A stretch of 64,000 bases of DNA, from contig JAFUAB010000027.1 of the NCBI GenBank assembly GCA_017460885.1, positions 50,731 through 114,730 on the forward strand, given 5' to 3'. Positions within the stretch are counted from its first letter, which is position 1. Every line of letters starts with the position of its first letter. This stretch comes from Lachnospiraceae bacterium (GTDB taxonomy: Bacteria; Bacillota; Clostridia; Lachnospirales; Lachnospiraceae). Below, in pieces: positions 1 to 64,000 of the stretch. The notes beneath the pieces are model-generated. The model saw nothing but the letters and a program-made list of their open reading frames with translations, was not told the origin of the DNA and did no database searches. A program made the translations under genes and the position numbers.

Positions 1-2
1 CT

Positions 3-17
3 TTAATCAGCGTTTCC
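3..17. repeat. Partial copy of the AGGAAA..GCTGA palindrome family
   Basis: TTAATCAGCGTTTCC is the right half of a dispersed palindrome found complete at 11101-11128, 35004-35032 and 46304-46333. The left half would lie outside the window or has been lost. Confidence 0.55.
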
Positions 18-77
18 CTAAGCGCAGTAAAGGCACGATCACACAGGCTTTTCCATCCATATCAGATAAACCAAATA

Positions 78-109
78 GGGTACCTGTATACCGGCAGGTA
101 CCCTTTTTT
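78..109 (+). terminator. Hairpin with T-run upstream of the ABC permease genes
   Basis: GGGTACCTG and CAGGTACCC form a perfect 9-bp stem around an 8-nt loop, followed by six T. It lies about 50 bp before the first permease. It would end, or partly end, transcription from a gene left of the window. In such operons that gene is often the solute-binding protein, which is inference because it is not in the window. Confidence 0.8.
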
Positions 110-161
110 GAAAAAAAGTATTTTAGATAAAAAGAAGTAAATGCAGGAAACGGAGATAAGT

Positions 162-1085
162 ATGAGCAACACAGATATAAACGCTAAGGCCGCCTTCAGC
201 AAAAGAAACCGCAAGAGGACGCTGGTGGCATATTCGTTCATCGCGCCGAACTTCATAGGCTTTGCGGTGTTTACGCTGGGGCCCATCATACTGGCCTTTA
301 TCATGGCCTTTAACGAATGGGACGGCTCCAATCCGATGAAGTTTGTCGGACTGGGCAACTTTACGGCACTTTTTGCAAACGACAGGTTCATGGCATCGCT
401 GAAGAATACGGTAGTATACAGCCTTTTTACCGTTCCGCTGACCCTGGTGTGCGCCCTGGCCCTTGCGATCCTTCTCAATCAAAAGATCAAGGGCAGGACC
501 TTTTTCAGGACGGTCACGTTCTTTCCCTACGTGGCATCGCTCGTGGCGGTTGCCGCAGTCTGGAACATGCTCTTTACGCCCAGCAAGGGCGGACTCATGA
601 ACCAGCTGCTCATGAACGTGTTTCATGTCGAGCCGCTCAAATGGGCCGCGTCGCCCAAGACCGTCATGCTCACGATCGTGCTCTTTTCGGTCTGGAAGAC
701 GATGGGTTACTACATGGTGATCTACCTGGCCGGACTGCAGGGCATCAGCGAGGACCTCTATGAGGCGGCCGCCCTGGACGGGGCGAATCCCTGGCAGAAG
801 TTCTGGTACGTGACGCTGCCGCAGCTCAAGCCCACCACCTTCTTCGTGACGGTTATGCTGACCATCAGCTGCTTCAAGATCTACGACATCGTGTACATGC
901 TGGCCGGAGGTTCCAACGGCGTGGTCAACAAGAGCGCCATGGTCCTCGTGTACTACATCTACGAGGAAGCATTCAGGAACTGGAAGCTCGGAAGCGCTTC
1001 GGCCGCAGCCCTGGTGCTGTTTGCAATAGTGCTCGTGATCACCCTGATACAGTTCAGAGGTGAAAAGAATTACGCTAACGACTAA
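162..1085 (+). CDS. Carbohydrate ABC transporter permease, MalF/UgpA type
   Basis: Integral membrane subunit of a binding-protein-dependent sugar importer. The protein (about 307 residues) has a basic cytoplasmic N-terminus, a first membrane helix near residues 20-45 and several later hydrophobic segments. It carries the MalF-type EAA loop (EAAALDGANPWQKF...LPQL) that contacts the cytoplasmic ATPase. An upstream in-frame ATG at 141 is possible. I chose 162 because a GGAG stands 7 nt before it. The second permease follows 14 bp downstream, so the two form a heterodimeric channel. Neither the solute-binding protein nor the ATPase gene is in the window, and in this transporter class the ATPase is commonly shared and encoded elsewhere. 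The substrate is inferred from the GH88 and DUF2264 genes downstream: probably an oligosaccharide containing unsaturated uronate. Confidence 0.93.
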   Translation: MSNTDINAKAAFSKRNRKRTLVAYSFIAPNFIGFAVFTLGPIILAFIMAFNEWDGSNPMKFVGLGNFTALFANDRFMASLKNTVVYSLFTVPLTLVCALALAILLNQKIKGRTFFRTVTFFPYVASLVAVAAVWNMLFTPSKGGLMNQLLMNVFHVEPLKWAASPKTVMLTIVLFSVWKTMGYYMVIYLAGLQGISEDLYEAAALDGANPWQKFWYVTLPQLKPTTFFVTVMLTISCFKIYDIVYMLAGGSNGVVNKSAMVLVYYIYEEAFRNWKLGSASAAALVLFAIVLVITLIQFRGEKNYAND

Positions 1086-1099
1086 GGAGGACATAAGAG

Positions 1100-1936
1100 A
1101 TGCACAGTAAGAAAACAAACCGTATCATAACCAATGTGATCCTTTATATCCTTCTTATCGCACTGGCGGTTATCATGCTGGTACCCTTTGTATGGATGAT
1201 CACGGCTTCGCTGAAGATGAACAAAGATATCTTTGTGATCCCTTATCAGTGGTTCGGATTTGAAGCCAGATGGCAGAACTATGTGGATATATGGACCAAG
1301 ATACCGCTGGCAAAATATGCTCTCAATACCGTCAAGCTGACGATCATAGTAACCCTGCTGCAGATACTTACGTCATCATTTGCGGCATACGCCTTTGCCA
1401 AGCTTGAGTTTAAGGGAAGGAATATTCTCTTCCTCGCATATATCGCGACGATAGCGGTTCCATGGCAGGTATATATGGTTCCCCAGTTCATATTTATGCG
1501 AAAGCTCGGACTGGCCGATACACACCTTGCCATCATCATACTTCAGGCTTTCTCGGCTTTCGGGGTTTTCCTGATGAGACAGTTCTATGAAGGCATACCG
1601 GATTCGCTCTGCGAGGCAGCGCGTATTGACGGGATGAGTGAATATAAGATATATTCAACTATAATGCTGCCGCTGTCGAAGCCGGCACTGTCGACACTGG
1701 TCATCTTTACCTTTGTAAATACCTGGAATGACTTCCTGGGTCCTTTGATCTATCTGACCACGGATTCCAAGAAGACACTGCAGATCGGTATCAAGATGTT
1801 CATTTCGCAGTATTCGGCCGAGTATGGGCTGATCATGGCCGCGTCGGTAATATCACTGATCCCGGTGCTTATCGTCTTTATGGCATTGCAGAAGTATTTC
1901 GTTGCGGGTATTACGACCGGAGCGGTAAAGGGATAG
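1100..1936 (+). CDS. Carbohydrate ABC transporter permease, MalG/UgpE type
   Basis: Second permease of the sugar importer, 278 residues, a normal length for the MalG family. It has an N-terminal membrane helix (residues about 12-35), further hydrophobic spans and the family EAA loop EAARIDGMSEYKIY...LPLSKPAL. AGGAGG ends 10 nt before the ATG. It lies 14 bp after the first permease, clearly in the same transcript. The C-terminus (YFVAGITTGAVKG) is the usual MalG-type ending. The GH88 gene starts 71 bp further on, with no terminator visible between. Confidence 0.94.
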   Translation: MHSKKTNRIITNVILYILLIALAVIMLVPFVWMITASLKMNKDIFVIPYQWFGFEARWQNYVDIWTKIPLAKYALNTVKLTIIVTLLQILTSSFAAYAFAKLEFKGRNILFLAYIATIAVPWQVYMVPQFIFMRKLGLADTHLAIIILQAFSAFGVFLMRQFYEGIPDSLCEAARIDGMSEYKIYSTIMLPLSKPALSTLVIFTFVNTWNDFLGPLIYLTTDSKKTLQIGIKMFISQYSAEYGLIMAASVISLIPVLIVFMALQKYFVAGITTGAVKG

Positions 1937-2007
1937 TTATTATGAGGTGAAGGGACCAGAGAGAAATCTCTTTTGACCGTGATACCGATATTTACAGGAG
2001 ATACAAA

Positions 2008-3213
2008 ATGGATAAATGGATAACTAAAAGTGAGCTTGAAGGTTATCCCGTGATATCGCAGGGAGAGGCAGCCGATGCACTCTCCCTGTGTGTGTCCGGG
2101 GTTCTTAAATATCTGGATGATTTTACGGAGGCTTTTCCGGGAGCGGCAAGTTTACATAACAACTACATTCCCGGACCGAATAAGGGCTGGACCACAGGCT
2201 TTTATACCGGTGAGCTGTGGCTGGCATATGAGAATGCGTCAGATGAAGCAGTCCGTGAAAGACTTAAAAAGGCGGCGCTTGCGCAGGTGGATTCCTTTTA
2301 TGACAGGATAAAAAACCTGGTGGACGTGGAACATCACGACATGGGATTCCTGTACAGTCCGTCATGCGTGGCCGCATATAAGCTGACCGGTTCTGAAATC
2401 GGGCGCGAGGCCGCAATACTGGCCGCGGACAAGCTGATCACGAGGTTTCAGAAGGTCGGTGGTTTTCTACAGGCATGGGGCGAGATGGGAGCCACCGACA
2501 ATTACCGGTTCATCATAGACTGCCTGCTGAACCTGCCCCTTTTGTACTGGGCTTCCGGTGAAACCGGCGATTCCGGATACAGGGAGATAGCTGAAAAGCA
2601 TATACATACCGCGATGGCGAACGTGATCCGGGAGGATGACTCCACCTGGCATACGGTGTTTATGGATCCCGTAACAGGCAGCTTCCACCACGGAGCCACC
2701 TGCCAGGGATATAAGGACGGAAGCGCGTGGGCGCGGGGACAGGCCTGGGGTATATACGGTACGGCGGTCGCGTATAAATACACGGGACGGGATGAGTATA
2801 TAGGTTATTTCAAAAGAGTGACGGATTATTTCCTCGAGCATCTGCCGAAGGATTTGTGTCCGTTCTGGGATCTGAGCTTCGGAAACGGAGATGAGGAGAC
2901 GGAACCCAGGGATTCATCCTCGGCTGTGATCGCTGCCTGCGGAATGCTGGAAATGTGCAAAGACCTAAATATGACAGACAGCACATATTACAAGTCTGGT
3001 GCAGAGAAATTGCTTAAAGCGGTAACCGATAATTATCGTGTCAAGGATATCGACTCATCGAACGGCAGGCTGCTGCACGGAACCTATTCCAAAAAGAGTC
3101 CGTACAATACCTGTACCGAGGAGGGCGTGGATGAGTGCGTGATCTGGGGAGATTATTATTACATGGAAGCACTTACCAGATTTCTTGATCCGGATTGGGT
3201 TGTTTACTGGTAG
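2008..3213 (+). CDS. Glycoside hydrolase family 88, unsaturated glucuronyl hydrolase
   Basis: Predicted cytoplasmic hydrolase that removes the 4,5-unsaturated uronic acid left at the non-reducing end of oligosaccharides by polysaccharide lyases. The 401-residue protein has the family features NKGWTTGFYTGELWLAYE, HHDMGFLY (Asp111) and a segment ending RFIIDCL (Asp171). These two Asp residues match the catalytic pair known in GH88 enzymes. WARGQAWGIYG and the Trp-rich (alpha/alpha)6 barrel pattern also fit. No signal peptide is seen, consistent with action after import by the adjacent ABC permeases. AGGAG lies 7-8 nt before the ATG. The polysaccharide could be rhamnogalacturonan, glycosaminoglycan or another lyase product, and the sequence does not decide which. 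Confidence 0.92.
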   Translation: MDKWITKSELEGYPVISQGEAADALSLCVSGVLKYLDDFTEAFPGAASLHNNYIPGPNKGWTTGFYTGELWLAYENASDEAVRERLKKAALAQVDSFYDRIKNLVDVEHHDMGFLYSPSCVAAYKLTGSEIGREAAILAADKLITRFQKVGGFLQAWGEMGATDNYRFIIDCLLNLPLLYWASGETGDSGYREIAEKHIHTAMANVIREDDSTWHTVFMDPVTGSFHHGATCQGYKDGSAWARGQAWGIYGTAVAYKYTGRDEYIGYFKRVTDYFLEHLPKDLCPFWDLSFGNGDEETEPRDSSSAVIAACGMLEMCKDLNMTDSTYYKSGAEKLLKAVTDNYRVKDIDSSNGRLLHGTYSKKSPYNTCTEEGVDECVIWGDYYYMEALTRFLDPDWVVYW

Positions 3214-3263
3214 GGTAAGTTTGTGATCGGTGTTTCGTTGTTGAAATGAACGCGAGGTTAGTT

Positions 3264-3286
3264 TAGGCACTGTACATAAATAACTT
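3264..3286. repeat. Solo end resembling the terminal inverted repeat of the window's MITE
   Basis: The sequence beginning TAGGCACTGTACATAAATA matches the reverse complement of the right end of the element at 63842-63997 (TAGGAACTGTTCATAAATA...) at 21 of 23 positions. No second end is seen nearby. It is probably a decayed remnant in the 183-bp gap before the DUF2264 gene. Confidence 0.45.
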
Positions 3287-3396
3287 CATAATCTGCTTGT
3301 CTTTTTCATCAATCCCGTAGGACAAGGTTCGGATACATAGTTACGGATGGATGTGAATGCCGGTCACGTGATACTGAGATTTGAAAGGATATATAA

Positions 3397-5796
3397 ATGA
3401 AACCATACAGTCCGAGGTTTACCGATTTTGATCTGAGTCCGCATTCCGGTCTGACAAGAGAGAGCTGGAAGGATGCGGCAAGATATCTGCTCAAGGGCGT
3501 TTTTTACAGTCTGGAGAGTATTGATTCTCCGGTTGTTCTGCCACGTGCTGAGACAGAGGTCACATATCCTCATAGGAACGCCGATCCGGGTACTCTTAAG
3601 GCGCAGAGGAAGGCTGAGATGTTTGAAGGGCTGACCAGATCCTTTTTCATCGCTTCCGTGCTTATCAAAGAGGATCCCGAGCTTGAGATCAACGGAATAT
3701 CTGTATGGGAATATTATAAGCTGCATATCCTGAGGAGCTGTATCAATGACGGCGGTGAGGAATATGCGGGATCATATGAGGATATGCAGGCGCTTACCGG
3801 AGAATCGGATCCCTTCAGGCCTTTTCAGCAGACCGTTGAGACCTGTGCTCTCGTGATCGGGCTCTACATGGCGGGGGAGGATTTCTTTGCCGCTTATTCA
3901 AAGGAGGAGCAGGACGGCATCGCGGCATTTCTGTCAGGATATGCCCACGCCAACACGGTTCCGCAGAACTGGCGGCTTTTCAATATGCTGGATATGGCGT
4001 TCCTGAACATGCATGGGTATGAGATCGACAGGAACGTCATGCTGAATCATGCCCTGTCCTGCCTGGACTATCACGTGGGAGACGGATGGTATAGGGACGG
4101 GCATTCCTTTGACTATTATTCTTGCTGGGCTTTCAATTTCTATGCCCCGCTGTGGAACAGGTGGTACGGATATGAGCACATGCCGGAGATCGCCCGGAGG
4201 TTTGAGGAGATATCAAACCGCCTGATGGAGACCTATCCGGACATGTTCGACGAGGACGGTTTCACCAACATGTGGGGGCGCAGCTGCATATACAGAAATG
4301 CGGCCACGAGTCCATTTGACGGCAATCTGTTCCTCGAACATCCAAGCGTTGACTGCGGACTGGCTAGGAGGATCGCTTCGGGATCGCTGCTGCAGTTCAT
4401 GAACCGGGATGACTTCCTGCATGACGGCATTCCCACTCTTGGATTCTACGGACAGTTCACGCCGCTGGTTCAGGCATACTCGTGTGCGGGATCTCCTTAC
4501 TGGCTGGGCAAGGCCTTTATGTGCCTTCATCTGCCGGCGGATCATCCCTTCTGGACGTCGACCGAGAATAACGGCAGCTGGGAGGAGATGTCCGGCAGCG
4601 ACGTCAGGGAGACGGTGCTGGAGGGCCCGGCGCTCGCATTCACGAACCACAAGGCGAACGGACAGACGCTGCTGCGCACTGCCAAGGTCGTCAAGAACAA
4701 AAATGACGACCACGGGATGTGGAATTATTCCAAGCTCACATATAATACGAAGTATCCGTGGGAGAGTACGCCGATGCCCGTGAAAGAGGCTGATGCACTG
4801 AATCGATCCGATGAGATGACCGGTGATGCTGCGGCAGGAGCAGCGGATGCCGGAGTTCCCGGGATGGAACCAACGGGATCATCAGGTACCCGGGGAGATC
4901 AAGCGGATGACATTCATGCCGGGACTGATGGACTAAATGTCGAATCGATGCAGTACGTGCTTAAGAATCCCCGTAACGGAGAACTCCGGAAGGCCAACGT
5001 GACCTTCTATGCGGGACATCGCGACGGAGTGTTGTACCGCAGGCAATTCTTTAATTACGTGCTAGAGAACGAGTGTCACTGGCTTGAGGCTGCGGATCTG
5101 GCGGACTTCGCGATCCCGCTCGGCATCATGCGTGTTGACAGGATGCGCATCGCCAGGAGACCTCTTGAGATCACGCTGGGTGCTTATGGCGTCCCGGATA
5201 ACGGAAATACGCAGATCAGGCTGCTCACGGGGGAGGAGATCGTCATCAGGGATGAGAGGGATGTATCGGACGGATCGGTCATCGGAAACGGCGATGGCAG
5301 AGCAACTGCTCACGGTATCGTGGATGAGAAGAGTGATACAGGTCATGCAAGCGGAGCGGCCGACCGGGAGGTGCCTCGTTCCGTTACTGTCACGCCGCAG
5401 GCATACGTTCTTAAAGGTGTTGATCACATGGGACATATCAAGCGTATGGCCTACACTGTTTATACCGGCTTTACGGAACTGAAGCTTGTCAGAAGCAGGG
5501 GCTCGAATCCGGATTCGGAGTATTCATATGTGCCTTATGCTTCCGGCGGACTTTACAGACAGTATGACGCATCGGAACCGTCGGTTTTCATATCCATAAC
5601 GCAGACGTTAGACGGTGACCGCGAGTTTGAGCCTGATGAGATATTCCCCGTTCGAGGGATCCGTCTGCGGGGTGCATTATCCGACGCGGACGGCCGGGCA
5701 GTGATGGCGAGCGCCGCGCAGATATGCATAGACCTGGCTGACGGCAGTACACGCATCGTTGATTACTCCGGTATTGAGGGACGGATGAGCCTGTAA
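3397..5796 (+). CDS. DUF2264 family protein
   Basis: 799-residue protein. Residues 1 to about 470 match the DUF2264 pattern as I know it: the RESWKDAARYLLKGVF opening, PRAETEV, the RKAEMFEGLTRSFF segment and an all-helical toroid rich in Trp and Tyr (QNWRLFNMLDM, DGWYRDGHSFDYYSCWAF). That fold resembles alpha/alpha-barrel polysaccharide-degrading enzymes. The rest looks like a beta-sandwich. No signal peptide is seen, so it is probably cytoplasmic. Two low-complexity stretches rich in Gly, Ala and Asp, at about residues 470-510 and 625-665, interrupt the C-terminal half and look like insertions. It sits downstream of GH88 and the sugar permeases and ends in a strong terminator, so a role in breaking down uronate-containing glycans is likely. 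The exact reaction is unknown. Confidence 0.85.
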   Translation: MKPYSPRFTDFDLSPHSGLTRESWKDAARYLLKGVFYSLESIDSPVVLPRAETEVTYPHRNADPGTLKAQRKAEMFEGLTRSFFIASVLIKEDPELEINGISVWEYYKLHILRSCINDGGEEYAGSYEDMQALTGESDPFRPFQQTVETCALVIGLYMAGEDFFAAYSKEEQDGIAAFLSGYAHANTVPQNWRLFNMLDMAFLNMHGYEIDRNVMLNHALSCLDYHVGDGWYRDGHSFDYYSCWAFNFYAPLWNRWYGYEHMPEIARRFEEISNRLMETYPDMFDEDGFTNMWGRSCIYRNAATSPFDGNLFLEHPSVDCGLARRIASGSLLQFMNRDDFLHDGIPTLGFYGQFTPLVQAYSCAGSPYWLGKAFMCLHLPADHPFWTSTENNGSWEEMSGSDVRETVLEGPALAFTNHKANGQTLLRTAKVVKNKNDDHGMWNYSKLTYNTKYPWESTPMPVKEADALNRSDEMTGDAAAGAADAGVPGMEPTGSSGTRGDQADDIHAGTDGLNVESMQYVLKNPRNGELRKANVTFYAGHRDGVLYRRQFFNYVLENECHWLEAADLADFAIPLGIMRVDRMRIARRPLEITLGAYGVPDNGNTQIRLLTGEEIVIRDERDVSDGSVIGNGDGRATAHGIVDEKSDTGHASGAADREVPRSVTVTPQAYVLKGVDHMGHIKRMAYTVYTGFTELKLVRSRGSNPDSEYSYVPYASGGLYRQYDASEPSVFISITQTLDGDREFEPDEIFPVRGIRLRGALSDADGRAVMASAAQICIDLADGSTRIVDYSGIEGRMSL

Positions 5797-5816
5797 AGCA
5801 ATGTTGTAAGGCAATC

Positions 5817-5868
5817 ATAACACCGGATAACCATTGAAAATATGGTTATCCGGTGTTATCCTTATTTT
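5817..5868 (+). terminator. Rho-independent terminator after the DUF2264 gene
   Basis: Perfect 18-bp stem (5817-5834 with 5842-5859) around the loop TGAAAAT, followed by CCTTATTTT. It ends the carbohydrate operon. The ribosome binding site of the next gene begins directly after it. Confidence 0.9.
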
Positions 5869-5882
5869 GGAGGGATTGCGGC

Positions 5883-7700
5883 ATGGATGAAACACGAATT
5901 GCGGAAATTGAGAGGCAGCTGGCAGAATTGCCTGCGGGGTATCTTGTCTATAAGAATATTAAGGGAAAAGCACAGCCTTACCTTCAATGGACGGAAAACG
6001 GTCATACCGTTTCCAAGTATGTAAGGATCGCAGAGAGGGAAGAGGTATTCCGGAAGATTTCGCTTAAAAGGGATTTGCAGGAAGAACTGAAAAAACTAAG
6101 AGCCATGAATCTGTCCATGTCTGCTGCCGGCATGTCTGCACAGACAGGAGCAGATCCTTTTCGGACCCGCGTGACTCGTGGAGATGAGTTGCTGATGCTG
6201 ACGTCCTCGATAAGGGATTACCAAAAACGCGACTGCTTTTCGCTGCTGCGCAAATACGTATACGGAAGCTTTCCGGGAAAAGTATGTCTGCTGTATGGCC
6301 TTCGGCGCACGGGAAAAACCACGCTCCTGTTCCAGATGATAAATGACTTGTCTCCGGAAGAATTGTCACGGGCTGTCTATATCAAAGCCCGTACGACGGA
6401 CGACATGGCAGACATGAACCATGACTTAAAGATCCTGGCTTCTTCCGGATACGTTTATGTGTTTCTGGATGAAGTTACGCTTATGGATGATTTTATTGAT
6501 GGAGCAGCACTTTTTTCTGACGTTTACGCCATGATGGGCATGAAGATCATTCTCTCAGGGACGGATTCTCTCGGCTTTTGGTTTACGCTGTCACAGGAGC
6601 TATATGACCGGGCATTTCTAATCCATACAACCTATATTCCCTTTCACGAATATGCAAGGGTTTTGGGGATCAGGGATATCGACGAATATATCTGTTATGG
6701 CGGCATGCTCCGTAAGGGGGAAACAGATTTTAACGACGAAGATTTGCTTTCCCCGGAAGCCCCTTTCCGGGACGACGAGTCTACCCGGCGCTATATTGAT
6801 GCTGCAATATGCAGGAATATCCAGCACTCTCTGGCCTGCTGTAAAGACGGTGCATATTTTCGACATCTCCGAGAATTATACGAAACCGGAGAACTCACGG
6901 GTGCCATTAACCGCATAATTGAGAGCATGAACCATCAGTTCCTGATCAGCACGTTGACGAGGACCTTTAAGTCTCATGATCTGGGTTCTGCGGCGGAACT
7001 CCTCAGAAAACAGGAGGATCCGGACAAGAGGACCGATATCCTGGATCGCATTGACCGAAAAGCTATTACCCGTAAGCTGATGGAAATGCTGGAGATTCGT
7101 AATCGTGAAGATCAGATTATAGGCATTACGACAGTCCACGTGGAAGAGATCAAAGAATACCTGAAAGCACTTGACCTGGTTGTGAATCTTCCTTCGGAAA
7201 CAACATCGACTGACACTACGTCCTCGGAATACGTGATCTTTACGCAGCCGGGCATGCGTTATTCTCAGGCTCAGGGCTTGATACACATATTGATGAAGGA
7301 TCCTCTGTTCTCATCTTTTAGTCTAAGAGAACGGGATCTTGCATGTGAGCGCATCTTTGAAGACGTACGGGGAAGGATGATGGAGGACATTGTGCTGCTT
7401 GAGACAAGCCGGGCTCTTCCAAAGAGCCGGCGCGCTTTCAAGCTGATCTTTGCCCGTTCCGAATTTGACATGCTGATTTTTGATGAGAACAAATATACGT
7501 GTGAGGCTTACGAGATCAAACATAGTTCGGAAACTGATCCTGGACAATGCCGGACACTTCTTTCACCTGAAACCTGTGCAGCAGCAGAGCATGTTTTCGG
7601 ACCCATTACGAGAAAATGTGTCATCTATCGTGGAAAGTCGCGGTCTATGGACAATGGCATAGAGTATATGAACGTGGAAGAATATCTGGAAAAGCTGTGA
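5883..7700 (+). CDS. AAA family ATPase with N-terminal extension and C-terminal nuclease-like region
   Basis: 605-residue protein. An N-terminal region of about 75 residues (LVYKNIKGKAQPYLQW...) resembles a short conserved domain found in unrelated clostridial proteins. The P-loop follows: Walker A GLRRTGKTT at 139-147 and Walker B VYVFLDEV at 191-198. The C-terminal part (about 400-605) resembles the DUF4143/PD-(D/E)XK-like tail seen in the ATPase_2 class, ending near AYEIKHS. I chose the ATG at 5883 over 5853 because GGAGGG lies 9 nt upstream and 5853 falls inside the preceding terminator. These ATPases are often multi-copy in anaerobes. Their biological role is not established. A broken relative lies just downstream, and a remnant of another is at 46453. 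Confidence 0.82.
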   Translation: MDETRIAEIERQLAELPAGYLVYKNIKGKAQPYLQWTENGHTVSKYVRIAEREEVFRKISLKRDLQEELKKLRAMNLSMSAAGMSAQTGADPFRTRVTRGDELLMLTSSIRDYQKRDCFSLLRKYVYGSFPGKVCLLYGLRRTGKTTLLFQMINDLSPEELSRAVYIKARTTDDMADMNHDLKILASSGYVYVFLDEVTLMDDFIDGAALFSDVYAMMGMKIILSGTDSLGFWFTLSQELYDRAFLIHTTYIPFHEYARVLGIRDIDEYICYGGMLRKGETDFNDEDLLSPEAPFRDDESTRRYIDAAICRNIQHSLACCKDGAYFRHLRELYETGELTGAINRIIESMNHQFLISTLTRTFKSHDLGSAAELLRKQEDPDKRTDILDRIDRKAITRKLMEMLEIRNREDQIIGITTVHVEEIKEYLKALDLVVNLPSETTSTDTTSSEYVIFTQPGMRYSQAQGLIHILMKDPLFSSFSLRERDLACERIFEDVRGRMMEDIVLLETSRALPKSRRAFKLIFARSEFDMLIFDENKYTCEAYEIKHSSETDPGQCRTLLSPETCAAAEHVFGPITRKCVIYRGKSRSMDNGIEYMNVEEYLEKL

Positions 7701-7732
7701 ATTCACATTTTATTCCTTTTTTTTCGAAAGCA

Positions 7733-7814
7733 CCTTCCGATTTTATTCCTTTTTGGAGAAATGACCTTCCGATTTTATTTCCTTTTTGGAGAAATGACCC
7801 TCCGATTTTATTCC
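7733..7814 (+). repeat. Tandem 32-33 bp repeat upstream of the broken ATPase gene
   Basis: Two full copies (7733-7764 and 7765-7797) and one partial copy (7798-7814) of a unit beginning CCTTCCGATTTTATT and ending TTTTTGGAGAAATGA. A related partial unit precedes them at about 7708. The array sits just before the promoter of the downstream ATPase gene, so it may be an operator array or an element end. Confidence 0.85.
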
Positions 7815-7821
7815 ATCTCGC

Positions 7822-7850
7822 TTGACGAAACGCCGGAAAAGCGCTATTTT
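7822..7850 (+). promoter_or_regulatory. Sigma-A-type promoter for the broken ATPase gene
   Basis: TTGACG and TATTTT are separated by 17 bp. GGAGGG at 7859-7864 precedes the ATG at 7873. The promoter and start region are intact although the reading frame is not. Confidence 0.65.
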
Positions 7851-7872
7851 TGAAGCATGGAGGGAATAATAA

Positions 7873-9190
7873 ATGCTAAAAAGGAAAGCCTATGACAAGC
7901 TTCTTGAGTGGAAGAACGGCAGTAATAAAAAGTGCTTGATGATAAAAGGTGCAAGACAGGTTGGCAAGACCTATCTTATACGTGAATTTGGGCACAATGA
8001 ATACGAACCTTTATTGAAATTAACTTTATTGTACAGAAGGAATTAAGATACATTTTTGACGGTGATCTGAGCGCAGACAATATATATAAGCGAATATCGA
8101 TCTCCATTCCGGATCTAAGTCTGATTCCGGGGAAGACACTTATTTTCCTTGATGAAATACAAAATTGCGGAAATGCCAGGACGTCTCTTAAATTTCTGAC
8201 CGAGGACGGGAGATTTGACGTAATTACCTCCGGAAGCCTTCTTGGACTGACGTATGCTGAGAATGGAGATACGGAAGCGGAAGAGCCCGAATCGGTTCCT
8301 ACCGGATATGAAGCTTTTTTAACAATGTATCCACTTGATTTTGAAGAATTTCTCTGGGCAGAAAAGTACAGTACCGAAACAATTGCCGGGTTAAAAAAGA
8401 ATTACGACGGCGTACAGAAAGTAGATCCTTTTATCAATTCGAAGCTTGAGGAATTGTTCAGGGAATATATCGTAGTCGGAGGAATGCCGGAGGTCGTGGC
8501 GCATTTCTGCGCTAACCATGATTTTAACGAGGTACTGAAAATCCAGGAAAGCATTCTGGAAAATTACAGGTTTGATATTTCCAAGCATGCCAAAGGCGCG
8601 GAAAAACAAAAAGTAAGAGCGTGTTATGATGCAATTCCAAAGCAGTTAGCCAAAGAATTAAAAAAGTTCCAGTATTCGACGGTTGAAAAAAATCCACTTC
8701 AAAGAAATACGGCGGCAGTGTTCGGTGGTTGATAGATTCCGCGATGGTTGAGCCATGTTACAACATTACCGAAGCAAATCTGCCGCTCATGGCCAATGCC
8801 ATTGAAACGCAGTTCAAGCTCTATGTTAATGACACAGGTCTGCTTTGCGCGATTTACGGCTTTGAGACACGGCGCGCCGTCCTGGACAATTCCATTAAGG
8901 GTAATACCAAGGGAGGAAACTACGAGAACGTAATAGCCGAATGCCTTGTGAAAAATGGGTATAAGCTCTATTATTATAAACCCGATGACGATCACGAGCT
9001 TGAATTTCTGATTGAAAAAGAAGGAAGCGTTATCCCTGTTGAAGTCAAGGCCGGCAATACGTCAACAGTATCGCTGAACAACTTTATTAATGACTATAAG
9101 CCACCGGTTGCTTACAAGTTTGTGAATGGAAATGTTGGACGGACGGATGATAAGATTACCTTACCTCATTATATGGTTATGTTTATTTGA
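7873..9190 (+). pseudogene. AAA ATPase with DUF4143 tail, broken by two frameshifts
   Basis: Three collinear pieces in different frames together make one ATPase of this family. Piece 1 (7873-8046) has MLKRKAYDKLLEW and Walker A GARQVGKT, then stops at TAA 8044-8046. Piece 2 continues from about 8019 with INFIVQKELRYIFDGD, Walker B LIFLDEIQN, TSGSLLG and PLDFEEFLWA, and stops at 8730-8732. Piece 3 continues from about 8696 (KKYGGSVRWLIDSAMVEP) through the nuclease-like C-terminus (PVEVKAG) to 9190. Restoring one A in GAAATT near 8016 and one A in the run of seven A near 8684-8690 rejoins the frames. Either the gene is dead or these are two homopolymer sequencing errors. The other long genes here are intact, which favours real decay but does not prove it. 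Confidence 0.85.
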
Positions 9191-9253
9191 TGAACCTCAT
9201 ATATCGCTGTCTGACGTTGTAAATGGGGCTGGTTTTTCAGGGACAAGCTGCCA

Positions 9254-9341
9254 AACGAATTAAGTAATTGCACTTTGCCGAGCCATAACTGCCATAAATT
9301 CAAGCATTATGGCTCGACATACGGCAATTACTAAATTCGTT
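9254..9341. repeat. 88-bp imperfect palindrome (MITE-like hairpin)
   Basis: Arms of about 35 bp start AACGAATT (9254) and end AATTCGTT (9341). They share AGTAATTGC and CGAGCCATAA with their complements, around a loop of about 18 nt. It lies in the non-coding gap between the ATPase pseudogene and cls. No second copy was seen in the window. It could be a terminator-like structure or a small non-autonomous element. Confidence 0.7.
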
Positions 9342-9418
9342 GACTATAATTCGTTTTTTCAAAAATGAACAGGTTCGGGGATCAGTGAAAGTGTCGGGAA
9401 TTGAGGAGGCTGGTTCGG

Positions 9419-11065
9419 ATGGAACAGTGTGACAACAGGATAGATGGGACAGCGGCAGAGCATATTACGGAGACTGCGGCAGAACATATAACCAGACTCG
9501 CAAAGCCGAGGCGAAAGGGAATACTCAGCCTTGTGTTCAGTCGCACCGCGATAGTGGTTCTGCTTTTTGCGATCCAGATAATTCTGTATGTGGTTATTTA
9601 CGGATATTTCCGGCAGTATATGCCGGGCTTTAATATAGCGACCGAAATTTTCCAGCTTATTATGGTTCTGTACCTGATCAACTGCGGTATGGATACCACG
9701 AGTAAGGTGACATGGATGGTTTTGATCGCCCTTTTTCCCATTGCGGCATCCATTTTTCTGATGATGACCAAAACCGATATCGGGCACCGCAAGCTCAAAC
9801 GAAACGTAGCCAAACAGATCGATCTTTCACGCGGCGAGCTGGATCAGTCGGATTATGTGCTGTATAAGCTAAAGGAAAGCGGAACCGATGACCTCAATCA
9901 TTTCCTTAATCTGACCGGAACCTTTCCGGTATATGACAATAATGAGGTGACATATTATCCGATCGGAGAAAAGGCTTTTGAGGCCATGCTTGAGAGTCTC
10001 AGAGGAGCGAATAAGTATATTTATCTGGAATTCTTCATAATAGAAGAAGGCTATATGTGGGGAAGCATACTTGACATACTGATCGAAAAGGCTAAGGCCG
10101 GAGTCGATGTGCGCGTGATGTATGACGGAATGTGTGAGATAACCAAGATCCCTTACAACTATTCGAAGCTTATGGAGGCAGCAGGCATACGATGTCATTC
10201 GTTTTCTCCTCTGCGGCCTTTCCTTTCTACCTATTACAATTATCGCGATCATCGCAAGATACTGGTGATCGACGGACATACGGCATTTACCGGTGGAGTC
10301 AATCTGGCAGACGAGTACATTAACCGTAATTCCAAATTCGGTCATTGGAAGGATTCCGCCATTCGTATCAGGGGTGATGCGACGCAGAGCTTCACCGTTA
10401 TGTTCCTGCAGATGTGGAATCTCAGAGAACCGGGGGTTGAAAAAAGCACGGAATTTACCCTTCCCGGGCCGGTGGCTGAAGCATGGACCGACAAAATGAC
10501 CGATTCGGTCAAACCGTCCGGATATGTCATGCCCTTTTCGGATGAACCGCTGGATCAGTATCGCGTCGGCGAGATCGTATATATAGATATGCTTTACCGT
10601 GCCAATAATTATGTTCATATCATGACTCCGTATCTGATCCTCAACAGCGATACTGAGAATGCACTGAAATATGCGGCGGAGAGAGGTGTGGATGTAAGAC
10701 TGATCCTTCCCGGGATCCCGGACAAAAAGCTGGCATACTCTCTGGCGAAGTCTCATTACGCAGCGCTTATCTCCGCAGGAGTTAAGATCTATGAATATAC
10801 TCCGGGCTTCGTGCATGCCAAGGTATGCGTCAGTGATGATGTCAAGGCAATGGTAGGCACGATCAATCTTGACTACAGGAGTCTGTATCACCATTTCGAG
10901 TGTGCGGCCTACCTCTATGGCAACGACTGCATAGCGGATATAGAGAAGGATTTTGAGGATACCCTCAGTAAGTGTAAGCAGGTGACATGGGACAGCATCA
11001 AGGGAGAGAAGCTGTTTTACAAGGTCACCGGACCGCTTTTGAAGGTGTTTGCACCGCTGATGTAG
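9419..11065 (+). CDS. cls: Cardiolipin synthase
   Basis: Membrane enzyme that joins two phosphatidylglycerol molecules into cardiolipin and glycerol. The 548-residue protein has two N-terminal membrane segments (about residues 35-60 and 75-105) followed by two phospholipase D motifs. The first is HRKILVIDGHTAFTGG, with His278; the second is HAKVCVSDDVKAMVGTINLD, with His466. This is the normal bacterial Cls layout and size. A TTG at 9401 is also in frame. I prefer ATG 9419 because GAGGAGG lies 9 nt upstream. It stands alone between a palindromic element and a dispersed repeat. The C-terminus (GPLLKVFAPLM) is also typical of the family. Confidence 0.95.
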   Translation: MEQCDNRIDGTAAEHITETAAEHITRLAKPRRKGILSLVFSRTAIVVLLFAIQIILYVVIYGYFRQYMPGFNIATEIFQLIMVLYLINCGMDTTSKVTWMVLIALFPIAASIFLMMTKTDIGHRKLKRNVAKQIDLSRGELDQSDYVLYKLKESGTDDLNHFLNLTGTFPVYDNNEVTYYPIGEKAFEAMLESLRGANKYIYLEFFIIEEGYMWGSILDILIEKAKAGVDVRVMYDGMCEITKIPYNYSKLMEAAGIRCHSFSPLRPFLSTYYNYRDHRKILVIDGHTAFTGGVNLADEYINRNSKFGHWKDSAIRIRGDATQSFTVMFLQMWNLREPGVEKSTEFTLPGPVAEAWTDKMTDSVKPSGYVMPFSDEPLDQYRVGEIVYIDMLYRANNYVHIMTPYLILNSDTENALKYAAERGVDVRLILPGIPDKKLAYSLAKSHYAALISAGVKIYEYTPGFVHAKVCVSDDVKAMVGTINLDYRSLYHHFECAAYLYGNDCIADIEKDFEDTLSKCKQVTWDSIKGEKLFYKVTGPLLKVFAPLM

Positions 11066-11100
11066 GGAACGATGAGTGCAGGCTTTCCCCTGTGCATCTA

Positions 11101-11128
11101 AGGAAATGCTGAATTAATCAGCGTTTCC
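11101..11128. repeat. Dispersed palindrome, copy 2
   Basis: AGGAAATGCTGAATTAATCAGCGTTTCC is nearly self-complementary. Relatives lie at 3-17, 35004-35032 and 46304-46333, all intergenic. This copy sits 35 bp after cls and could also act as its terminator. Confidence 0.75.
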
Positions 11129-11180
11129 AAAAAATAAGTTTGATGTTGAAAAAGATTTTGGATTTATATATATTTTTATT

Positions 11181-11720
11181 ATGGGTAAGAGAAAAGCAGC
11201 AATAGAGAATTACATATCCGGCAGGATCAGGCTCTACGGCGACAACATTTTGAATTCTCAGGAGTTTGGAAATACGACGGACGAGGTGCATCATAAGCAC
11301 AGCTCGCTCGAGGATCATACGCTGAATGTGACGATAGCCGGGGCCAAGCTTTGCAGGAGACTCAATAAGATGCACATAGACGTGGATGAGAAGGATGTGA
11401 TACAGGCATCTCTGTGCCATGATCTGGGTATGATAGACCGGGACGAAAAGTATGAAACCGACAAGGACGCGTGGAAGCAGCATCCGGTCGAATCCGTCAA
11501 GTCTGCGAGAAAGCTGATACCGGGCATGAGCAAACGTGCCGAGTCGATCATCATGACGCATATGTGGCCCATCTGCGGCGAACGTCCCCGTTCGAAGGAA
11601 GCGGTGGTGGTATCGATCGCGGATAAATATGCCAGCATTATCGACTGGACCAGTTATATCTTTGGTCACAGTTATAAAAGGAACATCAAGCGACTGATCA
11701 AAGCCAGGGTCAGAGTATGA
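11181..11720 (+). CDS. HD-domain protein
   Basis: 179-residue protein with an HD metal-dependent phosphohydrolase core: HKHSSLEDHTLNV, then CHDLGMIDRD, HPVESVKSARKL and later THMWP. The order H...HD...H fits the HDIG-like class. No signal peptide or membrane span is seen. The region after the HD core (SIADKYASIIDW) is also typical of small clostridial HD proteins. The substrate is unknown; nucleotides or phosphoesters are the usual guess. No convincing ribosome binding site precedes the ATG at 11181 (the upstream bases are a T/A run), so translation may be weak or start elsewhere. The next gene begins 37 bp after the stop. Confidence 0.85.
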   Translation: MGKRKAAIENYISGRIRLYGDNILNSQEFGNTTDEVHHKHSSLEDHTLNVTIAGAKLCRRLNKMHIDVDEKDVIQASLCHDLGMIDRDEKYETDKDAWKQHPVESVKSARKLIPGMSKRAESIIMTHMWPICGERPRSKEAVVVSIADKYASIIDWTSYIFGHSYKRNIKRLIKARVRV

Positions 11721-11757
11721 CTTTGTTGACATAACATATAATTCTGATGATCTTTTC

Positions 11758-13614
11758 ATGAAGAATAGCAAAAAACGGGAAAATTTCAAATATATTTTTA
11801 AAAAACGTTCAAATATCGGAACCCATATTGCCGGACTAACTGTCATTTGCCTTTTGATGAATCTGCTTGCTGGCTGCGGAAGTGCTCAAAGTGCGGGAAA
11901 TGCTTCGGAGTCGGCTGCGGTTCAGGATGATGCTTTGCAATCACTGTCGGAGCAGGAGACTGTGTTACCGAATAAGGATCCGTCCGGCGGAGAGAAAACT
12001 GTCGCCGATGATGTAACATTATCATATTCAGACAATGCAGAAGTCGTGGACATTGACAGTCTGGACGCAGATCTTTCATGGACAGTCGATGACAATTACC
12101 GCAACTATTATGAAATATTCGTCGGATCCTTCTGCGACTCCGACGGCGACGGGACAGGTGACCTGAGAGGCATAGAGAACAGGCTGGACTATATAGCCGA
12201 CCTGGGCTGCAACGGCATATGGCTTACTCCGATAATGTCGGCTCCTTCCTATCACAAGTACGACACTTCCGACTATTATAATGTTGATCCCGCTTTTGGT
12301 ACGAATGACGATTTCAGGTCTCTTTGCGAAGCGTGTCATCAAAAGGGTATCCGTATCATTATAGATATGGTCATCAATCATTCTTCATCCGAGCATCCCT
12401 GGTTTAAGGAATCCACTGAATATCTTGAGACTCTTTCTCCCGGCGAAGAACCGGATCCGAAAGTCTGTCCTTACGTGAAATATTATAACTTTTCCGGAGA
12501 TCCGGAAAATGGTTCATACAGGGAAGTCCCCGGTTCCGACTGGTACTATGAGGCTGTCTTCGATGGCAGCCAGCCTGACTTAAATCTCTATGATCCGGAT
12601 CTGAACGAAGAACTTTACAGGGTTGCGGATCACTGGATCGGTCTTGGAGCGGACGGGTTCAGAATGGATGCGGTCATGCATTATGACGAAAGCGATTCCG
12701 CTTATAACGAGAAGTTCCTGCACGATTATTATGAGCACTGCCTGACCGTCGATCCTGATTTCTATATGGTAAGCGAGGTCTGGGCTTCAGAGACCGTGAT
12801 AAAGGAGTATTACAGGAGCCTGACGCCGAGCTTTTTTAATTTTGACGCCGCGGATGCCGAGGGCAAACTCATACGCGCCGGACGCGGGAAGCTTTCCGCC
12901 GAGAAGTTCGTGAATGCATGCCTGGATTATCAGAATACCTTTTCCGAGATCAATCCCGACTATATAGATGCCCCTTTTATCACCAATCATGATATGGGAC
13001 GGGTGGCAAATGCACTGCAGAGCGATCCGGTGGCGCTTAAGATGACCGCGGGACTGCTTTTGTCGATGAGCGGCAGTCCTTTTATTTATTACGGTGAAGA
13101 GATCGGGATGAAATCGAAGGGCAGTCTCGATCAGAACAAGCGTCTGCATATGAACTGGTCGGAGACGGATCCTGCCGGGATATGCAGGGATCCCGAGGGC
13201 GCGGATACCGGCATAGTACAGAGCATGCCTGCTGCGGATGCCCAGATCGGAGACGATGATTCGCTTTATACATATTATAAAGAAGCGCTTCGTATCAGGA
13301 ACGAAAACGCCGAGATCGCCAGGGGTACCATCGAAATAGTTGATGCCCTGACGGACGGGGATCTGGCAGTTATTATCAAAACATGGAACGAAGGCAGCGT
13401 TGTGATCGCATATAACACCGGAGAGGAAAGTGCGAGCGTTGATCTGAATGGGATTTTTGAAGGAGAGCCTGAGATAGTCGGTAAGCTTTGCGCAAAAGGA
13501 AACAATGCGGGATCCGGTGATTCCGATACGGAGAAAAATATGGCCGGGGACGGAACCGGTTTACATAACACCACTCTTAACCTCCCCGGAAGATCTATAA
13601 TCTATTTGAAATGA
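11758..13614 (+). CDS. GH13 alpha-amylase family lipoprotein
   Basis: Predicted surface-anchored alpha-glucan hydrolase. Residues 1 to about 41 form a lipoprotein signal with lipobox LLAGC. A Ser/Ala/Glu-rich linker (to about 100) precedes the GH13 (beta/alpha)8 barrel. Conserved regions are visible in order: GCNGIWLTPIM, DMVINHSS, GFRMDAVMHY with nucleophile Asp304, VSEVW with acid/base Glu340, and FITNHDMGR with Asp412. The protein ends in a small beta domain (GSVVIAYNTGEESASVDLNG). Its 618 residues are normal for a secreted neopullulanase- or amylase-like enzyme. Starch or maltodextrin is the expected substrate. No matching transporter is next to it. The stop codon lies inside the stem of a REP-like repeat, which probably ends transcription. 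Confidence 0.92.
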   Translation: MKNSKKRENFKYIFKKRSNIGTHIAGLTVICLLMNLLAGCGSAQSAGNASESAAVQDDALQSLSEQETVLPNKDPSGGEKTVADDVTLSYSDNAEVVDIDSLDADLSWTVDDNYRNYYEIFVGSFCDSDGDGTGDLRGIENRLDYIADLGCNGIWLTPIMSAPSYHKYDTSDYYNVDPAFGTNDDFRSLCEACHQKGIRIIIDMVINHSSSEHPWFKESTEYLETLSPGEEPDPKVCPYVKYYNFSGDPENGSYREVPGSDWYYEAVFDGSQPDLNLYDPDLNEELYRVADHWIGLGADGFRMDAVMHYDESDSAYNEKFLHDYYEHCLTVDPDFYMVSEVWASETVIKEYYRSLTPSFFNFDAADAEGKLIRAGRGKLSAEKFVNACLDYQNTFSEINPDYIDAPFITNHDMGRVANALQSDPVALKMTAGLLLSMSGSPFIYYGEEIGMKSKGSLDQNKRLHMNWSETDPAGICRDPEGADTGIVQSMPAADAQIGDDDSLYTYYKEALRIRNENAEIARGTIEIVDALTDGDLAVIIKTWNEGSVVIAYNTGEESASVDLNGIFEGEPEIVGKLCAKGNNAGSGDSDTEKNMAGDGTGLHNTTLNLPGRSIIYLK

Positions 13615-13644
13615 CACTCTGACTCCGTCCCCGAGTGTCATTTT
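13611..13644 (+). terminator. REP-like repeat copy acting as terminator
   Basis: ATGACACTC and GAGTGTCAT form a perfect 9-bp stem around TGACTCCGTCCCC, followed by TTTT. The same core (as GGGGACGGAGTCA) recurs at 46252-46287 and 57020-57055, and as a decayed copy at 58334-58370. It overlaps the stop codon of the GH13 gene. Confidence 0.8.
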
Positions 13645-13667
13645 CTCAGAAAAATTCTCTATATGTG

Positions 13668-13696
13668 TTGACATAATCCCCTTGACATGATACTGT
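13668..13696 (+). promoter_or_regulatory. Possible promoter for the FliD-like gene
   Basis: TTGACA and TACTGT are 17 bp apart, with TGA before the -10 as an extended element. A second TTGACA follows at 13682. A transcript from here would carry a leader of about 200 nt containing the structured element at 13780-13874. Confidence 0.45.
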
Positions 13697-13779
13697 TATT
13701 CTAACTAGATGGATTAGTAGCACTCGAAGTGTCTCCAATTTTAGATGTTTCTAAATCATTTTAAATTGTATTGATACTT

Positions 13780-13874
13780 GGATGTTACGATCCGGACGGT
13801 TATCAGGCAAGCCGCTTTGGTGCGAACACTGATGGATACAGTGTTTCAAAGCGGAACGAAGCTGCCACACATTC
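13780..13874 (+). promoter_or_regulatory. Structured 5' leader of the FliD-like gene
   Basis: Nested helices are visible: GGATGT (13780) with ACATTC (13869), GGCA (13806) with TGCC (13863), CCGCTTTG (13812) with CAAAGCGG (13847), and AACACTG (13825) with CAGTGTT (13839). It ends 9 bp before the AAAGGAGG of the gene. The order of nested stems before a ribosome binding site suggests a cis-regulatory RNA. It does not match a riboswitch class I can name with confidence. Confidence 0.6.
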
Positions 13875-13899
13875 ATGGAAGAAAGGAGGGGCAGACGTT

Positions 13900-15210
13900 A
13901 TGGCACAAAATATTGCTATCTTAAACAATATTCATAACTTCTATATGTCGACGTATGCGGATAAGACCAATTCGCCATACGATACACATAAGAAGTCTGA
14001 ACTTCGTGGCGTATACAATTCCATCGTCAAGATTAATAAAGACTCCCCCCTCTACATCCTCGACAACAGCGACGAGGGGCGTGAATATGTGGTGGGTCTT
14101 AAGGAGAACGCCAGATCTCTTAAGAATACCATAGCTTCTGTAGGCGGCCTGGAAGAGGCAGATATCCTTAATAAAAAAGCTGCGGCATCAAGCGATGAAT
14201 CGGCTGTGGAGGCTAAGTTTGTCGGTGAGCTCGACGAAGATCTGACTGCCCCCGAGTTTGATATAGAAGTCAGGAATCTGGCTTCGCCGCAGGTTAATCT
14301 GGGTAGGTATCTGCCGGATAATGAGCCCGTGGATCTGCCATCCGATATCTATTCCTTTGATGTGAGCATCAACGATCTCAGGTATGAGTTCCAGTTTAAT
14401 ATTAAGGAAGAAGATACCAACCGTGACGTACAGGAACGTCTGGGGCGTCTGATCAACAATGCCGGTATCGGACTTACTGCGGAAGTGATCAGCGATGAAG
14501 ACGGAGCAAGATCCTATCTGAGACTTGAATCAGTGGCGACCGGCACCAGGAACGGCACGGGACAGCTGTTCACGGTCAGCGACGAGAATTCGTCCAAGGC
14601 ATCAGGTGCGGTAAACTATCTGGGTATCGATTACACTTCGAGACTCGGATCCGATGCAAGCTTTACGATCAACGGAGAAGAAAGAAGCGCAGCGGGCAAT
14701 ACCTTTACCGTGGGACATATGTATGAGCTTACGCTTAAGGGACAGAGTCCCGAGGGAAAGCCTGCACATGTCGGACTGATGACAGATGTTGAGTCAATGC
14801 AGGAGAATCTGAATACGCTGATCGGAGGATACAATGCTTTTATAAAAGCCGCCACCGAGTATTCCGATACCCATCCCATTTCGAACAGACTTGTCAATGA
14901 AATGTCGGCTATCAGCCGCACATATGCGGAGGGCCTTACCGATATGGGAGTGAACCTCAACGTTGACGGAACATTGGAGCTTGATGAGGAAAGCTTCAAA
15001 AAGTCAGTCAGAGACGGATCGGCTTTTGAAGCGGCTTCTTCGGTCAAGGACTTTGCACAGTCACTGGTGCGCAAATCGAATCAGATAGCTCTGGATCCTT
15101 TGAGCTATGCGGAAAAGACCATAGTTGCCTACAAGAATCCGGGTAAGAGCCTGGTAAATCCTTATACATCCAGCGCATATTCGGGGATGTTGTTTAACAG
15201 TTACTGTTAA
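13900..15210 (+). CDS. FliD-like (flagellar filament cap-like) protein
   Basis: 436-residue protein with helical ends and a beta-rich middle (VSINDLRYEFQFNIK..., ASFTINGEERSAAGNTFTVG). It closes with the pattern ESMQENLNTLIGGYNAFI, ...GVNLNVDGTLELDEESF and a C-terminal helix. These are the features of FliD C-terminal regions. It lacks a clear FliD N-terminus, and no flagellar gene lies nearby, so it may cap or decorate something other than the filament or work at a distance. I chose ATG 13900 rather than the in-frame 13771 because AAAGGAGG precedes it and the upstream part forms RNA hairpins. It ends before a perfect 14-bp hairpin. Confidence 0.7.
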   Translation: MAQNIAILNNIHNFYMSTYADKTNSPYDTHKKSELRGVYNSIVKINKDSPLYILDNSDEGREYVVGLKENARSLKNTIASVGGLEEADILNKKAAASSDESAVEAKFVGELDEDLTAPEFDIEVRNLASPQVNLGRYLPDNEPVDLPSDIYSFDVSINDLRYEFQFNIKEEDTNRDVQERLGRLINNAGIGLTAEVISDEDGARSYLRLESVATGTRNGTGQLFTVSDENSSKASGAVNYLGIDYTSRLGSDASFTINGEERSAAGNTFTVGHMYELTLKGQSPEGKPAHVGLMTDVESMQENLNTLIGGYNAFIKAATEYSDTHPISNRLVNEMSAISRTYAEGLTDMGVNLNVDGTLELDEESFKKSVRDGSAFEAASSVKDFAQSLVRKSNQIALDPLSYAEKTIVAYKNPGKSLVNPYTSSAYSGMLFNSYC

Positions 15211-15225
15211 GTACCGGCGGTTAAT

Positions 15226-15268
15226 CCGGAACCGGCATTTCCTTAAATAATGCCGGTTCCGGCGTTTC
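15226..15268 (+). terminator. Terminator-like hairpin after the FliD-like gene
   Basis: CCGGAACCGGCATT (15226-15239) pairs perfectly with AATGCCGGTTCCGG (15249-15262). Only a short T-rich tail follows. The loop sequence TTTCCTTAAATAATGC is repeated directly downstream (about 15265-15280). Confidence 0.65.
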
Positions 15269-15280
15269 CTTAAATAATGC

Positions 15281-15309
15281 TTGACGCACCTGCTTCAATG
15301 TGCTATATT
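15281..15309 (+). promoter_or_regulatory. Promoter of the rpmG-secE-nusG operon
   Basis: TTGACG and TATATT are separated by exactly 17 bp, about 60 bp before rpmG. A short stem (AGAG/CTCT) with a run of T follows the start site. Confidence 0.8.
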
Positions 15310-15369
15310 AATTTGGCGTGAAGAGACAAGGCTCTTTTTTTTTGCTCTATTTTTAAGGGAGGAAATACA

Positions 15370-15519
15370 ATGCGTACTAAGATAACCCTGGCTTGTACAG
15401 AGTGCAAGAATCGTAATTACAATACGACCAAGGAGAAGAAAAATCATCCCGATCGTATGGAAACAAAGAAGTACTGCAGATTCTGCAAGAGACATACCAT
15501 TCATAAGGAGACGAAGTAA
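15370..15519 (+). CDS. rpmG: 50S ribosomal protein L33
   Basis: 49-residue ribosomal protein L33 of the zinc-binding type: CTEC near residues 9-12 and CRFC at 36-39. The bacterial L33 sequence [12 protein letters not shown]...HKETK is unmistakable. GGGAGG lies 7-8 nt before the ATG. It is the first gene of the operon, and secE starts 2 bp after its stop. The C+ form, with four cysteines, is the version used in zinc-replete cells in species that have two forms. Confidence 0.97.
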
Positions 15520-15521
15520 TC

Positions 15522-15731
15522 ATGGCTGAGAATAATAACGAAGCAACCAAAGTCAAATTCTTCGATGGTGTTAAGGCGGAATTTAAGAAGATCAGCTGGC
15601 CCGACAGGAATTCGCTGGGCAAGCAGACCGCTGCCGTTATCGTTATTTCGGTGATCGTGGGAGCTCTTATAGCCGTACTTGACATGTTTTTCCAGTATGG
15701 ATTTAATTTCATTACTTCCATAGGAGGATGA
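15522..15731 (+). CDS. secE: Preprotein translocase subunit SecE
   Basis: 69-residue single-span subunit of the SecYEG translocon. The amphipathic segment VKAEFKKISWP before the membrane helix (residues about 35-60) is the SecE signature. The short one-helix form is normal in Gram-positive bacteria. It sits between rpmG and nusG, as in most Firmicutes. The start overlaps the AAGGAG region at the end of rpmG. Confidence 0.97.
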   Translation: MAENNNEATKVKFFDGVKAEFKKISWPDRNSLGKQTAAVIVISVIVGALIAVLDMFFQYGFNFITSIGG

Positions 15732-15737
15732 TTCCGT

Positions 15738-16310
15738 ATGCAGGAAGAAGAAAAGATCACAGCCGAGGAGCAGCTTGACCAGGAGCAGAAGACTTCCGAT
15801 GCCAACTGGTATGTAGTGCATACCTATTCCGGCTATGAGAATAAAGTCAAGGCCAATATCGAAAAGACCATTGAAAACCGCCATCTGGAGGAGGAGATCC
15901 TCGAGGTGCGTGTTCCTATGGAAGAGGTATCCGAGATCAAGAACGGCGTGCGCAAGACCGTACAGCGCAAGATGTTCCCCGGGTATGTTCTCGTCAATAT
16001 GGTCATGAACGACGATACCTGGTATGTGGTCCGCAATACGAGAGGTGTAACGGGCTTCGTTGGTCCCGGATCCAAGCCGGTACCTTTGAGTGAAGCGGAG
16101 ATGAAGCCTCTGGGTATCAGGACAGATATCGTATCGGTCGATTTCGAAGAGGGCGATACCGTCGCTGTAGTAGCCGGTGTCTGGAAGGATACGATCGGCG
16201 TTGTACAGAAGATGGATATGAACAAGCAGATGGCTACACTCAATGTAGAGCTGTTTGGGCGCGAGACTCCGGTGGAGATCAGCTTCGCCGAGATGAGACG
16301 TCTGGTTTGA
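15738..16310 (+). CDS. nusG: Transcription termination/antitermination factor NusG
   Basis: 190-residue NusG. An acidic N-terminal tail of about 22 residues precedes the NGN domain (WYVVHTYSGYENKVK, then KMFPGYVLVNM and the G-V-T-G-F-V-G segment). A C-terminal KOW domain (about 140-190) reads GDTVAVVAGVWKDTIGVVQ and ends VEISFAEM. It binds RNA polymerase and modulates pausing, termination and coupling to ribosomes. It starts 6 bp after secE with an AGGAGG in the overlap. Confidence 0.97.
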   Translation: MQEEEKITAEEQLDQEQKTSDANWYVVHTYSGYENKVKANIEKTIENRHLEEEILEVRVPMEEVSEIKNGVRKTVQRKMFPGYVLVNMVMNDDTWYVVRNTRGVTGFVGPGSKPVPLSEAEMKPLGIRTDIVSVDFEEGDTVAVVAGVWKDTIGVVQKMDMNKQMATLNVELFGRETPVEISFAEMRRLV

Positions 16311-16449
16311 TGATCGCGGTCTCACGACCGTTGTCATATACTGCGGAATCCCGGATTTCGCAGGCGGATCAAATATCTCTGGTATCTGAACCGACAGTGG
16401 GAGCCCGCACAGGGCGGGCGCCATTAACCACAATTCAGGAGGTGCCAAA
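16311..16449 (+). promoter_or_regulatory. Structured leader between nusG and rplK
   Basis: This 139-bp gap has several hairpins: CGGTC..GACCG, CTGCGGAATCC paired with GGATTTCGCAG, and GCCCGC..GGCGGGC just before rplK. Such a leader is the place where L1 represses the rplK-rplA mRNA in other bacteria. That role here is inference from position and structure. Confidence 0.5.
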
Positions 16450-16875
16450 ATGGCAAAAAAAGTAGAAGGTTACATCAAGTTACAGATCCCTGCCGGCAAG
16501 GCTACGCCGGCTCCTCCGGTTGGTCCCGCACTGGGCCAGCACGGTGTGAACATCGTTGAATTCACCAAGCAGTTCAACGCCAAGACAGCAGACAAGGGCG
16601 ATGTCCTTATTCCTGTTGTCATCACAGTGTATTCAGACAGAAGCTTCAGCTTCATCACCAAGACTCCTCCGGCTGCAGTACTTCTTAAGAAGGCATGCAA
16701 TATCCAGTCCGGATCCGGAGTGCCCAACAAGACCAAGGTCGCTACGATCTCCAAGGACAAGCTCAGAGAGATCGCCGAGACCAAGATGCCTGACTTAAAT
16801 GCAGCAAGCATTGAGGCAGCTATGAGTATGATCGCCGGTACTGCAAGAAGTATGGGCATCACAGTTGAAGAATAA
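16450..16875 (+). CDS. rplK: 50S ribosomal protein L11
   Basis: 141-residue L11, full length. The N-terminal domain ([25 protein letters not shown]) and the C-terminal rRNA-binding domain with [12 protein letters not shown] are both intact. L11 builds the GTPase-associated centre with 23S rRNA. AGGAGG lies 8 nt before the ATG. rplA follows after 14 bp. Confidence 0.98.
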
Positions 16876-16889
16876 GGAGGGCACTTAAG

Positions 16890-17582
16890 ATGAAGCATGG
16901 TAAGAAATACGCTGAGGCTGCCAAGCTGGTAGACCGCAACACATTTTATGAGCCCAATGAAGCAGTGGCTCTGGTTAAGAAGACAACTGTTGCCAAGTTT
17001 GACGAGACCGTAGAAGTACATATCCGTACAGGCTGCGATGGACGTCATGCAGAGCAGCAGGTAAGAGGCGCAGTTGTTCTGCCCAACGGAACAGGCAAGA
17101 CCGTTCGCGTGCTGGTATTCGCAAAGGGCGAGAAGGCAACGGAGGCAGAGAACGCAGGTGCCGATTATGTAGGAGCTGAGGATCTGATCCCCAGGATCCA
17201 GAATGAAGGATGGTTCGAGTTCGATGTAGTGGTTGCTACACCTGATATGATGGGTGTTGTAGGTCGTCTCGGTAAGGTTCTCGGTCCCAAGGGACTGATG
17301 CCCAACCCCAAGGCCGGTACCGTTACAATGGACGTAGCAAAAGCTATCGCCGATATCAAAGCCGGTAAGATCGAGTATCGTCTCGACAAGGCCAACATCA
17401 TTCACTGCCCTATCGGAAAGGTTTCCTTCGATGAGCAGAAGCTTCAGGAGAACTATACTGCTCTTCTCGACGCTATCCTCAAGGCTAAGCCTTCGGCGCT
17501 CAAAGGCCAGTATCTCAAGAGTGTTTCTCTCTCGACTACAATGGGCCCCGGCGTAAGGGTTTCAACCGCCAAGTATTCATAA
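16890..17582 (+). CDS. rplA: 50S ribosomal protein L1
   Basis: 230-residue L1, normal length, with the signature [16 protein letters not shown] and the opening [17 protein letters not shown]1 forms the L1 stalk and, in many bacteria, represses its own operon. AAGGAGG precedes the start and overlaps the end of rplK. A terminator follows at 17656, separating it from the DUF349 gene. Confidence 0.98.
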
Positions 17583-17655
17583 GGCATACGGTCGGATTTA
17601 AGGTTTTAAAAGGGCTGCCGCGATGCGGCTCCACATAAGTATTTAATGAATAGAT

Positions 17656-17691
17656 CAGCGCAGTCACGCATATGTGGTTGCGCTGTTTTTT
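17656..17691 (+). terminator. Terminator after rplA
   Basis: CAGCGCA (17656) pairs with TGCGCTG (17679-17685), followed by TTTTTT. This ends the rpmG-rplA transcript, so rplJ-rplL needs its own promoter, which is seen at 21349. Confidence 0.85.
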
Positions 17692-17807
17692 ATTGCAGGG
17701 CCGACGAAAGGAATAAGTCAGATACAGCTGACCGGCGGCTCGCGGTGAGCAGGGTGCGATTACGTCTTTCCTGCCCGGTTCACGGATATGCTGTTGCCAG
17801 CGGCATG

Positions 17808-17853
17808 ATTTCGACGAAGAGATTTGTGATATTTTGACGAAGAGATTTGTGAG
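17808..17853 (+). repeat. Two tandem copies of a 23-bp unit in the rplA-DUF349 gap
   Basis: ATTTCGACGAAGAGATTTG... at 17808-17830 is repeated with one change at 17831-17853. The rest of the 417-bp gap (17583-17999) holds the rplA terminator and the AAGGAG site of the next gene. I see no other gene or clear promoter in it. Confidence 0.85.
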
Positions 17854-17999
17854 TCAATACGGTGCTAAAACCTTTACATTTAAGATCGCTGCACGTAAAA
17901 TATAATTTGGGTTCTGATACGGATCCCGAAGACAACGGCACAAAGCTGCACCGGATATCCGGTGAACACAATTAAAACCATTTTTTAAGGAGAAAGAAA

Positions 18000-19406
18000 A
18001 TGCTAAGCTACACTTTTGATGAAATCCCTACTTTTGACGATTCTTTTGCGGATGTACAGCGCAGGTATCATTCATCGGGTGCGCAGGTAGCCGATATCCT
18101 GTACGGAGCTACCGATAAGGAGGGAAATCCGACTTACCCCAAGAATAACGCTGACGGGCATGGCAGACTTATCGTGATCGAGATCGATGGTAAGTTTCAT
18201 GCGCTCGCCTGGAAGCATTCCAGAGCGGAAGGCGGTAATACCGAGGAGGGATCCGTTTTTGACAAGCCTCTGGAGAGTCTTGAGGAAGGCATCCGTGCCA
18301 AGAGAGAAGTGATCAGATCCGCTCGCGAGACAATGAGCGGCAAGTATTATGATACCGATGCTGCGGCAAAGATACTTGAGGGATTCGGAGAGATTTCGGA
18401 ATACAACACTCCCAGGGAGCAGGAACTCAAGGAACAGTACGACAAGCTTATTGAGCGCAATGACAAGAATAAGCAGTATTTTGCATCAGTTAAGCAGAAC
18501 GCCGACAAAAAGAATGATCTGCTGAATCAGGCTAAGGAGCTTAAGGATTCCGAGGAGTGGAACAGCACCGCAGATAAATATCAGACGCTGATCGCCGAAT
18601 GGAAAAAGATCGGTAATGCCGGTGAGGACAACGACAAGCTGTGGGAAGAGTTTACCAAAGTCCGTCAGGAGTTCTTTGATAAGAGAGCAAAGCATTTTGA
18701 AGAGCTGGACAGCAAGCGCAAGAGCGCAAGAAGTGTTAAACGGGATCTGATCAAGGAAGCACGTAAGGTCGCCATAGAGAGTCCTGATTACAATGCCACA
18801 CACAAGAAGCTCGAGGGACTTTTTGAGCAGTGGAAGCAGGCCGGTCATGCCGGAAAGGAAGAGAATACCCTCTGGGCTGAATTTAAGGCTGTCAGAGACG
18901 AGTTCTACGGACGCAGGGAGGAAGCCTACAGAGACCGGCTTCAGGAAAAGGAAGCGCTGGTCAGAGAAGCGGAATCTCTTGCGGATGCAGGCGATTACAG
19001 TGCCTTTGTATCAAACCGTATGAAGGAGCTTACGACAGAGTGGAAGAATACCGGATTCTGCGGCAGAGAGGGTGACAAGCTCTGGGAAGTATTCCATGCG
19101 GCACAGGATAAATTCTGGCAGGGCAAGAAGGCTGCCAACGCAGAGCGCATGAATACACGTCAGGAAAAGCTGCAGGAAGCCATAGACCGCAGACAGGATA
19201 AGATCAAACATATCGAAGAGAATAATTCCAAGCTTAAGGATCGGCTGGCCACTACACAGAATGCAGACAAAAAGGCTGAGATAGAAGGATGGATTGCCGA
19301 AAATAACAGCAGGATCGACGAGCTGAAGGAAGAGATCGCCAGGATGATACCTTCGGAAAAGACGGCTGAGGCTCCTGCAGAAGAGGACTCAAACCCGGAA
19401 GCATAA
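18000..19406 (+). CDS. DUF349 repeat coiled-coil protein
   Basis: 468-residue, highly charged, mostly helical cytoplasmic protein. The N-terminal domain of about 100 residues contains LIVIEIDGKFHALAWKHS. Three DUF349 repeats follow at about 186-236, 264-312 and 332-378, each with an EW-K--G-AG-(E)---LW-EF pattern. A C-terminal coiled coil (about 385-450) ends in a Glu/Ala/Pro tail. DUF349 repeats are found in helical bundle proteins of unclear function. AAGGAG lies 7 nt before the ATG. It stands alone between rplA and rplJ, where these ribosomal genes are usually contiguous. Confidence 0.85.
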   Translation: MLSYTFDEIPTFDDSFADVQRRYHSSGAQVADILYGATDKEGNPTYPKNNADGHGRLIVIEIDGKFHALAWKHSRAEGGNTEEGSVFDKPLESLEEGIRAKREVIRSARETMSGKYYDTDAAAKILEGFGEISEYNTPREQELKEQYDKLIERNDKNKQYFASVKQNADKKNDLLNQAKELKDSEEWNSTADKYQTLIAEWKKIGNAGEDNDKLWEEFTKVRQEFFDKRAKHFEELDSKRKSARSVKRDLIKEARKVAIESPDYNATHKKLEGLFEQWKQAGHAGKEENTLWAEFKAVRDEFYGRREEAYRDRLQEKEALVREAESLADAGDYSAFVSNRMKELTTEWKNTGFCGREGDKLWEVFHAAQDKFWQGKKAANAERMNTRQEKLQEAIDRRQDKIKHIEENNSKLKDRLATTQNADKKAEIEGWIAENNSRIDELKEEIARMIPSEKTAEAPAEEDSNPEA

Positions 19407-19414
19407 GACAGATA

Positions 19415-19639
19415 TTAATCCGCGTTATCGGGTAATACCGAATCGGAATACATATCAAGCTTGGCTATGGTCTCATTAGCCGGAGTGCCGTAGGCCTGGC
19501 AGCATTTATGAGAGATTTCTTCGGAGTCGCTGACGGATTCATGCACATTTACACTCATGCACATTGAACCGCCGGCGACTTCTGCGTCCAGATGGTTCAT
19601 TATTTTTTCGATCAGATCTTTATCGTTGTTTATATCCAT
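19415..19639 (-). CDS. Small acidic protein of unknown function with a GG motif
   Basis: 74-residue acidic product if started at the ATG at 19639 (MDINNDKDLIEKIMNHLDAE...). An AGGT at about -9 supports this start; in-frame ATGs at 19675 and 19798 lack a site. A helical N-terminus ends in VAGG, followed by SMCMSVNVHE and a Cys pair (HKCC). The layout, a helical leader with a double glycine and a short Cys-containing tail, recalls secreted peptide precursors. No maturase or exporter lies nearby, and it may simply be a small clostridial protein. It is convergent with the DUF349 gene, whose stop lies 8 bp away. Confidence 0.5.
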   Translation of the reverse strand: MDINNDKDLIEKIMNHLDAEVAGGSMCMSVNVHESVSDSEEISHKCCQAYGTPANETIAKLDMYSDSVLPDNAD

Positions 19640-19834
19640 TGATGTTACCTGCTTTCCGGTATTACTACTGATCATATTAGGTTTACATAATTGTGATCCG
19701 TATCGGTATTTCTTTTTTAAGAAATCGATTCCGTATCGGTAATACTGTTTCGGGGACCGGATCGGTATCGCTGGATCAATCATCGTTCCCTTAATCATAT
19801 TTTACAGGTTATAATTGTCCGGTCAAGGCTTAGT

Positions 19835-19907
19835 AACTGTTGCAAAATACCCTGGTCATTTGCATCGGCTAAATGTCCATACGCTTCTGCAGAAAGCCTC
19901 GGCGTAG
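19835..19907 (+). mobile_element. Left half of a hairpin MITE
   Basis: 73 bp from AACTGTTGCAAAATA to CTCGGCGTAG match the left arm of the complete element at 63842-63997 with only a few differences. The right arm is missing. It lies directly upstream of the capA-family gene. Confidence 0.8.
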
Positions 19908-19960
19908 AGAGAAGTGGTCGGGTTGTGGAGGTGAAATTTAAATGGTACAATTGGGCGTAG

Positions 19961-21352
19961 ATGAAAAGACGAAGAAAATCCCCAAATCTTATAATGATCT
20001 TTGTGCTGACTCTGAGTATAGTTGTCGTGCTCGGACTGGGGGCGCTTACCGTCATTAAGACGATCGGAAATAAAAAAGAGCGTCCGTCAGAACGAAAAGC
20101 TTCCGCGGATCGGAATACCGTGACGGAAGAGCCGGGCAGACCCTTTTTCAGTGCGATCCCGGAACCGGAAATGACTGCGGACAGTGAATCCTCCGGAGCG
20201 ATGCTGAGTGAAGTACTGGATGAATGGATGACGGAAGATATGCCGGAATCCGAAGCCGGCCGGAACGGCATCGGACAGAATTCGGATCTGCTTTCCTCCA
20301 GACACAGCGGAGTTGTCAGACGCTTCGGTGATGATCTGGACGATCCGGAATATCTGGCTGCCAATAACATATTTGTCCTGGAATCCAGGGATGATGATAC
20401 AACGGGTACGACGCTGACCTTTGCCGGAGATATCCTTTTTGATGATGAATACTCCGTATATGCCAGGCTGCTGACTAACGGGGGAGCGATCAATGCCGGC
20501 ATAGACCAGCAGGTCATTAATATAATGAAGACCTCTGACATCATGATGGTCAATAATGAGTTTCCGTATACGCTCAGGGGAGAGCCGACTCCTGACAAGA
20601 CCTATACCTTTCGAGCTGATCCCGATACTGTTCATCTGATCAGGGATATGGGTGCAAATGCGGTAGGTATCGCCAACAATCATGCTTATGATTTCGGCCC
20701 GCAGGGCTTTCTGGATACCCTCGATACCCTCGATGATGCCGCTATACCCTATACCGGAGGCGGGCATAATATACAGGAGGCTTCGGCACCGCTGTACTTC
20801 GTGGTGGATGATTTCAAGGTGGGTATAATAGCGGCCACGCAGATAGAGAGGCTGGACAACCCTGATACCAAGGGTGCGACCGATACTGAACCCGGGGTGT
20901 TCAGATGCTTAAATCCCAAGAGGCTTCTGGGGGTTATTGGTGAAATGAAGGACAAATGCGACTTTGTGGTTGTGTTCATCCACTGGGGAACAGAAAGCAC
21001 CACCGAGCTTGACTGGCTGCAGACAGATCAGGCGCCGATGATAGCAGAGGCGGGAGCGGATCTGATCATCGGATCGCATCCCCATGTGCTTCAGCCCATA
21101 GGCAGGAGCAAGGGAGTGCCTGTGGTATACAGCCTCGGCAACTTCTGGTTCAATTCCAAGGAACTGGATACCGGACTCATTCAGGTCTGCGTTACTACGG
21201 AGGGAATGAGGAGCCTGAGGTTTATTCCGTGCCGGCAGGTGGGCTGCAGAACCTATCTGGCTCAGGGTGATGAATTTGAGAGGATATTGAACGAGATGCG
21301 GGCAATGTCGCCTGGAGTCAAAATTGATGACCGGGGGTATATTACATATTGA
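19961..21352 (+). CDS. CapA family (poly-gamma-glutamate capsule-type) protein
   Basis: 463-residue protein anchored by one N-terminal membrane helix (residues about 10-35). A low-complexity acidic linker (to about 145) leads to an extracellular CapA/PGA_cap metallophosphatase-like domain. Motifs in order: TFAGDILFDDEY, MMVNNEFPYTLRG, GIANNHAYDFG, FIHWGTES, GSHPHVLQP and YSLGNFWFN. The His and Asp residues would bind metal. CapA is needed for poly-gamma-glutamate export in Bacillus, but stand-alone members occur without capBC and their substrate is unknown. No capB or capC is in the window. No clear ribosome binding site is seen before ATG 19961 (GGGCGTAG only). Its stop codon lies inside the rplJ promoter. 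Confidence 0.88.
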   Translation: MKRRRKSPNLIMIFVLTLSIVVVLGLGALTVIKTIGNKKERPSERKASADRNTVTEEPGRPFFSAIPEPEMTADSESSGAMLSEVLDEWMTEDMPESEAGRNGIGQNSDLLSSRHSGVVRRFGDDLDDPEYLAANNIFVLESRDDDTTGTTLTFAGDILFDDEYSVYARLLTNGGAINAGIDQQVINIMKTSDIMMVNNEFPYTLRGEPTPDKTYTFRADPDTVHLIRDMGANAVGIANNHAYDFGPQGFLDTLDTLDDAAIPYTGGGHNIQEASAPLYFVVDDFKVGIIAATQIERLDNPDTKGATDTEPGVFRCLNPKRLLGVIGEMKDKCDFVVVFIHWGTESTTELDWLQTDQAPMIAEAGADLIIGSHPHVLQPIGRSKGVPVVYSLGNFWFNSKELDTGLIQVCVTTEGMRSLRFIPCRQVGCRTYLAQGDEFERILNEMRAMSPGVKIDDRGYITY

Positions 21353-21377
21353 CAACCTGAATTCTTTGTGATATCCT
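21349..21377 (+). promoter_or_regulatory. Promoter of rplJ-rplL
   Basis: TTGACA and TATCCT are 17 bp apart. The -35 overlaps the capA-family stop codon. It drives the L10 leader and rplJ-rplL. Confidence 0.7.
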
Positions 21378-21390
21378 TGACAAGGTTTTG

Positions 21391-21522
21391 AACCATGCCG
21401 AAGACAGCAGGTACCGATCGGTGTAAGAGGAACACGGTAAATCCGGGTGAGACGCCTGCCGAGGAATGAGTTAGTATTGGTTATTCACTCCTGTCTGTTT
21501 TCGGACGGGAGTTTATTTTTTG
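21391..21522 (+). ncRNA. Ribosomal protein L10 leader with attenuator hairpin
   Basis: The conserved GCCGAAGACAGCAGG and GCCTGCCGAGG elements pair in the way known for Firmicutes L10 leaders, which bind the L10(L12)4 complex for autoregulation. They are followed by ACTCCTGTC (21487) pairing with GACGGGAGT (21504-21512) and a T-run, forming the attenuator. The rplJ site AGGAGG lies 30 bp further on. Confidence 0.88.
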
Positions 21523-21565
21523 ATATAACTCTTTCGGCAAGACTATTAAAGAAGGAGGAAAAGTA

Positions 21566-22198
21566 ATGGCTAAGGTAGAACTTAAGAAACCCATCGTTGA
21601 TGAGATCGCTTCGAGCATCAAGGATGCCCAGTCTGTAGTGCTTGTTGATTACCGCGGTCTGACGGTTGAGCAGGATACTCAGCTTCGTAAGACTCTTCGT
21701 GAGAACAACATCACTTATAAAGTGTATAAAAATACCTTTATGAATTTTGCATTCCAGGGTACCGATTACGAAGCACTCAAGCCTTATCTTGAAGGTCCCA
21801 GCGCGATAGCTATTTCCACAGAGGATGCTACGGCGCCTGCGAGGGTCCTTGCTAAATTTGCAAAGACGGCCGACAAGCTCGAGATCAAGGCCGGCGTTGT
21901 GGAAGGCGTAATGTATGACGCCAACGGGATCAACGAAATCTCAAAGATCCCTTCGAGAGAGGAACTGCTCTCCAAGATGCTTGGCAGCATAAAGTCACCT
22001 ATCTCGAATCTCGCCCGTGTGCTTAACCAGATCGCTGAAAAAGGCGGAGCCGCTAATTGTGAACCCGCTCCCAAGGCAGAAGAGGAAGCACCCGCCGAGG
22101 AGGCAGCTCCCGCAGCAGAGACCGCTGAGGCTCCTGCAGAGGAAGCACCCGCAGCAGAAGCACCCGCAGCAGAGACAGCGGAAGCACCTGCAGAGTAA
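21566..22198 (+). CDS. rplJ: 50S ribosomal protein L10
   Basis: L10 of the ribosomal stalk. Residues 1 to about 165 are the normal protein (MAKVELKKPIVDEI..., VDYRGLTVEQ, VYKNTF). It carries an extra C-terminal tail of about 40 residues made almost only of Ala, Glu and Pro (repeats of AEAPAEE type), giving 210 residues. Such tails occur in some Clostridia; the function is unknown. L10 anchors L7/L12 dimers and represses its own mRNA through the upstream leader. GGAGGAAAAG precedes the ATG. Confidence 0.97.
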   Translation: MAKVELKKPIVDEIASSIKDAQSVVLVDYRGLTVEQDTQLRKTLRENNITYKVYKNTFMNFAFQGTDYEALKPYLEGPSAIAISTEDATAPARVLAKFAKTADKLEIKAGVVEGVMYDANGINEISKIPSREELLSKMLGSIKSPISNLARVLNQIAEKGGAANCEPAPKAEEEAPAEEAAPAAETAEAPAEEAPAAEAPAAETAEAPAE

Positions 22199-22240
22199 TT
22201 TTGAATCTGAGTTTTTGTATATTATATAGGAGGAAATACA

Positions 22241-22621
22241 ATGGCTAAGTTAACCACACAGGAATTTATCGATGCTATCAAAGAACTTTCCGTTCTTGAA
22301 CTTAATGAACTTGTAAAGGCTTGCGAAGAGGAATTCGGAGTTTCCGCAGCAGCAGGCGTAGTAGTTGCAGCAGCAGGCGCCGGCGATGGCGCAGCAGCAG
22401 CTGAGGAGAAGACCGAGTTCGATGTAGAGCTTACAGAGGTAGGCGAGAACAAGGTTAAGGTAATCAAGGTTGTTCGTGAAGCAACCGGATTAGGCCTGAA
22501 GGAAGCTAAAGACCTCGTTGACAGCGCTCCCAAGATCGTTAAGGAGCAGGCCAGCAAGGAAGAGGCTGAGGAGATCAAGTCCAAGCTCGAAGCAGAAGGC
22601 GCTAAGGTTACTCTTAAGTAA
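22241..22621 (+). CDS. rplL: 50S ribosomal protein L7/L12
   Basis: 126-residue L7/L12. The N-terminal dimerization domain ([25 protein letters not shown]) is followed by the Ala/Gly hinge and the C-terminal factor-binding domain ([21 protein letters not shown]). It recruits translational GTPases such as EF-G and EF-Tu, both encoded downstream. AGGAGG lies 7 nt before the ATG. It lies 42 bp after rplJ on the same transcript. Confidence 0.98.
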
Positions 22622-22636
22622 TCATAAAAGATTTTT

Positions 22637-22665
22637 CGGGGGATGCACTCAGGTGTATCCCCCTT
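22637..22665 (+). terminator. Hairpin after rplL
   Basis: GGGGGATGCAC and GTGTATCCCCC form a stable stem. Only CTTA follows rather than a T-run, so it may attenuate rather than end transcription into rpoB. Confidence 0.6.
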
Positions 22666-22712
22666 ATGTTCTTAAAAGATTCTAAAAAATTCGATATAAG
22701 CTCATATTTTTC

Positions 22713-22741
22713 TTGACTCATTATTTCTCTTGCGATAGAAT
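22713..22741 (+). promoter_or_regulatory. Promoter of rpoB-rpoC
   Basis: TTGACT and TAGAAT are 17 bp apart, about 80 bp before rpoB. This gives rpoBC expression independent of rplJL. Confidence 0.7.
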
Positions 22742-22822
22742 GGAAGATGCGCTATTGTGGAAACCTAGCAATTTTGCGCCCAAAAACAGGTTGTTTAAAT
22801 AAAAGAACGGGGTGATTTGTCA

Positions 22823-25800
22823 ATGGAGAAAAACAGGATACGTCCGGTGACCGCAGGCAAGAATCAGCGTATGACCTATGCGAAGCAGAAGGAAGTACTT
22901 GAGATGCCTAATCTGATAGAGGTTCAGGAGAACTCCTATCGCTGGTTTCTGGAGGAAGGCTTGAAAGAGGTGTTTGATGACATCTCTCCTATTTCGGACT
23001 ACAGCGGCCGCTTAAGTCTGGAATTCGTCGATTACGAACTCTGTGAGGATGACGTAAAGTATTCTATTGAGAAATGTAAGGAGCGGGATGCCACTTATGC
23101 TGCTCCGATGAAGGTTAAGGTCCGTCTTATCAATAAGGAAAAGGATGAGATCACAGAGCATGAGATCTTTATGGGCGACCTTCCCTTGATGACTGCAACG
23201 GGTACTTTTGTTATCAACGGAGCAGAACGTGTTATCGTTTCTCAGCTGGTTCGTTCACCCGGTATTTATTATACTATTTCTCATGATAAGATCGGTAAGA
23301 CTCTGTATTCCTGTCAGGTGATCCCCAACAGGGGTGCATGGCTTGAGTATGAAACCGATTCCAGTGATGTGTTCTACGTACGTGTTGACCGTACCCGTAA
23401 GGTTCCGGTAACCGTACTTATCCGTGCAATGGGCGTCGGTACCAATGATGAGATCAGAGAGCTTTTCGGCGACGAGCCCAAGATCGAAGCTACCTTTGCC
23501 AAGGATCTGGCTGAGAATTCCCAGGAGGGTCTGCTGGAACTCTATAAGAAGATCCGTCCCGGCGAGCCGCTCAGCGTTGAAAGTGCCGAGACATTGGTCA
23601 ACGGTATGTTCTTTGATGCGCGCAGATACGATCTGGCCAAGGTCGGCAGATATAAGTTCAATAAGAAGCTTATGCTCAGAAACCGTATAGCAGGTCATAT
23701 CCTTGCCGAGGATGTGATAGATGTCACAACCGGTGAGGTTATTGCAAAAGCAGGTGAAAAGGTTTCCAGAGAGCTGGCCGATACGATACAGAATGCCGCA
23801 ATCCCCGGAGTACTTGTTCAGACCGAAGAGCGCAATGTCAAGGTACTGAGCAATATGATGGTAGACATTACCAGCTTTATCGAGTGCAACCCGAGGGAAT
23901 TGGGAGTTACGGAGCTGGTTTATTATCCCGTGCTCAGACAGATAATAGATGAATATGCTGATGATCCCGGCAGGCTTGCCGAGGCAATACAGACAAATAT
24001 CCACGAGCTTATTCCCAAGCACATTACCCGTGAGGACATTCTTGCCAGCATCAACTACAATATGCATCTTGAGGCAGGCGTAGGCAACGACGACGATATC
24101 GACCATCTTGGCAACCGTCGTATCCGTGCCGTGGGCGAGCTCCTGCAGAACCAGTACCGTATCGGTATGTCCCGTCTGGAGAGAGTAGTCAGGGAGCGTA
24201 TGACAACTCATGATGCGGAGGATGTTTCTCCCCAGGCTCTGATCAATATCAAACCTGTTCAAGCTGCCATCAAGGAGTTCTTCGGATCTTCACAGCTCTC
24301 ACAGTTTATGGATCAGAACAACCCTCTCGGTGAGCTTACGCATAAGAGACGTCTTTCGGCTCTCGGCCCCGGCGGTCTGTCCAGAGACCGTGCCGGATTC
24401 GAGGTTCGAGATGTGCACTATACCCATTACGGACGCATGTGCCCCATAGAGACTCCCGAAGGTCCCAACATCGGTCTGATCAACTCTCTGGCCAGCTATG
24501 CACGTATAAACGAATACGGATTTATAGAGGCGCCCTATCGTCTGATCGATAAGTCGGATCCCGAGAATCCGAGAGTAACCGATGAGGTTGTCTACATGAC
24601 AGCCGATGAAGAGGATAATTATCACGTAGCCCAGGCTTCCGCTCCTCTCGATGAGAACGGTCATTTCAAAAGAGCTACGGTATCCGGTAGATATAAGGAG
24701 GAAACCCAGGAATATCCCAAGAACATGTTCGATTATATGGACGTGTCTCCCAAGATGGTATTCTCTGTAGCTACGGCGCTTATCCCGTTCCTTCAGAACG
24801 ATGACGCCAACCGTGCACTGATGGGTTCCAACATGCAGCGTCAGGCTGTTCCGCTTCTTTTTACAGAGGAGCCTGTTGTAGGTACCGGTATGGAACCCAA
24901 GGCAGCCGTTGACTCGGGTGTATGTGTTCTTGCCAAAAAGTCAGGTACCGTTACATATGTTGCGGCGGATATGATCACGATCGAAAGCGATGATGATAAA
25001 AAGGAGATCGAGTACAAGCTCTCCAAATTCGCAAGATCGAACCAGTCCAACTGCTATAATCAGAAGCCCATAGTTGTGAAGGGAGCCCATGTTGAGGCCG
25101 GAGAGCCCATCGCAGACGGCCCTTCAACCTGCGGAGGAGAGCTTGCCCTCGGTAAGAACCCTCTGATAGGGTTCATGACCTGGGAGGGCTACAATTACGA
25201 GGACGCCGTACTTCTCAGTGAGCGTCTCGTACAGGATGATGTTTATACGTCGGTACATATTGAGGAATACGAGGCCGAAGCCCGTGACACCAAGCTCGGT
25301 CCCGAGGATATCACAAGAGATGTTCCCGGCGTGGGCGATGAGGCACTTAAGAATCTGGATGAGAGAGGTATCATCCGTATCGGTGCAGAGGTTCGTGCGG
25401 GAGATATCCTCGTGGGCAAGGTTACACCTAAGGGTGAGACCGAGCTGACCGCAGAAGAGAGACTGCTCCGTGCGATCTTCGGTGATAAGGCCAGAGAGGT
25501 ACGTGATACATCCCTCAAGGTTCCCCACGGTGAATACGGTATCGTTGTGGATGCCAAGGTGTTCAGCAGGGATAACGGTGATGAACTTTCACCCGGAGTG
25601 AATCAGTCGGTAAGGATATATATCGCTCAGAAGCGTAAGATTTCCGTCGGAGACAAGATGGCGGGCCGTCACGGTAACAAGGGTGTTGTTTCCCGCGTAC
25701 TTCCCGTAGAAGACATGCCTTATCTGCCTAACGGCCGTCCGCTGGATATCGTGCTCAACCCTCTGGGCGTGCCCAGCCGTATGAATATCGGTCAGGTATT

Positions 25801-26752
25801 GGAGATCCACCTTTCACTGGCTGCCAAAGCGCTTGGATTCAACGTGGCTACACCCGTGTTTGACGGTGCCAAGGAAAACGATATCATGGATACCCTTGAT
25901 CTGGCTAACGACTACGTTAACCTTCCCTTCGACAAGGATGAAGCAAAGGAGGACGAGTGGAAGGAAGCCGGAGTAAAGGAAAACTTTAAAGATAAGTACA
26001 GTGATACACTTCTCCCCGAGGTGATGGACTACCTTTCGGAGAATCGTGATCACAGAGAACTCTGGAAGGGCGTTCCGATCACCAGAGACGGTAAGGTTTG
26101 GCTTCGTGACGGACGTACCGGAGAGCTTTTTGATTCGCCGGTTACGATCGGACACATGCATTACCTTAAGCTCCACCATCTGGTAGACGATAAGATCCAT
26201 GCCCGTTCCACAGGTCCTTACTCACTGGTTACCCAGCAGCCTCTGGGAGGTAAAGCTCAGTTCGGCGGACAGCGTTTCGGTGAGATGGAGGTTTGGGCGC
26301 TGGAAGCATACGGCGCTGCATACACTCTTCAGGAGATCCTTACGGTCAAGTCCGATGATGTGGTCGGACGTGTTAAGACCTACGAGGCTATCATCAAGGG
26401 TGAGAACATCCCCGAGCCCGGTATTCCCGAGTCGTTCAAGGTGCTTCTCAAGGAGCTCCAGTCACTTGGTCTGGATATCAGGGTACTTAAGGATGACGGC
26501 TCGGAAGTAGAGATCAAAGAGCAGGTTGATTATCAGGACAGCGTATTCAGATATGAGCTGGATGCCCGCAGTCAGGGACACCGCAGAGAAGAGGAATCCC
26601 TTGAAAGCCTCGGATATTCCGAGACTATGCTCGATGAGGGCCTCGACGATGATTACGGGTCGGATGACGAACCACGGGAGCCGGATTTCGAAGAAAGCGA
26701 TTTCCCGAAGGATGAGGAAACTGATGTTGATTTTGTCGGATCTGAAGAGTAA
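22823..26752 (+). CDS. rpoB: RNA polymerase subunit beta
   Basis: 1309-residue beta subunit, full length for Firmicutes. The rifampicin-pocket segment [16 protein letters not shown]...[13 protein letters not shown] is wild type at the usual resistance positions: Asp497, His507 and Ser512 equal E. coli 516, 526 and 531. The hybrid-binding and flap motifs ([13 protein letters not shown]-like [12 protein letters not shown]) and the C-terminal clamp segment [24 protein letters not shown] are intact. I prefer ATG 22823 to the in-frame TTG 22817, with GGGGTG as the ribosome binding site. The C-terminus is a long acidic tail (after about residue 1260). rpoC follows after 16 bp. Confidence 0.98.
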
Positions 26753-26768
26753 ATAAAGGAGTCAAACA

Positions 26769-29700
26769 ATGCCTCAATACAAACAGGATAATTATCAGCC
26801 TATAACCTTTGATGCCATCAAGATCGGTCTTGCAAGTACGGATGCGATCAGAAGCTGGTCAAGAGGTGAGGTTACCAAGCCTGAAACAATCAATTACAGG
26901 ACACTCAAGCCCGAAAAGGACGGTCTTTTCTGCGAAAAGATCTTCGGACCCAGCAAGGACTGGGAGTGCCACTGCGGAAAGTATAAGAAGATCAGATACA
27001 GAGGTGTGGTCTGCGACCGATGCGGTGTCGAGGTTACCAAATCCAGCGTAAGACGTGACCGTATGGGACATATCGAGCTTGCCGCTCCTGTATCACACAT
27101 CTGGTATTTCAAAGGGATTCCGAGCCGTATGGGTCTGATACTCGATCTTTCTCCGAGGATTCTCGAGAAGGTTCTGTATTTTGCGTCATACATTGTTCTT
27201 GATCCCGCGGATACGGATCTGTCATATAAGCAGATCCTTTCCGAAAAGGAATATGTGGAAGCCCGCGAAGCTTATGGCTACAAATTCCGTGTGGGAATGG
27301 GAGCCGAGGCTATCAAGGAACTCCTGATGAATATCGATCTCGAGAGGGAGAATTCACTGCTTCGTGCGGAACTCGAGGATGCTACCGGTCAGAAGAAGGC
27401 CAGAGTTATCAAGAGACTTGAGGTAGTGGAAGCCTTTATCGAATCCGGCAACCGTCCCGAATGGATGATCCTGGATGCCATTCCGGTCATTCCTCCGGAT
27501 TTGAGACCTATGGTACAGCTGGATGGCGGACGTTTTGCTACCTCCGATCTGAATGACCTGTACAGGAGGATCATCAACAGAAACAATCGTCTGAAGAGAC
27601 TTATCGAGCTGGGCGCACCCGACATCATCGTCAGGAACGAGAAGCGTATGCTTCAGGAGGCTGTCGATGCCCTTATCGATAACGGGCGCAGAGGCCGTCC
27701 GGTTACGGGTCCCGGCAACCGTGCACTTAAGTCTCTTTCCGATATGCTGAAGGGTAAGAGCGGACGTTTCCGTCAGAACCTTCTGGGTAAGCGTGTAGAC
27801 TATTCGGGACGTTCGGTTATCGTCGTTGGTCCCGAGCTTAAGATATATCAGTGCGGTCTGCCCAAGGAGATGGCTATAGAGCTCTTCAAACCTTTTGTTA
27901 TGAAAGAACTGGTCAGCCGCGGCATTTCCCAGAATATCAAGCATGCCAAGAAGCTTGTGGACAGACTTGACGATAAGGTATGGGATGTGCTGGAGGATGT
28001 TATTCATGAGCATCCCGTTATGCTGAACCGTGCTCCTACACTGCACAGACTCGGAATCCAGGCATTTGAGCCCATACTTGTAGAGGGTAAAGCCATCAAG
28101 CTTCATCCCCTTGTATGTACGGCTTTCAACGCGGACTTTGACGGAGACCAGATGGCAGTGCATCTTCCCCTTTCGGTTGAAGCACAGTCCGAGTGCCGTT
28201 TCCTTCTGCTCTCGCCCAATAACCTGCTTAAGCCTTCGGACGGCGGCCCCGTTGCCGTCCCTTCACAGGATATGGTGCTTGGTATATACTACCTTACCCA
28301 GGAGAGAGAGGGAGCTGTCGGAGAGGGCAAGTATTTCCACAACCTCAATGAGGCCATACTTGCGTATGAGAACAAGACGGTTACACTGCACTCCAGGATC
28401 AAGATCAAGGTTTACGGCAAGGATGATGAAGGAAATGATGAGTATGATGTAGTTGAATCCACTCTCGGCCGTTTCCTTTTCAATGAGATACTTCCTCAGG
28501 ATCTCGGATATGTGGATCGTTCGGTTCCCGGCAACAAGTATCTGCTGGAGGTTGATTTCCATGTAGGTAAAAAGCAGCTTAAGCAGATCCTTGAGAAGGT
28601 CATCAATACACACGGAGCAGTCAGGACCGCAGAGGTTCTCGACCTTATCAAGGCTACGGGATATCATTATTCGACCATAGCTGCCATGACCGTTTCAATC
28701 TCCGATATGACAGTGCCTGCGGAAAAAGAGCAGATGCTTGAGGAGGCACAGAACACGGTTAACAGGATAGAGCTTAATTATCGCCGCGGATTAAGTACCG
28801 ATGAGGAGCGTTATAAGAGAGTTCTCAAGACCTGGGAGGATGTAGATAAGAAGCTGACAGAGAAGCTGCTGGCAGGACTCGATAAATACAACAATATACA
28901 TATGATGGCCGATTCCGGTGCACGCGGTTCCGATCAGCAGATCAAGCAGCTGGCAGGTATGCGTGGATTGATGGCAGATACGACGGGACGTACCATTGAG
29001 CTGCCGATCAAATCAAACTTCCGTGAAGGTCTGGACGTTTTGGAGTATTTCATGTCAGCACATGGTGCCCGTAAGGGACTTTCGGATACGGCGCTTCGTA
29101 CCGCAGACTCCGGGTACCTGACACGTCGAATGGTTGATGTATCCCAGCACCTGATCATTCGTGAGATGGACTGCTGTGAAGGCGTGGAGGATATTCCCGG
29201 TCTGACAGTCAGCGAGTTTACCGATGGTAAGGCAGTTGTCGAAACACTCAGAGACAGAGTCATAGGCAGGTATTCATGTGAAGAACTGAAGGATGATGAC
29301 GGCAACGTTATCGTTAAGAAGAATCATATGATCACACCCAGCCGTGCGGCAAAGATCGCGAACAGCAGTATCAAGTCGGTAAAGATCAGAAACATACTGA
29401 CCTGTCGCAGTCACAACGGGATCTGTGCTAAATGCTACGGCGCCAATATGGCTACCGGCGAGCTTGTTCAGGTAGGTGAGGCTGTAGGTATCATAGCTGC
29501 CCAGTCTATCGGTGAGCCCGGTACACAGCTGACGATGAGAACGTTCCATACCGGTGGTGTTGCCGGTGAAGATATAACCCAGGGTCTTCCCCGTGTTGAG
29601 GAGCTCTTTGAAGCACGTAAGCCTAAGGGACTTGCGATCATAGCAGAGTTCGGCGGACGTGTGGAGATCAAGGATACCAAGAAGAAGCGTGAGGTTGTTG

Positions 29701-30449
29701 TCACAGATGATAAAGAGGGCAATTCCAAGGCTTATCTGATCCCCTACGGATCCAGGATCAAGGTTCTTGACGGTGATATGATAGAAGCCGGTGATGAGCT
29801 TACGGAGGGCTCCGTTAATCCTCATGACCTGCTGAAGATCAAGGGTATAGAGGCGGTGCAGAACTACATGCTGCGTGAGGTACAGAAGGTGTACCGTCTG
29901 CAGGGTGTTGATATAGCCGATAAGCATATCGAAGTCATCGTTCGTCAGATGATGAAGAAGGTGCGTATCGAAGAATCCGGAGATACAGATTATCTGCCCG
30001 GAACACTTGTGGATGTTCTCGAGTACGAGGATCTGAACAGACAGCTTGAGGAAGAGGGCAAGACACCTGCAGAGGGCGTTCAGATAATGCTTGGTATCAC
30101 CAAGGCAGCTCTTGCAACCAATTCATTCCTTTCCGCAGCATCCTTCCAGGAGACCACCAAGGTTCTTACGGAGGCTGCTATCAAGGGTAAGGTAGATCCG
30201 CTTATCGGTCTTAAGGAAAATGTCATCATCGGTAAGCTGATCCCTGCAGGTACAGGTATGAAGAGATACAGAAATGTCATGCTGAGTACCGATAAGAGAC
30301 TTGAAATGCCCGAAGAGGTATTCGAGGATGAAGAGTCCGCAGAGGGAATCGAAGAGTTCGCGGAGATTGCGGAAGCTGAGGAGTTTTCGGAAGCTGTCGA
30401 AGAGGTGACAGAGGAAACAGCAGTTGCTGAGGGAGCGGACGAAGAGTAG
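26769..30449 (+). CDS. rpoC: RNA polymerase subunit beta'
   Basis: 1226-residue beta' subunit. The first zinc ribbon ([20 protein letters not shown]), the catalytic [12 protein letters not shown] loop with the three metal-binding Asp residues, the bridge/trigger region and the second zinc site ([13 protein letters not shown]) are all present. The C-terminal 50 residues are very acidic ([18 protein letters not shown]-type), like the tail of the beta subunit here. AAGGAG precedes the ATG. A weak hairpin at 30484-30508 separates it from the convergent glycosyltransferase-like gene. Confidence 0.98.
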
Positions 30450-30483
30450 ATTAAGGAAAGTATTCCCTGAAACATACACAAAT

Positions 30484-30508
30484 GATGATCACCGATCAGG
30501 GGATCATC
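30484..30508. terminator. Weak bidirectional hairpin between convergent genes
   Basis: GATGATC and GATCATC pair around ACCGATCAGGG. There is no T-run. It lies between the 3' ends of rpoC and the reverse-strand glycosyltransferase-like gene. Confidence 0.4.
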
Positions 30509-30520
30509 GTAACAGAATGA

Positions 30521-31705
30521 TCATTGCAGAGTATCGAGGCGCCGGTGAACATCCGGCGCTTCATATTTGTCCATAAAATCGAGTCCGAGATATACGATCT
30601 CGTCCGCAAAGTCTATATCATCCACCTGAGTGATCACGGAGATCAGTTTTTCAATCCTGAGACCGGGAACATCATTCAGTACTTCCATCGGAAATCGTCC
30701 TTTGATCACATATACATCCGGAAATTCTCCGGAATAATCCAGCAGATCCCTGGGATGGGGCTTGATGATGACCTGATGGGTCGACTTATACATATCTATG
30801 ATATCCGAGAACATGCGGCGCCTGACATCAAGAGCACACAATGGTTCCGTGAGGATCATAGCCATAGGCTTATCTTGACCGGTATGGTCAATAAAACTCT
30901 CAAGTTCATCGAAATCTGCGATAAAAATACGAGCAAGGATTTCGTGATCATGTTGACTAAGGCGATCGATCAGCCTGGAATGCGGCAGTTCGACAACATT
31001 TGGTGGAACGCTGTGATTTGCACTGATATCATTAACTTCATAGTCGATACAATATCTGCTGTACCCGCATTCGATAAAGATCAGACCTGTTTTTGCAAGC
31101 ATGGATTTGAAGCCGAATGCCGAGGGATTGGACAGATGAGCCTGATCGTCGAGCCTGCCGGAATTAAGACCGTCTTCTATGGCGTGATACGGGATCTTTT
31201 TGTAATTGAGATAATAACCGATAGGATCGGAATCACAGAATACATATACGTCTCCGTAAGTCGACAGATCAACCGGAACGTATGGCTCCTGAAGCCTGCC
31301 AAGTTCGCGGGTATATATGATGCGGTGGATCATGTTGAGAATCAGATTTCCTCTGTCAGTATGGTGGGACATAACCCTGTCGGAGGTGACGTCCTCCTTT
31401 TCATCAAACATGTACACGCTGCGAAATACACCTGAGGCCTCTAAGCGGGACTTCAGGTTTTCAAAATCATTCGACATGGTGCTGAGGATGATGTCGGCGT
31501 GTGTATCCGCATTTGACTTTTCGGATGATACTTCCCGATGAACTTCCGCTCCGGTTTCGGCTGAAGCTGTATGCAAAGCCGAGGAGGCTGCTTCCGCGGA
31601 TCCCCCGTTCCAACCCGCCAGCTCCCTGACCGCAGCCATATAGGCGTGGTAATAGGTGTGGCATATATATACTCTGGTTTTGTCAGGTGTTATATCGGTT
31701 CTCAT
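30521..31705 (-). CDS. Glycosyltransferase-like protein (GT52/polysialyltransferase-like)
   Basis: 394-residue protein starting MRTDITPDKTRVYICHTYYH. That opening resembles the first strand and helix of GT52/polysialyltransferase-like GT-B enzymes (YICHTYYHxYVxxL). Later segments fit a nucleotide-sugar transferase: VYVFCDSDPIGYYLNY, AIEDGLNSG, MILTEPLCALD and VIIKPHPRDLLDYSG. The open frame extends upstream to 32371, but that part lies antisense to the next gene and is not coding. An insert of about 40 residues rich in Ala, Ser and Glu follows residue 25. It diverges from the amidotransferase gene, which suggests surface glycan synthesis, perhaps with a nonulosonic acid. Specificity is unknown. 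Confidence 0.72.
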   Translation of the reverse strand: MRTDITPDKTRVYICHTYYHAYMAAVRELAGWNGGSAEAASSALHTASAETGAEVHREVSSEKSNADTHADIILSTMSNDFENLKSRLEASGVFRSVYMFDEKEDVTSDRVMSHHTDRGNLILNMIHRIIYTRELGRLQEPYVPVDLSTYGDVYVFCDSDPIGYYLNYKKIPYHAIEDGLNSGRLDDQAHLSNPSAFGFKSMLAKTGLIFIECGYSRYCIDYEVNDISANHSVPPNVVELPHSRLIDRLSQHDHEILARIFIADFDELESFIDHTGQDKPMAMILTEPLCALDVRRRMFSDIIDMYKSTHQVIIKPHPRDLLDYSGEFPDVYVIKGRFPMEVLNDVPGLRIEKLISVITQVDDIDFADEIVYLGLDFMDKYEAPDVHRRLDTLQ

Positions 31706-31806
31706 ATTTTCTTTCGATGTATCAGTGATGAGGGGTATGATTAAGTATATCACAATTTCCAAACCTTTTGTTTGACATGAAAAAGTCGGATGAGATTGTG
31801 TTATCG

Positions 31807-31815
31807 TGGTATAAT
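31807..31815 (+). promoter_or_regulatory. Extended -10 promoter of the amidotransferase gene
   Basis: TGGTATAAT is an extended -10 with a perfect TATAAT and no good -35. The leader of about 115 nt also contains the palindrome TTGTATACAA (31913-31922), just before the ribosome binding site. Confidence 0.5.
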
Positions 31816-31937
31816 TGGGATTGGAAATACATCCATGTAACAATGGTTTCGAAAAGGGTTTTATATTTGATAAGCGAGTAGTATACTGATAAGTAAAAGA
31901 TAAATTGTATAATTGTATACAACCGGAGGATATGAGT

Positions 31938-33083
31938 ATGAAGATGAGATATTGCAAGAGATGTCTGCAGCCCGACACCAGACCGAACATAGTGTTTGAT
32001 GACGAGCAGATCTGTTTCGCCTGCAGGTATGAGGAGTCCAAGGCCGTGATAGACTGGGATGCCAGAGAGGCCGAGCTCAGAGCCATAGCCGAGGAGGCTA
32101 AGGCAGAGGCCAAAAAGCGCGGGAATGAATATGACTGTATTATTGGCGTGTCCGGCGGTAAGGATTCAACCTTCCAGGCTGTGTATGCCAGGGAGAAGCT
32201 CGGACTTAATCCTCTGCTTATCAACTGCGCACCCGATGAGATCACCGAGATCGGCCGCAAAAACATAGATAATCTGAACAATCTGGGCTTTGATATTATA
32301 TCCATCAGACTTAATCCCGTTGTAGCCAGGAAGCTTGCCCGCAAATCCTTTTTTGAACGCGGAAATATCATAGCGGCATCGGAGTATTGTCTGTGGGCGT
32401 CAAGTTATATTATGTCAACCAAGTTTAATATTCCTCTTATCATTCAGGGTGAAAACGCCGCTCTGACCCTCGGGGCAGCCGCCAAGCAGGAACCCACCGG
32501 AAATGCATTCAGTGTGACCCAGCTTGACACGCTTAGCCAGCAGGGAGTGGACAGCTTCGTGGATCTGTCCAATAATATCACCGAAAAGGATCTGTATTTC
32601 TATAAGATACCTCCTGTAGAGGATATGATAGCCATGGGCACAAAGGCGATATTCCTGCAATATTATGTAAAGGAATGGTCTCAGGTTACAAATGCCGATT
32701 TTGCCGTGGCCAGAGGTCTTACCGGCAGAAGCGGAGATCTGCATGACCTTGGCAGATACAGAAGATATACCGCTCTTGACTCGGATCTGCAGATACCCAA
32801 CCAGATGATCAAATATCTCAAGTTCGGTTTCGGGTACGCTACGGATGAGATCTGTTACGATATCAGAGAGGGCAGGTTCGACCGTGAAAGCGGCAAATGG
32901 TATGTGAATGAGTACGACGGTAAGTGCGGAGAGCAGTATATTGAGGCCGCCTGCCGATATCTGTCCATCACTAAGGAGGAATTCTGGCAGGTAGTGGACA
33001 GGTACGTTAACAGGGATCTTTTTGAAAAAAAGGATGGCAAATGGGTTCCCAAATTTACTGTCGGTGAGGATTACGAGTGCTGA
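31938..33083 (+). CDS. N-acetyl sugar amidotransferase (WbpG/PseA-like)
   Basis: 381-residue PP-loop ATPase. It opens with a CxxC pair (RYCKRCLQPDTRPNI, CFAC), has the pyrophosphate loop GVSGGKDSTFQ near residue 76, and contains the family stretches IIQGENAALTLGA and DLHDLGRYRRYTALDSD. These match enzymes that convert a surface N-acetyl sugar to an amidino derivative, using ammonia from a partner HisH/HisF-type glutaminase. No partner gene is in the window. I chose ATG 31938 from three near ATGs because GGAGGA is 7 nt upstream. The membrane protein gene downstream starts directly after its stop codon. Confidence 0.85.
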   Translation: MKMRYCKRCLQPDTRPNIVFDDEQICFACRYEESKAVIDWDAREAELRAIAEEAKAEAKKRGNEYDCIIGVSGGKDSTFQAVYAREKLGLNPLLINCAPDEITEIGRKNIDNLNNLGFDIISIRLNPVVARKLARKSFFERGNIIAASEYCLWASSYIMSTKFNIPLIIQGENAALTLGAAAKQEPTGNAFSVTQLDTLSQQGVDSFVDLSNNITEKDLYFYKIPPVEDMIAMGTKAIFLQYYVKEWSQVTNADFAVARGLTGRSGDLHDLGRYRRYTALDSDLQIPNQMIKYLKFGFGYATDEICYDIREGRFDRESGKWYVNEYDGKCGEQYIEAACRYLSITKEEFWQVVDRYVNRDLFEKKDGKWVPKFTVGEDYEC

Positions 33084-34928
33084 GTGTTCCTGTCGTCGGT
33101 CGGACTCTCGCTGTATTGCTTCTGTATGGTTAAGTTTAAAGAAAACTGGTATAAATACGTCATTATTGTCCTTCTTGGTCTGCAGGCGGCTGTATTCCTC
33201 ATATTCAGGGGAAACTCCTACCTGCAGATTCACGATAATCTGGATCTGTTTATGGCACATTACAGGATGCTCGGGATCAACGGGCTCTGGTTTGCGCATA
33301 ATACGGATGCTCCCATACTTCATGGGGTCTCAAGGGACCTCTTCGGATCGGAATTTTCACTGTACAACATTCTGTATGTTATATTTCCGGGGGTTTGGGC
33401 ATATCTGACGGGATATGCGCTTAAGATCGCCATCGGGATGTTTTCTTTTGTTTTGCTGTGCAGGGATTGTCTGGGCAAACGTTATGCCGATAGCAGACCG
33501 GTGATCCTGGTCATCGCCTGTGCATTCGGACTGATACCCGTTTTTCCGGCGTACGGGATAGCGTTTACTTCGGTTCCTCTGATCGTTTTTCTGTTGAGGA
33601 GGTTGTATCTTGCAGAGACCGGTGAAATTACCGCCGGGGAGAGTGCCGATAAGACGGGTCTAACTCATAGGCTCTTTAACAAAAGGACCGTTCCTCTTTA
33701 TCTGGGAATATTTCTGTATCCTTTGTTATCGTATTTTTCGTATCACGGTTTCTTCATCCTCTGCTATATGGTAGCGGCAGTGATCATATTGTGGATCCGC
33801 GACAGGAGATTTCCCGTTAGTCTGTTTCTGTCAATTATCATCCTGTCTGCGGGATATATCGTATTCGAATACAGACTGTTCGGAGCGATGTTGTTTACCG
33901 ATACGGTCACTATACGTACCACAATGGAGCATGGCGAGTTATCCTTTGGACAGGCTATGCTGACCGCTTTGCAGGAGTTCGTGAACGCTTCGTTTCACAG
34001 TCAGGATTCACACACATATGTGGTACTTCCCGTTGTTATGATCGGTATTATCGTGATAAATGCCGGCTATATTCATTCAAAGCAATATAAGAGAATATTG
34101 TCTGATCCGGTCAATCTAATTATGATATGGATCCTTTTTAACGTTCTGATCTTCGGATTATATCAGTTTGCTCCGTTCAGACAGCTTTTTGAGATGCTTG
34201 TTCCTCCGCTGACCGGATTTGAATTTGCACGGACCGCCTACTTCAATACCTTTCTCTGGTACGCGGAACTGGCCGTTGTATGTGTCAGGCTCTGTGAAAC
34301 GGGCAGGAGATCAAGAAGGATCTGGGCTAACGCGATAGTGACCGCAGCGGTCATTGCAGTTATGTTTGTTCCGCAGGTTTATAACGATTTCTACTATACC
34401 TGTTATAACCAGGCTTACAGGATCATCAGACAGAAGGAGACCAGCACGGTTAATTATAATGAGTTCTATTCAAAGGACCTTTTTGAAGAGATCAAGACGG
34501 AAATAGGGTATAACGGTGAGTGGTCTGCTGCATACGGCATGCATCCCGGCATTCTGAATTATAACGGAATAGCCACAGTGGACGGTTATCTTGGGTTTTA
34601 CGGTCAGGATTATAAGGAAAAGTGGCAAAGAGTGGAAGCTCCGGCCTTTGAGGGTTCTCCCTCACTGAAGTCATATTTTGACGGCTGGGGAGCCAGAGTC
34701 AGCCTGTATTCGGGCTCGGACGAGAACACCTATGCGCCGATGAGAACACTTGAAATAAAAGACCGGAGGCTGGTTGTGGATATGGAAGAGCTGAAGAGCC
34801 TGAACTGCCGATATATCTTTTCCAGAGTGGAATTCAGTAATGCGGATGAGATCGGTCTTGATTTGGTTGGAGAATATGAAGGGTATGGAAGTCCTTATAT
34901 GATATATGTGTATGATACCGGATCATGA
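33084..34928 (+). CDS. Large polytopic membrane protein, possibly DUF6044 family
   Basis: 614-residue protein with about 10-12 hydrophobic segments between residues 20 and 445, then a soluble extracellular C-terminal domain of about 165 residues (YGMHPGILNYNGIATVDGYLGFYGQDY...). The arrangement resembles DUF6044/YfhO-like membrane proteins, which may be GT-C-type glycosyltransferases. I see no clear acidic catalytic motif. The start is a GTG directly adjoining the previous stop (TGAGTG); an ATG at 33126 is also possible, but no site supports it better. Coupling to the amidotransferase points to surface polysaccharide assembly. The exact role is unknown. Confidence 0.7.
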   Translation: MFLSSVGLSLYCFCMVKFKENWYKYVIIVLLGLQAAVFLIFRGNSYLQIHDNLDLFMAHYRMLGINGLWFAHNTDAPILHGVSRDLFGSEFSLYNILYVIFPGVWAYLTGYALKIAIGMFSFVLLCRDCLGKRYADSRPVILVIACAFGLIPVFPAYGIAFTSVPLIVFLLRRLYLAETGEITAGESADKTGLTHRLFNKRTVPLYLGIFLYPLLSYFSYHGFFILCYMVAAVIILWIRDRRFPVSLFLSIIILSAGYIVFEYRLFGAMLFTDTVTIRTTMEHGELSFGQAMLTALQEFVNASFHSQDSHTYVVLPVVMIGIIVINAGYIHSKQYKRILSDPVNLIMIWILFNVLIFGLYQFAPFRQLFEMLVPPLTGFEFARTAYFNTFLWYAELAVVCVRLCETGRRSRRIWANAIVTAAVIAVMFVPQVYNDFYYTCYNQAYRIIRQKETSTVNYNEFYSKDLFEEIKTEIGYNGEWSAAYGMHPGILNYNGIATVDGYLGFYGQDYKEKWQRVEAPAFEGSPSLKSYFDGWGARVSLYSGSDENTYAPMRTLEIKDRRLVVDMEELKSLNCRYIFSRVEFSNADEIGLDLVGEYEGYGSPYMIYVYDTGS

Positions 34929-34960
34929 TCCGCCGAAAAGATCAGGAGGACAGGCGGATC
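34927..34960 (+). terminator. Hairpin after the membrane protein gene
   Basis: GATCCGCC (34927) pairs with GGCGGATC (34953). There is no T-run. It lies at the stop codon of the membrane protein gene. Confidence 0.5.
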
Positions 34961-35003
34961 GATTCAATGTTTGATACTGTCTGAGCATCCGACGGAGTTG
35001 CAA

Positions 35004-35032
35004 AGGAAAGACTGAATTAATCGGTCTTTCCT
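35004..35032. repeat. Dispersed palindrome, copy 3
   Basis: AGGAAAGAC and GGTCTTTCCT flank TGAATTAATC, nearly self-complementary. It lies between two convergent genes and ends 7 bp before the 3' end of the reverse-strand pilus-like operon, so it may serve as a shared terminator. Confidence 0.75.
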
Positions 35033-35038
35033 CAGAAC

Positions 35039-35485
35039 TCAGAACAGCAGATTCAGTCCCCGGGGTTCTTCCTCGGTGAGAGTTCCTGTGGTCTCAAGTT
35101 TCCAGCGTGTAACATCATAAAACGTATCACCGTCCTGCATCGGATAATTGACATCCAGGGATACGCTCAGTGTCTGCACGTCGGATACCGGGATCGCAAA
35201 TTCTATAGACTGCCCCGTCTGGGCAAAATAATCATCCCTTGAAAGACCCGAATCATAGAGCTGCTTGAGGGTTGAGTCAATATCGGCTATCCTGGCTTCG
35301 GCCTGGTTGCAGGCATCGTAATAGCCGCCGGTACGTTCAACGATCTTGTCGTTTAGCTTCTTGTCCGCGTTTGAGGATACCGTAGCCAGAGTTGCAAAGG
35401 AAACCAGACACATTACGACAAACACCAGCAGAAGAGAAGATGTTCCGACATTTACTCCCGTAGAATTACTGTTTTTTGAAGCCAT
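35039..35485 (-). CDS. Small single-span protein, last gene of the pilus-like operon
   Basis: 148-residue protein with a short polar N-terminus, one membrane helix (residues about 17-38, LLLVFVVMCLVSFATLATV) and an extracellular part. The extracellular part starts with a heptad-rich helix (ADKKLNDKIVERTGGYYDACNQAEARIADIDS) and ends in beta-rich sequence. I cannot assign a family by name. Its place after pseudopilin-like genes and the single-helix layout suggest a minor pilin or an assembly protein. Its ATG overlaps the stop codon of the preceding gene as TAATG, so translation is coupled. It lacks a canonical prepilin cleavage motif. Confidence 0.65.
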   Translation of the reverse strand: MASKNSNSTGVNVGTSSLLLVFVVMCLVSFATLATVSSNADKKLNDKIVERTGGYYDACNQAEARIADIDSTLKQLYDSGLSRDDYFAQTGQSIEFAIPVSDVQTLSVSLDVNYPMQDGDTFYDVTRWKLETTGTLTEEEPRGLNLLF

Positions 35486-35946
35486 TATCTATCCCCCTGT
35501 CTGAACTGCACGTAATGGCAGATATCCTGTGAAGAGATTCCGGTGCCGTCTGTTCTGGATACTTCTATTACAGCTGTTTTCATTATCCCGCCTGCGGTTT
35601 CACCGGATCCCGCTGATCCGGTGCTGCTTATCCTGGCTGTATAAGAAGCGGAAGCGGAGTCGGATAAGGTATTCCATTCGTTGTCATAAAAAAGTACAAG
35701 ACTGCCGTTTTCGTATACCGCAGAGTCATACAGCGGGACCATGCTTTCGATATCACCGTCCGTACCCAGATAACCTTCTGCGAGATTCTGGATTATCAAT
35801 GTTGCCTGGGATGATTCCTTGGTGACCGTATTGGTATTGTATGCATTTACAAACAGCTGAACGCATACCACGGATGCTATCGAGAAGAACAGGATAACTA
35901 TGATCAGCTCCATCAGAAAGAGGCTTGTTTTGGAATTAGTTTTCAA
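35485..35946 (-). CDS. Pseudopilin-like protein
   Basis: 153-residue protein starting at a TTG (MKTNSKTSLFLMELIIVILF...). AGGAGG 10 nt upstream decides this start over the longer ATG frame to 36054. The N-terminus resembles a type IV pilin helix with a glutamate after a short basic leader (LFLMELIIVI), but the expected Gly before the cleavage site is absent. The rest is beta-rich and mentions no known domain. It overlaps the end of the DUF4860 gene by 11 bp, a tight coupling. It is probably a minor pseudopilin of the apparatus encoded here. Whether a prepilin peptidase processes it cannot be told, and no such gene is in the window. Confidence 0.62.
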   Translation of the reverse strand: MKTNSKTSLFLMELIIVILFFSIASVVCVQLFVNAYNTNTVTKESSQATLIIQNLAEGYLGTDGDIESMVPLYDSAVYENGSLVLFYDNEWNTLSDSASASYTARISSTGSAGSGETAGGIMKTAVIEVSRTDGTGISSQDICHYVQFRQGDR

Positions 35947-36445
35947 TTGCCGTTCCTCCTTCCTCTGCGGTATGGGAACTGAGTACGAGAGAAATGCTGT
36001 TGGAATTCTCGGTTGTGATATCAACGTTGTAAAGCCCCGGAGATATCTCGTCAAAGGAAAGATCCTCGATACGTATTATCTTCGTACCTGCTGACGGTTC
36101 CATTTCCATATCCGCACGGATCAGCAGTTCGCACAGATAACCGTCATAGGAATATATAAATGTATTATATATCGTATTATTGACTTCCTGAGTCATTATA
36201 AGCGCTTCCTCATCGCCGATATTTCCGATGGAAAGAGCTCCCTCCTCATCGTTCTGGCGGAGCTTCTGCGTGATATATGCATATGAAGTCCTGTCAGTAA
36301 AGCTTTCCTCCATATGGTTGACGGTACTCTTATAAATATTTGCCCCAAGGATCACGAGAGTGAGCGCGGAGAGTGCAAATACAAAGAAGAGCGTAAGTAC
36401 AAACAGGATGTCCACCATATGTTTCTTTTCGCCGCCGAATTCCAT
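35936..36445 (-). CDS. DUF4860 domain protein of the pilus-like operon
   Basis: 169-residue protein with one membrane helix (residues about 10-35, MVDILFVLTLFFVFALSALTL) and an extracellular beta-rich domain (RTSYAYITQKLRQNDEEG, TFIYSYDGYLCELLIR). This matches DUF4860, a family known from Clostridia and found beside GspF- and pilin-like genes. It is probably a minor pilin. Its start lies 11 bp after the stop of the gene upstream, and the next gene starts inside its last codons. Confidence 0.72.
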   Translation of the reverse strand: MEFGGEKKHMVDILFVLTLFFVFALSALTLVILGANIYKSTVNHMEESFTDRTSYAYITQKLRQNDEEGALSIGNIGDEEALIMTQEVNNTIYNTFIYSYDGYLCELLIRADMEMEPSAGTKIIRIEDLSFDEISPGLYNVDITTENSNSISLVLSSHTAEEGGTAIEN

Positions 36446-36456
36446 AGTCAGATTCC

Positions 36457-36801
36457 TTATTTTTGTCCGCCGTTAAGCGGTATAATGGTTATGTCCGGAT
36501 ACATGTTGCTTCCTATATACTGATAGTCCACGTAGAACAGATCCTCATTATAGGTCAGGCCGTAATGATCATATAAATAGTTCAGGCTGGGAGGATATGT
36601 ACCCTCCACGGCATAGCACTGCGCGACATCTCTGGAGAGTGCGTTCTGAAGGCTTTCCATCTGTCCCTCGAGTGATGATCGGCTTACATAGTTGACTCCG
36701 AACAGGAAGATGATCACAACGATCACTCCCATTACCAGAGGCAGGAACTTGAGAAGCTTACGCAGGATATTTGCTTTTTCGTTGGTGTTGAATCGGTTCA
36801 T
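36457..36801 (-). CDS. Small pseudopilin-like membrane protein
   Basis: 114-residue protein: a basic N-terminus, one membrane helix (about residues 17-42), then SLQNALSRDVAQCYAVEGTYPPSLNYLYDHYGL and a beta-rich end (YIGSNMYPDITIIPL). The YAxEGxYPxSLxYLxxHYGL pattern is typical of minor pilin-like proteins in clostridial loci. There is no classical prepilin cleavage site. It lies 46 bp after the GspF-like gene in the same direction. Confidence 0.65.
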   Translation of the reverse strand: MNRFNTNEKANILRKLLKFLPLVMGVIVVIIFLFGVNYVSRSSLEGQMESLQNALSRDVAQCYAVEGTYPPSLNYLYDHYGLTYNEDLFYVDYQYIGSNMYPDITIIPLNGGQK

Positions 36802-36846
36802 TATATACTCCGAAAAACTGATCCGGTCTGCTGTTATGTGATAGCC

Positions 36847-37890
36847 TTAGCCGATGGAGCTCATGATGCCCATCAGAGGGAGGATTACCGAAAGGAGGAT
36901 CATTCCTACTATCAGCGAAAGAATGATGACCAGCGTGGGTTCAAGTACTGCGATGATATCGTGTATACGCTTGTCCACCTCATGATCATATTCGTCCGCG
37001 ATCCTGTTCATGGCTTCCTGGGGATTACCGGATTTGAAACCGATCGAAGCCATACGTGACTGTACACTTGAAAATATCTCTGCTTCCTTGAGGGCTTCGG
37101 AATATTCCTTTCCCTCCAGAAGATATTCTTTACATTTAGCGATCTTGGCACTCATACGGTCATTATCGATCAGACCGGCTACCAGATCAAAGCCCTCGTA
37201 GGTATCCATTCTGCCGTAAACCATGGCAACTCCGCTTGCGAAGCGGCTGCAGGCAACTGCGTCATTGAACTTGCGCGTAGCCGGGATTGCATCCAGTATA
37301 CGTGCAAGAGTTTTTTTGCCGGCGGGTACCTTGCTGAAAAAGATATAGGCGGCGATGATAACAACGAGCAGGATCACGAGAACAACCGAAGAGGAGCTCA
37401 GGCGGTTGCCGAAGTTCATCAGGCTCGTTGAAAAAGCGTTCATCTTGCTGCCCAGCTGTTCGAATACCTGGTTGAAGATAGGCAGTACCTTGGTGATCAG
37501 GACGATGATGACAAGGAGCATCATAAATATCATGATCATGGGGTAGGTTACGGCATTTTTTATTCCCTCCGAAATGGACTCCTGACGACTGTAGTAGTCG
37601 GCCAGTGAACGGCAGATCGCCTTGTCGTCGCCGGCTCTGAGTCCCAGCCTGACCATGCGTATAACATGCTCGGGAAAGGCACCGCTGTTTTCGAGAGCCA
37701 CATCAAACTGACCGTGCTCGTTCAATTCATTGAGGATCTGTTCAAGCATTGCTTTGGCGGAAGCACTTTTGGTATCGTTGAGCATTATATCTATACCCTC
37801 ACGATAGTAGATACCTCCGTCCAGAAGCATGGCCATCTGTCCGAAAAAGGTAGCCAGCTCGGCATTACTGAGTCTCTTTGAGTTTGCCAT
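36847..37890 (-). CDS. GspF/PilC-type inner membrane platform protein
   Basis: 347-residue platform protein of type II secretion or type IV pilus machinery. It has two T2SSF domains, each with the family pattern: residues about 10-130 (FFGQMAMLLDGGIYYREGIDIM) and about 210-340 (CSRFASGVAMVYGRMDTYEGFDLV). Membrane helices lie near 115-140, 168-190 and 318-342. It recruits the assembly ATPase in known systems. No GspE/PilB ATPase, PilD peptidase or major pilin gene is nearby, so this operon depends on genes elsewhere or is reduced. AAGGAA precedes the start. Confidence 0.9.
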   Translation of the reverse strand: MANSKRLSNAELATFFGQMAMLLDGGIYYREGIDIMLNDTKSASAKAMLEQILNELNEHGQFDVALENSGAFPEHVIRMVRLGLRAGDDKAICRSLADYYSRQESISEGIKNAVTYPMIMIFMMLLVIIVLITKVLPIFNQVFEQLGSKMNAFSTSLMNFGNRLSSSSVVLVILLVVIIAAYIFFSKVPAGKKTLARILDAIPATRKFNDAVACSRFASGVAMVYGRMDTYEGFDLVAGLIDNDRMSAKIAKCKEYLLEGKEYSEALKEAEIFSSVQSRMASIGFKSGNPQEAMNRIADEYDHEVDKRIHDIIAVLEPTLVIILSLIVGMILLSVILPLMGIMSSIG

Positions 37891-37913
37891 TGGTAGATTT
37901 CCTTTCGTTTATA

Positions 37914-39110
37914 TTAATAAATATATTTGGTCTCATAGTTGGAACCGTCGCCGATAAATTCACGCAGCTCGTCCGCACTGGCACTTGCGGCGAAGGTGGG
38001 ATCCATCAGCTCCCAGGAGGTTCCGTTAAACTCTACGATGCCGTTTACCCAGCCTACATCGGTCAGGTATACGGAGATCCATGCGTGATATGCGGTGCTG
38101 GCGTATCCAACTTCCAGATGTGTGGGGATCCCCTGACTACGCAGCATGGAGCTCATCAGACACGCATAATCCAGACAGATTCCCGTACAGCTGTTCAGTG
38201 TTCTGTCCGGATCGGGAAGATAACCGCTTTCCACACTGTTGGCCAATGCAGAGTCATAGGTAACGTTTTCGATCAGATAGTTATATACGCTTGAAACAAC
38301 GTCAAGGTCGGTGTTTGCACTGTAGGCGAGTTCTTCAGCCACGGCAACGCACTGACTGCCGGCATTAAAGTTGACATATTGGTTGGGATACAGATAAGGT
38401 CCGAATTCATTGGCAATATTCACCGATATATCCGTTCTGAAACAGGTGGAATACTCCGATCCGGAGATGTTTTCGTAAGCCCCTATCGAATATGTACCGC
38501 TGTCCACGGTCAGAGGAAAGACCTCATAACCGCCGGCCGTAATATTATAAGTATAGGTGGTGGTGTTGGGACAGGTTATCTGAAGCTTTACCTTCGGACT
38601 GGATCCCGAGTACATCACGGATATGTATCCCTGATCGGAATGCGAAGCATCAATGGTAACAAGCTCGTTGCCGTAGACCTCGGTACCGGGTTGTTCCGGA
38701 ACAAGTATCACGGGAGTGTTATCCCTCGATCCCGGCCCGTCGTTCGCCGTTTCTTCGGGTACTTCTTCAGCGGTATCACCGACGGTTTCCTCTGCGGCGG
38801 TGTCCGATACGGTATCTGAGGTTTCTTCCTCACCCGCGGCAGGAGCGGCTTCAGGGGATCCGGAGGAGTCGGAATTGTCGGAATTACTGCCGGCCTTCTT
38901 TTTGAGCTTCTTCTTTTTGCCGGACGATCCTGCTTTTTCCGAGTCGGAAGAATCGCCCGAGACCACCTTGCCCGATGCGTCGATCACACCGCCGCCCTCG
39001 GATATGGAAGAGGCTTTCAGATCCGGAGATGATCCGCATCCGCCCAAAAGAAGGGATATCGACATCCCTATGGCTAATATACAGTTTAATCTTTTATCTG
39101 ATCTGAACAT
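37914..39110 (-). CDS. Transglutaminase-like lipoprotein
   Basis: 398-residue lipoprotein: a signal peptide with lipobox LLLGGC, then a Ser/Asp/Glu-rich linker (to about 150), a beta-rich middle and a C-terminal transglutaminase-like domain. The catalytic triad is visible: Cys312 (GICLDYACL), His342 (YHAWISV) and Asp370 (LMDPTF). Such enzymes are proteases or peptide-crosslinking enzymes at the cell surface. In this operon it might process or crosslink pilin-like proteins, which is inference. I chose the ATG at 39110 (MFRSDKR) because the longer frame to 39194 overlaps the previous gene. No strong ribosome binding site is seen. Confidence 0.85.
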   Translation of the reverse strand: MFRSDKRLNCILAIGMSISLLLGGCGSSPDLKASSISEGGGVIDASGKVVSGDSSDSEKAGSSGKKKKLKKKAGSNSDNSDSSGSPEAAPAAGEEETSDTVSDTAAEETVGDTAEEVPEETANDGPGSRDNTPVILVPEQPGTEVYGNELVTIDASHSDQGYISVMYSGSSPKVKLQITCPNTTTYTYNITAGGYEVFPLTVDSGTYSIGAYENISGSEYSTCFRTDISVNIANEFGPYLYPNQYVNFNAGSQCVAVAEELAYSANTDLDVVSSVYNYLIENVTYDSALANSVESGYLPDPDRTLNSCTGICLDYACLMSSMLRSQGIPTHLEVGYASTAYHAWISVYLTDVGWVNGIVEFNGTSWELMDPTFAASASADELREFIGDGSNYETKYIY

Positions 39111-39127
39111 AAGAAAAGCCGTACGGT

Positions 39128-39613
39128 TTATTGGGGCGGAGTAAGCAGCATATGAACCTCTTCGCCGTTTAAGTCGCTCACATAGATATTCCACTCGGTC
39201 TTATCATATATAAATGAAACAAGACCTGTTCCGGAATTGTATTCCGCCGGATAAACCTTTGCCCCGGATTGAGATACGGCGTATACGGAAGTATAGTCTA
39301 TAAAGGATCCGTCAAGATCTATGTAAAGCATATCACCCTGAACATAGTATTCGTTCACTCCTATGTCAGGTTCTGCGGCCACACCCTTCTGGCCGGAGGT
39401 AAAAACAAAGATGAGCGGGGTCAGGAGTGTGAATACCAGCGCCGCGATCACAAGATTGGCGTATTTGGAATACCCCTTTGCCGCATCGATCCTGGTGGTA
39501 AGCATTTCATCTATCGGAGTGCTTGAAACCTTCTCACATTCATCCAGGACACTGGCGAGAGTAGCGGAAGCCGCTTCTTTGTTCATTGTATATTTTTTCT
39601 TTTTGAATGACAT
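39128..39613 (-). CDS. Single-span membrane protein, possible anti-sigma factor
   Basis: 161-residue protein with a cytoplasmic N-terminus of about 50 residues, one membrane helix (about 54-73, LVIAALVFTLLTPLIFVF) and an extracellular domain of about 85 residues (VNEYYVQGDMLYIDLDGSFIDYTSVYAV). No classic zinc anti-sigma motif (HxxxCxxC) is present. Because it directly follows the sigma factor gene (17 bp apart), it is a candidate anti-sigma factor. The sequence itself does not prove that, and its family is not one I recognise. Confidence 0.6.
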   Translation of the reverse strand: MSFKKKKYTMNKEAASATLASVLDECEKVSSTPIDEMLTTRIDAAKGYSKYANLVIAALVFTLLTPLIFVFTSGQKGVAAEPDIGVNEYYVQGDMLYIDLDGSFIDYTSVYAVSQSGAKVYPAEYNSGTGLVSFIYDKTEWNIYVSDLNGEEVHMLLTPPQ

Positions 39614-39629
39614 AATGATCTCCCGCAGG

Positions 39630-40199
39630 CTACTGCCTGCTCCTGAAGTAATTCTCTATATGCTCTTTGCCGCTGATCAGATATCTTTTGACCGAGCTTT
39701 TGCTGTATCCGAGCATTGAAACTATTTCGTCTATTTTCATATCATTATAGTAGCGCAGTATTATACATTGCTTCTCATGGGCAGGCAGCGTGTCGATCGC
39801 TTCGTACAGCATGGATACCTCCTCCGCATGTTCCGTACGTGCGGAAGGGTTAATATCCTCCTTGTCATCATGGATGATCTCAAGAAGCTCGGGATCGATT
39901 ATAGCTCCGTAATCCTTGGAATTCTTGCGGCTGATGTCATGGCACACGTGAAAGGATATCTGGTTGAGCCATGCCACGAACAGAGTGGGATCGTTCAGCT
40001 TGGATATATTTTTGTACGCTAAAACAAAGACCTCCTGAACCGCATCCTGCGCCAGATAGTCATCTCTCAGATAGTGACGGGCATAGTTGTAAACCTTGTT
40101 GTATGTCAGGCCGTAAATCTGAGTGAAAGCATCCATATCACCATGCTGCAGTCTGACAACAAGTCCCGATATGTACTTGTGGTCAAGCTCTTTACTCAT
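39630..40199 (-). CDS. RNA polymerase sigma factor, ECF type
   Basis: 189-residue sigma-70-family factor with region 2 (YNYARHYLRDDYLAQDAVQEVFVLAYKNI..., FVAWLNQISFHVC) and region 4 (LPAHEKQCIILRYYNDMKIDEIVSMLGYSKSSVKRYL). Regions 1 and 3 are missing, as in ECF factors. Its start codon overlaps the end of the GGDEF gene by 4 bp (ATGA-type coupling). It very likely controls this operon. The target promoter cannot be identified from one site. Confidence 0.9.
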   Translation of the reverse strand: MSKELDHKYISGLVVRLQHGDMDAFTQIYGLTYNKVYNYARHYLRDDYLAQDAVQEVFVLAYKNISKLNDPTLFVAWLNQISFHVCHDISRKNSKDYGAIIDPELLEIIHDDKEDINPSARTEHAEEVSMLYEAIDTLPAHEKQCIILRYYNDMKIDEIVSMLGYSKSSVKRYLISGKEHIENYFRSRQ

Positions 40200-40924
40200 G
40201 TCAGCGGATCTTCCTCCAGCTTACGGTAGGTTACCATCAGCAGATCGGCGAGACGCGAAACGTGTTCGTTGTCATTGAGAGCGTAAGCATACTCGATCTC
40301 GATAGGAGTTTCCACATGAGACATGTTGTACAGATTGATCGCAACATACATGTCGGAAATGAACTGGACTATCAGATCATCGTCACATTCTTCGAAGATA
40401 CCCAGAAATTCGTTACCGCCGTTACGTCCTACAAATCCGTAAGCTGTACCGACATCCTTAAGAATGATACAGAAGTCCTGGATGAGCGAGTCACCGACTT
40501 CGTGACTGAATCTGTCATTGATGGCTACCAGATTGGTGAGCTTGAGTACCGTAACACCGATCCTGTTCATAGTGGATTCGGAATTGTGCATGCTGATCAT
40601 CAGATCGACGCTCAGACGGTTAGGCAATCCGGTAAGCGAATCCACATAAGCTGTATGTGAAAGTTCGGAATTCTCGGATGCCGCATTCTTGAGCATGTTG
40701 AAGTCGATCAGCATACATACAAAAGAAATGATCAGCGCTATCCACATCATCAGACACAGCGAAAACAGAAGCTTGTTTGTAAAAACAGCTGTTCTGAGCG
40801 CCTTGTTGAAAATAAGGATAAGAAGATAGACGATCTCGACAATAAATACAAGAGTGAGCTCAAGTGCCTTGATAGCCCTGTAAGCAGATAAGCTGTCCTT
40901 GGGCTGGTTGTTACTCTGATTCAT
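40196..40924 (-). CDS. Membrane protein with degenerate GGDEF domain
   Basis: 242-residue protein: two membrane helices (about residues 20-40 and 52-75) followed by a diguanylate cyclase-like domain. The motif DSLTGLPNR at 95-103 is present. The active-site loop, however, reads GGNEF (169-173) instead of GGDEF, and the first metal-binding Asp of the LDxD segment is replaced (LKLTNLVAIND). It is therefore probably inactive and may bind GTP or c-di-GMP as a sensor. It heads the pilus-like operon, with AAAGGT before the ATG, and overlaps the sigma factor gene by 4 bp. This links the operon to nucleotide signalling. Confidence 0.82.
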   Translation of the reverse strand: MNQSNNQPKDSLSAYRAIKALELTLVFIVEIVYLLILIFNKALRTAVFTNKLLFSLCLMMWIALIISFVCMLIDFNMLKNAASENSELSHTAYVDSLTGLPNRLSVDLMISMHNSESTMNRIGVTVLKLTNLVAINDRFSHEVGDSLIQDFCIILKDVGTAYGFVGRNGGNEFLGIFEECDDDLIVQFISDMYVAINLYNMSHVETPIEIEYAYALNDNEHVSRLADLLMVTYRKLEEDPLT

Positions 40925-41163
40925 GATTAAGATACCTTTCTTTTGTGTAATGGTATTTGATGAAATATAATTATATAAGAAAAAACGGTAAAAGGAAAGA
41001 TAATATTAAATTTCTCGAAAAAAATAAAAATAAATTGACCCTTTTTGATTTTACGTAACGTCTTATTTAGTGACATGGATCGAGGAGGTTTTCGTATACT
41101 ATCCTGTGATCCGTGAGGATTGGATGATTGATTTGTGAGATTAAATCAATGGAGGTAGTAGAG

Positions 41164-41499
41164 ATGATATCTGAAGGTTACAGCTTAATCATTATCGAGG
41201 ATGAGCAGACAGCTTTGGCGGGAAGTATCCCTGCGGTTCTCGGATCCAAGAGCACGATGTTTCTTGTGACCAGCCTTATGATATTACTGGTAGCTGCTAT
41301 TATCATAGGAGCAGCAAGAGCGATCAGCATTCAGAGAGCCCAGTCAAGACTCGAGGAACTGTGTGAACTCGGCGGTATCGAACCCGGTGAGTACAACTCC
41401 AGGAGTATCAGGAGCATCCGCAACCAGATTCTTGTACTTGAGAATGATATTGCTGAGAACAGCCTTGGAGGAGTTATTCCTTCGTTCCATGCCGGCTGA
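41164..41499 (+). CDS. Small single-span membrane protein of unknown function
   Basis: 111-residue protein: MISEGYSLIIIEDEQTALAG, then a membrane helix (about residues 32-56, MFLVTSLMILLVAAIIIGAA) and a short coiled coil (SLEELCELGGIEP, RNQILVLENDIAE). The IEDExTxLAG segment before a membrane helix resembles the stretch near the C-terminus of some clostridial surface proteins. GGAGG lies 7 nt before the ATG at 41164; an earlier frame start at 41128 has no site. It is divergent from the pilus-like operon and may belong to it, but that is unproven. Confidence 0.6.
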   Translation: MISEGYSLIIIEDEQTALAGSIPAVLGSKSTMFLVTSLMILLVAAIIIGAARAISIQRAQSRLEELCELGGIEPGEYNSRSIRSIRNQILVLENDIAENSLGGVIPSFHAG

Positions 41500-41558
41500 T
41501 GGCTTCCGGGAGTGATCCGGAGACATCCGGGATCGACTGATCGAAAAACATATTTTTG

Positions 41559-41587
41559 TTGACAACTAAACCACACGTACGTATAAT
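41559..41587 (+). promoter_or_regulatory. Consensus promoter of the str operon
   Basis: TTGACA and TATAAT, both perfect, with exactly 17 bp between them. The -10 lies in the loop of the hairpin at 41571-41611. Expected start is about 41594. It drives rpsL, rpsG and fusA. Confidence 0.9.
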
Positions 41588-41611
41588 AGTTTGGCGTGCG
41601 TGTGGTTTTTT
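41571..41611 (+). terminator. Terminator-like hairpin enclosing the str promoter -10 box
   Basis: CCACACGTACG (41571-41581) pairs with CGTGCGTGTGG (41595-41605) with one G-T pair, followed by TTTTTT. The 13-nt loop holds TATAAT. Readthrough RNA from upstream could fold and stop here. RNA started at the nested promoter lacks the left arm and cannot. Confidence 0.75.
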
Positions 41612-41654
41612 ATTTGCCATCAACGTAAATATAATTTCAGAAAGGAGAAAAAGA

Positions 41655-42074
41655 ATGCCTACATTTAACCAGTTAGTCAGAAAGGGACGTCAGACATCCG
41701 TAAAGAAGTCTACAGCCCCCGCACTTCAGAAGAGCTACAATTCACTGCACAAGACAGCGATAGATACTCCTTCACCCCAGAAGCGCGGCGTGTGCACTGC
41801 TGTTAAGACAGCAACCCCTAAGAAGCCTAACTCCGCGCTCCGTAAGATCGCCAGAGTACGTCTGTCGAACGGCATCGAGGTTACAAGCTACATTCCCGGT
41901 GAAGGTCATAACCTTCAGGAGCATAGCGTTGTACTGATCAGAGGCGGAAGAGTTAAGGATCTGCCCGGTACCAGGTATCATATCATCAGAGGTACACTGG
42001 ATACGGCAGGCGTAGCCAATCGTAAGCAGGCCCGCAGTAAATACGGCGCCAAGAGACCCAAGGCTGCGAAGTGA
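41655..42074 (+). CDS. rpsL: 30S ribosomal protein S12
   Basis: 139-residue S12 of the decoding centre. [53 protein letters not shown] and a basic C-terminus are all normal. The lysines of PKKPNS and GRVKDLPG, where streptomycin resistance usually arises, are wild type. AAAGGAG precedes the ATG at 41655; an earlier in-frame codon at 41556 lies upstream of the promoter start and is not used. Confidence 0.98.
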
Positions 42075-42108
42075 TTACAGTAAGGTATTTTGTGTAGGCA
42101 TTTTTTGA

Positions 42109-42645
<537 letters not shown>

Positions 42646-42660
42646 TAGGAGGGAAAGATC

Positions 42661-44778
42661 TTGGCTGGAAGAGAATATCCGCTTGAGCGGACCAGAAATA
42701 TCGGTATTATGGCGCACATAGATGCCGGTAAGACCACTCTTACCGAGCGTATTCTCTATTATACCGGTATTAACTACAAGATCGGTGATACTCACGAAGG
42801 TACTGCTACCATGGACTGGATGGAACAGGAGCAGGAGAGAGGAATCACGATCACATCAGCTGCGACTACCTGCCATTGGACCCTCGAAGAGTTCACCAAG
42901 CCTAAGGCCGGCGCTCTTGAGCATCGTATCAATATCATTGATACTCCCGGACACGTAGACTTTACCGTAGAGGTTGAGCGTTCACTTCGTGTTCTGGACG
43001 GCGCTGTAGGCGTGTTCTGTGCGAAGGGAGGTGTAGAACCTCAGTCAGAGAACGTATGGCGTCAGGCTGATACTTACAATGTACCCCGTATGGCATTCAT
43101 CAATAAGATGGATATACTGGGTGCCAATTTCTACGGAGCTGTAGACCAGATCAGGGATCGTCTCGGCAAGAATGCCATTATCCTTCAGTTACCTATCGGT
43201 AAGGAGGATGATTTCAAGGGTATCATCGACCTCTTCGAAATGAAGGCTTACATCTATAATGATGATAAGGGTGATGATATTACCGTAACAGACGTACCTG
43301 ACGATATGAAGGATGATGCGGAACTCTATCGTACGGAGCTCATTGAAAAGATATGTGAGCTGGATGACGATCTGATGATGCAGTATCTTGAGGGTGAGGA
43401 GCCCAGCGTTGAAGCCATGAAGGCTGTACTGCGCAAGGGTACATGCGAATGTACTGCAGTTCCTGTATGCTGCGGATCAGCATACCGCAACAAGGGTGTT
43501 CAGAAGCTTCTGGATGCCGTAGTTGAATACATGCCCGCACCTACCGATATCCCCGCTATCAAGGGAACAGACCTTGAGGGTAATGAAGTAGAACGCCATT
43601 CATCCGATGAAGAGCCTTTCAGTGCTCTTGCATTCAAGATCATGGCGGATCCTTTCGTAGGTAAGCTGGCATTCTTCAGAGTTTATTCGGGTACCATGAA
43701 CTCCGGTTCATATGTACTTAACGCTACCAAGGACAAAAAAGAGCGAGTTGGCCGTATCCTTCAGATGCATGCCAACAAGAGAGCGGAGCTCGACAAGGTT
43801 TATTCGGGTGATATCGCAGCCGCTGTAGGATTTAAGTTTACGTCCACCGGTGACACGATCTGTGATGAGCAGCATCCCGTTATCCTGGAATCAATGGAAT
43901 TCCCGGAGCCGGTTATCGAGCTGGCTATCGAGCCCAAGACCAAAGCAGGTCAGGGAAAGATGGGCGAGGCACTCGCTAAACTTGCAGAAGAGGATCCCAC
44001 ATTCCGTGCACATACGGACGAGGAGACGGGCCAGACCATTATCGCGGGTATGGGCGAGCTCCATCTGGAGATCATCGTAGACAGACTTCTGCGTGAGTTC
44101 AAGGTAGAAGCAAATGTAGGTGCACCTCAGGTTGCGTACAAGGAGACCTTCACCAAGCCTGTGGATCAGGAATACAAATATGCCAAGCAGTCCGGCGGCC
44201 GCGGTCAGTATGGACACTGCAAGGTTAAGTTTGAGCCTATGGATCCTAATGGTGAGGAAACATTCAAGTTCGAGTCTACTGTAGTCGGCGGTGCTATTCC
44301 GAAGGAATACATCCCCGCTGTCGGCGAAGGTATCGAAGAGGCTGCAAAGGCCGGTATATTGGGCGGCTATCCCGTGTTAGGAGTATCAGCCAACGTATAC
44401 GACGGTTCTTATCATGAAGTCGACTCTTCGGAAATGGCATTCCATATCGCCGGTTCCATGGCCTTTAAGGAGGCTATGAAGAAGGCTGATCCTGTTCTCC
44501 TTGAGCCCATCATGAGAGTCGAGGTTACCATGCCGGAGGAATATATGGGAGATGTCATCGGTGACATCAACTCACGCCGCGGTATCGTAGAGGGCTTCGA
44601 TGATATAGGCGGAGGCAAGATGGTTCGCGCCAAGGTACCGCTTGCGGAAATGTTCGGTTATTCTACCGACCTCCGTTCTGCAACACAGGGTCGAGGAAAC
44701 TACTCGATGTTCTTTGAGGAGTACAAGCCCACACCCAAGAATGTTCAGGAAAAGGTACTTTCCGCAAAGGGGAAATAA
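42661..44778 (+). CDS. fusA: Elongation factor G
   Basis: 705-residue translocation GTPase. G1 [15 protein letters not shown], switch [13 protein letters not shown]3 DTPGHVDF and NKMD are intact. Domains II to V follow in normal order and end VLSAKGK. The start is a TTG at 42661, with GGAGGG 9-10 nt upstream, overlapping the end of rpsG. The size and sequence fit a regular EF-G rather than a tetracycline-resistance paralogue, since the gene is part of the str operon and carries no extra domain. Confidence 0.98.
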
Positions 44779-44849
44779 GAGTTTGATTACCTGAAAGTGA
44801 TCAGATGAACATATGCTTGCCGTGAACGGCAGCAGGACTTAATTAATGC

Positions 44850-44878
44850 TTGAAAAAGAAACTGGTATCATATAAAAT
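44850..44878 (+). promoter_or_regulatory. Separate promoter for tuf
   Basis: TTGAAA and TAAAAT are 17 bp apart, about 65 bp before tuf. This gives tuf its own transcript in addition to readthrough from fusA. Confidence 0.7.
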
Positions 44879-44943
44879 GTATCGTATGAATGTCGATAGG
44901 GACATTTTGCGATTAAACGTAATGTTTAGGAGGAAATTTTAAA

Positions 44944-46131
44944 ATGGCTAAAGCTAAATTCGACAGATCGAAAACACACTGTAACATTGGTACCATCGGC
45001 CACGTTGACCATGGTAAGACAACTCTGACAGCTGCTATTACCAAGGTTCTGGCTGAGAGAGTAGCCGGAAATACAGCTACTGATTTTGAGAATATCGATA
45101 AGGCTCCCGAAGAGAGAGAGCGTGGTATTACCATCAATACCGCACACGTTGAGTATGAGACTGAGAAGAGACACTATGCACACGTTGACTGCCCCGGGCA
45201 TGCTGACTATGTAAAGAACATGATCACCGGTGCTGCTCAGATGGATGGTGCTATCCTCGTTGTTGCCGCTACCGACGGTGTTATGGCTCAGACCAAGGAG
45301 CATATCCTTCTGTCCCGTCAGGTTGGCGTTCCTTACATCGTAGTATTCCTTAACAAGTGCGATATGGTAGACGATCCCGAGCTTATCGAGCTGGTTGAGA
45401 TGGAAGTTACCGAGCAGCTTGAAGAGTATGGCTTCGAAGGATGCCCTATCATCAAGGGTTCCGCTCTTAAGGCTCTTGAGGATCCCTCAAGTGAGTGGGG
45501 CGACAAGATCATGGAGCTTATGGAGACAGTTGACTCCTATATTCCCGATCCTCAGCGTGAGACCGACAAGCCTTTCCTTATGCCTGTCGAGGACGTATTC
45601 ACCATCACAGGTCGTGGTACAGTTGCTACAGGCCGTGTAGAGCGTGGTGTTCTGCATATGTCTGATGAAGTTGAGATCATCGGTATCAAGGAAGAGACTC
45701 AGAAGTCCGTTGTAACCGGTATCGAGATGTTCCGTAAGCTGCTTGATGAGGCACAGGCCGGTGATAACATCGGTGTACTGCTTCGTGGTATCAACAGAAC
45801 CGACATCGAAAGAGGTCAGGTTGTTGCTAAGCCCGGTTCGGTTACCTGCCACAAGAAGTTTACCGCTCAGGTATACGTTCTGACCAAGGATGAGGGTGGT
45901 CGTCATACTCCTTTCTTCAACAACTATCGTCCTCAGTTCTATTTCAGAACAACAGACGTTACCGGAGTTATCGAGCTTCCTGCAGGTACAGAGATGTGCA
46001 TGCCCGGCGATAACGTAGAGATGACCATCGAGCTGATCCATCCCATCGCTTGCGAGCAGGGTCTTACGTTCGCTATCAGAGAAGGTGGACGTACCGTTGG
46101 TTCAGGCCGTGTTGCTTCGATCATCGAATAA
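44944..46131 (+). CDS. tuf: Elongation factor Tu
   Basis: 395-residue EF-Tu, which carries aminoacyl-tRNA to the ribosome. [48 protein letters not shown] and NKCD are all present, and domains 2 and 3 are complete to the end (GRVASIIE). AGGAGG precedes the ATG. Two hairpins follow the stop: an inverted repeat at 46134-46171 and a strong terminator at 46212. It is the only tuf copy in the window. Confidence 0.98.
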
Positions 46132-46133
46132 TT

Positions 46134-46171
46134 AAGCCTTGAAATGCATCCATGCATTTCAGAACAGGCTT
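46134..46171 (+). repeat. Strong inverted repeat after tuf
   Basis: GAAATGCAT (46141) pairs perfectly with ATGCATTTC (46152-46160) around CC, and AAGCCT (46134) with AGGCTT (46166). There is no T-run. It may protect the 3' end of the tuf mRNA. The 321-bp gap 46132-46452 also holds the terminator, two repeat copies, a promoter and the AGTATATA array described separately. Confidence 0.7.
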
Positions 46172-46211
46172 TGGTCTCGTCCATGAGATCAGACTCATAT
46201 ACAGTAAAATC

Positions 46212-46245
46212 AAGGCTCCCGGAGATTTCTCCGGGAGCCTTTTTT
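46212..46245 (+). terminator. Terminator of the str operon
   Basis: GGCTCCCGGAG (46214) and CTCCGGGAGCC (46229-46239) form a perfect 11-bp stem around ATTT, followed by TTTTTT. Confidence 0.93.
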
Positions 46246-46251
46246 GCCCTG

Positions 46252-46287
46252 AAATGACCCTCGGGGACGGAGTCACGGTGTCATTTT
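46252..46287. repeat. REP-like repeat, copy left of the adhesin gene
   Basis: AAATGACCC, CGGGGACGGAGTCA and GGTGTCATTTT. It matches the copy at 57020-57055 in the same orientation over 36 bp with two internal differences. Inverted relatives lie at 13611 and 58334. Confidence 0.88.
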
Positions 46288-46303
46288 CTTAATTAGAATA
46301 ATT

Positions 46304-46333
46304 AGGAAAAAGCTGAGTTAATCAGCATTTCCT
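46304..46333. repeat. Dispersed palindrome, copy 4
   Basis: AGGAAAAAGCTGA and TCAGCATTTCCT flank GTTAA. It is the same family as 11101 and 35004. Confidence 0.75.
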
Positions 46334-46368
46334 TAGGAGCTGTAACAGATTCTTGCCAAAACTGTTCA

Positions 46369-46396
46369 TTGACAAAAGTATATAGAAGTATATACT
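46369..46396 (+). promoter_or_regulatory. Promoter inside the AGTATATA array
   Basis: TTGACA and TATACT are separated by 16 bp. The spacer and the -10 box are covered by two of the six AGTATATA sites, so a protein bound there would block the promoter. It drives the ATPase remnant and perhaps the adhesin gene further down. Confidence 0.65.
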
Positions 46397-46453
46397 AAAA
46401 GACTAAAGTATATAAAAGTATATAATTTTCATAAAAGTATATAGGAGTATATA
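46377..46453 (+). repeat. Six AGTATATA repeats in three phased pairs
   Basis: AGTATATA starts at 46377, 46387, 46407, 46417, 46436 and 46446. Within a pair the step is 10 bp; between pairs it is 29-30 bp. The last copy overlaps the start codon of the ATPase remnant. The helical phasing suggests a cooperative DNA-binding protein. Confidence 0.85.
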
Positions 46454-46722
46454 TGTCGGAACAGGGACGAAATCCATTTGCAATAAACTACGGTAAATTG
46501 CCCCAGCAGTATATCGGACGTGAGATAATCATTGATGAGATAGTGAATGAACTGGAGGCAGATCCGGCACAAAATCAATGTTTTATGCTTACGGGAATGA
46601 GAGGATCAGGGAAGACGGGAGATCATATACAACCGGTAGTAAGGTCTGCGCATTCCCGCAGCGTAATCCATAATAAAACCGAGAACCCTTTTTGCAAAAA
46701 TATGTGTCTTTACCTTATATAG
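46453..46722 (+). pseudogene. 5' remnant of an AAA ATPase gene
   Basis: The first 55 or so codons match the N-terminus of a clostridial AAA ATPase family (NPFAINYGKLPQQYIGRE, MLTGMRGSGKT). The homology stops right after Walker A at about 46620, and the following 34 codons look like unrelated sequence. The remainder of an ATPase of several hundred residues is missing, so this is a truncated relic. The promoter and operator-like repeats in front of it are intact. The break may mark the insertion boundary of the adhesin gene block that follows, which is inference. Confidence 0.8.
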
Positions 46723-46836
46723 TAGACAAAAATTTGCAGATTACCATTAAAGCGATACGGGAAGAGTGGAGTTGATGATACGGATTCCCGGTACTGACAT
46801 ACAGATGGTGAGATGATGATACCGAGGAGGAAAGGT

Positions 46837-49800
46837 ATGAATACAGAGTCAACAATAACAAAAAAGAAGAGAAAACCGTTAAAGGCAGTCCTGGCGATAT
46901 GCATGGCGTCGCTCATGTTGTTCCAGACAACCATAACGAGTTACGCGGCCTATGAGGACAGCGGGGTCGAAATAAGCGATCCCGGAGCTGATAATTCAAC
47001 GGGAGGTGACAACGCAGAAGCCGATGCCGGTGGGGAAACAGAGTCTGGCTACATCGATAACGATGCGTCGGACGAAACCGACGGGATCGTAACATTCGAT
47101 GCCGATGGGATGGATGAAACCGACGGGATCGCAGCATCCGATGCCGATACGCCGGACGAAACCGACGGGATCGCAGCATCCGATGCCGATGCGTCGGACG
47201 AAACCGTCTGGATAGTAACATCCGATGTCGATGGGATGACGGGATCCGCTAATGCAACGTCCGATATCGATACAGAATATCTGGATTTCGGTGGTTTTGA
47301 GGTTCCCGAGATAGGCATGAGGGTGGCCATAACGGCTCCGTATGATGCATTTCCCGAGGGAACGCAGGCTTCGGTCAGCTATGTTAATGACAAACCGGAA
47401 GTGACAGATGTCATAAAGGATGCATTGATAGGTGAGGTTACAATAGAAAATCTGTATACGGTGGATATCTCATTTACTGCAGACGGCGAAGAAGTACAGC
47501 CTTCCGGGGCTGTCAATGTTGTATTTGACAGTATTGAAGGAACAGCGGAAAAGGTAGCTGTATTTCACGATAATGACGGGGATCTGGAACTTGTTGCAAA
47601 CGAAATAAATGAAGGTACGGTAGAGATCGAAACGGATGCATTTTCCAAGTATTATGTGGCCACTTATGATTATGAGATCAGTGGAGTAAAAGAGGTCACA
47701 AATGAAGCTGGGTTTAGAGATGCGCTAAAGAACGGCAATAGTGTTTCTCTTAAGGATAATATCACTCTTTCCAAGAACACCACGGCCATTCCCAAAGGCG
47801 ATATGATCTACGTATATCTGAATGGTCATACGATTACGGTTGAGCAGCATTCATCTGAGATGTTCAGCCTGGGTAAAGGTTCCGCTCTGACAGTTATCGG
47901 AGGAACCTTTAGCGGAGCCCAGACCTCCGACTCTGCCGGATATGTATTTGAATGTGTCGGCACATCAGACGAAAGGACAAAGCTTGTTCTGGGTGACGTC
48001 ACTGTCACGGGCTTAAGGAGGACTTTCGCTCATGCAGGCAGTTATGCTGATATTATCGCGGAAGAATGTAAATTTTATGATAACTCTGTAGCTGACTACG
48101 GTGCGGCATTCAGAGGACATAATAATTCTTCCATTAAAATTGTTAATTGCCGCTTTGAGCGTAATAAGGCGGGAGGAGACGGCGGCGCCATCAACGTCAA
48201 TACCGCTGATATCATAACCGAGGGTACGAACTACTTCATTGGAAATATTTCAGGAAACAGGGGTGGAGCGATAAGCGTGGAGGCCACTGTGAATCCCATG
48301 GATCTGACAGGTTGTCGTTTCCTGGAAAACACCGCGTCCGGAGAAGGCGGAGCAGTCAGATATAAAGGTAATGGCAAACAACTCACACTCTCCGGCAGTA
48401 TGTTTGAGGAAAACATATCCAACTCGAGGGGTGGAGCCGTATTTGTGGATTCGGCCCCCTGCGTGATCGAAGGATCTGTCTTTAACGGCAACGCTTCTAA
48501 TCTGAACTCGTGGGGAGACGGCGGCGGCGCCGTTGCCTTTGCCGGAGCCTATGAGCTGACAATTGATGAGGACTCGGATTTTGAGAACAATTACGCTTAT
48601 TCAAGCGGTGGAGCCATAGCATTTAAGGGAAGTAACGGTTCAAAGATCACAATTAACGGAACCTATGTAAATAACATTGCCGAGCACCATGAGGGCGGTG
48701 CCATAATAGTTAATTCCGCTGATGGCAAAATGGCTCAGGCCGAGCTGGTAAGCGGACTCTTTGAAGGCAATAAAACCGGATATACAAGGGAAGGAACACG
48801 GTGGGACGGATACTATGACTGGGGCGGCGGTGCAATATTCGTAACAGACAAGGCTAATATCCTGGTTCCCGCGGACACTCTGATCTATAAAAATTACGCC
48901 GGAGGTTATGGCGGCGGTATTGCAGGATGTTCCACCGGGCGTGTGTTCATCTACGGAGGAGAGAACGGCCATCCCATATTATTCGATAACTCAGCGGAGG
49001 GAACACATTTGTCAGGCTCCCAGTCAAGCAAGAGTGATGACAGAAGCTATGCGGCAAAGAGCGATGTATTCCTGCAATCGGGATTTCAGGATTTCTACTG
49101 CGCCCTTACCAGCGTGGTATCGAGGAACGTGTTCGCCAAAAACATTAGCGGCAGCATTGATCTGGTGCCGATCGATCCAAATGAAACAGGATATTTTCCC
49201 GCAAGTTACGCAACCGGCATTACCTCCACGGGATATGAGGCCAGGGAGGCTGCTGTTGTTATACGTGGCAACTATTCGGCAACCCATGGCGGAGGCATAT
49301 TATGTAACGGTTATATCGTAGTAGGTGACCCCGAAAATGCGCCCAGGCTTTCAGTAGGTAAGTCACTGGCGATAGAAGCCACCAAGCTGCTTAGAAAAGG
49401 GAATCAGAGAGTCGGACAGAATAAGGACGAGTTTGGATTCATCCTGTCTGATGATATTAAGGGGGAAAATGTTATTCTCACCGGTACAAATGATGCTAAC
49501 GGAAATATCGTCTTTGGAGGAAAGCTTTCCTTTGATCAGACTAATTTCCGGGGAGAAGGAGATAACAGTACATATACATATATCTATTACCTGCAGGAAG
49601 CTGATATAACAAACAGTCTGAGAAACGTGGTTAAGGACGATTCAATATACCGGATAGAGATACCAGTTAGAAAGGAAACCGTAATACAGACCATAGGAGA
49701 CGTTCAGTTTACTACAGACAAATATAAGATCATGAACGAGGAAGAGGTAAAGGTAAAGGTCTATCTTGGATCGAAGAATGCCGATACCGGGGAATATCAA

Positions 49801-52800
49801 TTTGACGAGGCTTCGATCACATACAGCACATCGGACGAGAGCCATGCCGATACTCTGACACTGACCCCCGGAAGTTATACTTTTACCAACAGCATAGAGG
49901 AAAGTGTATCCATAAACGGGGTTAAAACCTGGAGAGCCGACGATGAAGACGAGAGACCCGAAAGCATCACCATCAGACTTTGGACAGGTGAAGACGATAA
50001 GAAGATAGAGATTGCCGACAAGACTGTCACAGCAACGGATGACTGGAAGTGGAATTTCGGATCAAGATCTAAATATGACAAAAACGGTAATGAGATCATT
50101 TATTCAATAACTGAAGATCCTGTTGAGAACTATGACTCAGTGGTCGACGGATTTAACGTAACCAATACCTTTAATCCGCATACCACAGATATCCGGGTTG
50201 TCAAAATCTGGGATGATGAGAGCGATAAGTGGGGAATGCGCCCCGATTCACTTACCTTTACAGTGAAAGGCTTTGATGGGGATAAGCAGGTGGTCGCTGA
50301 TCGCAAGGTGGTCATAACCCGTAATGCTGATGAAAAAATGTCAGTGTCCGAAGATGGAGACAGATGGGAATACGTGATAACCGGTCTGCCTGAAAAGGTT
50401 AAAAAGAAAACGGTTACCTACAGGGTATATGAGAGTTCGGACTCTGACGGTGCGGGTTATTACCAAGGAGCCGTATCCGAAGGTGTGGTGCCTGATGAAA
50501 AAATGGAAGTAACCTTTACCAACACCTTCACTCAGGAATATATAACCATCAATGGAGCCAAGAGATGGGAAGATGAAAATAACAAATACGAATCAAGGCC
50601 TGAGAGCATAAACATAAAAGTATACTCTGTCGGAACGGGAACTGATGGAGAAGACGAGCTTGTTAAAACCGAGACCGTTAGTGGTAATAATATTACAAAT
50701 GATGGCTGGGCTTGGGAGATCACTACGGACGAGGATGGAAAGGGACTGCCCAAATATAAGAATAAAAAGCCGGTTACGTACAGAGTTGAAGAAGAAAAGA
50801 CCGGCGATCTGTCCTATTACAGTACTTCGGGCGCTGTCACCGGTACTGTAAATGAAGGCAAAGTACTTACTGCGAACTTTACTAATACCTATAATCCTGA
50901 AACGGTTGACATAACAGTCAATAAGATATGGAACGATGACGGAAACCGGGACGGTAAGAGAGGAAATATTACAGTTCAGCTTTACAGAACGATCACCGAT
51001 GCTTCCGGAATTGAAAAGACTGAAGCATATGGTGAGCCGGTAATCCTGACTGCTGAGGATTCTGATGAGGCTGCGGAGAACGAATGGTCATATACCTGGG
51101 AGGGATTGCCTAGGCAGTACAGAAATCAGGATGTGTCGTACAGTGTAGCGGAGATTAAAGGTCCCGAAGGCTATACTGCATCAACCAAAAAAATAAAAAA
51201 TGATGGAACCGAGTGGAAAATAACAAATCTCCATGAACCTGAGACCATCAGTATCAGTGGATCAAAATACTGGGATGATGATGGGGATCGTGATGATGTA
51301 AGACCTGATTCGGTAACCTTTGGACTGTATTATGCAAATGAAGATCCCGTGAGAGATGCCAATGGAAATTCTCTTACGGTAACGGCGAGTGAGGATACCG
51401 AATGGAAATGGACTTTTGACGGTTTACCCAAAAACGAATATAAAGGCGGAAAATCTACGCCTGTGACATACGTCGTCAGAGAATTGGAGCTGCCTGAGAA
51501 ATACAGGCAGGAATACAGGCTGACCGGTGTATATTCAGGTAATACGATCGATGAAGAACACAGGTTCAAAACTCCTGACAATGCTGATTACGCAATTGTA
51601 TCAGGACAGGATGTATCAGGCATCGTATTTGTCAATACACATAAAATATTTACCCGGGATCTGTCCGGAACCAAGGTATGGGATGATAAGAATGACAATG
51701 ACAGAGTGAGACCTGACGGCATCATCATAAAAGTATATGATGCAGATGACCTGGATACACCCATCAAAGATTCCGAGGAGAAGGATGATCTGATCGCTGA
51801 GATCACGAACAACGCAGACGGAACACAGACATGGAGCTTCAGGGATCTTCCGAAGTACAAGAAAGTCGGCAGTGAACGACAGGAAATCGAATATGTGGCA
51901 AAGGAAGTCGGCTTAAGGATTTCAGATGCCGATGGAAATGTCAGTATAGTAGAGCCGTATGATGAGAGCGGTGTGTTCAAATATGATACCGCTGATATTA
52001 AGGATGTGGAATATACACAGAGCATAGATCCCGGTGATCAGTACACCTTTGTTAATACCTATAAAACGAAAACCACTGATATAGAAATAATCAAGGTTTG
52101 GGATGATGAGGGTGATCGCGACGGCTTCCGCCCTACAGGTATCGAACTTGAATTGTATGCGGATGATCACAGCCCGGAATCACAGGGGGCCAAATCGGTT
52201 AAAACCGTAAAGGTGATGCGAGACTCCGGGGATGAGAATCTGAGCATATCCGAGGATAAGAATCTGAGCATATCCAAGGATGGAAACAGCTGGACATACA
52301 GTTTCACCGGTTTGGATATGTATAAGAATGGTTCCGAGATCGATTACTCGGTGGAAGAGACCGGAGTATATTACCTGGATAATCAGGGTAAGGAGCATTA
52401 TGCAAGGGTTGAGGCCGGAGCTGACAACACCATGACTCTCGTGATAGACAAGGGTGACAGCGAAAGCACAGATGACGATAAGACCGTAGTTTACAAAATG
52501 TCAAAGAACGACGATGGCAATATCGTTAACACGTATGATACGCAGAAGATTTCGATACAGGGAACCAAGATATGGGACGATAATGAAAATGCAGACGGTG
52601 TGAGACCCGATGCCATCGTAGTGGGATTATATACCGGAACCGGTGCTGACACAGAACCGCTTTATACCAATACTGTCAGAGAATCCGACAACTGGAAATG
52701 GAACTGGAATGATCTGAATAAGTACGAAAAAGGAGAAATCATAGAATACACCGTCAGGGAGCTCGGAGTATATTATGGTGAAAAATATATTGAGGTTGAG

Positions 52801-55800
52801 AACGGCGGTTTCGTATACGAAGTCGGTGAAGGAGAAAACAGGAACAGTTTCAGATACACCTCAACAGTAACAGAAGAACAGTCGGAATCGGAATCGCTGC
52901 TGAAAGTAAACGTAACCAATTCCCATACTCCCGAGACCGTGGAGCTTACGGTCACAAAAGAGTGGAAAGATGATGAAAACAGGGATCGTATCCGTCCTGA
53001 CAGTGTAAAGGTCAGCCTGAAGGCAAACGGAGAAGTCGTATCCTATAAGGCAGATACCAAAGACAATAAGACCGGGGACGATGCCGGAGGAGAAACTGAA
53101 TTTGAATTAAATAATGCAAATAAATGGACATATAGATTCAGAGATCTTCCGAAGTATTCCGGAGGTATAGAGATAGCCTATACCATATCGGAGGTGTCGG
53201 TACCTGCAGGATATACATCCAGCCAGAGTAGAAAAAGCAATGTGATCACAGTGACCAATTCATATACTCCCGAAAAGGTGATCGTATCCGGCAACAAGAT
53301 ATGGCAGGATGCTCTGATGGACGGCGACAGGGTTATAAAAGACAATGCCGATGATCTGAGACCGGCTGAGGTCAGGATCAGTCTGGTGGCAAAGGTTGGT
53401 GACAGACAGATTGATATCAATGCTGATCCTCAGATAACTACTGCTAAAAAGGGCTGGCATTATGAGTTCAGGGATCTGAATAAAAATGATGAGAATGGTA
53501 ACCCTATAACATATAGCGTAAAAGAGGATCCCGTACCCGGATATGAGACAGCATATGGAGAACCGGTTGTTAAGGATAACAACATTACCATCGATGTTAC
53601 CAATATACATAATCCGGAAAGGATAAGTGCGGATATCACCAAGATCTGGGATGACGATAATGACCGTGACGGGATCAGATCTAAGATAGGTACTATCAGG
53701 ATAGAGCTTTACAGGCATGTGGGCGGCGAAGAGACTGAGGAGTATGTGACCGAAGCGGATATAACGGTAGATGGAGGAAATTACCAGACATATTCCTTTA
53801 AAGGGCTTGAAAAGTACAGATTCGATAAGAATACAGGAGCAGGGGATGAGTACATCTATACCATAAAGGAAGCAGCACCGGATGCAGATCCTGATTACTC
53901 GGCTTCATATGGCAATAACGAGAACGGCCTTACGGTAACCAATACTCATTCTCCCGAACTCACTGAAGTGAATGTTGAAAAGATCTGGCTTGATGAAGGC
54001 AATCAGGATGGGTCAAGGCCTGACAGTATTACTTTAAAACTGTATGACAGGGACGATATGGATAATCCCGTCCGGGTAGCAAAGAATGTTACGGGGTCTA
54101 AAACTGCCGACAAGTGGATCTATACTTTTGATAAGCTCCTTAAATACAAAAACGGCTCCGAGATTCAGTATGTTGTCATAGAGGATCCGGTTGAGAGCGC
54201 CAACGGATCAAGGAATGCTGATGGAACAGTCAGAAAGTATGTTACTGAATATCCCGACAGCGGCGACGGCACCAGGATCATAAACAGATATGACACAGAT
54301 AAAATTAATGTGACTGTCAAGAAGGCATGGGACGATGATGATAACCGCGATGGCAAACGTCCTGCTGCGATCACCCTGAATCTTAAGACAAAGGATGATC
54401 CTGCCACGATCATAAGCACGGTGAAACTGGGCGAGACGGAGGCAGAAGGCATCATCGTTCCCGATAGGGATGAGAATGGTGTCTGGGTTTATACATTCAG
54501 TGGCCCGGACGGTGGGGGACTTGACAAATACGCCGGCGGCAAGGAGATAGAGTATGTGGTCGAGGAAGTATTGGAGGACGGCTCTGTATATACTCCCGAG
54601 TACGGATATGAGCCGGAAACCGACAGCCTGGTTATTATCAACAGACACACTCCCGAGTATGTGAAGCTGGAGATTGATAAGCACTGGATCATAGCTCCCG
54701 GGGATGATTTGAATGTAAAGGATGTAACAGTGGAGATCACAGGTCGTCTGGATGATCAGACGACGGTTGTGGAGGCAATCAGCAGGAAGATCACCGCAGA
54801 TGATGGATGGCGGCTTATACTCGATCCCGAGACCGACAAGCTCCCCAGATACCATGAAGGCAGACTTATAAACTACTATGTGAACGAGATCCTACCCGAA
54901 GACGCAACATATGCACAGACAAATGAGTCAGGGACAATGCTTACCGGCGACAATGCGATAATAAAGGCGGAAGCGGAGGATACTGATGCGGCAGTGACAG
55001 CACTTCACGCCGATCTGTATAATCTGCCGATTACCGAGAGGGTCATCGAGAAGGTCTGGGAGAACGATCCGGCAGGCTTCCATGGAGGAGTATCAGCTGT
55101 AGATGTTACTTTGAGGAAAAGTACGGACGGTGAGAGTTTCACGGATTATCGCTCTCATGAGATCAGAATGGATGGAGAAGGTGACTGGAAATATACATTC
55201 AGGGATCTGCCCGCATATGAGATAGTAAGATCCGAAGATGGCAGTACTGAGATCAGGAGGGTCGTATATACCGTTCGCGAAGATACCAGGCTGGAGAATT
55301 ACAATAACAATGGTGAACCTCAGATCATATCAGGCGATGATGATAAGATCACTATTATAAACACTCTGGATGGTCTTGACCTTAAGATTGAAAAGAAATG
55401 GCTTGCCGACAATGAAGCAAAACGCCCGGCATCCATCACGGTCAATGTACTCTCAAGTGTAGATATCAGGCATAACGCAACCTCAGTATTTGAAAGGTTC
55501 AAGAAGATCTTTGGCATCGATTCTGAGAAATGGTATCTGTACGACACCATAGAGCTGAAGGCAACAGATGGCTGGAAGGGCACACTTACGGATCAACTCC
55601 CCAGATATGTAATGGAAGGCGGAAGGATAGTGGCCGTAAGCTATGCTCTTGAAGAAGTCGGTGTACCTGAAGGGTACAGCTTCGATGCGGCAAACATAGA
55701 CAGTGAAGGAAACGCAGTGCTGATAAATACCGGTGATACCGCTGTAGCCGGATTCAAGGTATGGGATGACATGAAGGATGTTTACGGCTACAGACCCACA

Positions 55801-56979
55801 CCTGAAGTATTCGCCGCTAACCTGGTATTACTAAAGAATGGCATGAGCTTCTTAACGGGAGCAGATACGGAGCACTTCCGATGGATAGATACGACAACCG
55901 ATTCCTGGAGCTATGAATTCTATGATCTGCCGACAGGTTTTGATTATACCGTAAATGAAAAAGAGACGGTTACCGGATATACAGCTCCTGTGATCAATGG
56001 CTTTACGATAACCAATCCTCTGGATTACACGGAACTGACGGTTAAGAAGATCTGGGACGATAACGATAACAAATACGCAAGTCGTCCTGAAAATGTGTCC
56101 TTCACACTCCTGGTGGGAGGAAAGGAGGCGCAGATATCCGGAGTACAGCCTAAGATCGATCTTGGACACAAAAACAACGAATCCTATACCTGGAAGAATC
56201 TTCCCAGAGTTGACAAGGATGGAAAAGTTCTGGAGTACAGCGTCAAAGAGACCACGGTTCCGACAGGCTATAGCTCAAGCATCAAAAACAATGGCAGTGA
56301 ATATACCGTGACCAATACATATAGTCCCGAGATCACAACTTTGACGGTACGTAAGGTTTGGGATGACCTGAATGATGCCGCAGGCAGGCGACCCGGGGTG
56401 ATACAGGTGGCTTTGGTAAGAAACGGTGAGGATATAGATACGGTAACCCTGCGAAGCTCCAATGAATGGACTTATACCTGGAATGATCTGCCCACGATAC
56501 TGGCTGATGGTAAGGGAACGAAGGCGGTCTACAGTGTACGTGAGGTCAGTGTGATAAGCGGTTACAGCGTATCGGTAACCGGAAGTGGCAGGAACTATAT
56601 CATAACAAATTATTACAGAGCACCGTCAACTTCCGATCCTGATCCTTCCGGAGGCGACACCCCTACGATCCCGAGTACACCAACAACTCCGACAACCCCG
56701 ACTACACCCGGTACACCGACAACTCCGGATAGCTCTGCCCCCGACAACAGTATCCCTACGCCGGATCCCTATACTATTCCTGATGAACCCACGCCGCTGG
56801 CAGGTGCGAGTCAGGTTCTCGGAGCCAGACGCAGTGCTGCGGGATCAGTGCTTGGAGCCAGACGTTCTCCTCAGACAGGAGACAGCTCCAGCGTCGGAGC
56901 TTTTGTATCCTCCATGGCAGCCGCAGGGGCCATGATGGGAGCCTGGTTCTCCATGCGAAGACGAAGAAATAAAAAGTAA
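46837..56979 (+). CDS. Giant Cna_B-repeat surface adhesin with beta-helix and sorting signal
   Basis: About 3380 residues. A signal peptide (1-38, ending SYAA) is followed by four tandem 14-residue repeats (about 77-132) of DETDGIAASDAD type. A beta-rich region and a right-handed parallel beta-helix (about 285-950) with NCRFERNKAGGDGGAI-type turns come next. About 19 Cna_B domains (about 1020-3260) each open with xxKxWDDxxxxxxxRPxx. A Pro/Thr stalk (TPTTPTTP) and the tail GARRSPQTGDSS, a hydrophobic helix and RRRRNKK follow. SPQTG at 3344-3348 is the likely sortase motif. Cna_B domains in such proteins form rigid stalks, often with intramolecular isopeptide bonds; I did not verify Lys/Asn/Glu triads. 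ATG 46837 follows GAGGAGG. No sortase gene is in the window. It is presumably an adhesin presented far from the cell wall. Confidence 0.93.
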   Translation: MNTESTITKKKRKPLKAVLAICMASLMLFQTTITSYAAYEDSGVEISDPGADNSTGGDNAEADAGGETESGYIDNDASDETDGIVTFDADGMDETDGIAASDADTPDETDGIAASDADASDETVWIVTSDVDGMTGSANATSDIDTEYLDFGGFEVPEIGMRVAITAPYDAFPEGTQASVSYVNDKPEVTDVIKDALIGEVTIENLYTVDISFTADGEEVQPSGAVNVVFDSIEGTAEKVAVFHDNDGDLELVANEINEGTVEIETDAFSKYYVATYDYEISGVKEVTNEAGFRDALKNGNSVSLKDNITLSKNTTAIPKGDMIYVYLNGHTITVEQHSSEMFSLGKGSALTVIGGTFSGAQTSDSAGYVFECVGTSDERTKLVLGDVTVTGLRRTFAHAGSYADIIAEECKFYDNSVADYGAAFRGHNNSSIKIVNCRFERNKAGGDGGAINVNTADIITEGTNYFIGNISGNRGGAISVEATVNPMDLTGCRFLENTASGEGGAVRYKGNGKQLTLSGSMFEENISNSRGGAVFVDSAPCVIEGSVFNGNASNLNSWGDGGGAVAFAGAYELTIDEDSDFENNYAYSSGGAIAFKGSNGSKITINGTYVNNIAEHHEGGAIIVNSADGKMAQAELVSGLFEGNKTGYTREGTRWDGYYDWGGGAIFVTDKANILVPADTLIYKNYAGGYGGGIAGCSTGRVFIYGGENGHPILFDNSAEGTHLSGSQSSKSDDRSYAAKSDVFLQSGFQDFYCALTSVVSRNVFAKNISGSIDLVPIDPNETGYFPASYATGITSTGYEAREAAVVIRGNYSATHGGGILCNGYIVVGDPENAPRLSVGKSLAIEATKLLRKGNQRVGQNKDEFGFILSDDIKGENVILTGTNDANGNIVFGGKLSFDQTNFRGEGDNSTYTYIYYLQEADITNSLRNVVKDDSIYRIEIPVRKETVIQTIGDVQFTTDKYKIMNEEEVKVKVYLGSKNADTGEYQFDEASITYSTSDESHADTLTLTPGSYTFTNSIEESVSINGVKTWRADDEDERPESITIRLWTGEDDKKIEIADKTVTATDDWKWNFGSRSKYDKNGNEIIYSITEDPVENYDSVVDGFNVTNTFNPHTTDIRVVKIWDDESDKWGMRPDSLTFTVKGFDGDKQVVADRKVVITRNADEKMSVSEDGDRWEYVITGLPEKVKKKTVTYRVYESSDSDGAGYYQGAVSEGVVPDEKMEVTFTNTFTQEYITINGAKRWEDENNKYESRPESINIKVYSVGTGTDGEDELVKTETVSGNNITNDGWAWEITTDEDGKGLPKYKNKKPVTYRVEEEKTGDLSYYSTSGAVTGTVNEGKVLTANFTNTYNPETVDITVNKIWNDDGNRDGKRGNITVQLYRTITDASGIEKTEAYGEPVILTAEDSDEAAENEWSYTWEGLPRQYRNQDVSYSVAEIKGPEGYTASTKKIKNDGTEWKITNLHEPETISISGSKYWDDDGDRDDVRPDSVTFGLYYANEDPVRDANGNSLTVTASEDTEWKWTFDGLPKNEYKGGKSTPVTYVVRELELPEKYRQEYRLTGVYSGNTIDEEHRFKTPDNADYAIVSGQDVSGIVFVNTHKIFTRDLSGTKVWDDKNDNDRVRPDGIIIKVYDADDLDTPIKDSEEKDDLIAEITNNADGTQTWSFRDLPKYKKVGSERQEIEYVAKEVGLRISDADGNVSIVEPYDESGVFKYDTADIKDVEYTQSIDPGDQYTFVNTYKTKTTDIEIIKVWDDEGDRDGFRPTGIELELYADDHSPESQGAKSVKTVKVMRDSGDENLSISEDKNLSISKDGNSWTYSFTGLDMYKNGSEIDYSVEETGVYYLDNQGKEHYARVEAGADNTMTLVIDKGDSESTDDDKTVVYKMSKNDDGNIVNTYDTQKISIQGTKIWDDNENADGVRPDAIVVGLYTGTGADTEPLYTNTVRESDNWKWNWNDLNKYEKGEIIEYTVRELGVYYGEKYIEVENGGFVYEVGEGENRNSFRYTSTVTEEQSESESLLKVNVTNSHTPETVELTVTKEWKDDENRDRIRPDSVKVSLKANGEVVSYKADTKDNKTGDDAGGETEFELNNANKWTYRFRDLPKYSGGIEIAYTISEVSVPAGYTSSQSRKSNVITVTNSYTPEKVIVSGNKIWQDALMDGDRVIKDNADDLRPAEVRISLVAKVGDRQIDINADPQITTAKKGWHYEFRDLNKNDENGNPITYSVKEDPVPGYETAYGEPVVKDNNITIDVTNIHNPERISADITKIWDDDNDRDGIRSKIGTIRIELYRHVGGEETEEYVTEADITVDGGNYQTYSFKGLEKYRFDKNTGAGDEYIYTIKEAAPDADPDYSASYGNNENGLTVTNTHSPELTEVNVEKIWLDEGNQDGSRPDSITLKLYDRDDMDNPVRVAKNVTGSKTADKWIYTFDKLLKYKNGSEIQYVVIEDPVESANGSRNADGTVRKYVTEYPDSGDGTRIINRYDTDKINVTVKKAWDDDDNRDGKRPAAITLNLKTKDDPATIISTVKLGETEAEGIIVPDRDENGVWVYTFSGPDGGGLDKYAGGKEIEYVVEEVLEDGSVYTPEYGYEPETDSLVIINRHTPEYVKLEIDKHWIIAPGDDLNVKDVTVEITGRLDDQTTVVEAISRKITADDGWRLILDPETDKLPRYHEGRLINYYVNEILPEDATYAQTNESGTMLTGDNAIIKAEAEDTDAAVTALHADLYNLPITERVIEKVWENDPAGFHGGVSAVDVTLRKSTDGESFTDYRSHEIRMDGEGDWKYTFRDLPAYEIVRSEDGSTEIRRVVYTVREDTRLENYNNNGEPQIISGDDDKITIINTLDGLDLKIEKKWLADNEAKRPASITVNVLSSVDIRHNATSVFERFKKIFGIDSEKWYLYDTIELKATDGWKGTLTDQLPRYVMEGGRIVAVSYALEEVGVPEGYSFDAANIDSEGNAVLINTGDTAVAGFKVWDDMKDVYGYRPTPEVFAANLVLLKNGMSFLTGADTEHFRWIDTTTDSWSYEFYDLPTGFDYTVNEKETVTGYTAPVINGFTITNPLDYTELTVKKIWDDNDNKYASRPENVSFTLLVGGKEAQISGVQPKIDLGHKNNESYTWKNLPRVDKDGKVLEYSVKETTVPTGYSSSIKNNGSEYTVTNTYSPEITTLTVRKVWDDLNDAAGRRPGVIQVALVRNGEDIDTVTLRSSNEWTYTWNDLPTILADGKGTKAVYSVREVSVISGYSVSVTGSGRNYIITNYYRAPSTSDPDPSGGDTPTIPSTPTTPTTPTTPGTPTTPDSSAPDNSIPTPDPYTIPDEPTPLAGASQVLGARRSAAGSVLGARRSPQTGDSSSVGAFVSSMAAAGAMMGAWFSMRRRRNKK
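47065..47232 (+). repeat. Four tandem 42-bp repeats coding for 14-residue units
   Basis: Each unit encodes a variant of xxDETDGIxxSDAD. The second and third units are nearly identical. This acidic low-complexity spacer follows the signal peptide of the giant adhesin and could vary in copy number. Confidence 0.85.
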
Positions 56980-57019
56980 GTCGGAGAAATGATAACTTCG
57001 AAGGCAGGTACTTCTTTTT

Positions 57020-57055
57020 AATGACCCCCGGGGACGGAGTCATGGTGTCATTTTT
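57020..57055. repeat. REP-like repeat, copy right of the adhesin gene
   Basis: TAATGACCC, CGGGGACGGAGTCA and GGTGTCATTTT, 41 bp after the adhesin stop codon and in the same orientation as the copy at 46252-46287. Confidence 0.88.
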
Positions 57056-57164
57056 ATAGTTTCCGCTTCAATGAATGCCGGATGCGTAGTCGAGCTGATC
57101 GATTAAGCATTTTCCACCCAAAAACAGGCAACGCAACCGCAAAATGCGCATATGCAACCGCCGG

Positions 57165-57193
57165 TTGACAGATTGAAAAGGCCGCTTTATGGA
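57165..57193 (+). promoter_or_regulatory. Possible promoter of the XRE regulator gene
   Basis: TTGACA and TATGGA are 17 bp apart, about 135 bp before the gene. The 349-bp gap 56980-57328 also holds the REP-like copy and the palindromes at 57276-57305. I see no other gene in it. Confidence 0.45.
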
Positions 57194-57275
57194 ATGCAAC
57201 CGACTGATGCGCTATATTCAGGTTGTTCAAACAAGGAAACATGAAGGCGTGGAAGTTCAAAGCTGACATAAGGAT

Positions 57276-57305
57276 CCGTACGGAATGGCTTTTAATTCCG
57301 TACGG
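57276..57305 (+). promoter_or_regulatory. Two CCGTACGG palindromes before the XRE gene
   Basis: CCGTACGGAA (57276-57285) and TTCCGTACGG (57296-57305) are each palindromic at the core and together form a perfect 10-bp hairpin. The two cores lie 22 bp apart, about two turns of DNA. They end 24 bp before the ATG, a fitting place for an autoregulatory operator. Confidence 0.6.
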
Positions 57306-57328
57306 CCCTAAAAGCGGAAAGGATAAAA

Positions 57329-58327
57329 ATGATACTTGCAGAGAAGATAATCAATGAAAGAAAGAAAAACGGCTGGTCTCAGGAAGAACTTGCGGACATG
57401 CTTGGCGTATCGAGACAGTCCATATCCAAGTGGGAAAGCGCACAGAGCGTTCCGGATCTCCAAAAGATCCTTAAGCTGGCGGAAACGTTCAACGTGAGCA
57501 CGGATTACCTTTTAAAGGATGAAATGGAGCCGGCTTCCGTAGAGACTCCTTCTTATAATGGACAGAACGATTCCGTTTCTCCGTTAAGGAGAGTGTCCCT
57601 GGAGGAGGCGTCGGAATACGTTTCCATCAGAAAGGAAGTGCTGCCAAAGATCGGCCTTGGCGTGTTCCTGTGCGTCACTTGTCCCGTAGTGCTCATTTTG
57701 CTCGCCGGCCTGCAGAGTGCGCAGATCATCAAGGTTTCCGAGAACGTCACTGCGGCGATCGGAATTCTGGTTCTTTTTGCACAGCTGGGCGTGGCAATAT
57801 GGCTGTTCATCTCCCAGAGCGGCAAACTTGGCAAATATGCATTTCTCGAGCAGGAATCGTTTGATGCGGAGTACGGAGTTGACGGCATGGCCAAAGAAAA
57901 GCTTGCTGCAACCGCCCCATATAACACCAGGGCCCTGACCGTCGGCGTGCTGCTGTGCGTACTCGGCTGCGTTCCGCTGGTCATCACGAGCATCCTTCAG
58001 GCCCCATCGGTCATAATAGTCGCCATGGTCGACCTGCTGCTTCTTGCGGTAGGATGTGCGGTTTATTTATTCATCGCCATATGCGGCGTGAATAATTCGT
58101 ACAAAGTGCTGCTGCAGACCGATGATTATACCTATGAAAACAAAATGAAAAACAGGAAGCTCGAGCCCTTGAACCGCATCTACTGGCTTCTTGTCACGGT
58201 TATCTACCTGGCAGTAAGCTTTATCACAGGGCGATGGGACTTCACCTGGATCATATGGGCCGTGTCGGGGGTATTGTTTGCCCTGATACGCGTGATCGGG
58301 GAGTCTCTGGTCAATACTAATGAATGA
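57329..58327 (+). CDS. XRE-family transcriptional regulator with membrane domain
   Basis: 332-residue protein. Residues 1-65 are an HTH_3 DNA-binding domain (IINERKKNGWSQEELADMLGVSRQSISKWESAQSVP...). A linker (about 66-105) leads to six or so hydrophobic segments (105-130, 135-160, 205-230, 235-260, 285-305, 310-325). This fusion of a cytoplasmic HTH with a polytopic membrane region is common in Clostridia and suggests a membrane-bound sensor. GGAAAGG precedes the ATG. It lies between the giant adhesin and a second secreted protein and may control either, but no target site beyond its own palindromes is seen. Confidence 0.85.
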   Translation: MILAEKIINERKKNGWSQEELADMLGVSRQSISKWESAQSVPDLQKILKLAETFNVSTDYLLKDEMEPASVETPSYNGQNDSVSPLRRVSLEEASEYVSIRKEVLPKIGLGVFLCVTCPVVLILLAGLQSAQIIKVSENVTAAIGILVLFAQLGVAIWLFISQSGKLGKYAFLEQESFDAEYGVDGMAKEKLAATAPYNTRALTVGVLLCVLGCVPLVITSILQAPSVIIVAMVDLLLLAVGCAVYLFIAICGVNNSYKVLLQTDDYTYENKMKNRKLEPLNRIYWLLVTVIYLAVSFITGRWDFTWIIWAVSGVLFALIRVIGESLVNTNE

Positions 58328-58333
58328 CGGAAG

Positions 58334-58370
58334 GAAAGTGAACCGTTGACTCCGTCCCCGAGTGTCATTT
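58334..58370. repeat. Decayed REP-like repeat copy
   Basis: TTGACTCCGTCCCCGAGTG and TCATTT (58346-58370) match the inverted form at 13620-13644. The left arm (58334-58345, GGAAAGTGAACC) has diverged. It lies just after the XRE stop codon. Confidence 0.75.
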
Positions 58371-58407
58371 ATAAATCTTAAGTTTTTTGTAATTTCCCGT
58401 GTTTGCG

Positions 58408-58437
58408 TTGAATTGCCGATATTATAAATGGTATAAT
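58408..58437 (+). promoter_or_regulatory. Promoter of the 1100-residue secreted protein gene
   Basis: TTGAAT and TATAAT are 18 bp apart, and the -10 is extended (TGGTATAAT). This is the same extended -10 as at 31807. The leader is about 120 nt. Confidence 0.7.
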
Positions 58438-58562
58438 CTCATTTGCAATAAAAGGTGCAGTTGCCGATTATGATCCGGACATTGGAAAGGAGACCGGTTT
58501 GTTTTCGGACAACAGTACCCGGGTGTATGTACCCACAAGAACATTACAGGAGGGAGATTTAA

Positions 58563-61500
58563 ATGAAAAAGAAACAAACAAAAAGCAGTTTTCTGCGTCT
58601 GCTTGCGCTGATGCTCGCTGTGATCATGGTGATCGGTGAGCCTGTCGGTGCATTTGCGGCAGAGGCTGTGGGTGAGCCTGTTTCGGAGGAGACGGATACG
58701 ATCAGGGAAGATGAGCTTACGCCTGAAGCAGCTGAATTACGAACAAAGGCATTTGATGAAGTAGCAAATGACAGTGAGAGCGCTGCCTCAAGTGAGCCTG
58801 TATCGGAGAGCGGTGATGAGATTGCTATCGCTGATTCATCCGATGCGGATCTGGAAGCACTTGATCCGGATACGGTTGTTGAAGTAGATTCCGATGGTAT
58901 TGTCCAGAAACACGGCGCAACTGTCGAAAAGACAATTTCTGATAGTGATTATCTGGTAAAAAGATATCCTACCCGTGTGACGGTTAAAAACAATTTAACC
59001 GGTACGACATTGGAAAATGATCTGTATGCAGTACTTGTATATACAGATAAGGAATACAAAACTCTTTTTGAAGGTGTCAGGGTTAAACCCGGACAGACAG
59101 TGTCGCTGACATATGTAAATGATAATGATGAAGAATACTCTCGTAAGGCGCTTGACAAGGATAGTAAATATACTATTTGGATAGGTACTGCCGAACAATA
59201 TACATATGAAACAGACGGTGTGGAGAAGACGGCAATCATTGAGTATGGTTTTCTTGGTTACACCGAATACGATGATGACGGCAACAAGTTAGATGCAACA
59301 CGGGAATATAATATCAGGGCTAAAAAAGAGCTTGCGACGGTTGACTCAGAAGAGGTAGACAACGGCTGGAAGAACGGAACCGAGATAAATATGAAAGCCG
59401 TTGCTCAGAATAATATGACCGTAAAGATAAGCTGGTCAACAAATGCCAAACTTCATCCCGAGCAGAAGGATTTTAAGAAATACAAACTGTCAAGAATAAC
59501 TGAAGATTCAGCTGAAGCAGGCGGAATTAAGTATGATCTGATTCTTGATGGTACCAAAAAGTCGGTAGTTGTAAAGGATAAAATTGACAGTACTGTACAG
59601 ACATACCTGCTTGAGTGCTTCGATAAAAACAATAATTCTCTTGCAAAATATGTTACGGCTACTGCACCTTACCTATTGAACGTTCAGCCCGGTTATTCTG
59701 ATAAAATATTGGACTTCACATTTACTCGCCTGGCCAATGACGAAAATTATACGATAAATCTTGACGTTGCAACAGCGAACAAGGCATATGATGCTGCAAA
59801 GGCTCCCGGCGGATTTCATGATGAATGGAGTACGCAGACATACGGAAGTAATATCAGGTCGATCGAAAGTTATTTTGTGAAAAAGAATGTTACACCTACA
59901 GCCGGTATGCTGACTTATTACAATGCCGAACCACAGCTGCAGACAGGAAAGACATATTTTGCCAGAATGCGAGTTACAACAAATGTTGGCGGAGTTGAGA
60001 TATCGTCTGTTCCGTCAAATGTTGTAAAGGTTAAGGTCGGACCTGAGAAGCTGCTGATCCTGACTTCGGCAGGAGTAGAATACAATGCGAAGACTCCGGC
60101 ACAGAATCAGGCAAATGCTGAAAAATTCCTTAATGATTATTATATGGAAAGCGTAGAAGAAATCGATTCTGAACTTTTTGTCCATGAGGCAAATACCGAA
60201 GTATGCTTTAAGAGCGGTATGATATTCTTCCTTGGAGCTGATAATGAGAGTAATATCAAATCATACGACTTGTATCGAAGCGAACATCCATATGGCGGAT
60301 ATAAGAAGGTAAAGAGCTATGCCTTGGATAAGGCTGATAAGGTAGGCTTGATCAAGTGTAAGCTGAATGATTTATCTACCAGTAACATTTATGCACTGGA
60401 GTACAACAATTTTATTCCTGAGAAAGAGTATTACTATTCTGTATGTGCTGTATCCAAAACCGCTAGTTCTGTCGGTGGTTTGGGAGACGGAGAATTGATA
60501 AAGCCCGAACAGGATACAGTTCAGGGACTGTTTACTCAGGATATGGATCTGCATAAGATAACTCTTGGGTGGCAGCATGATGATTGTGTAAAGCAATATT
60601 GGCTCTACCGCAGTGATAAAAAACTTGATACTCTCAAGCAAAAAGTGGATTTTCAACGTGATTACACGCCTTTAGCAAAAATATCGGCATCAAAATATGA
60701 TAAAACCACAGGATATGTTTTTTATACGGATTCCAAAAAACTGGTTCCCGATACCAGCTACTATTATTATGTAAGACCGGTTTATGATACTTCCAAAGCA
60801 TCCAAGAAGACAGCAGAGGCAGCAGAGTATAACACAGAGTATTGTTCTGAGGTTGTAGAAGGTGTCTGCAGTGCATTATATGTTAAAGTCGGCGGATTAA
60901 AAGCATCCAGTTATGCATCGGAACAGATGAGTGTCAGCTTCAATAAGGTGAAGGATCTGACAAAGTATCGTATATGGAGAGCTGAATTCTCAAATGATGT
61001 AAAGACAATTCCCGAGTCCTATATACCTAAGCTCTTTGATTTTGTGGAAGGCCAGGAAACAATGTCCTTCACAGAACTTGAGAAAAAATTACGTGGCAAG
61101 ACAGATGACGAATGGAATAATTATATCGCTAAGTATGGATGGACTAAGGTTGCTGACATTTCCTCGACCGGTAAATCATCATTTATAGACAATAACAATG
61201 TAAATGTCGGTAAATACTACGTATATATGATCCAAGGTGCTACTGCTGATTCTGCCAGCGTAAACTTCAGTTATACCGGGGCCGTACAGAATAAACCTCT
61301 GGCTGTTACCAATGCAAAAGCCGAGCTTAGGGGCAGCGGTTCAAATCTTTATATAAATGTTTCATGGAGTCTTGATTCCAAGGAGAGGAGCGTTAGCGGA
61401 CTGGCGTACCAGATAAGTATAGATGGAGGCAGCTATCGTGATGTTAGTTCAAATTCCTATCAGGACTACAATGTATCAAGAGGAACAGAGAAAACATACA

Positions 61501-61865
61501 GAATACGTGTAAGACACACTGCTTCTGATACATATAGCAGTGCAGTTGAAATAAAATACAGTCTGCCTAAGAATATTGAAGTAAGTAAGAGCGGCGACGG
61601 TACATTCAGCGGCAATACATTGAAGCTTAAAGTCGGTGAAAGCGCTACGATATCCTACAGAGCTGTATTGGAGGGCGGAAAAACATCGCAGTATAATAAC
61701 GTCAGCCGTACAGAAACTCCTGCCGGAACTAAAACGATAGAAGTTACAGGGACCAGCAGTAACAGCTTTACTGTTAAGGCACTCGAGGCCGGGGCGGCAG
61801 TTCCTTACACGTTGAGCTGTGCAGGCTTGAGCAGAACGATTTATGTACAGGTTGTTAAAGAGTAA
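58563..61865 (+). CDS. Large secreted protein with fibronectin-like repeats, function unknown
   Basis: 1100-residue exported protein: a signal peptide (1-33, ending AFAA), an acidic Glu/Ser-rich region (to about 130) and then repeated beta-sandwich segments of about 90-110 residues. These look like fibronectin type III-like modules, for example YFARMRVTTNVGGVEISSVPSNVVKVKV, TSYYYYVRPVYD and KTYRIRVRHTASDTYSSAVEI. The last part (SLPKNIEVSKSGDG...) is another beta domain. No sorting signal, lipobox or choline-binding repeats are seen, so it is either released or held by other means. I cannot name its ligand. AGGAGG lies 7 nt before the ATG, and a terminator follows the stop. It stands alone in its transcript. 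Confidence 0.75.
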   Translation: MKKKQTKSSFLRLLALMLAVIMVIGEPVGAFAAEAVGEPVSEETDTIREDELTPEAAELRTKAFDEVANDSESAASSEPVSESGDEIAIADSSDADLEALDPDTVVEVDSDGIVQKHGATVEKTISDSDYLVKRYPTRVTVKNNLTGTTLENDLYAVLVYTDKEYKTLFEGVRVKPGQTVSLTYVNDNDEEYSRKALDKDSKYTIWIGTAEQYTYETDGVEKTAIIEYGFLGYTEYDDDGNKLDATREYNIRAKKELATVDSEEVDNGWKNGTEINMKAVAQNNMTVKISWSTNAKLHPEQKDFKKYKLSRITEDSAEAGGIKYDLILDGTKKSVVVKDKIDSTVQTYLLECFDKNNNSLAKYVTATAPYLLNVQPGYSDKILDFTFTRLANDENYTINLDVATANKAYDAAKAPGGFHDEWSTQTYGSNIRSIESYFVKKNVTPTAGMLTYYNAEPQLQTGKTYFARMRVTTNVGGVEISSVPSNVVKVKVGPEKLLILTSAGVEYNAKTPAQNQANAEKFLNDYYMESVEEIDSELFVHEANTEVCFKSGMIFFLGADNESNIKSYDLYRSEHPYGGYKKVKSYALDKADKVGLIKCKLNDLSTSNIYALEYNNFIPEKEYYYSVCAVSKTASSVGGLGDGELIKPEQDTVQGLFTQDMDLHKITLGWQHDDCVKQYWLYRSDKKLDTLKQKVDFQRDYTPLAKISASKYDKTTGYVFYTDSKKLVPDTSYYYYVRPVYDTSKASKKTAEAAEYNTEYCSEVVEGVCSALYVKVGGLKASSYASEQMSVSFNKVKDLTKYRIWRAEFSNDVKTIPESYIPKLFDFVEGQETMSFTELEKKLRGKTDDEWNNYIAKYGWTKVADISSTGKSSFIDNNNVNVGKYYVYMIQGATADSASVNFSYTGAVQNKPLAVTNAKAELRGSGSNLYINVSWSLDSKERSVSGLAYQISIDGGSYRDVSSNSYQDYNVSRGTEKTYRIRVRHTASDTYSSAVEIKYSLPKNIEVSKSGDGTFSGNTLKLKVGESATISYRAVLEGGKTSQYNNVSRTETPAGTKTIEVTGTSSNSFTVKALEAGAAVPYTLSCAGLSRTIYVQVVKE

Positions 61866-61903
61866 TCGGAATTTGAATTTCATAATTTGATCATGCGGTC
61901 CAA

Positions 61904-61936
61904 CCACTCCCGGAGTTTTTCTCCGGGAGTGGTTTT
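61904..61936 (+). terminator. Terminator of the secreted protein gene
   Basis: CCACTCCCGGAG (61904) and CTCCGGGAGTGG (61921-61932) form a perfect 12-bp stem around TTTTT, followed by TTTT. Confidence 0.92.
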
Positions 61937-62053
61937 GTGTAAATTTAGTCCTGTTTTATATGGCAACTTAATCCGAATAGTATTACAATAAGAAGATAAT
62001 GGAAAAAGATATTCAGGTTTTATCGATATTACTGAATACAGAGGAGATGCGAA

Positions 62054-63808
62054 ATGGTCAATTTTAAAGAAGATGAAAGTTTAAATATGCTGAATCATTC
62101 CTGCGCCCATCTGATGGCTCAGGCTGTTAAGCATTTGTATCCTCAGGCTAAGTTCTGGGTAGGTCCTGTCGTGGAGGAGGGCTTTTATTATGACATGGAT
62201 CTCGGCGGTGTCATGCTCAATGAGGATGATCTGGCTGCCATAGAGAAGGAAATGAAGAAGGTAGCCAAGACCGGTGTTAAGATTTACAGACGTGAGATTT
62301 CCAAGGCGGAGGCAATGGAGATTTTTAAGGACGATCCGTATAAGATGGATCTGCTTTCCAATATGGAGGACGGTAATATCAGCTGCTATGATCAGGGCGA
62401 TTTTACCGATCTCTGCCGCGGACCTCATGTAGACAATGTTAAGCTCTGCCGTAATTTTAAGCTCGTTAAGCACAGCGGCGTTTACTGGAAGGGAGATGCC
62501 GAGAACCAGGTACTCCAGAGGGTTTACGGCGTTTGCTTCCCTACACCGGAGGAGCTGGAGGATCATCTGAAGCTTCTGGAGGAAGCAAAAGAGAGAGACC
62601 ATCGTAAGATCGGCAGGGATATGGAACTCTTTATGGTCGATGATTTGGTGGGACGCGGACTTCCCATGTATCTGCCTAAGGGACAGATCATCTGGCAGGA
62701 GCTTGAGGACTATATCAAGGCTAAGGAGCGCAGACTTAATTATCAGCATGTCATGACTCCCTGCGTAGGCACCGTTTCGCTCTATCAGACATCAGGACAC
62801 TGGGATCATTACAAGGAGAACATGTTCCCCGCCATGGAGGTGGAGGGGGAGAACTTCGTGCTTCGCCCCATGAACTGCCCTCATCATATGAGGATATACG
62901 CAAACAAGCCTCATTCGTATAAGGAACTTCCCATCAGACTTGCGGAGGTTGCTCATGACTTCAGATTCGAGGCCAGCGGCACGCTCAAGGGTATCGAGAG
63001 AGCGCGTCATTTCTGCCAGAACGATTCGCATATCTTCTGTACTCCCGATCAGATCAAGGATGAGGTAAAGGCGGTTTGTGACCTTATTTTTGATGTATAT
63101 AAGGATTTCAACATCACCAATTACAGATGTGTATTAAGTCTGCGTGATCCTGCGGATACAAAGAAGTATCATCCCGATGATGAAATGTGGAATACCGCTG
63201 AGCAGGCCCTCAGAGAGGTTCTTAATGACATCGGGATCGAATATACGGAGGAGATCGGAGAGGCTGCATTCTATGGTCCTAAGCTGGACGTAAACGTACG
63301 CCCCGCCATCGGAAACGAGATCACGCTTTCGACCTGTCAGCTTGACTTCTGCCTCCCTGCCAAGTTTGAACTGACATATACGGATACTGACGGAGAGAAA
63401 AAGACTCCGGTTGTTCTTCACAGAGCTATTCTCGGTTCACTTGACAGATTTATGGCCTACATACTTGAGGAGACCAAGGGTAATCTGCCTCTGTGGCTTG
63501 CACCGGTTCAGGTCAAGGTTCTCACGATCAAGAATGATGATGACGAGCTTAACGAGTATGCGAAAAAGACAGTTGATGCTCTTCGGGATGCGGACGTAAG
63601 AGTTGAATTCGATGACCGCTCAGAGAAGTTCGGATACAAGATGAGAGAGGCTCAGATCCAGAAGGTTCCCTATATAGTTGTACTGGGCAAGAACGAGATG
63701 GAAGCAGGTCAGATTTCATACAGACTGCACGGTGAACAGGGTACTGAGACGGTTGCTTTTGATGAGTTCGTCAATATGATCGTGGATACGATACGAAACA
63801 AAGCATAA
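62054..63808 (+). CDS. thrS: Threonyl-tRNA synthetase without TGS domain
   Basis: 584-residue class II synthetase that charges tRNA-Thr. It lacks the N-terminal TGS domain of about 60 residues that most ThrS carry (usual length near 640). The editing domain starts at once (HSCAH zinc/hydrolysis motif; DLCRGPHV). The catalytic core has motif 1, motif 2 (RFEASGTLKGIERAR), zinc ligands in RPMNCPHH, the ARHFCQNDSH stretch and VLHRAILGS, and the anticodon-binding domain (APVQVKVLTI...) closes the protein. The start is genuine: GGAG lies 8-9 nt before the ATG, and no TGS-like frame exists upstream. A T-box leader was not seen in the short 5' gap. Confidence 0.96.
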   Translation: MVNFKEDESLNMLNHSCAHLMAQAVKHLYPQAKFWVGPVVEEGFYYDMDLGGVMLNEDDLAAIEKEMKKVAKTGVKIYRREISKAEAMEIFKDDPYKMDLLSNMEDGNISCYDQGDFTDLCRGPHVDNVKLCRNFKLVKHSGVYWKGDAENQVLQRVYGVCFPTPEELEDHLKLLEEAKERDHRKIGRDMELFMVDDLVGRGLPMYLPKGQIIWQELEDYIKAKERRLNYQHVMTPCVGTVSLYQTSGHWDHYKENMFPAMEVEGENFVLRPMNCPHHMRIYANKPHSYKELPIRLAEVAHDFRFEASGTLKGIERARHFCQNDSHIFCTPDQIKDEVKAVCDLIFDVYKDFNITNYRCVLSLRDPADTKKYHPDDEMWNTAEQALREVLNDIGIEYTEEIGEAAFYGPKLDVNVRPAIGNEITLSTCQLDFCLPAKFELTYTDTDGEKKTPVVLHRAILGSLDRFMAYILEETKGNLPLWLAPVQVKVLTIKNDDDELNEYAKKTVDALRDADVRVEFDDRSEKFGYKMREAQIQKVPYIVVLGKNEMEAGQISYRLHGEQGTETVAFDEFVNMIVDTIRNKA

Positions 63809-63841
63809 AAAGAATCCGTTTCAACCGTCTCCGTCGCAGTA

Positions 63842-63997
63842 AGGAACTGTTGCAAAATAACTTGATCATTTGTCTCGGCTAAATGTCCATATGCTTCTTC
63901 AGAAAGCCTCGGCGTAGCCCACTACGCCTACGTTTTCTTCATTGCATATGAACATTTATCCTTTGCCAACTGTTCAAGTTATTTATGAACAGTTCCT
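63842..63997. mobile_element. Complete hairpin MITE
   Basis: The 156-bp element consists of two 76-bp arms, mostly complementary, around the loop CCCA. It begins AGGAACTGTT and ends AACAGTTCCT. GGCGTAG (63911) pairs with CTACGCC (63922) at the loop. It has no coding capacity. A left half (19835-19907) and a solo end (3264-3286) share its sequence. Confidence 0.85.
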
Positions 63998-64000
63998 AAA

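Follow-up and report, generated by a model that had tools for sequence, protein, structure and literature searches.

A candidate reduced type IV filament machine in Lachnospiraceae with a possible link to sortase-anchored surface proteins

Gene content of the locus and its pilin-like proteins

The window, i.e. the entire stretch of 64,000 nucleotides of Lachnospiraceae DNA analysed here, carries nine tightly packed genes on its reverse strand (Table 1). Rechecking of the reading frames bore out the packing, order and coordinates of these genes as given in the original prediction. The GGDEF, Transglut_core, T2SSF and DUF4860 domains as well as the sigma-70 regions 2 and 4 that characterize an ECF sigma factor all score above the Pfam cut-offs in the window proteins. 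The divergent gene for a small membrane protein described beside the operon is present and belongs to a conserved family. The GspF/PilC-type platform typical of the type IV filament superfamily is found with PF00482 matching twice, and a genome-wide platform search found no other frame with two PF00482 domains in this genome. The transglutaminase-like lipoprotein (TGL) has the Cys-His-Asp triad of the transglutaminase-like superfamily, which is conserved in the aligned sequences (Cys and His 131/131 each, Asp 130/131). Its lipobox in the window reads LLGGC; a loose lipobox pattern is present in only 86 of 131 relatives.

Table 1. Positions of genes and promoter elements in the window
Feature	Position	Strand	Remarks
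Divergent small membrane protein	41164..41499	+	Conserved family
ECF-type promoter element TGACCC-N18-GTCTT of the divergent gene	41036..41064	+	Profile score 27.9, window excluded from training
TATAAT, likely -10 element of a housekeeping promoter for the nine genes	40970..40975	-	51 bp before the GGDEF start
GGDEF-domain membrane protein	40196..40924	-	Degenerate motif GGNEF, conserved; PF00990 57 bits, cut-off 23.8
ECF sigma factor	39630..40199	-	Sigma70_r2 and Sigma70_r4_2 above cut-offs; sigma70-ECF TIGR02937 81 bits, cut-off 42.9
g3, single-span protein 3' of the ECF gene	39128..39613	-	Putative anti-sigma partner; no match above cut-off among the family models searched
TGL, transglutaminase-like lipoprotein	37914..39110	-	Cys-His-Asp intact; PF01841 68 bits; best start 39110, read from the sequence
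GspF/PilC-type platform protein	36847..37890	-	PF00482, two domains; without N-terminal extension
g6, pilin-like subunit	36457..36801	-	Cleavage motif absent
DUF4860 protein, GspJ-like minor pseudopilin (predicted)	35936..36445	-	
g8, pilin-like subunit	35485..35946	-	Glu at +5, Ser at -1 (SLFLMEL); best start TTG 35946 with ribosome site, read from the sequence
g9, presumably GspK/PilX-like subunit	35039..35485	-	Gly at -1, no Glu at +5
Cna_B surface protein, 3388 aa	46813..56979	+	Possible regulon member; PF05738, 17 stretches; tail DEPTPLAG..VLGARR..QTGD

The original prediction had proposed that the small proteins be checked for a pilin fold. Structure prediction and structural comparison suggest that DUF4860 folds like the pseudopilin GspJ, and a pilin-like fold is predicted for g6, in line with the type IV pilin fold expected of filament subunits; g9 we take to resemble GspK/PilX. 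Sequence searches of the four small proteins against solved structures returned nothing useful. Foldseek alone gave no match at an E-value of 0.001, and pseudopilins were separated only by a second aligner.

As predicted, the pilin-like proteins of the window have no canonical cleavage site, and partial sites are kept in g8 and g9. In the pooled sets, Glu at position +5 is present in 125/125 g8 sequences, with Ser (68), Gly (22), Ala (18) or another residue (17) at position -1, while g9 has Gly at -1 in 133/134 sequences and no Glu at +5; GspK lacks this Glu as well. The consensus sequences of g6 and DUF4860 contain no class III motif, and no subunit keeps both Gly-1 and Glu+5 of the class III signal as a rule. 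The exception is the divergent, ancestral-looking relative L218, where DUF4860 reads KG|YTLVEL and g8 reads KG|FTLVEV and where a gene for an A24 peptidase lies immediately 3' of g9. Thus, both the canonical motifs and the peptidase in the operon look as if they had been lost from the other cassettes.

Conservation of the cassette and its PilT-class ATPase

The core cassette consists of six genes, encoding TGL, GspF and the four pilin-like proteins. It is common to Lachnospiraceae and other families of Bacillota and is usually closed by a seventh gene, which encodes a PilT-class (retraction) ATPase. DUF4860 is present in 69 of the 200 Lachnospiraceae genomes surveyed. The neighbourhoods of 61 of the 70 DUF4860 matches were examined, nine matches being left out, and contained GspF (60), g9 (56), g6 (55), a transglutaminase-like gene (53) and g8 (51), a co-occurrence far beyond chance. 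Furthermore, 80 named loci were gathered by likeness to the GspF protein of the window, the DUF4860 and g6 alignments being too variable as queries; TGL, g6 and DUF4860 were each found in 79 of them, g9 in 78 and g8 in 75. This sample leans toward the clade of the window on account of its selection by GspF likeness, and PilT adjoins the cassette in only 5/80 of its loci as compared to 49/61 in the family survey. Outside the family there were 12 matches, of which one (G514) fell under the cut-off; in 10 of the 11 loci examined PilT stands at the end of the cassette, whereas in L218 it comes first. Of 152 cassette loci, 9 have a sortase gene no more than 30 bp away. The genes therefore travel together in the family survey, in the named loci and in other families, as the original prediction of a reduced, under-described pilus-like system had implied, and neither the name DUF4860 nor a description of the cassette turned up in the open-licence papers searched. 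Searches for ATPases, platforms and peptidases in the genome of the window also speak against a mere part of some complete pilus locus in the vicinity, since the only other filament-type locus found is a Tad-like one on another contig, C2, whose best model (TIGR03819) scores under its cut-off.

Such conservation bears on the reading of the locus as a decaying, functionless remnant of a pilus. The canonical sites, the peptidase and, in the clade of the window, the linked PilT have indeed gone, but the catalytic triad, Glu+5 and Gly-1 are invariant over more than 120 sequences and the cassette persists across families, making decay exceedingly improbable.

The assembly ATPase had been described as absent, which holds for the site in the window. 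Elsewhere it does not hold, as a PilT-class ATPase is encoded near g9 in the 49 family neighbourhoods mentioned above, mostly by the next gene. PilT stands at the cassette end in most genera surveyed and at another site in the clade of the window, whose genome encodes a single PilT, on contig C54 and away from the cassette. The ATPase is not simply absent, since a PilT gene at another site takes its place. The proposed search of this genome for a lone GspE/PilB and a PilD yielded this PilT and Tad-type A24 peptidases; the only ATPases found were the PilT and a Tad-like one, with none of the GspE class. Five cassette PilT copies score 406-446 bits with TIGR01420 (cut-off 319) but 123-139 bits with ComGA (cut-off 300) and stay far below the PilB and GspE cut-offs, and 49 cassette PilTs form one clade with a support of 100/100; the aligned copies have an AIRN-type motif in their consensus.

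Among the 200 family genomes, 68 of the 69 with DUF4860 also have PilT, and 25 of the 69 have a PilD-type peptidase, which shows no association with DUF4860 (p=0.88). In the 131 DUF4860-negative genomes PilD and PilT do associate (both in 47, PilD only in 3, PilT only in 13, neither in 68; p=6e-20). A PilB-class ATPase was not found in 38 of the 44 genomes with DUF4860 and no PilD, and is present in the other 6. Two draft genomes of another family, G419 and G534, contain the whole cassette, whose PilT is their only T2SSE-family ATPase over the cut-off, and no A24 peptidase was detected genome-wide; no other machine of this kind was found in them. In G430 the cassette PilT is likewise the only T2SSE-family ATPase over the cut-off.

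The cassette could also be read as a competence (Com-like) DNA-uptake pilus retracted by PilT. The succession of GspF, a small major-pilin-like protein and minor pilins resembles the comG order, and the lone PilT in the clade of the window adjoins genes that we take to be comM- and dprA-like. However, the same PilT-comM-dprA site occurs in the DUF4860-negative genome G045. ComEA-type HhH proteins score over the cut-off in 196/200 family genomes, but they are almost universal whether or not a genome has the cassette and thus say nothing about this reading. The ComGA model reaches only 123-144 bits (cut-off 300), the ComGB model is similarly far below its cut-off on the platform, and a Com pilus would leave TGL unexplained. 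We therefore regard a competence function as unlikely.

Among 152 cassette loci, only L218 was found to include a gene for an A24 peptidase. The genome of the window encodes two Tad-type A24 peptidases away from the cassette, so that a peptidase could still be borrowed. An A24 peptidase is present in 199/200 family genomes and is thus useless as a marker inside Lachnospiraceae. The residue at -1 of g8 shows no link to PilD (Gly in 5/19 with PilD and 6/32 without). Borrowing might extend further, the cassette being an accessory pseudopilin set that uses the ATPase and peptidase of a Tad or type IVa pilus of the same genome and has no machine of its own. Such a dependence would fit the Tad-like locus of the window's genome with its ATPase and two peptidases, the near-universal A24 family, the partial class III sites of g8 and g9 and, according to PMC6668835, MSH loci without a peptidase that may borrow one. 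It is at odds with a cassette that encodes a platform and, in most cases, a PilT of its own, with G419, G534 and G430, where no other filament ATPase scored over the cut-off, and with the lack of association between DUF4860 and PilD; on balance we do not consider it probable.

The GGDEF/ECF module and its promoters

The degeneracy of the GGDEF protein noticed in the original prediction is conserved, with Asn as the third motif residue in 55/55 relatives; the protein belongs to the GGDEF domain family and lacks the GG(D/E)EF signature of diguanylate cyclases. GGDEF and ECF genes lead the operon in the window as described, but the pair is not part of the core. Only 13 of the 61 family neighbourhoods had it called next to the cassette, and in one of these (L041) just GGDEF and a g3-like partner were called; the pair occurs in 32 of the 80 named loci. 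A g3-type protein accompanies the pair in 12 of these 13 neighbourhoods and is found in 34/80 named loci; in L063 and L073 a single reading frame encodes it together with the ECF protein as a fusion. We take g3 to be the likely anti-sigma partner of the ECF factor, and degenerate GGDEF protein, ECF sigma factor and g3 together are an add-on of some clades.

Upstream of the GGDEF gene, the TATAAT promoter region contains TTGTATAAT, which is also present in the five closest relatives. An ECF-type element was found in the divergent direction in 21 of 33 upstream regions and in the operon direction in 0 of 33. An earlier, too narrow pattern had matched 8/33 regions and several looser ones 6 to 9; the pattern giving 21/33 was picked after viewing the remaining sequences, and this number is therefore a fit. 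Independent checks are the 0/33 in the operon direction, the 0/34 among ECF-negative loci and a scan of the window's own genome. The element is present in 31/46 loci with an ECF gene and 0/34 without (p=4e-11). In the scan (1.22 Mb), the five best sites, with scores of at least 19.2, belong to the divergent gene, the operon of a class B sortase and three giant surface proteins; the null maximum was 17.4, which a further site (L268) also exceeds with 18.7. At a threshold of 9 there were 31 matches compared to 28 in the null, and thus only the top five sites were used. Looser patterns match other places in the genome and were not counted as regulon. Upstream of the Cna_B protein there is a weak variant, AGAACC-N18-GTCTT at 46682, whose score of 10.5 lies below the null maximum. 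By eye, the N-terminus of the divergent protein (DEQTALAG..VLG and a span) resembles the sorting tail of the giant surface proteins.

The sigma factor had been proposed as a dedicated regulator of the filament, as gene adjacency and overlap and the recurrence of the pair in the named loci would suggest. This was not borne out. The ECF-type element faces away from the operon, which is preceded by TATAAT, and 48 of the 61 family cassettes had no GGDEF/ECF pair called. Dedicated control of the filament operon by the ECF factor is thus very unlikely.

Proposed function and relation to known systems

We consider it somewhat more probable than not (roughly 0.58) that the cassette encodes a type IV filament machine of reduced make-up, with a link to surface proteins anchored by sortase. 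Sequence and structure prediction point to a GspF platform, four single-span pilin-like proteins, TGL with its triad and a PilT-class ATPase; activity and function are presumed. A PilT hexamer would take the role of a PilB-class motor in driving the GspF platform and would assemble or cycle a short GspG/I/J/K-like pseudopilus. Its subunits would need no prepilin peptidase of their own: g6 and DUF4860 would probably remain uncut, and any cutting of g8 and g9 would be done by a Tad-type enzyme that the system borrows. At the thick cell wall, pseudopilus and TGL might act on or with sortase-anchored surface proteins. In the clade of the window the GGDEF/ECF/g3 module would share a transcript and a housekeeping-type promoter with the cassette and may switch on the class B sortase, the giant surface proteins and the small membrane protein with its mimic of their sorting tail. 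Only tentatively do we propose a distinct filament branch with a PilT-class motor alone, uncut subunits without a peptidase, and TGL taking part in delivery or wall anchoring of giant sortase substrates.

If correct, two rules for type IV filament machines would be broken, with a retraction-type motor on its own and no dedicated pilin-cutting enzyme. The system is common in Lachnospiraceae, occurs in many bacteria of the gut and rumen and is hidden behind the uninformative name DUF4860, and it points to a route linking a pseudopilus and sortase-anchored surface proteins. According to PMC10191384, no type IV filament machine lacks pilin, prepilin peptidase, extension ATPase or platform, and PMC6711533 calls the extension ATPase universal. 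Two of these four proteins are missing or replaced in many cassette genomes, and except in L218 the cassette was found to supply no prepilin peptidase and, as a rule, no full class III signal. With these core proteins gone or exchanged and no other such machine found in two genomes, assembly by a retraction motor and function of uncut pilins become testable.

Like the Com pilus (ComGA-ComGG, ComC), the cassette has a single operon for one platform, one ATPase, minor pilins and a small subunit of the major type; it differs in its PilT-class ATPase instead of ComGA, the lack of a peptidase gene at nearly all loci, the additional transglutaminase-like lipoprotein and a platform that reaches 105.5 bits on the ComGB model (cut-off 240). 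With the pseudopilus of type II secretion it shares the predicted GspJ fold of DUF4860 and GspF as the best platform model. However, the GspF equivalog scores 188.7 bits against a cut-off of 424, a GspE-class ATPase was not found in the window's genome, and the hosts of the cassette are presumably monoderm, unlike those of type II secretion. The ATPase matches PilT of type IVa pili by model and AIRN-type motif, but the cassette copies form a clade of their own and have no visible PilB-class partner in 38 of the 44 genomes with DUF4860 and no PilD. MSH(A) pili likewise have loci without a peptidase, which is presumed to be borrowed (PMC6668835), whereas they have lost PilT and keep the four core proteins including the extension ATPase, as stated in PMC10191384. 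Finally, as in other ECF/anti-sigma modules, the ECF gene is followed by or fused with that of a single-span protein and comes with an ECF-type -35/-10 element; here, in contrast, a degenerate GGDEF protein leads, and the element lies at the divergent gene, the sortase operon and the surface proteins.

Conservation of the cassette

The nine reverse-strand genes and their order, as laid out in the original prediction, were borne out by gene and sequence reading. The window is part of contig C5; the draft genome measures 3.6 Mb, with a completeness of 99% and a contamination of 6.6%. The closest relatives that bear a name belong to the Lachnospiraceae. Pfam domains over the cut-off in the operon were GGDEF, ECF sigma, Transglut_core, T2SSF and DUF4860; the remaining four proteins reached no family cut-off in the Pfam and NCBIfam profile search. 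Neighbouring features are listed in the table; in another locus (L179), rpsL likewise adjoins the GGDEF gene.

Coordinates of the operon and of other features discussed here
Feature	Coordinates	Remarks
DUF6044 membrane protein	33084-34928	614 aa; 493 bits; directly downstream of the cassette, convergent
Nine-gene operon	35039-40924	reverse strand
Ribosomal operon, presumably rpsL-rpsG-fusA-tuf	41655-46131	borders the cassette
Weak variant of the ECF-type element	46682	score 10.5
Cna_B protein	46813-56979	3388 aa; 17 repeat stretches
SEC-C protein, CAP lipoprotein, class B-like sortase, TraX/7TM/GGDEF protein	L293:11814-16176	one run behind an ECF-type promoter

DUF4860 was present in 69 of 200 genomes from the window's family, and neighbour clustering took in 61 of 70 DUF4860 matches, the window among them. 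The genes were found to travel together: the GspF platform gene occurred in 60 of these 61 neighbourhoods, g9 in 56, g6 in 55, the gene for the transglutaminase-like lipoprotein (TGL) in 53 and g8 in 51. A protein of about 354 residues was encoded near g9, mostly by the next gene, in 49 of the 61, and the GGDEF/ECF pair was present in 13. Another set, of 80 named loci, was picked because their GspF resembled that of the window; it showed TGL, g6 and DUF4860 in 79 loci each, g9 in 78 and g8 in 75. Beyond the family DUF4860 is uncommon: a phylum survey found it in 14 of 398 genomes, the window's genome and one more family member among them. The order TGL-GspF-g6-DUF4860-g8-g9-PilT nevertheless recurs there, with PilT last in 10 of 11 fetched loci and first in the eleventh, L218; L207 is cut by a contig end before TGL, no TGL was called in the run of L209, and L210 has no g9. 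The architecture of the cassette is well supported. In L213, from another family (G576), the gene immediately after PilT is a 1104-aa frame that matches the GGDEF profile weakly (40 bits).

The catalytic triad of TGL is kept (Cys and His in 131/131, Asp in 130/131). The third residue of the GGDEF signature is Asn in 55 of 55 proteins (GGNEF in 39), so that the protein, judged from this signature, is probably a sensor or scaffold and not a cyclase.

Motor ATPase and prepilin peptidase

The neighbour of about 354 residues belongs to the PilT family (NCBIfam TIGR01420; two Lachnospiraceae copies score 426 and 408 bits against a cut-off of 319). The predicted absence of an assembly ATPase holds for the operon, but the T2SSE matches of the same genome comprise a Tad-like ATPase (C2), a PilT (C54) and one sub-threshold match. 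Two T2SSF domains in one frame were found only in the window's GspF in the own-genome search. After correction of G169, eleven surveyed cassettes have no adjacent PilT; ten lie in genomes with PilT elsewhere, the sole exception being G137, whose genome is 81% complete. Several genera in the clade to which the window belongs have the lone PilT gene flanked by genes that we take to be lepA/hemW-like and comM/dprA-like. On C54 of the window's genome (L002, L100) an HD-domain gene resembling HD-GYP genes (371 aa) adjoins the lone pilT, with comM-/dprA-like genes beside it; the DUF4860-negative genome G045 has pilT at the same site.

Phylogenetic analysis of 78 ATPases grouped the 49 cassette PilTs in one clade (support 100/100). 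Outside it, the lone PilTs formed a clade at 96/97 that also took in a PilT from one classical locus (G193). Thus, the same cassette seems to be served by two different PilT sources. The lone PilT motif reads AIRHSIH in the window's genome and in G041, as against AIRNLIR-like in others, which suggests caution regarding the lone PilT of this genus. A PilB-class ATPase was found in only 6 of 44 genomes with DUF4860 and without PilD, part of this scoring being limited to 35 candidates per genome. In G534, G419 and G430, where every candidate was scored, the cassette PilT is the only T2SSE-family ATPase over the cut-off.

Within the 200 family genomes, PilT is present in 68 of the 69 with DUF4860. 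A PilD-type N-domain is present in 25 of these 69, a proportion that does not differ from that in the remainder (p=0.88). In the 131 DUF4860-negative genomes, by contrast, PilD and PilT are associated: 47 have both, 3 only PilD, 13 only PilT and 68 neither one (p=6e-20). Some type of A24 peptidase is encoded in 199 of the 200, so that the loan of a Tad peptidase to the cassette is possible almost everywhere. The profile search found no A24 gene beside the cassette in 151 of 152 loci; in control loci it detected seven PilD genes, and both Tad-type genes of the window's genome weakly. Among 12 phylum-survey cassette genomes searched, G419 (98% complete) and G534 (92%), of one genus, gave no A24 match, and the other ten did. 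The divergent cassette L218 carries an A24 gene immediately after g9 and canonical motifs in DUF4860 (KG|YTLVEL) and g8 (KG|FTLVEV). In the simplest order, peptidase and cleavage motifs would have been lost from an L218-like state.

The ECF module and surface proteins

A g3-type protein accompanies the GGDEF/ECF pair in 12 of 13 family neighbourhoods, and both ECF and g3-type protein share a single open frame in L063 (333 aa) and L073 (365 aa), possibly a natural sigma/anti-sigma fusion. These observations fit a predicted sigma/anti-sigma pair. The sequence TTGTATAAT lies upstream of the operon and is common to the five closest relatives. An ECF-type element (-35 TGAACC, -10 GTCTT) precedes the divergent small gene in 21 of 33 regions, using a pattern refined after earlier pattern trials; the pattern scan found it in the operon direction in 0 of 33. 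The element is present in 31 of the 46 loci that carry the ECF gene and in 0 of the 34 that lack it.

A promoter profile built from other genomes was scanned over 1.22 Mb of the window's genome. The five top sites, scoring at least 19.2 (null maximum 17.4), belong to the divergent gene, the SEC-C/CAP/class B sortase/GGDEF operon and three giant surface proteins. The sortase of that operon missed the TIGR03064 cut-off (136.9 against 153.75) and passed PF04203. The tails of the three giant proteins and of the Cna_B protein are of the type DEP(T/V)PLA..LGARR..QT(G/S)D, with ATGD in one. Three of these four proteins have the element before their start, and the fourth only the weak variant. At its N-terminus the small divergent protein has a stretch resembling this tail (DEQTALAG), followed by a span; in L185 the element lies 526 bp ahead of a surface protein of 1020 aa, which ends in IEDEETALA and a span. 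Independent of the element data, 9 of 152 loci have a sortase gene at most 30 bp from the cassette; it comes directly after PilT in three (L207, L211 and L214, the last passing the class B sortase model) and is convergent with g9 in six.

Comparison with type IV filament systems

Taken together, the cassette may form a short pseudopilus for which a PilT-class ATPase would supply the motor and with which TGL would act as a wall-side cysteine enzyme, both being linked to surface proteins that sortase anchors. We infer the direction of the motor, the uncut state of the subunits and the role with surface proteins. According to a review, every type IV filament system has both an extension ATPase and a prepilin peptidase (PMC10191384). 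Compared with these systems, the cassette is a variant without these two defining parts, and is therefore not assigned to Com, T4aP or T2SS. It is likened to a type IV filament, with which it shares core fold and platform and like which it would work.
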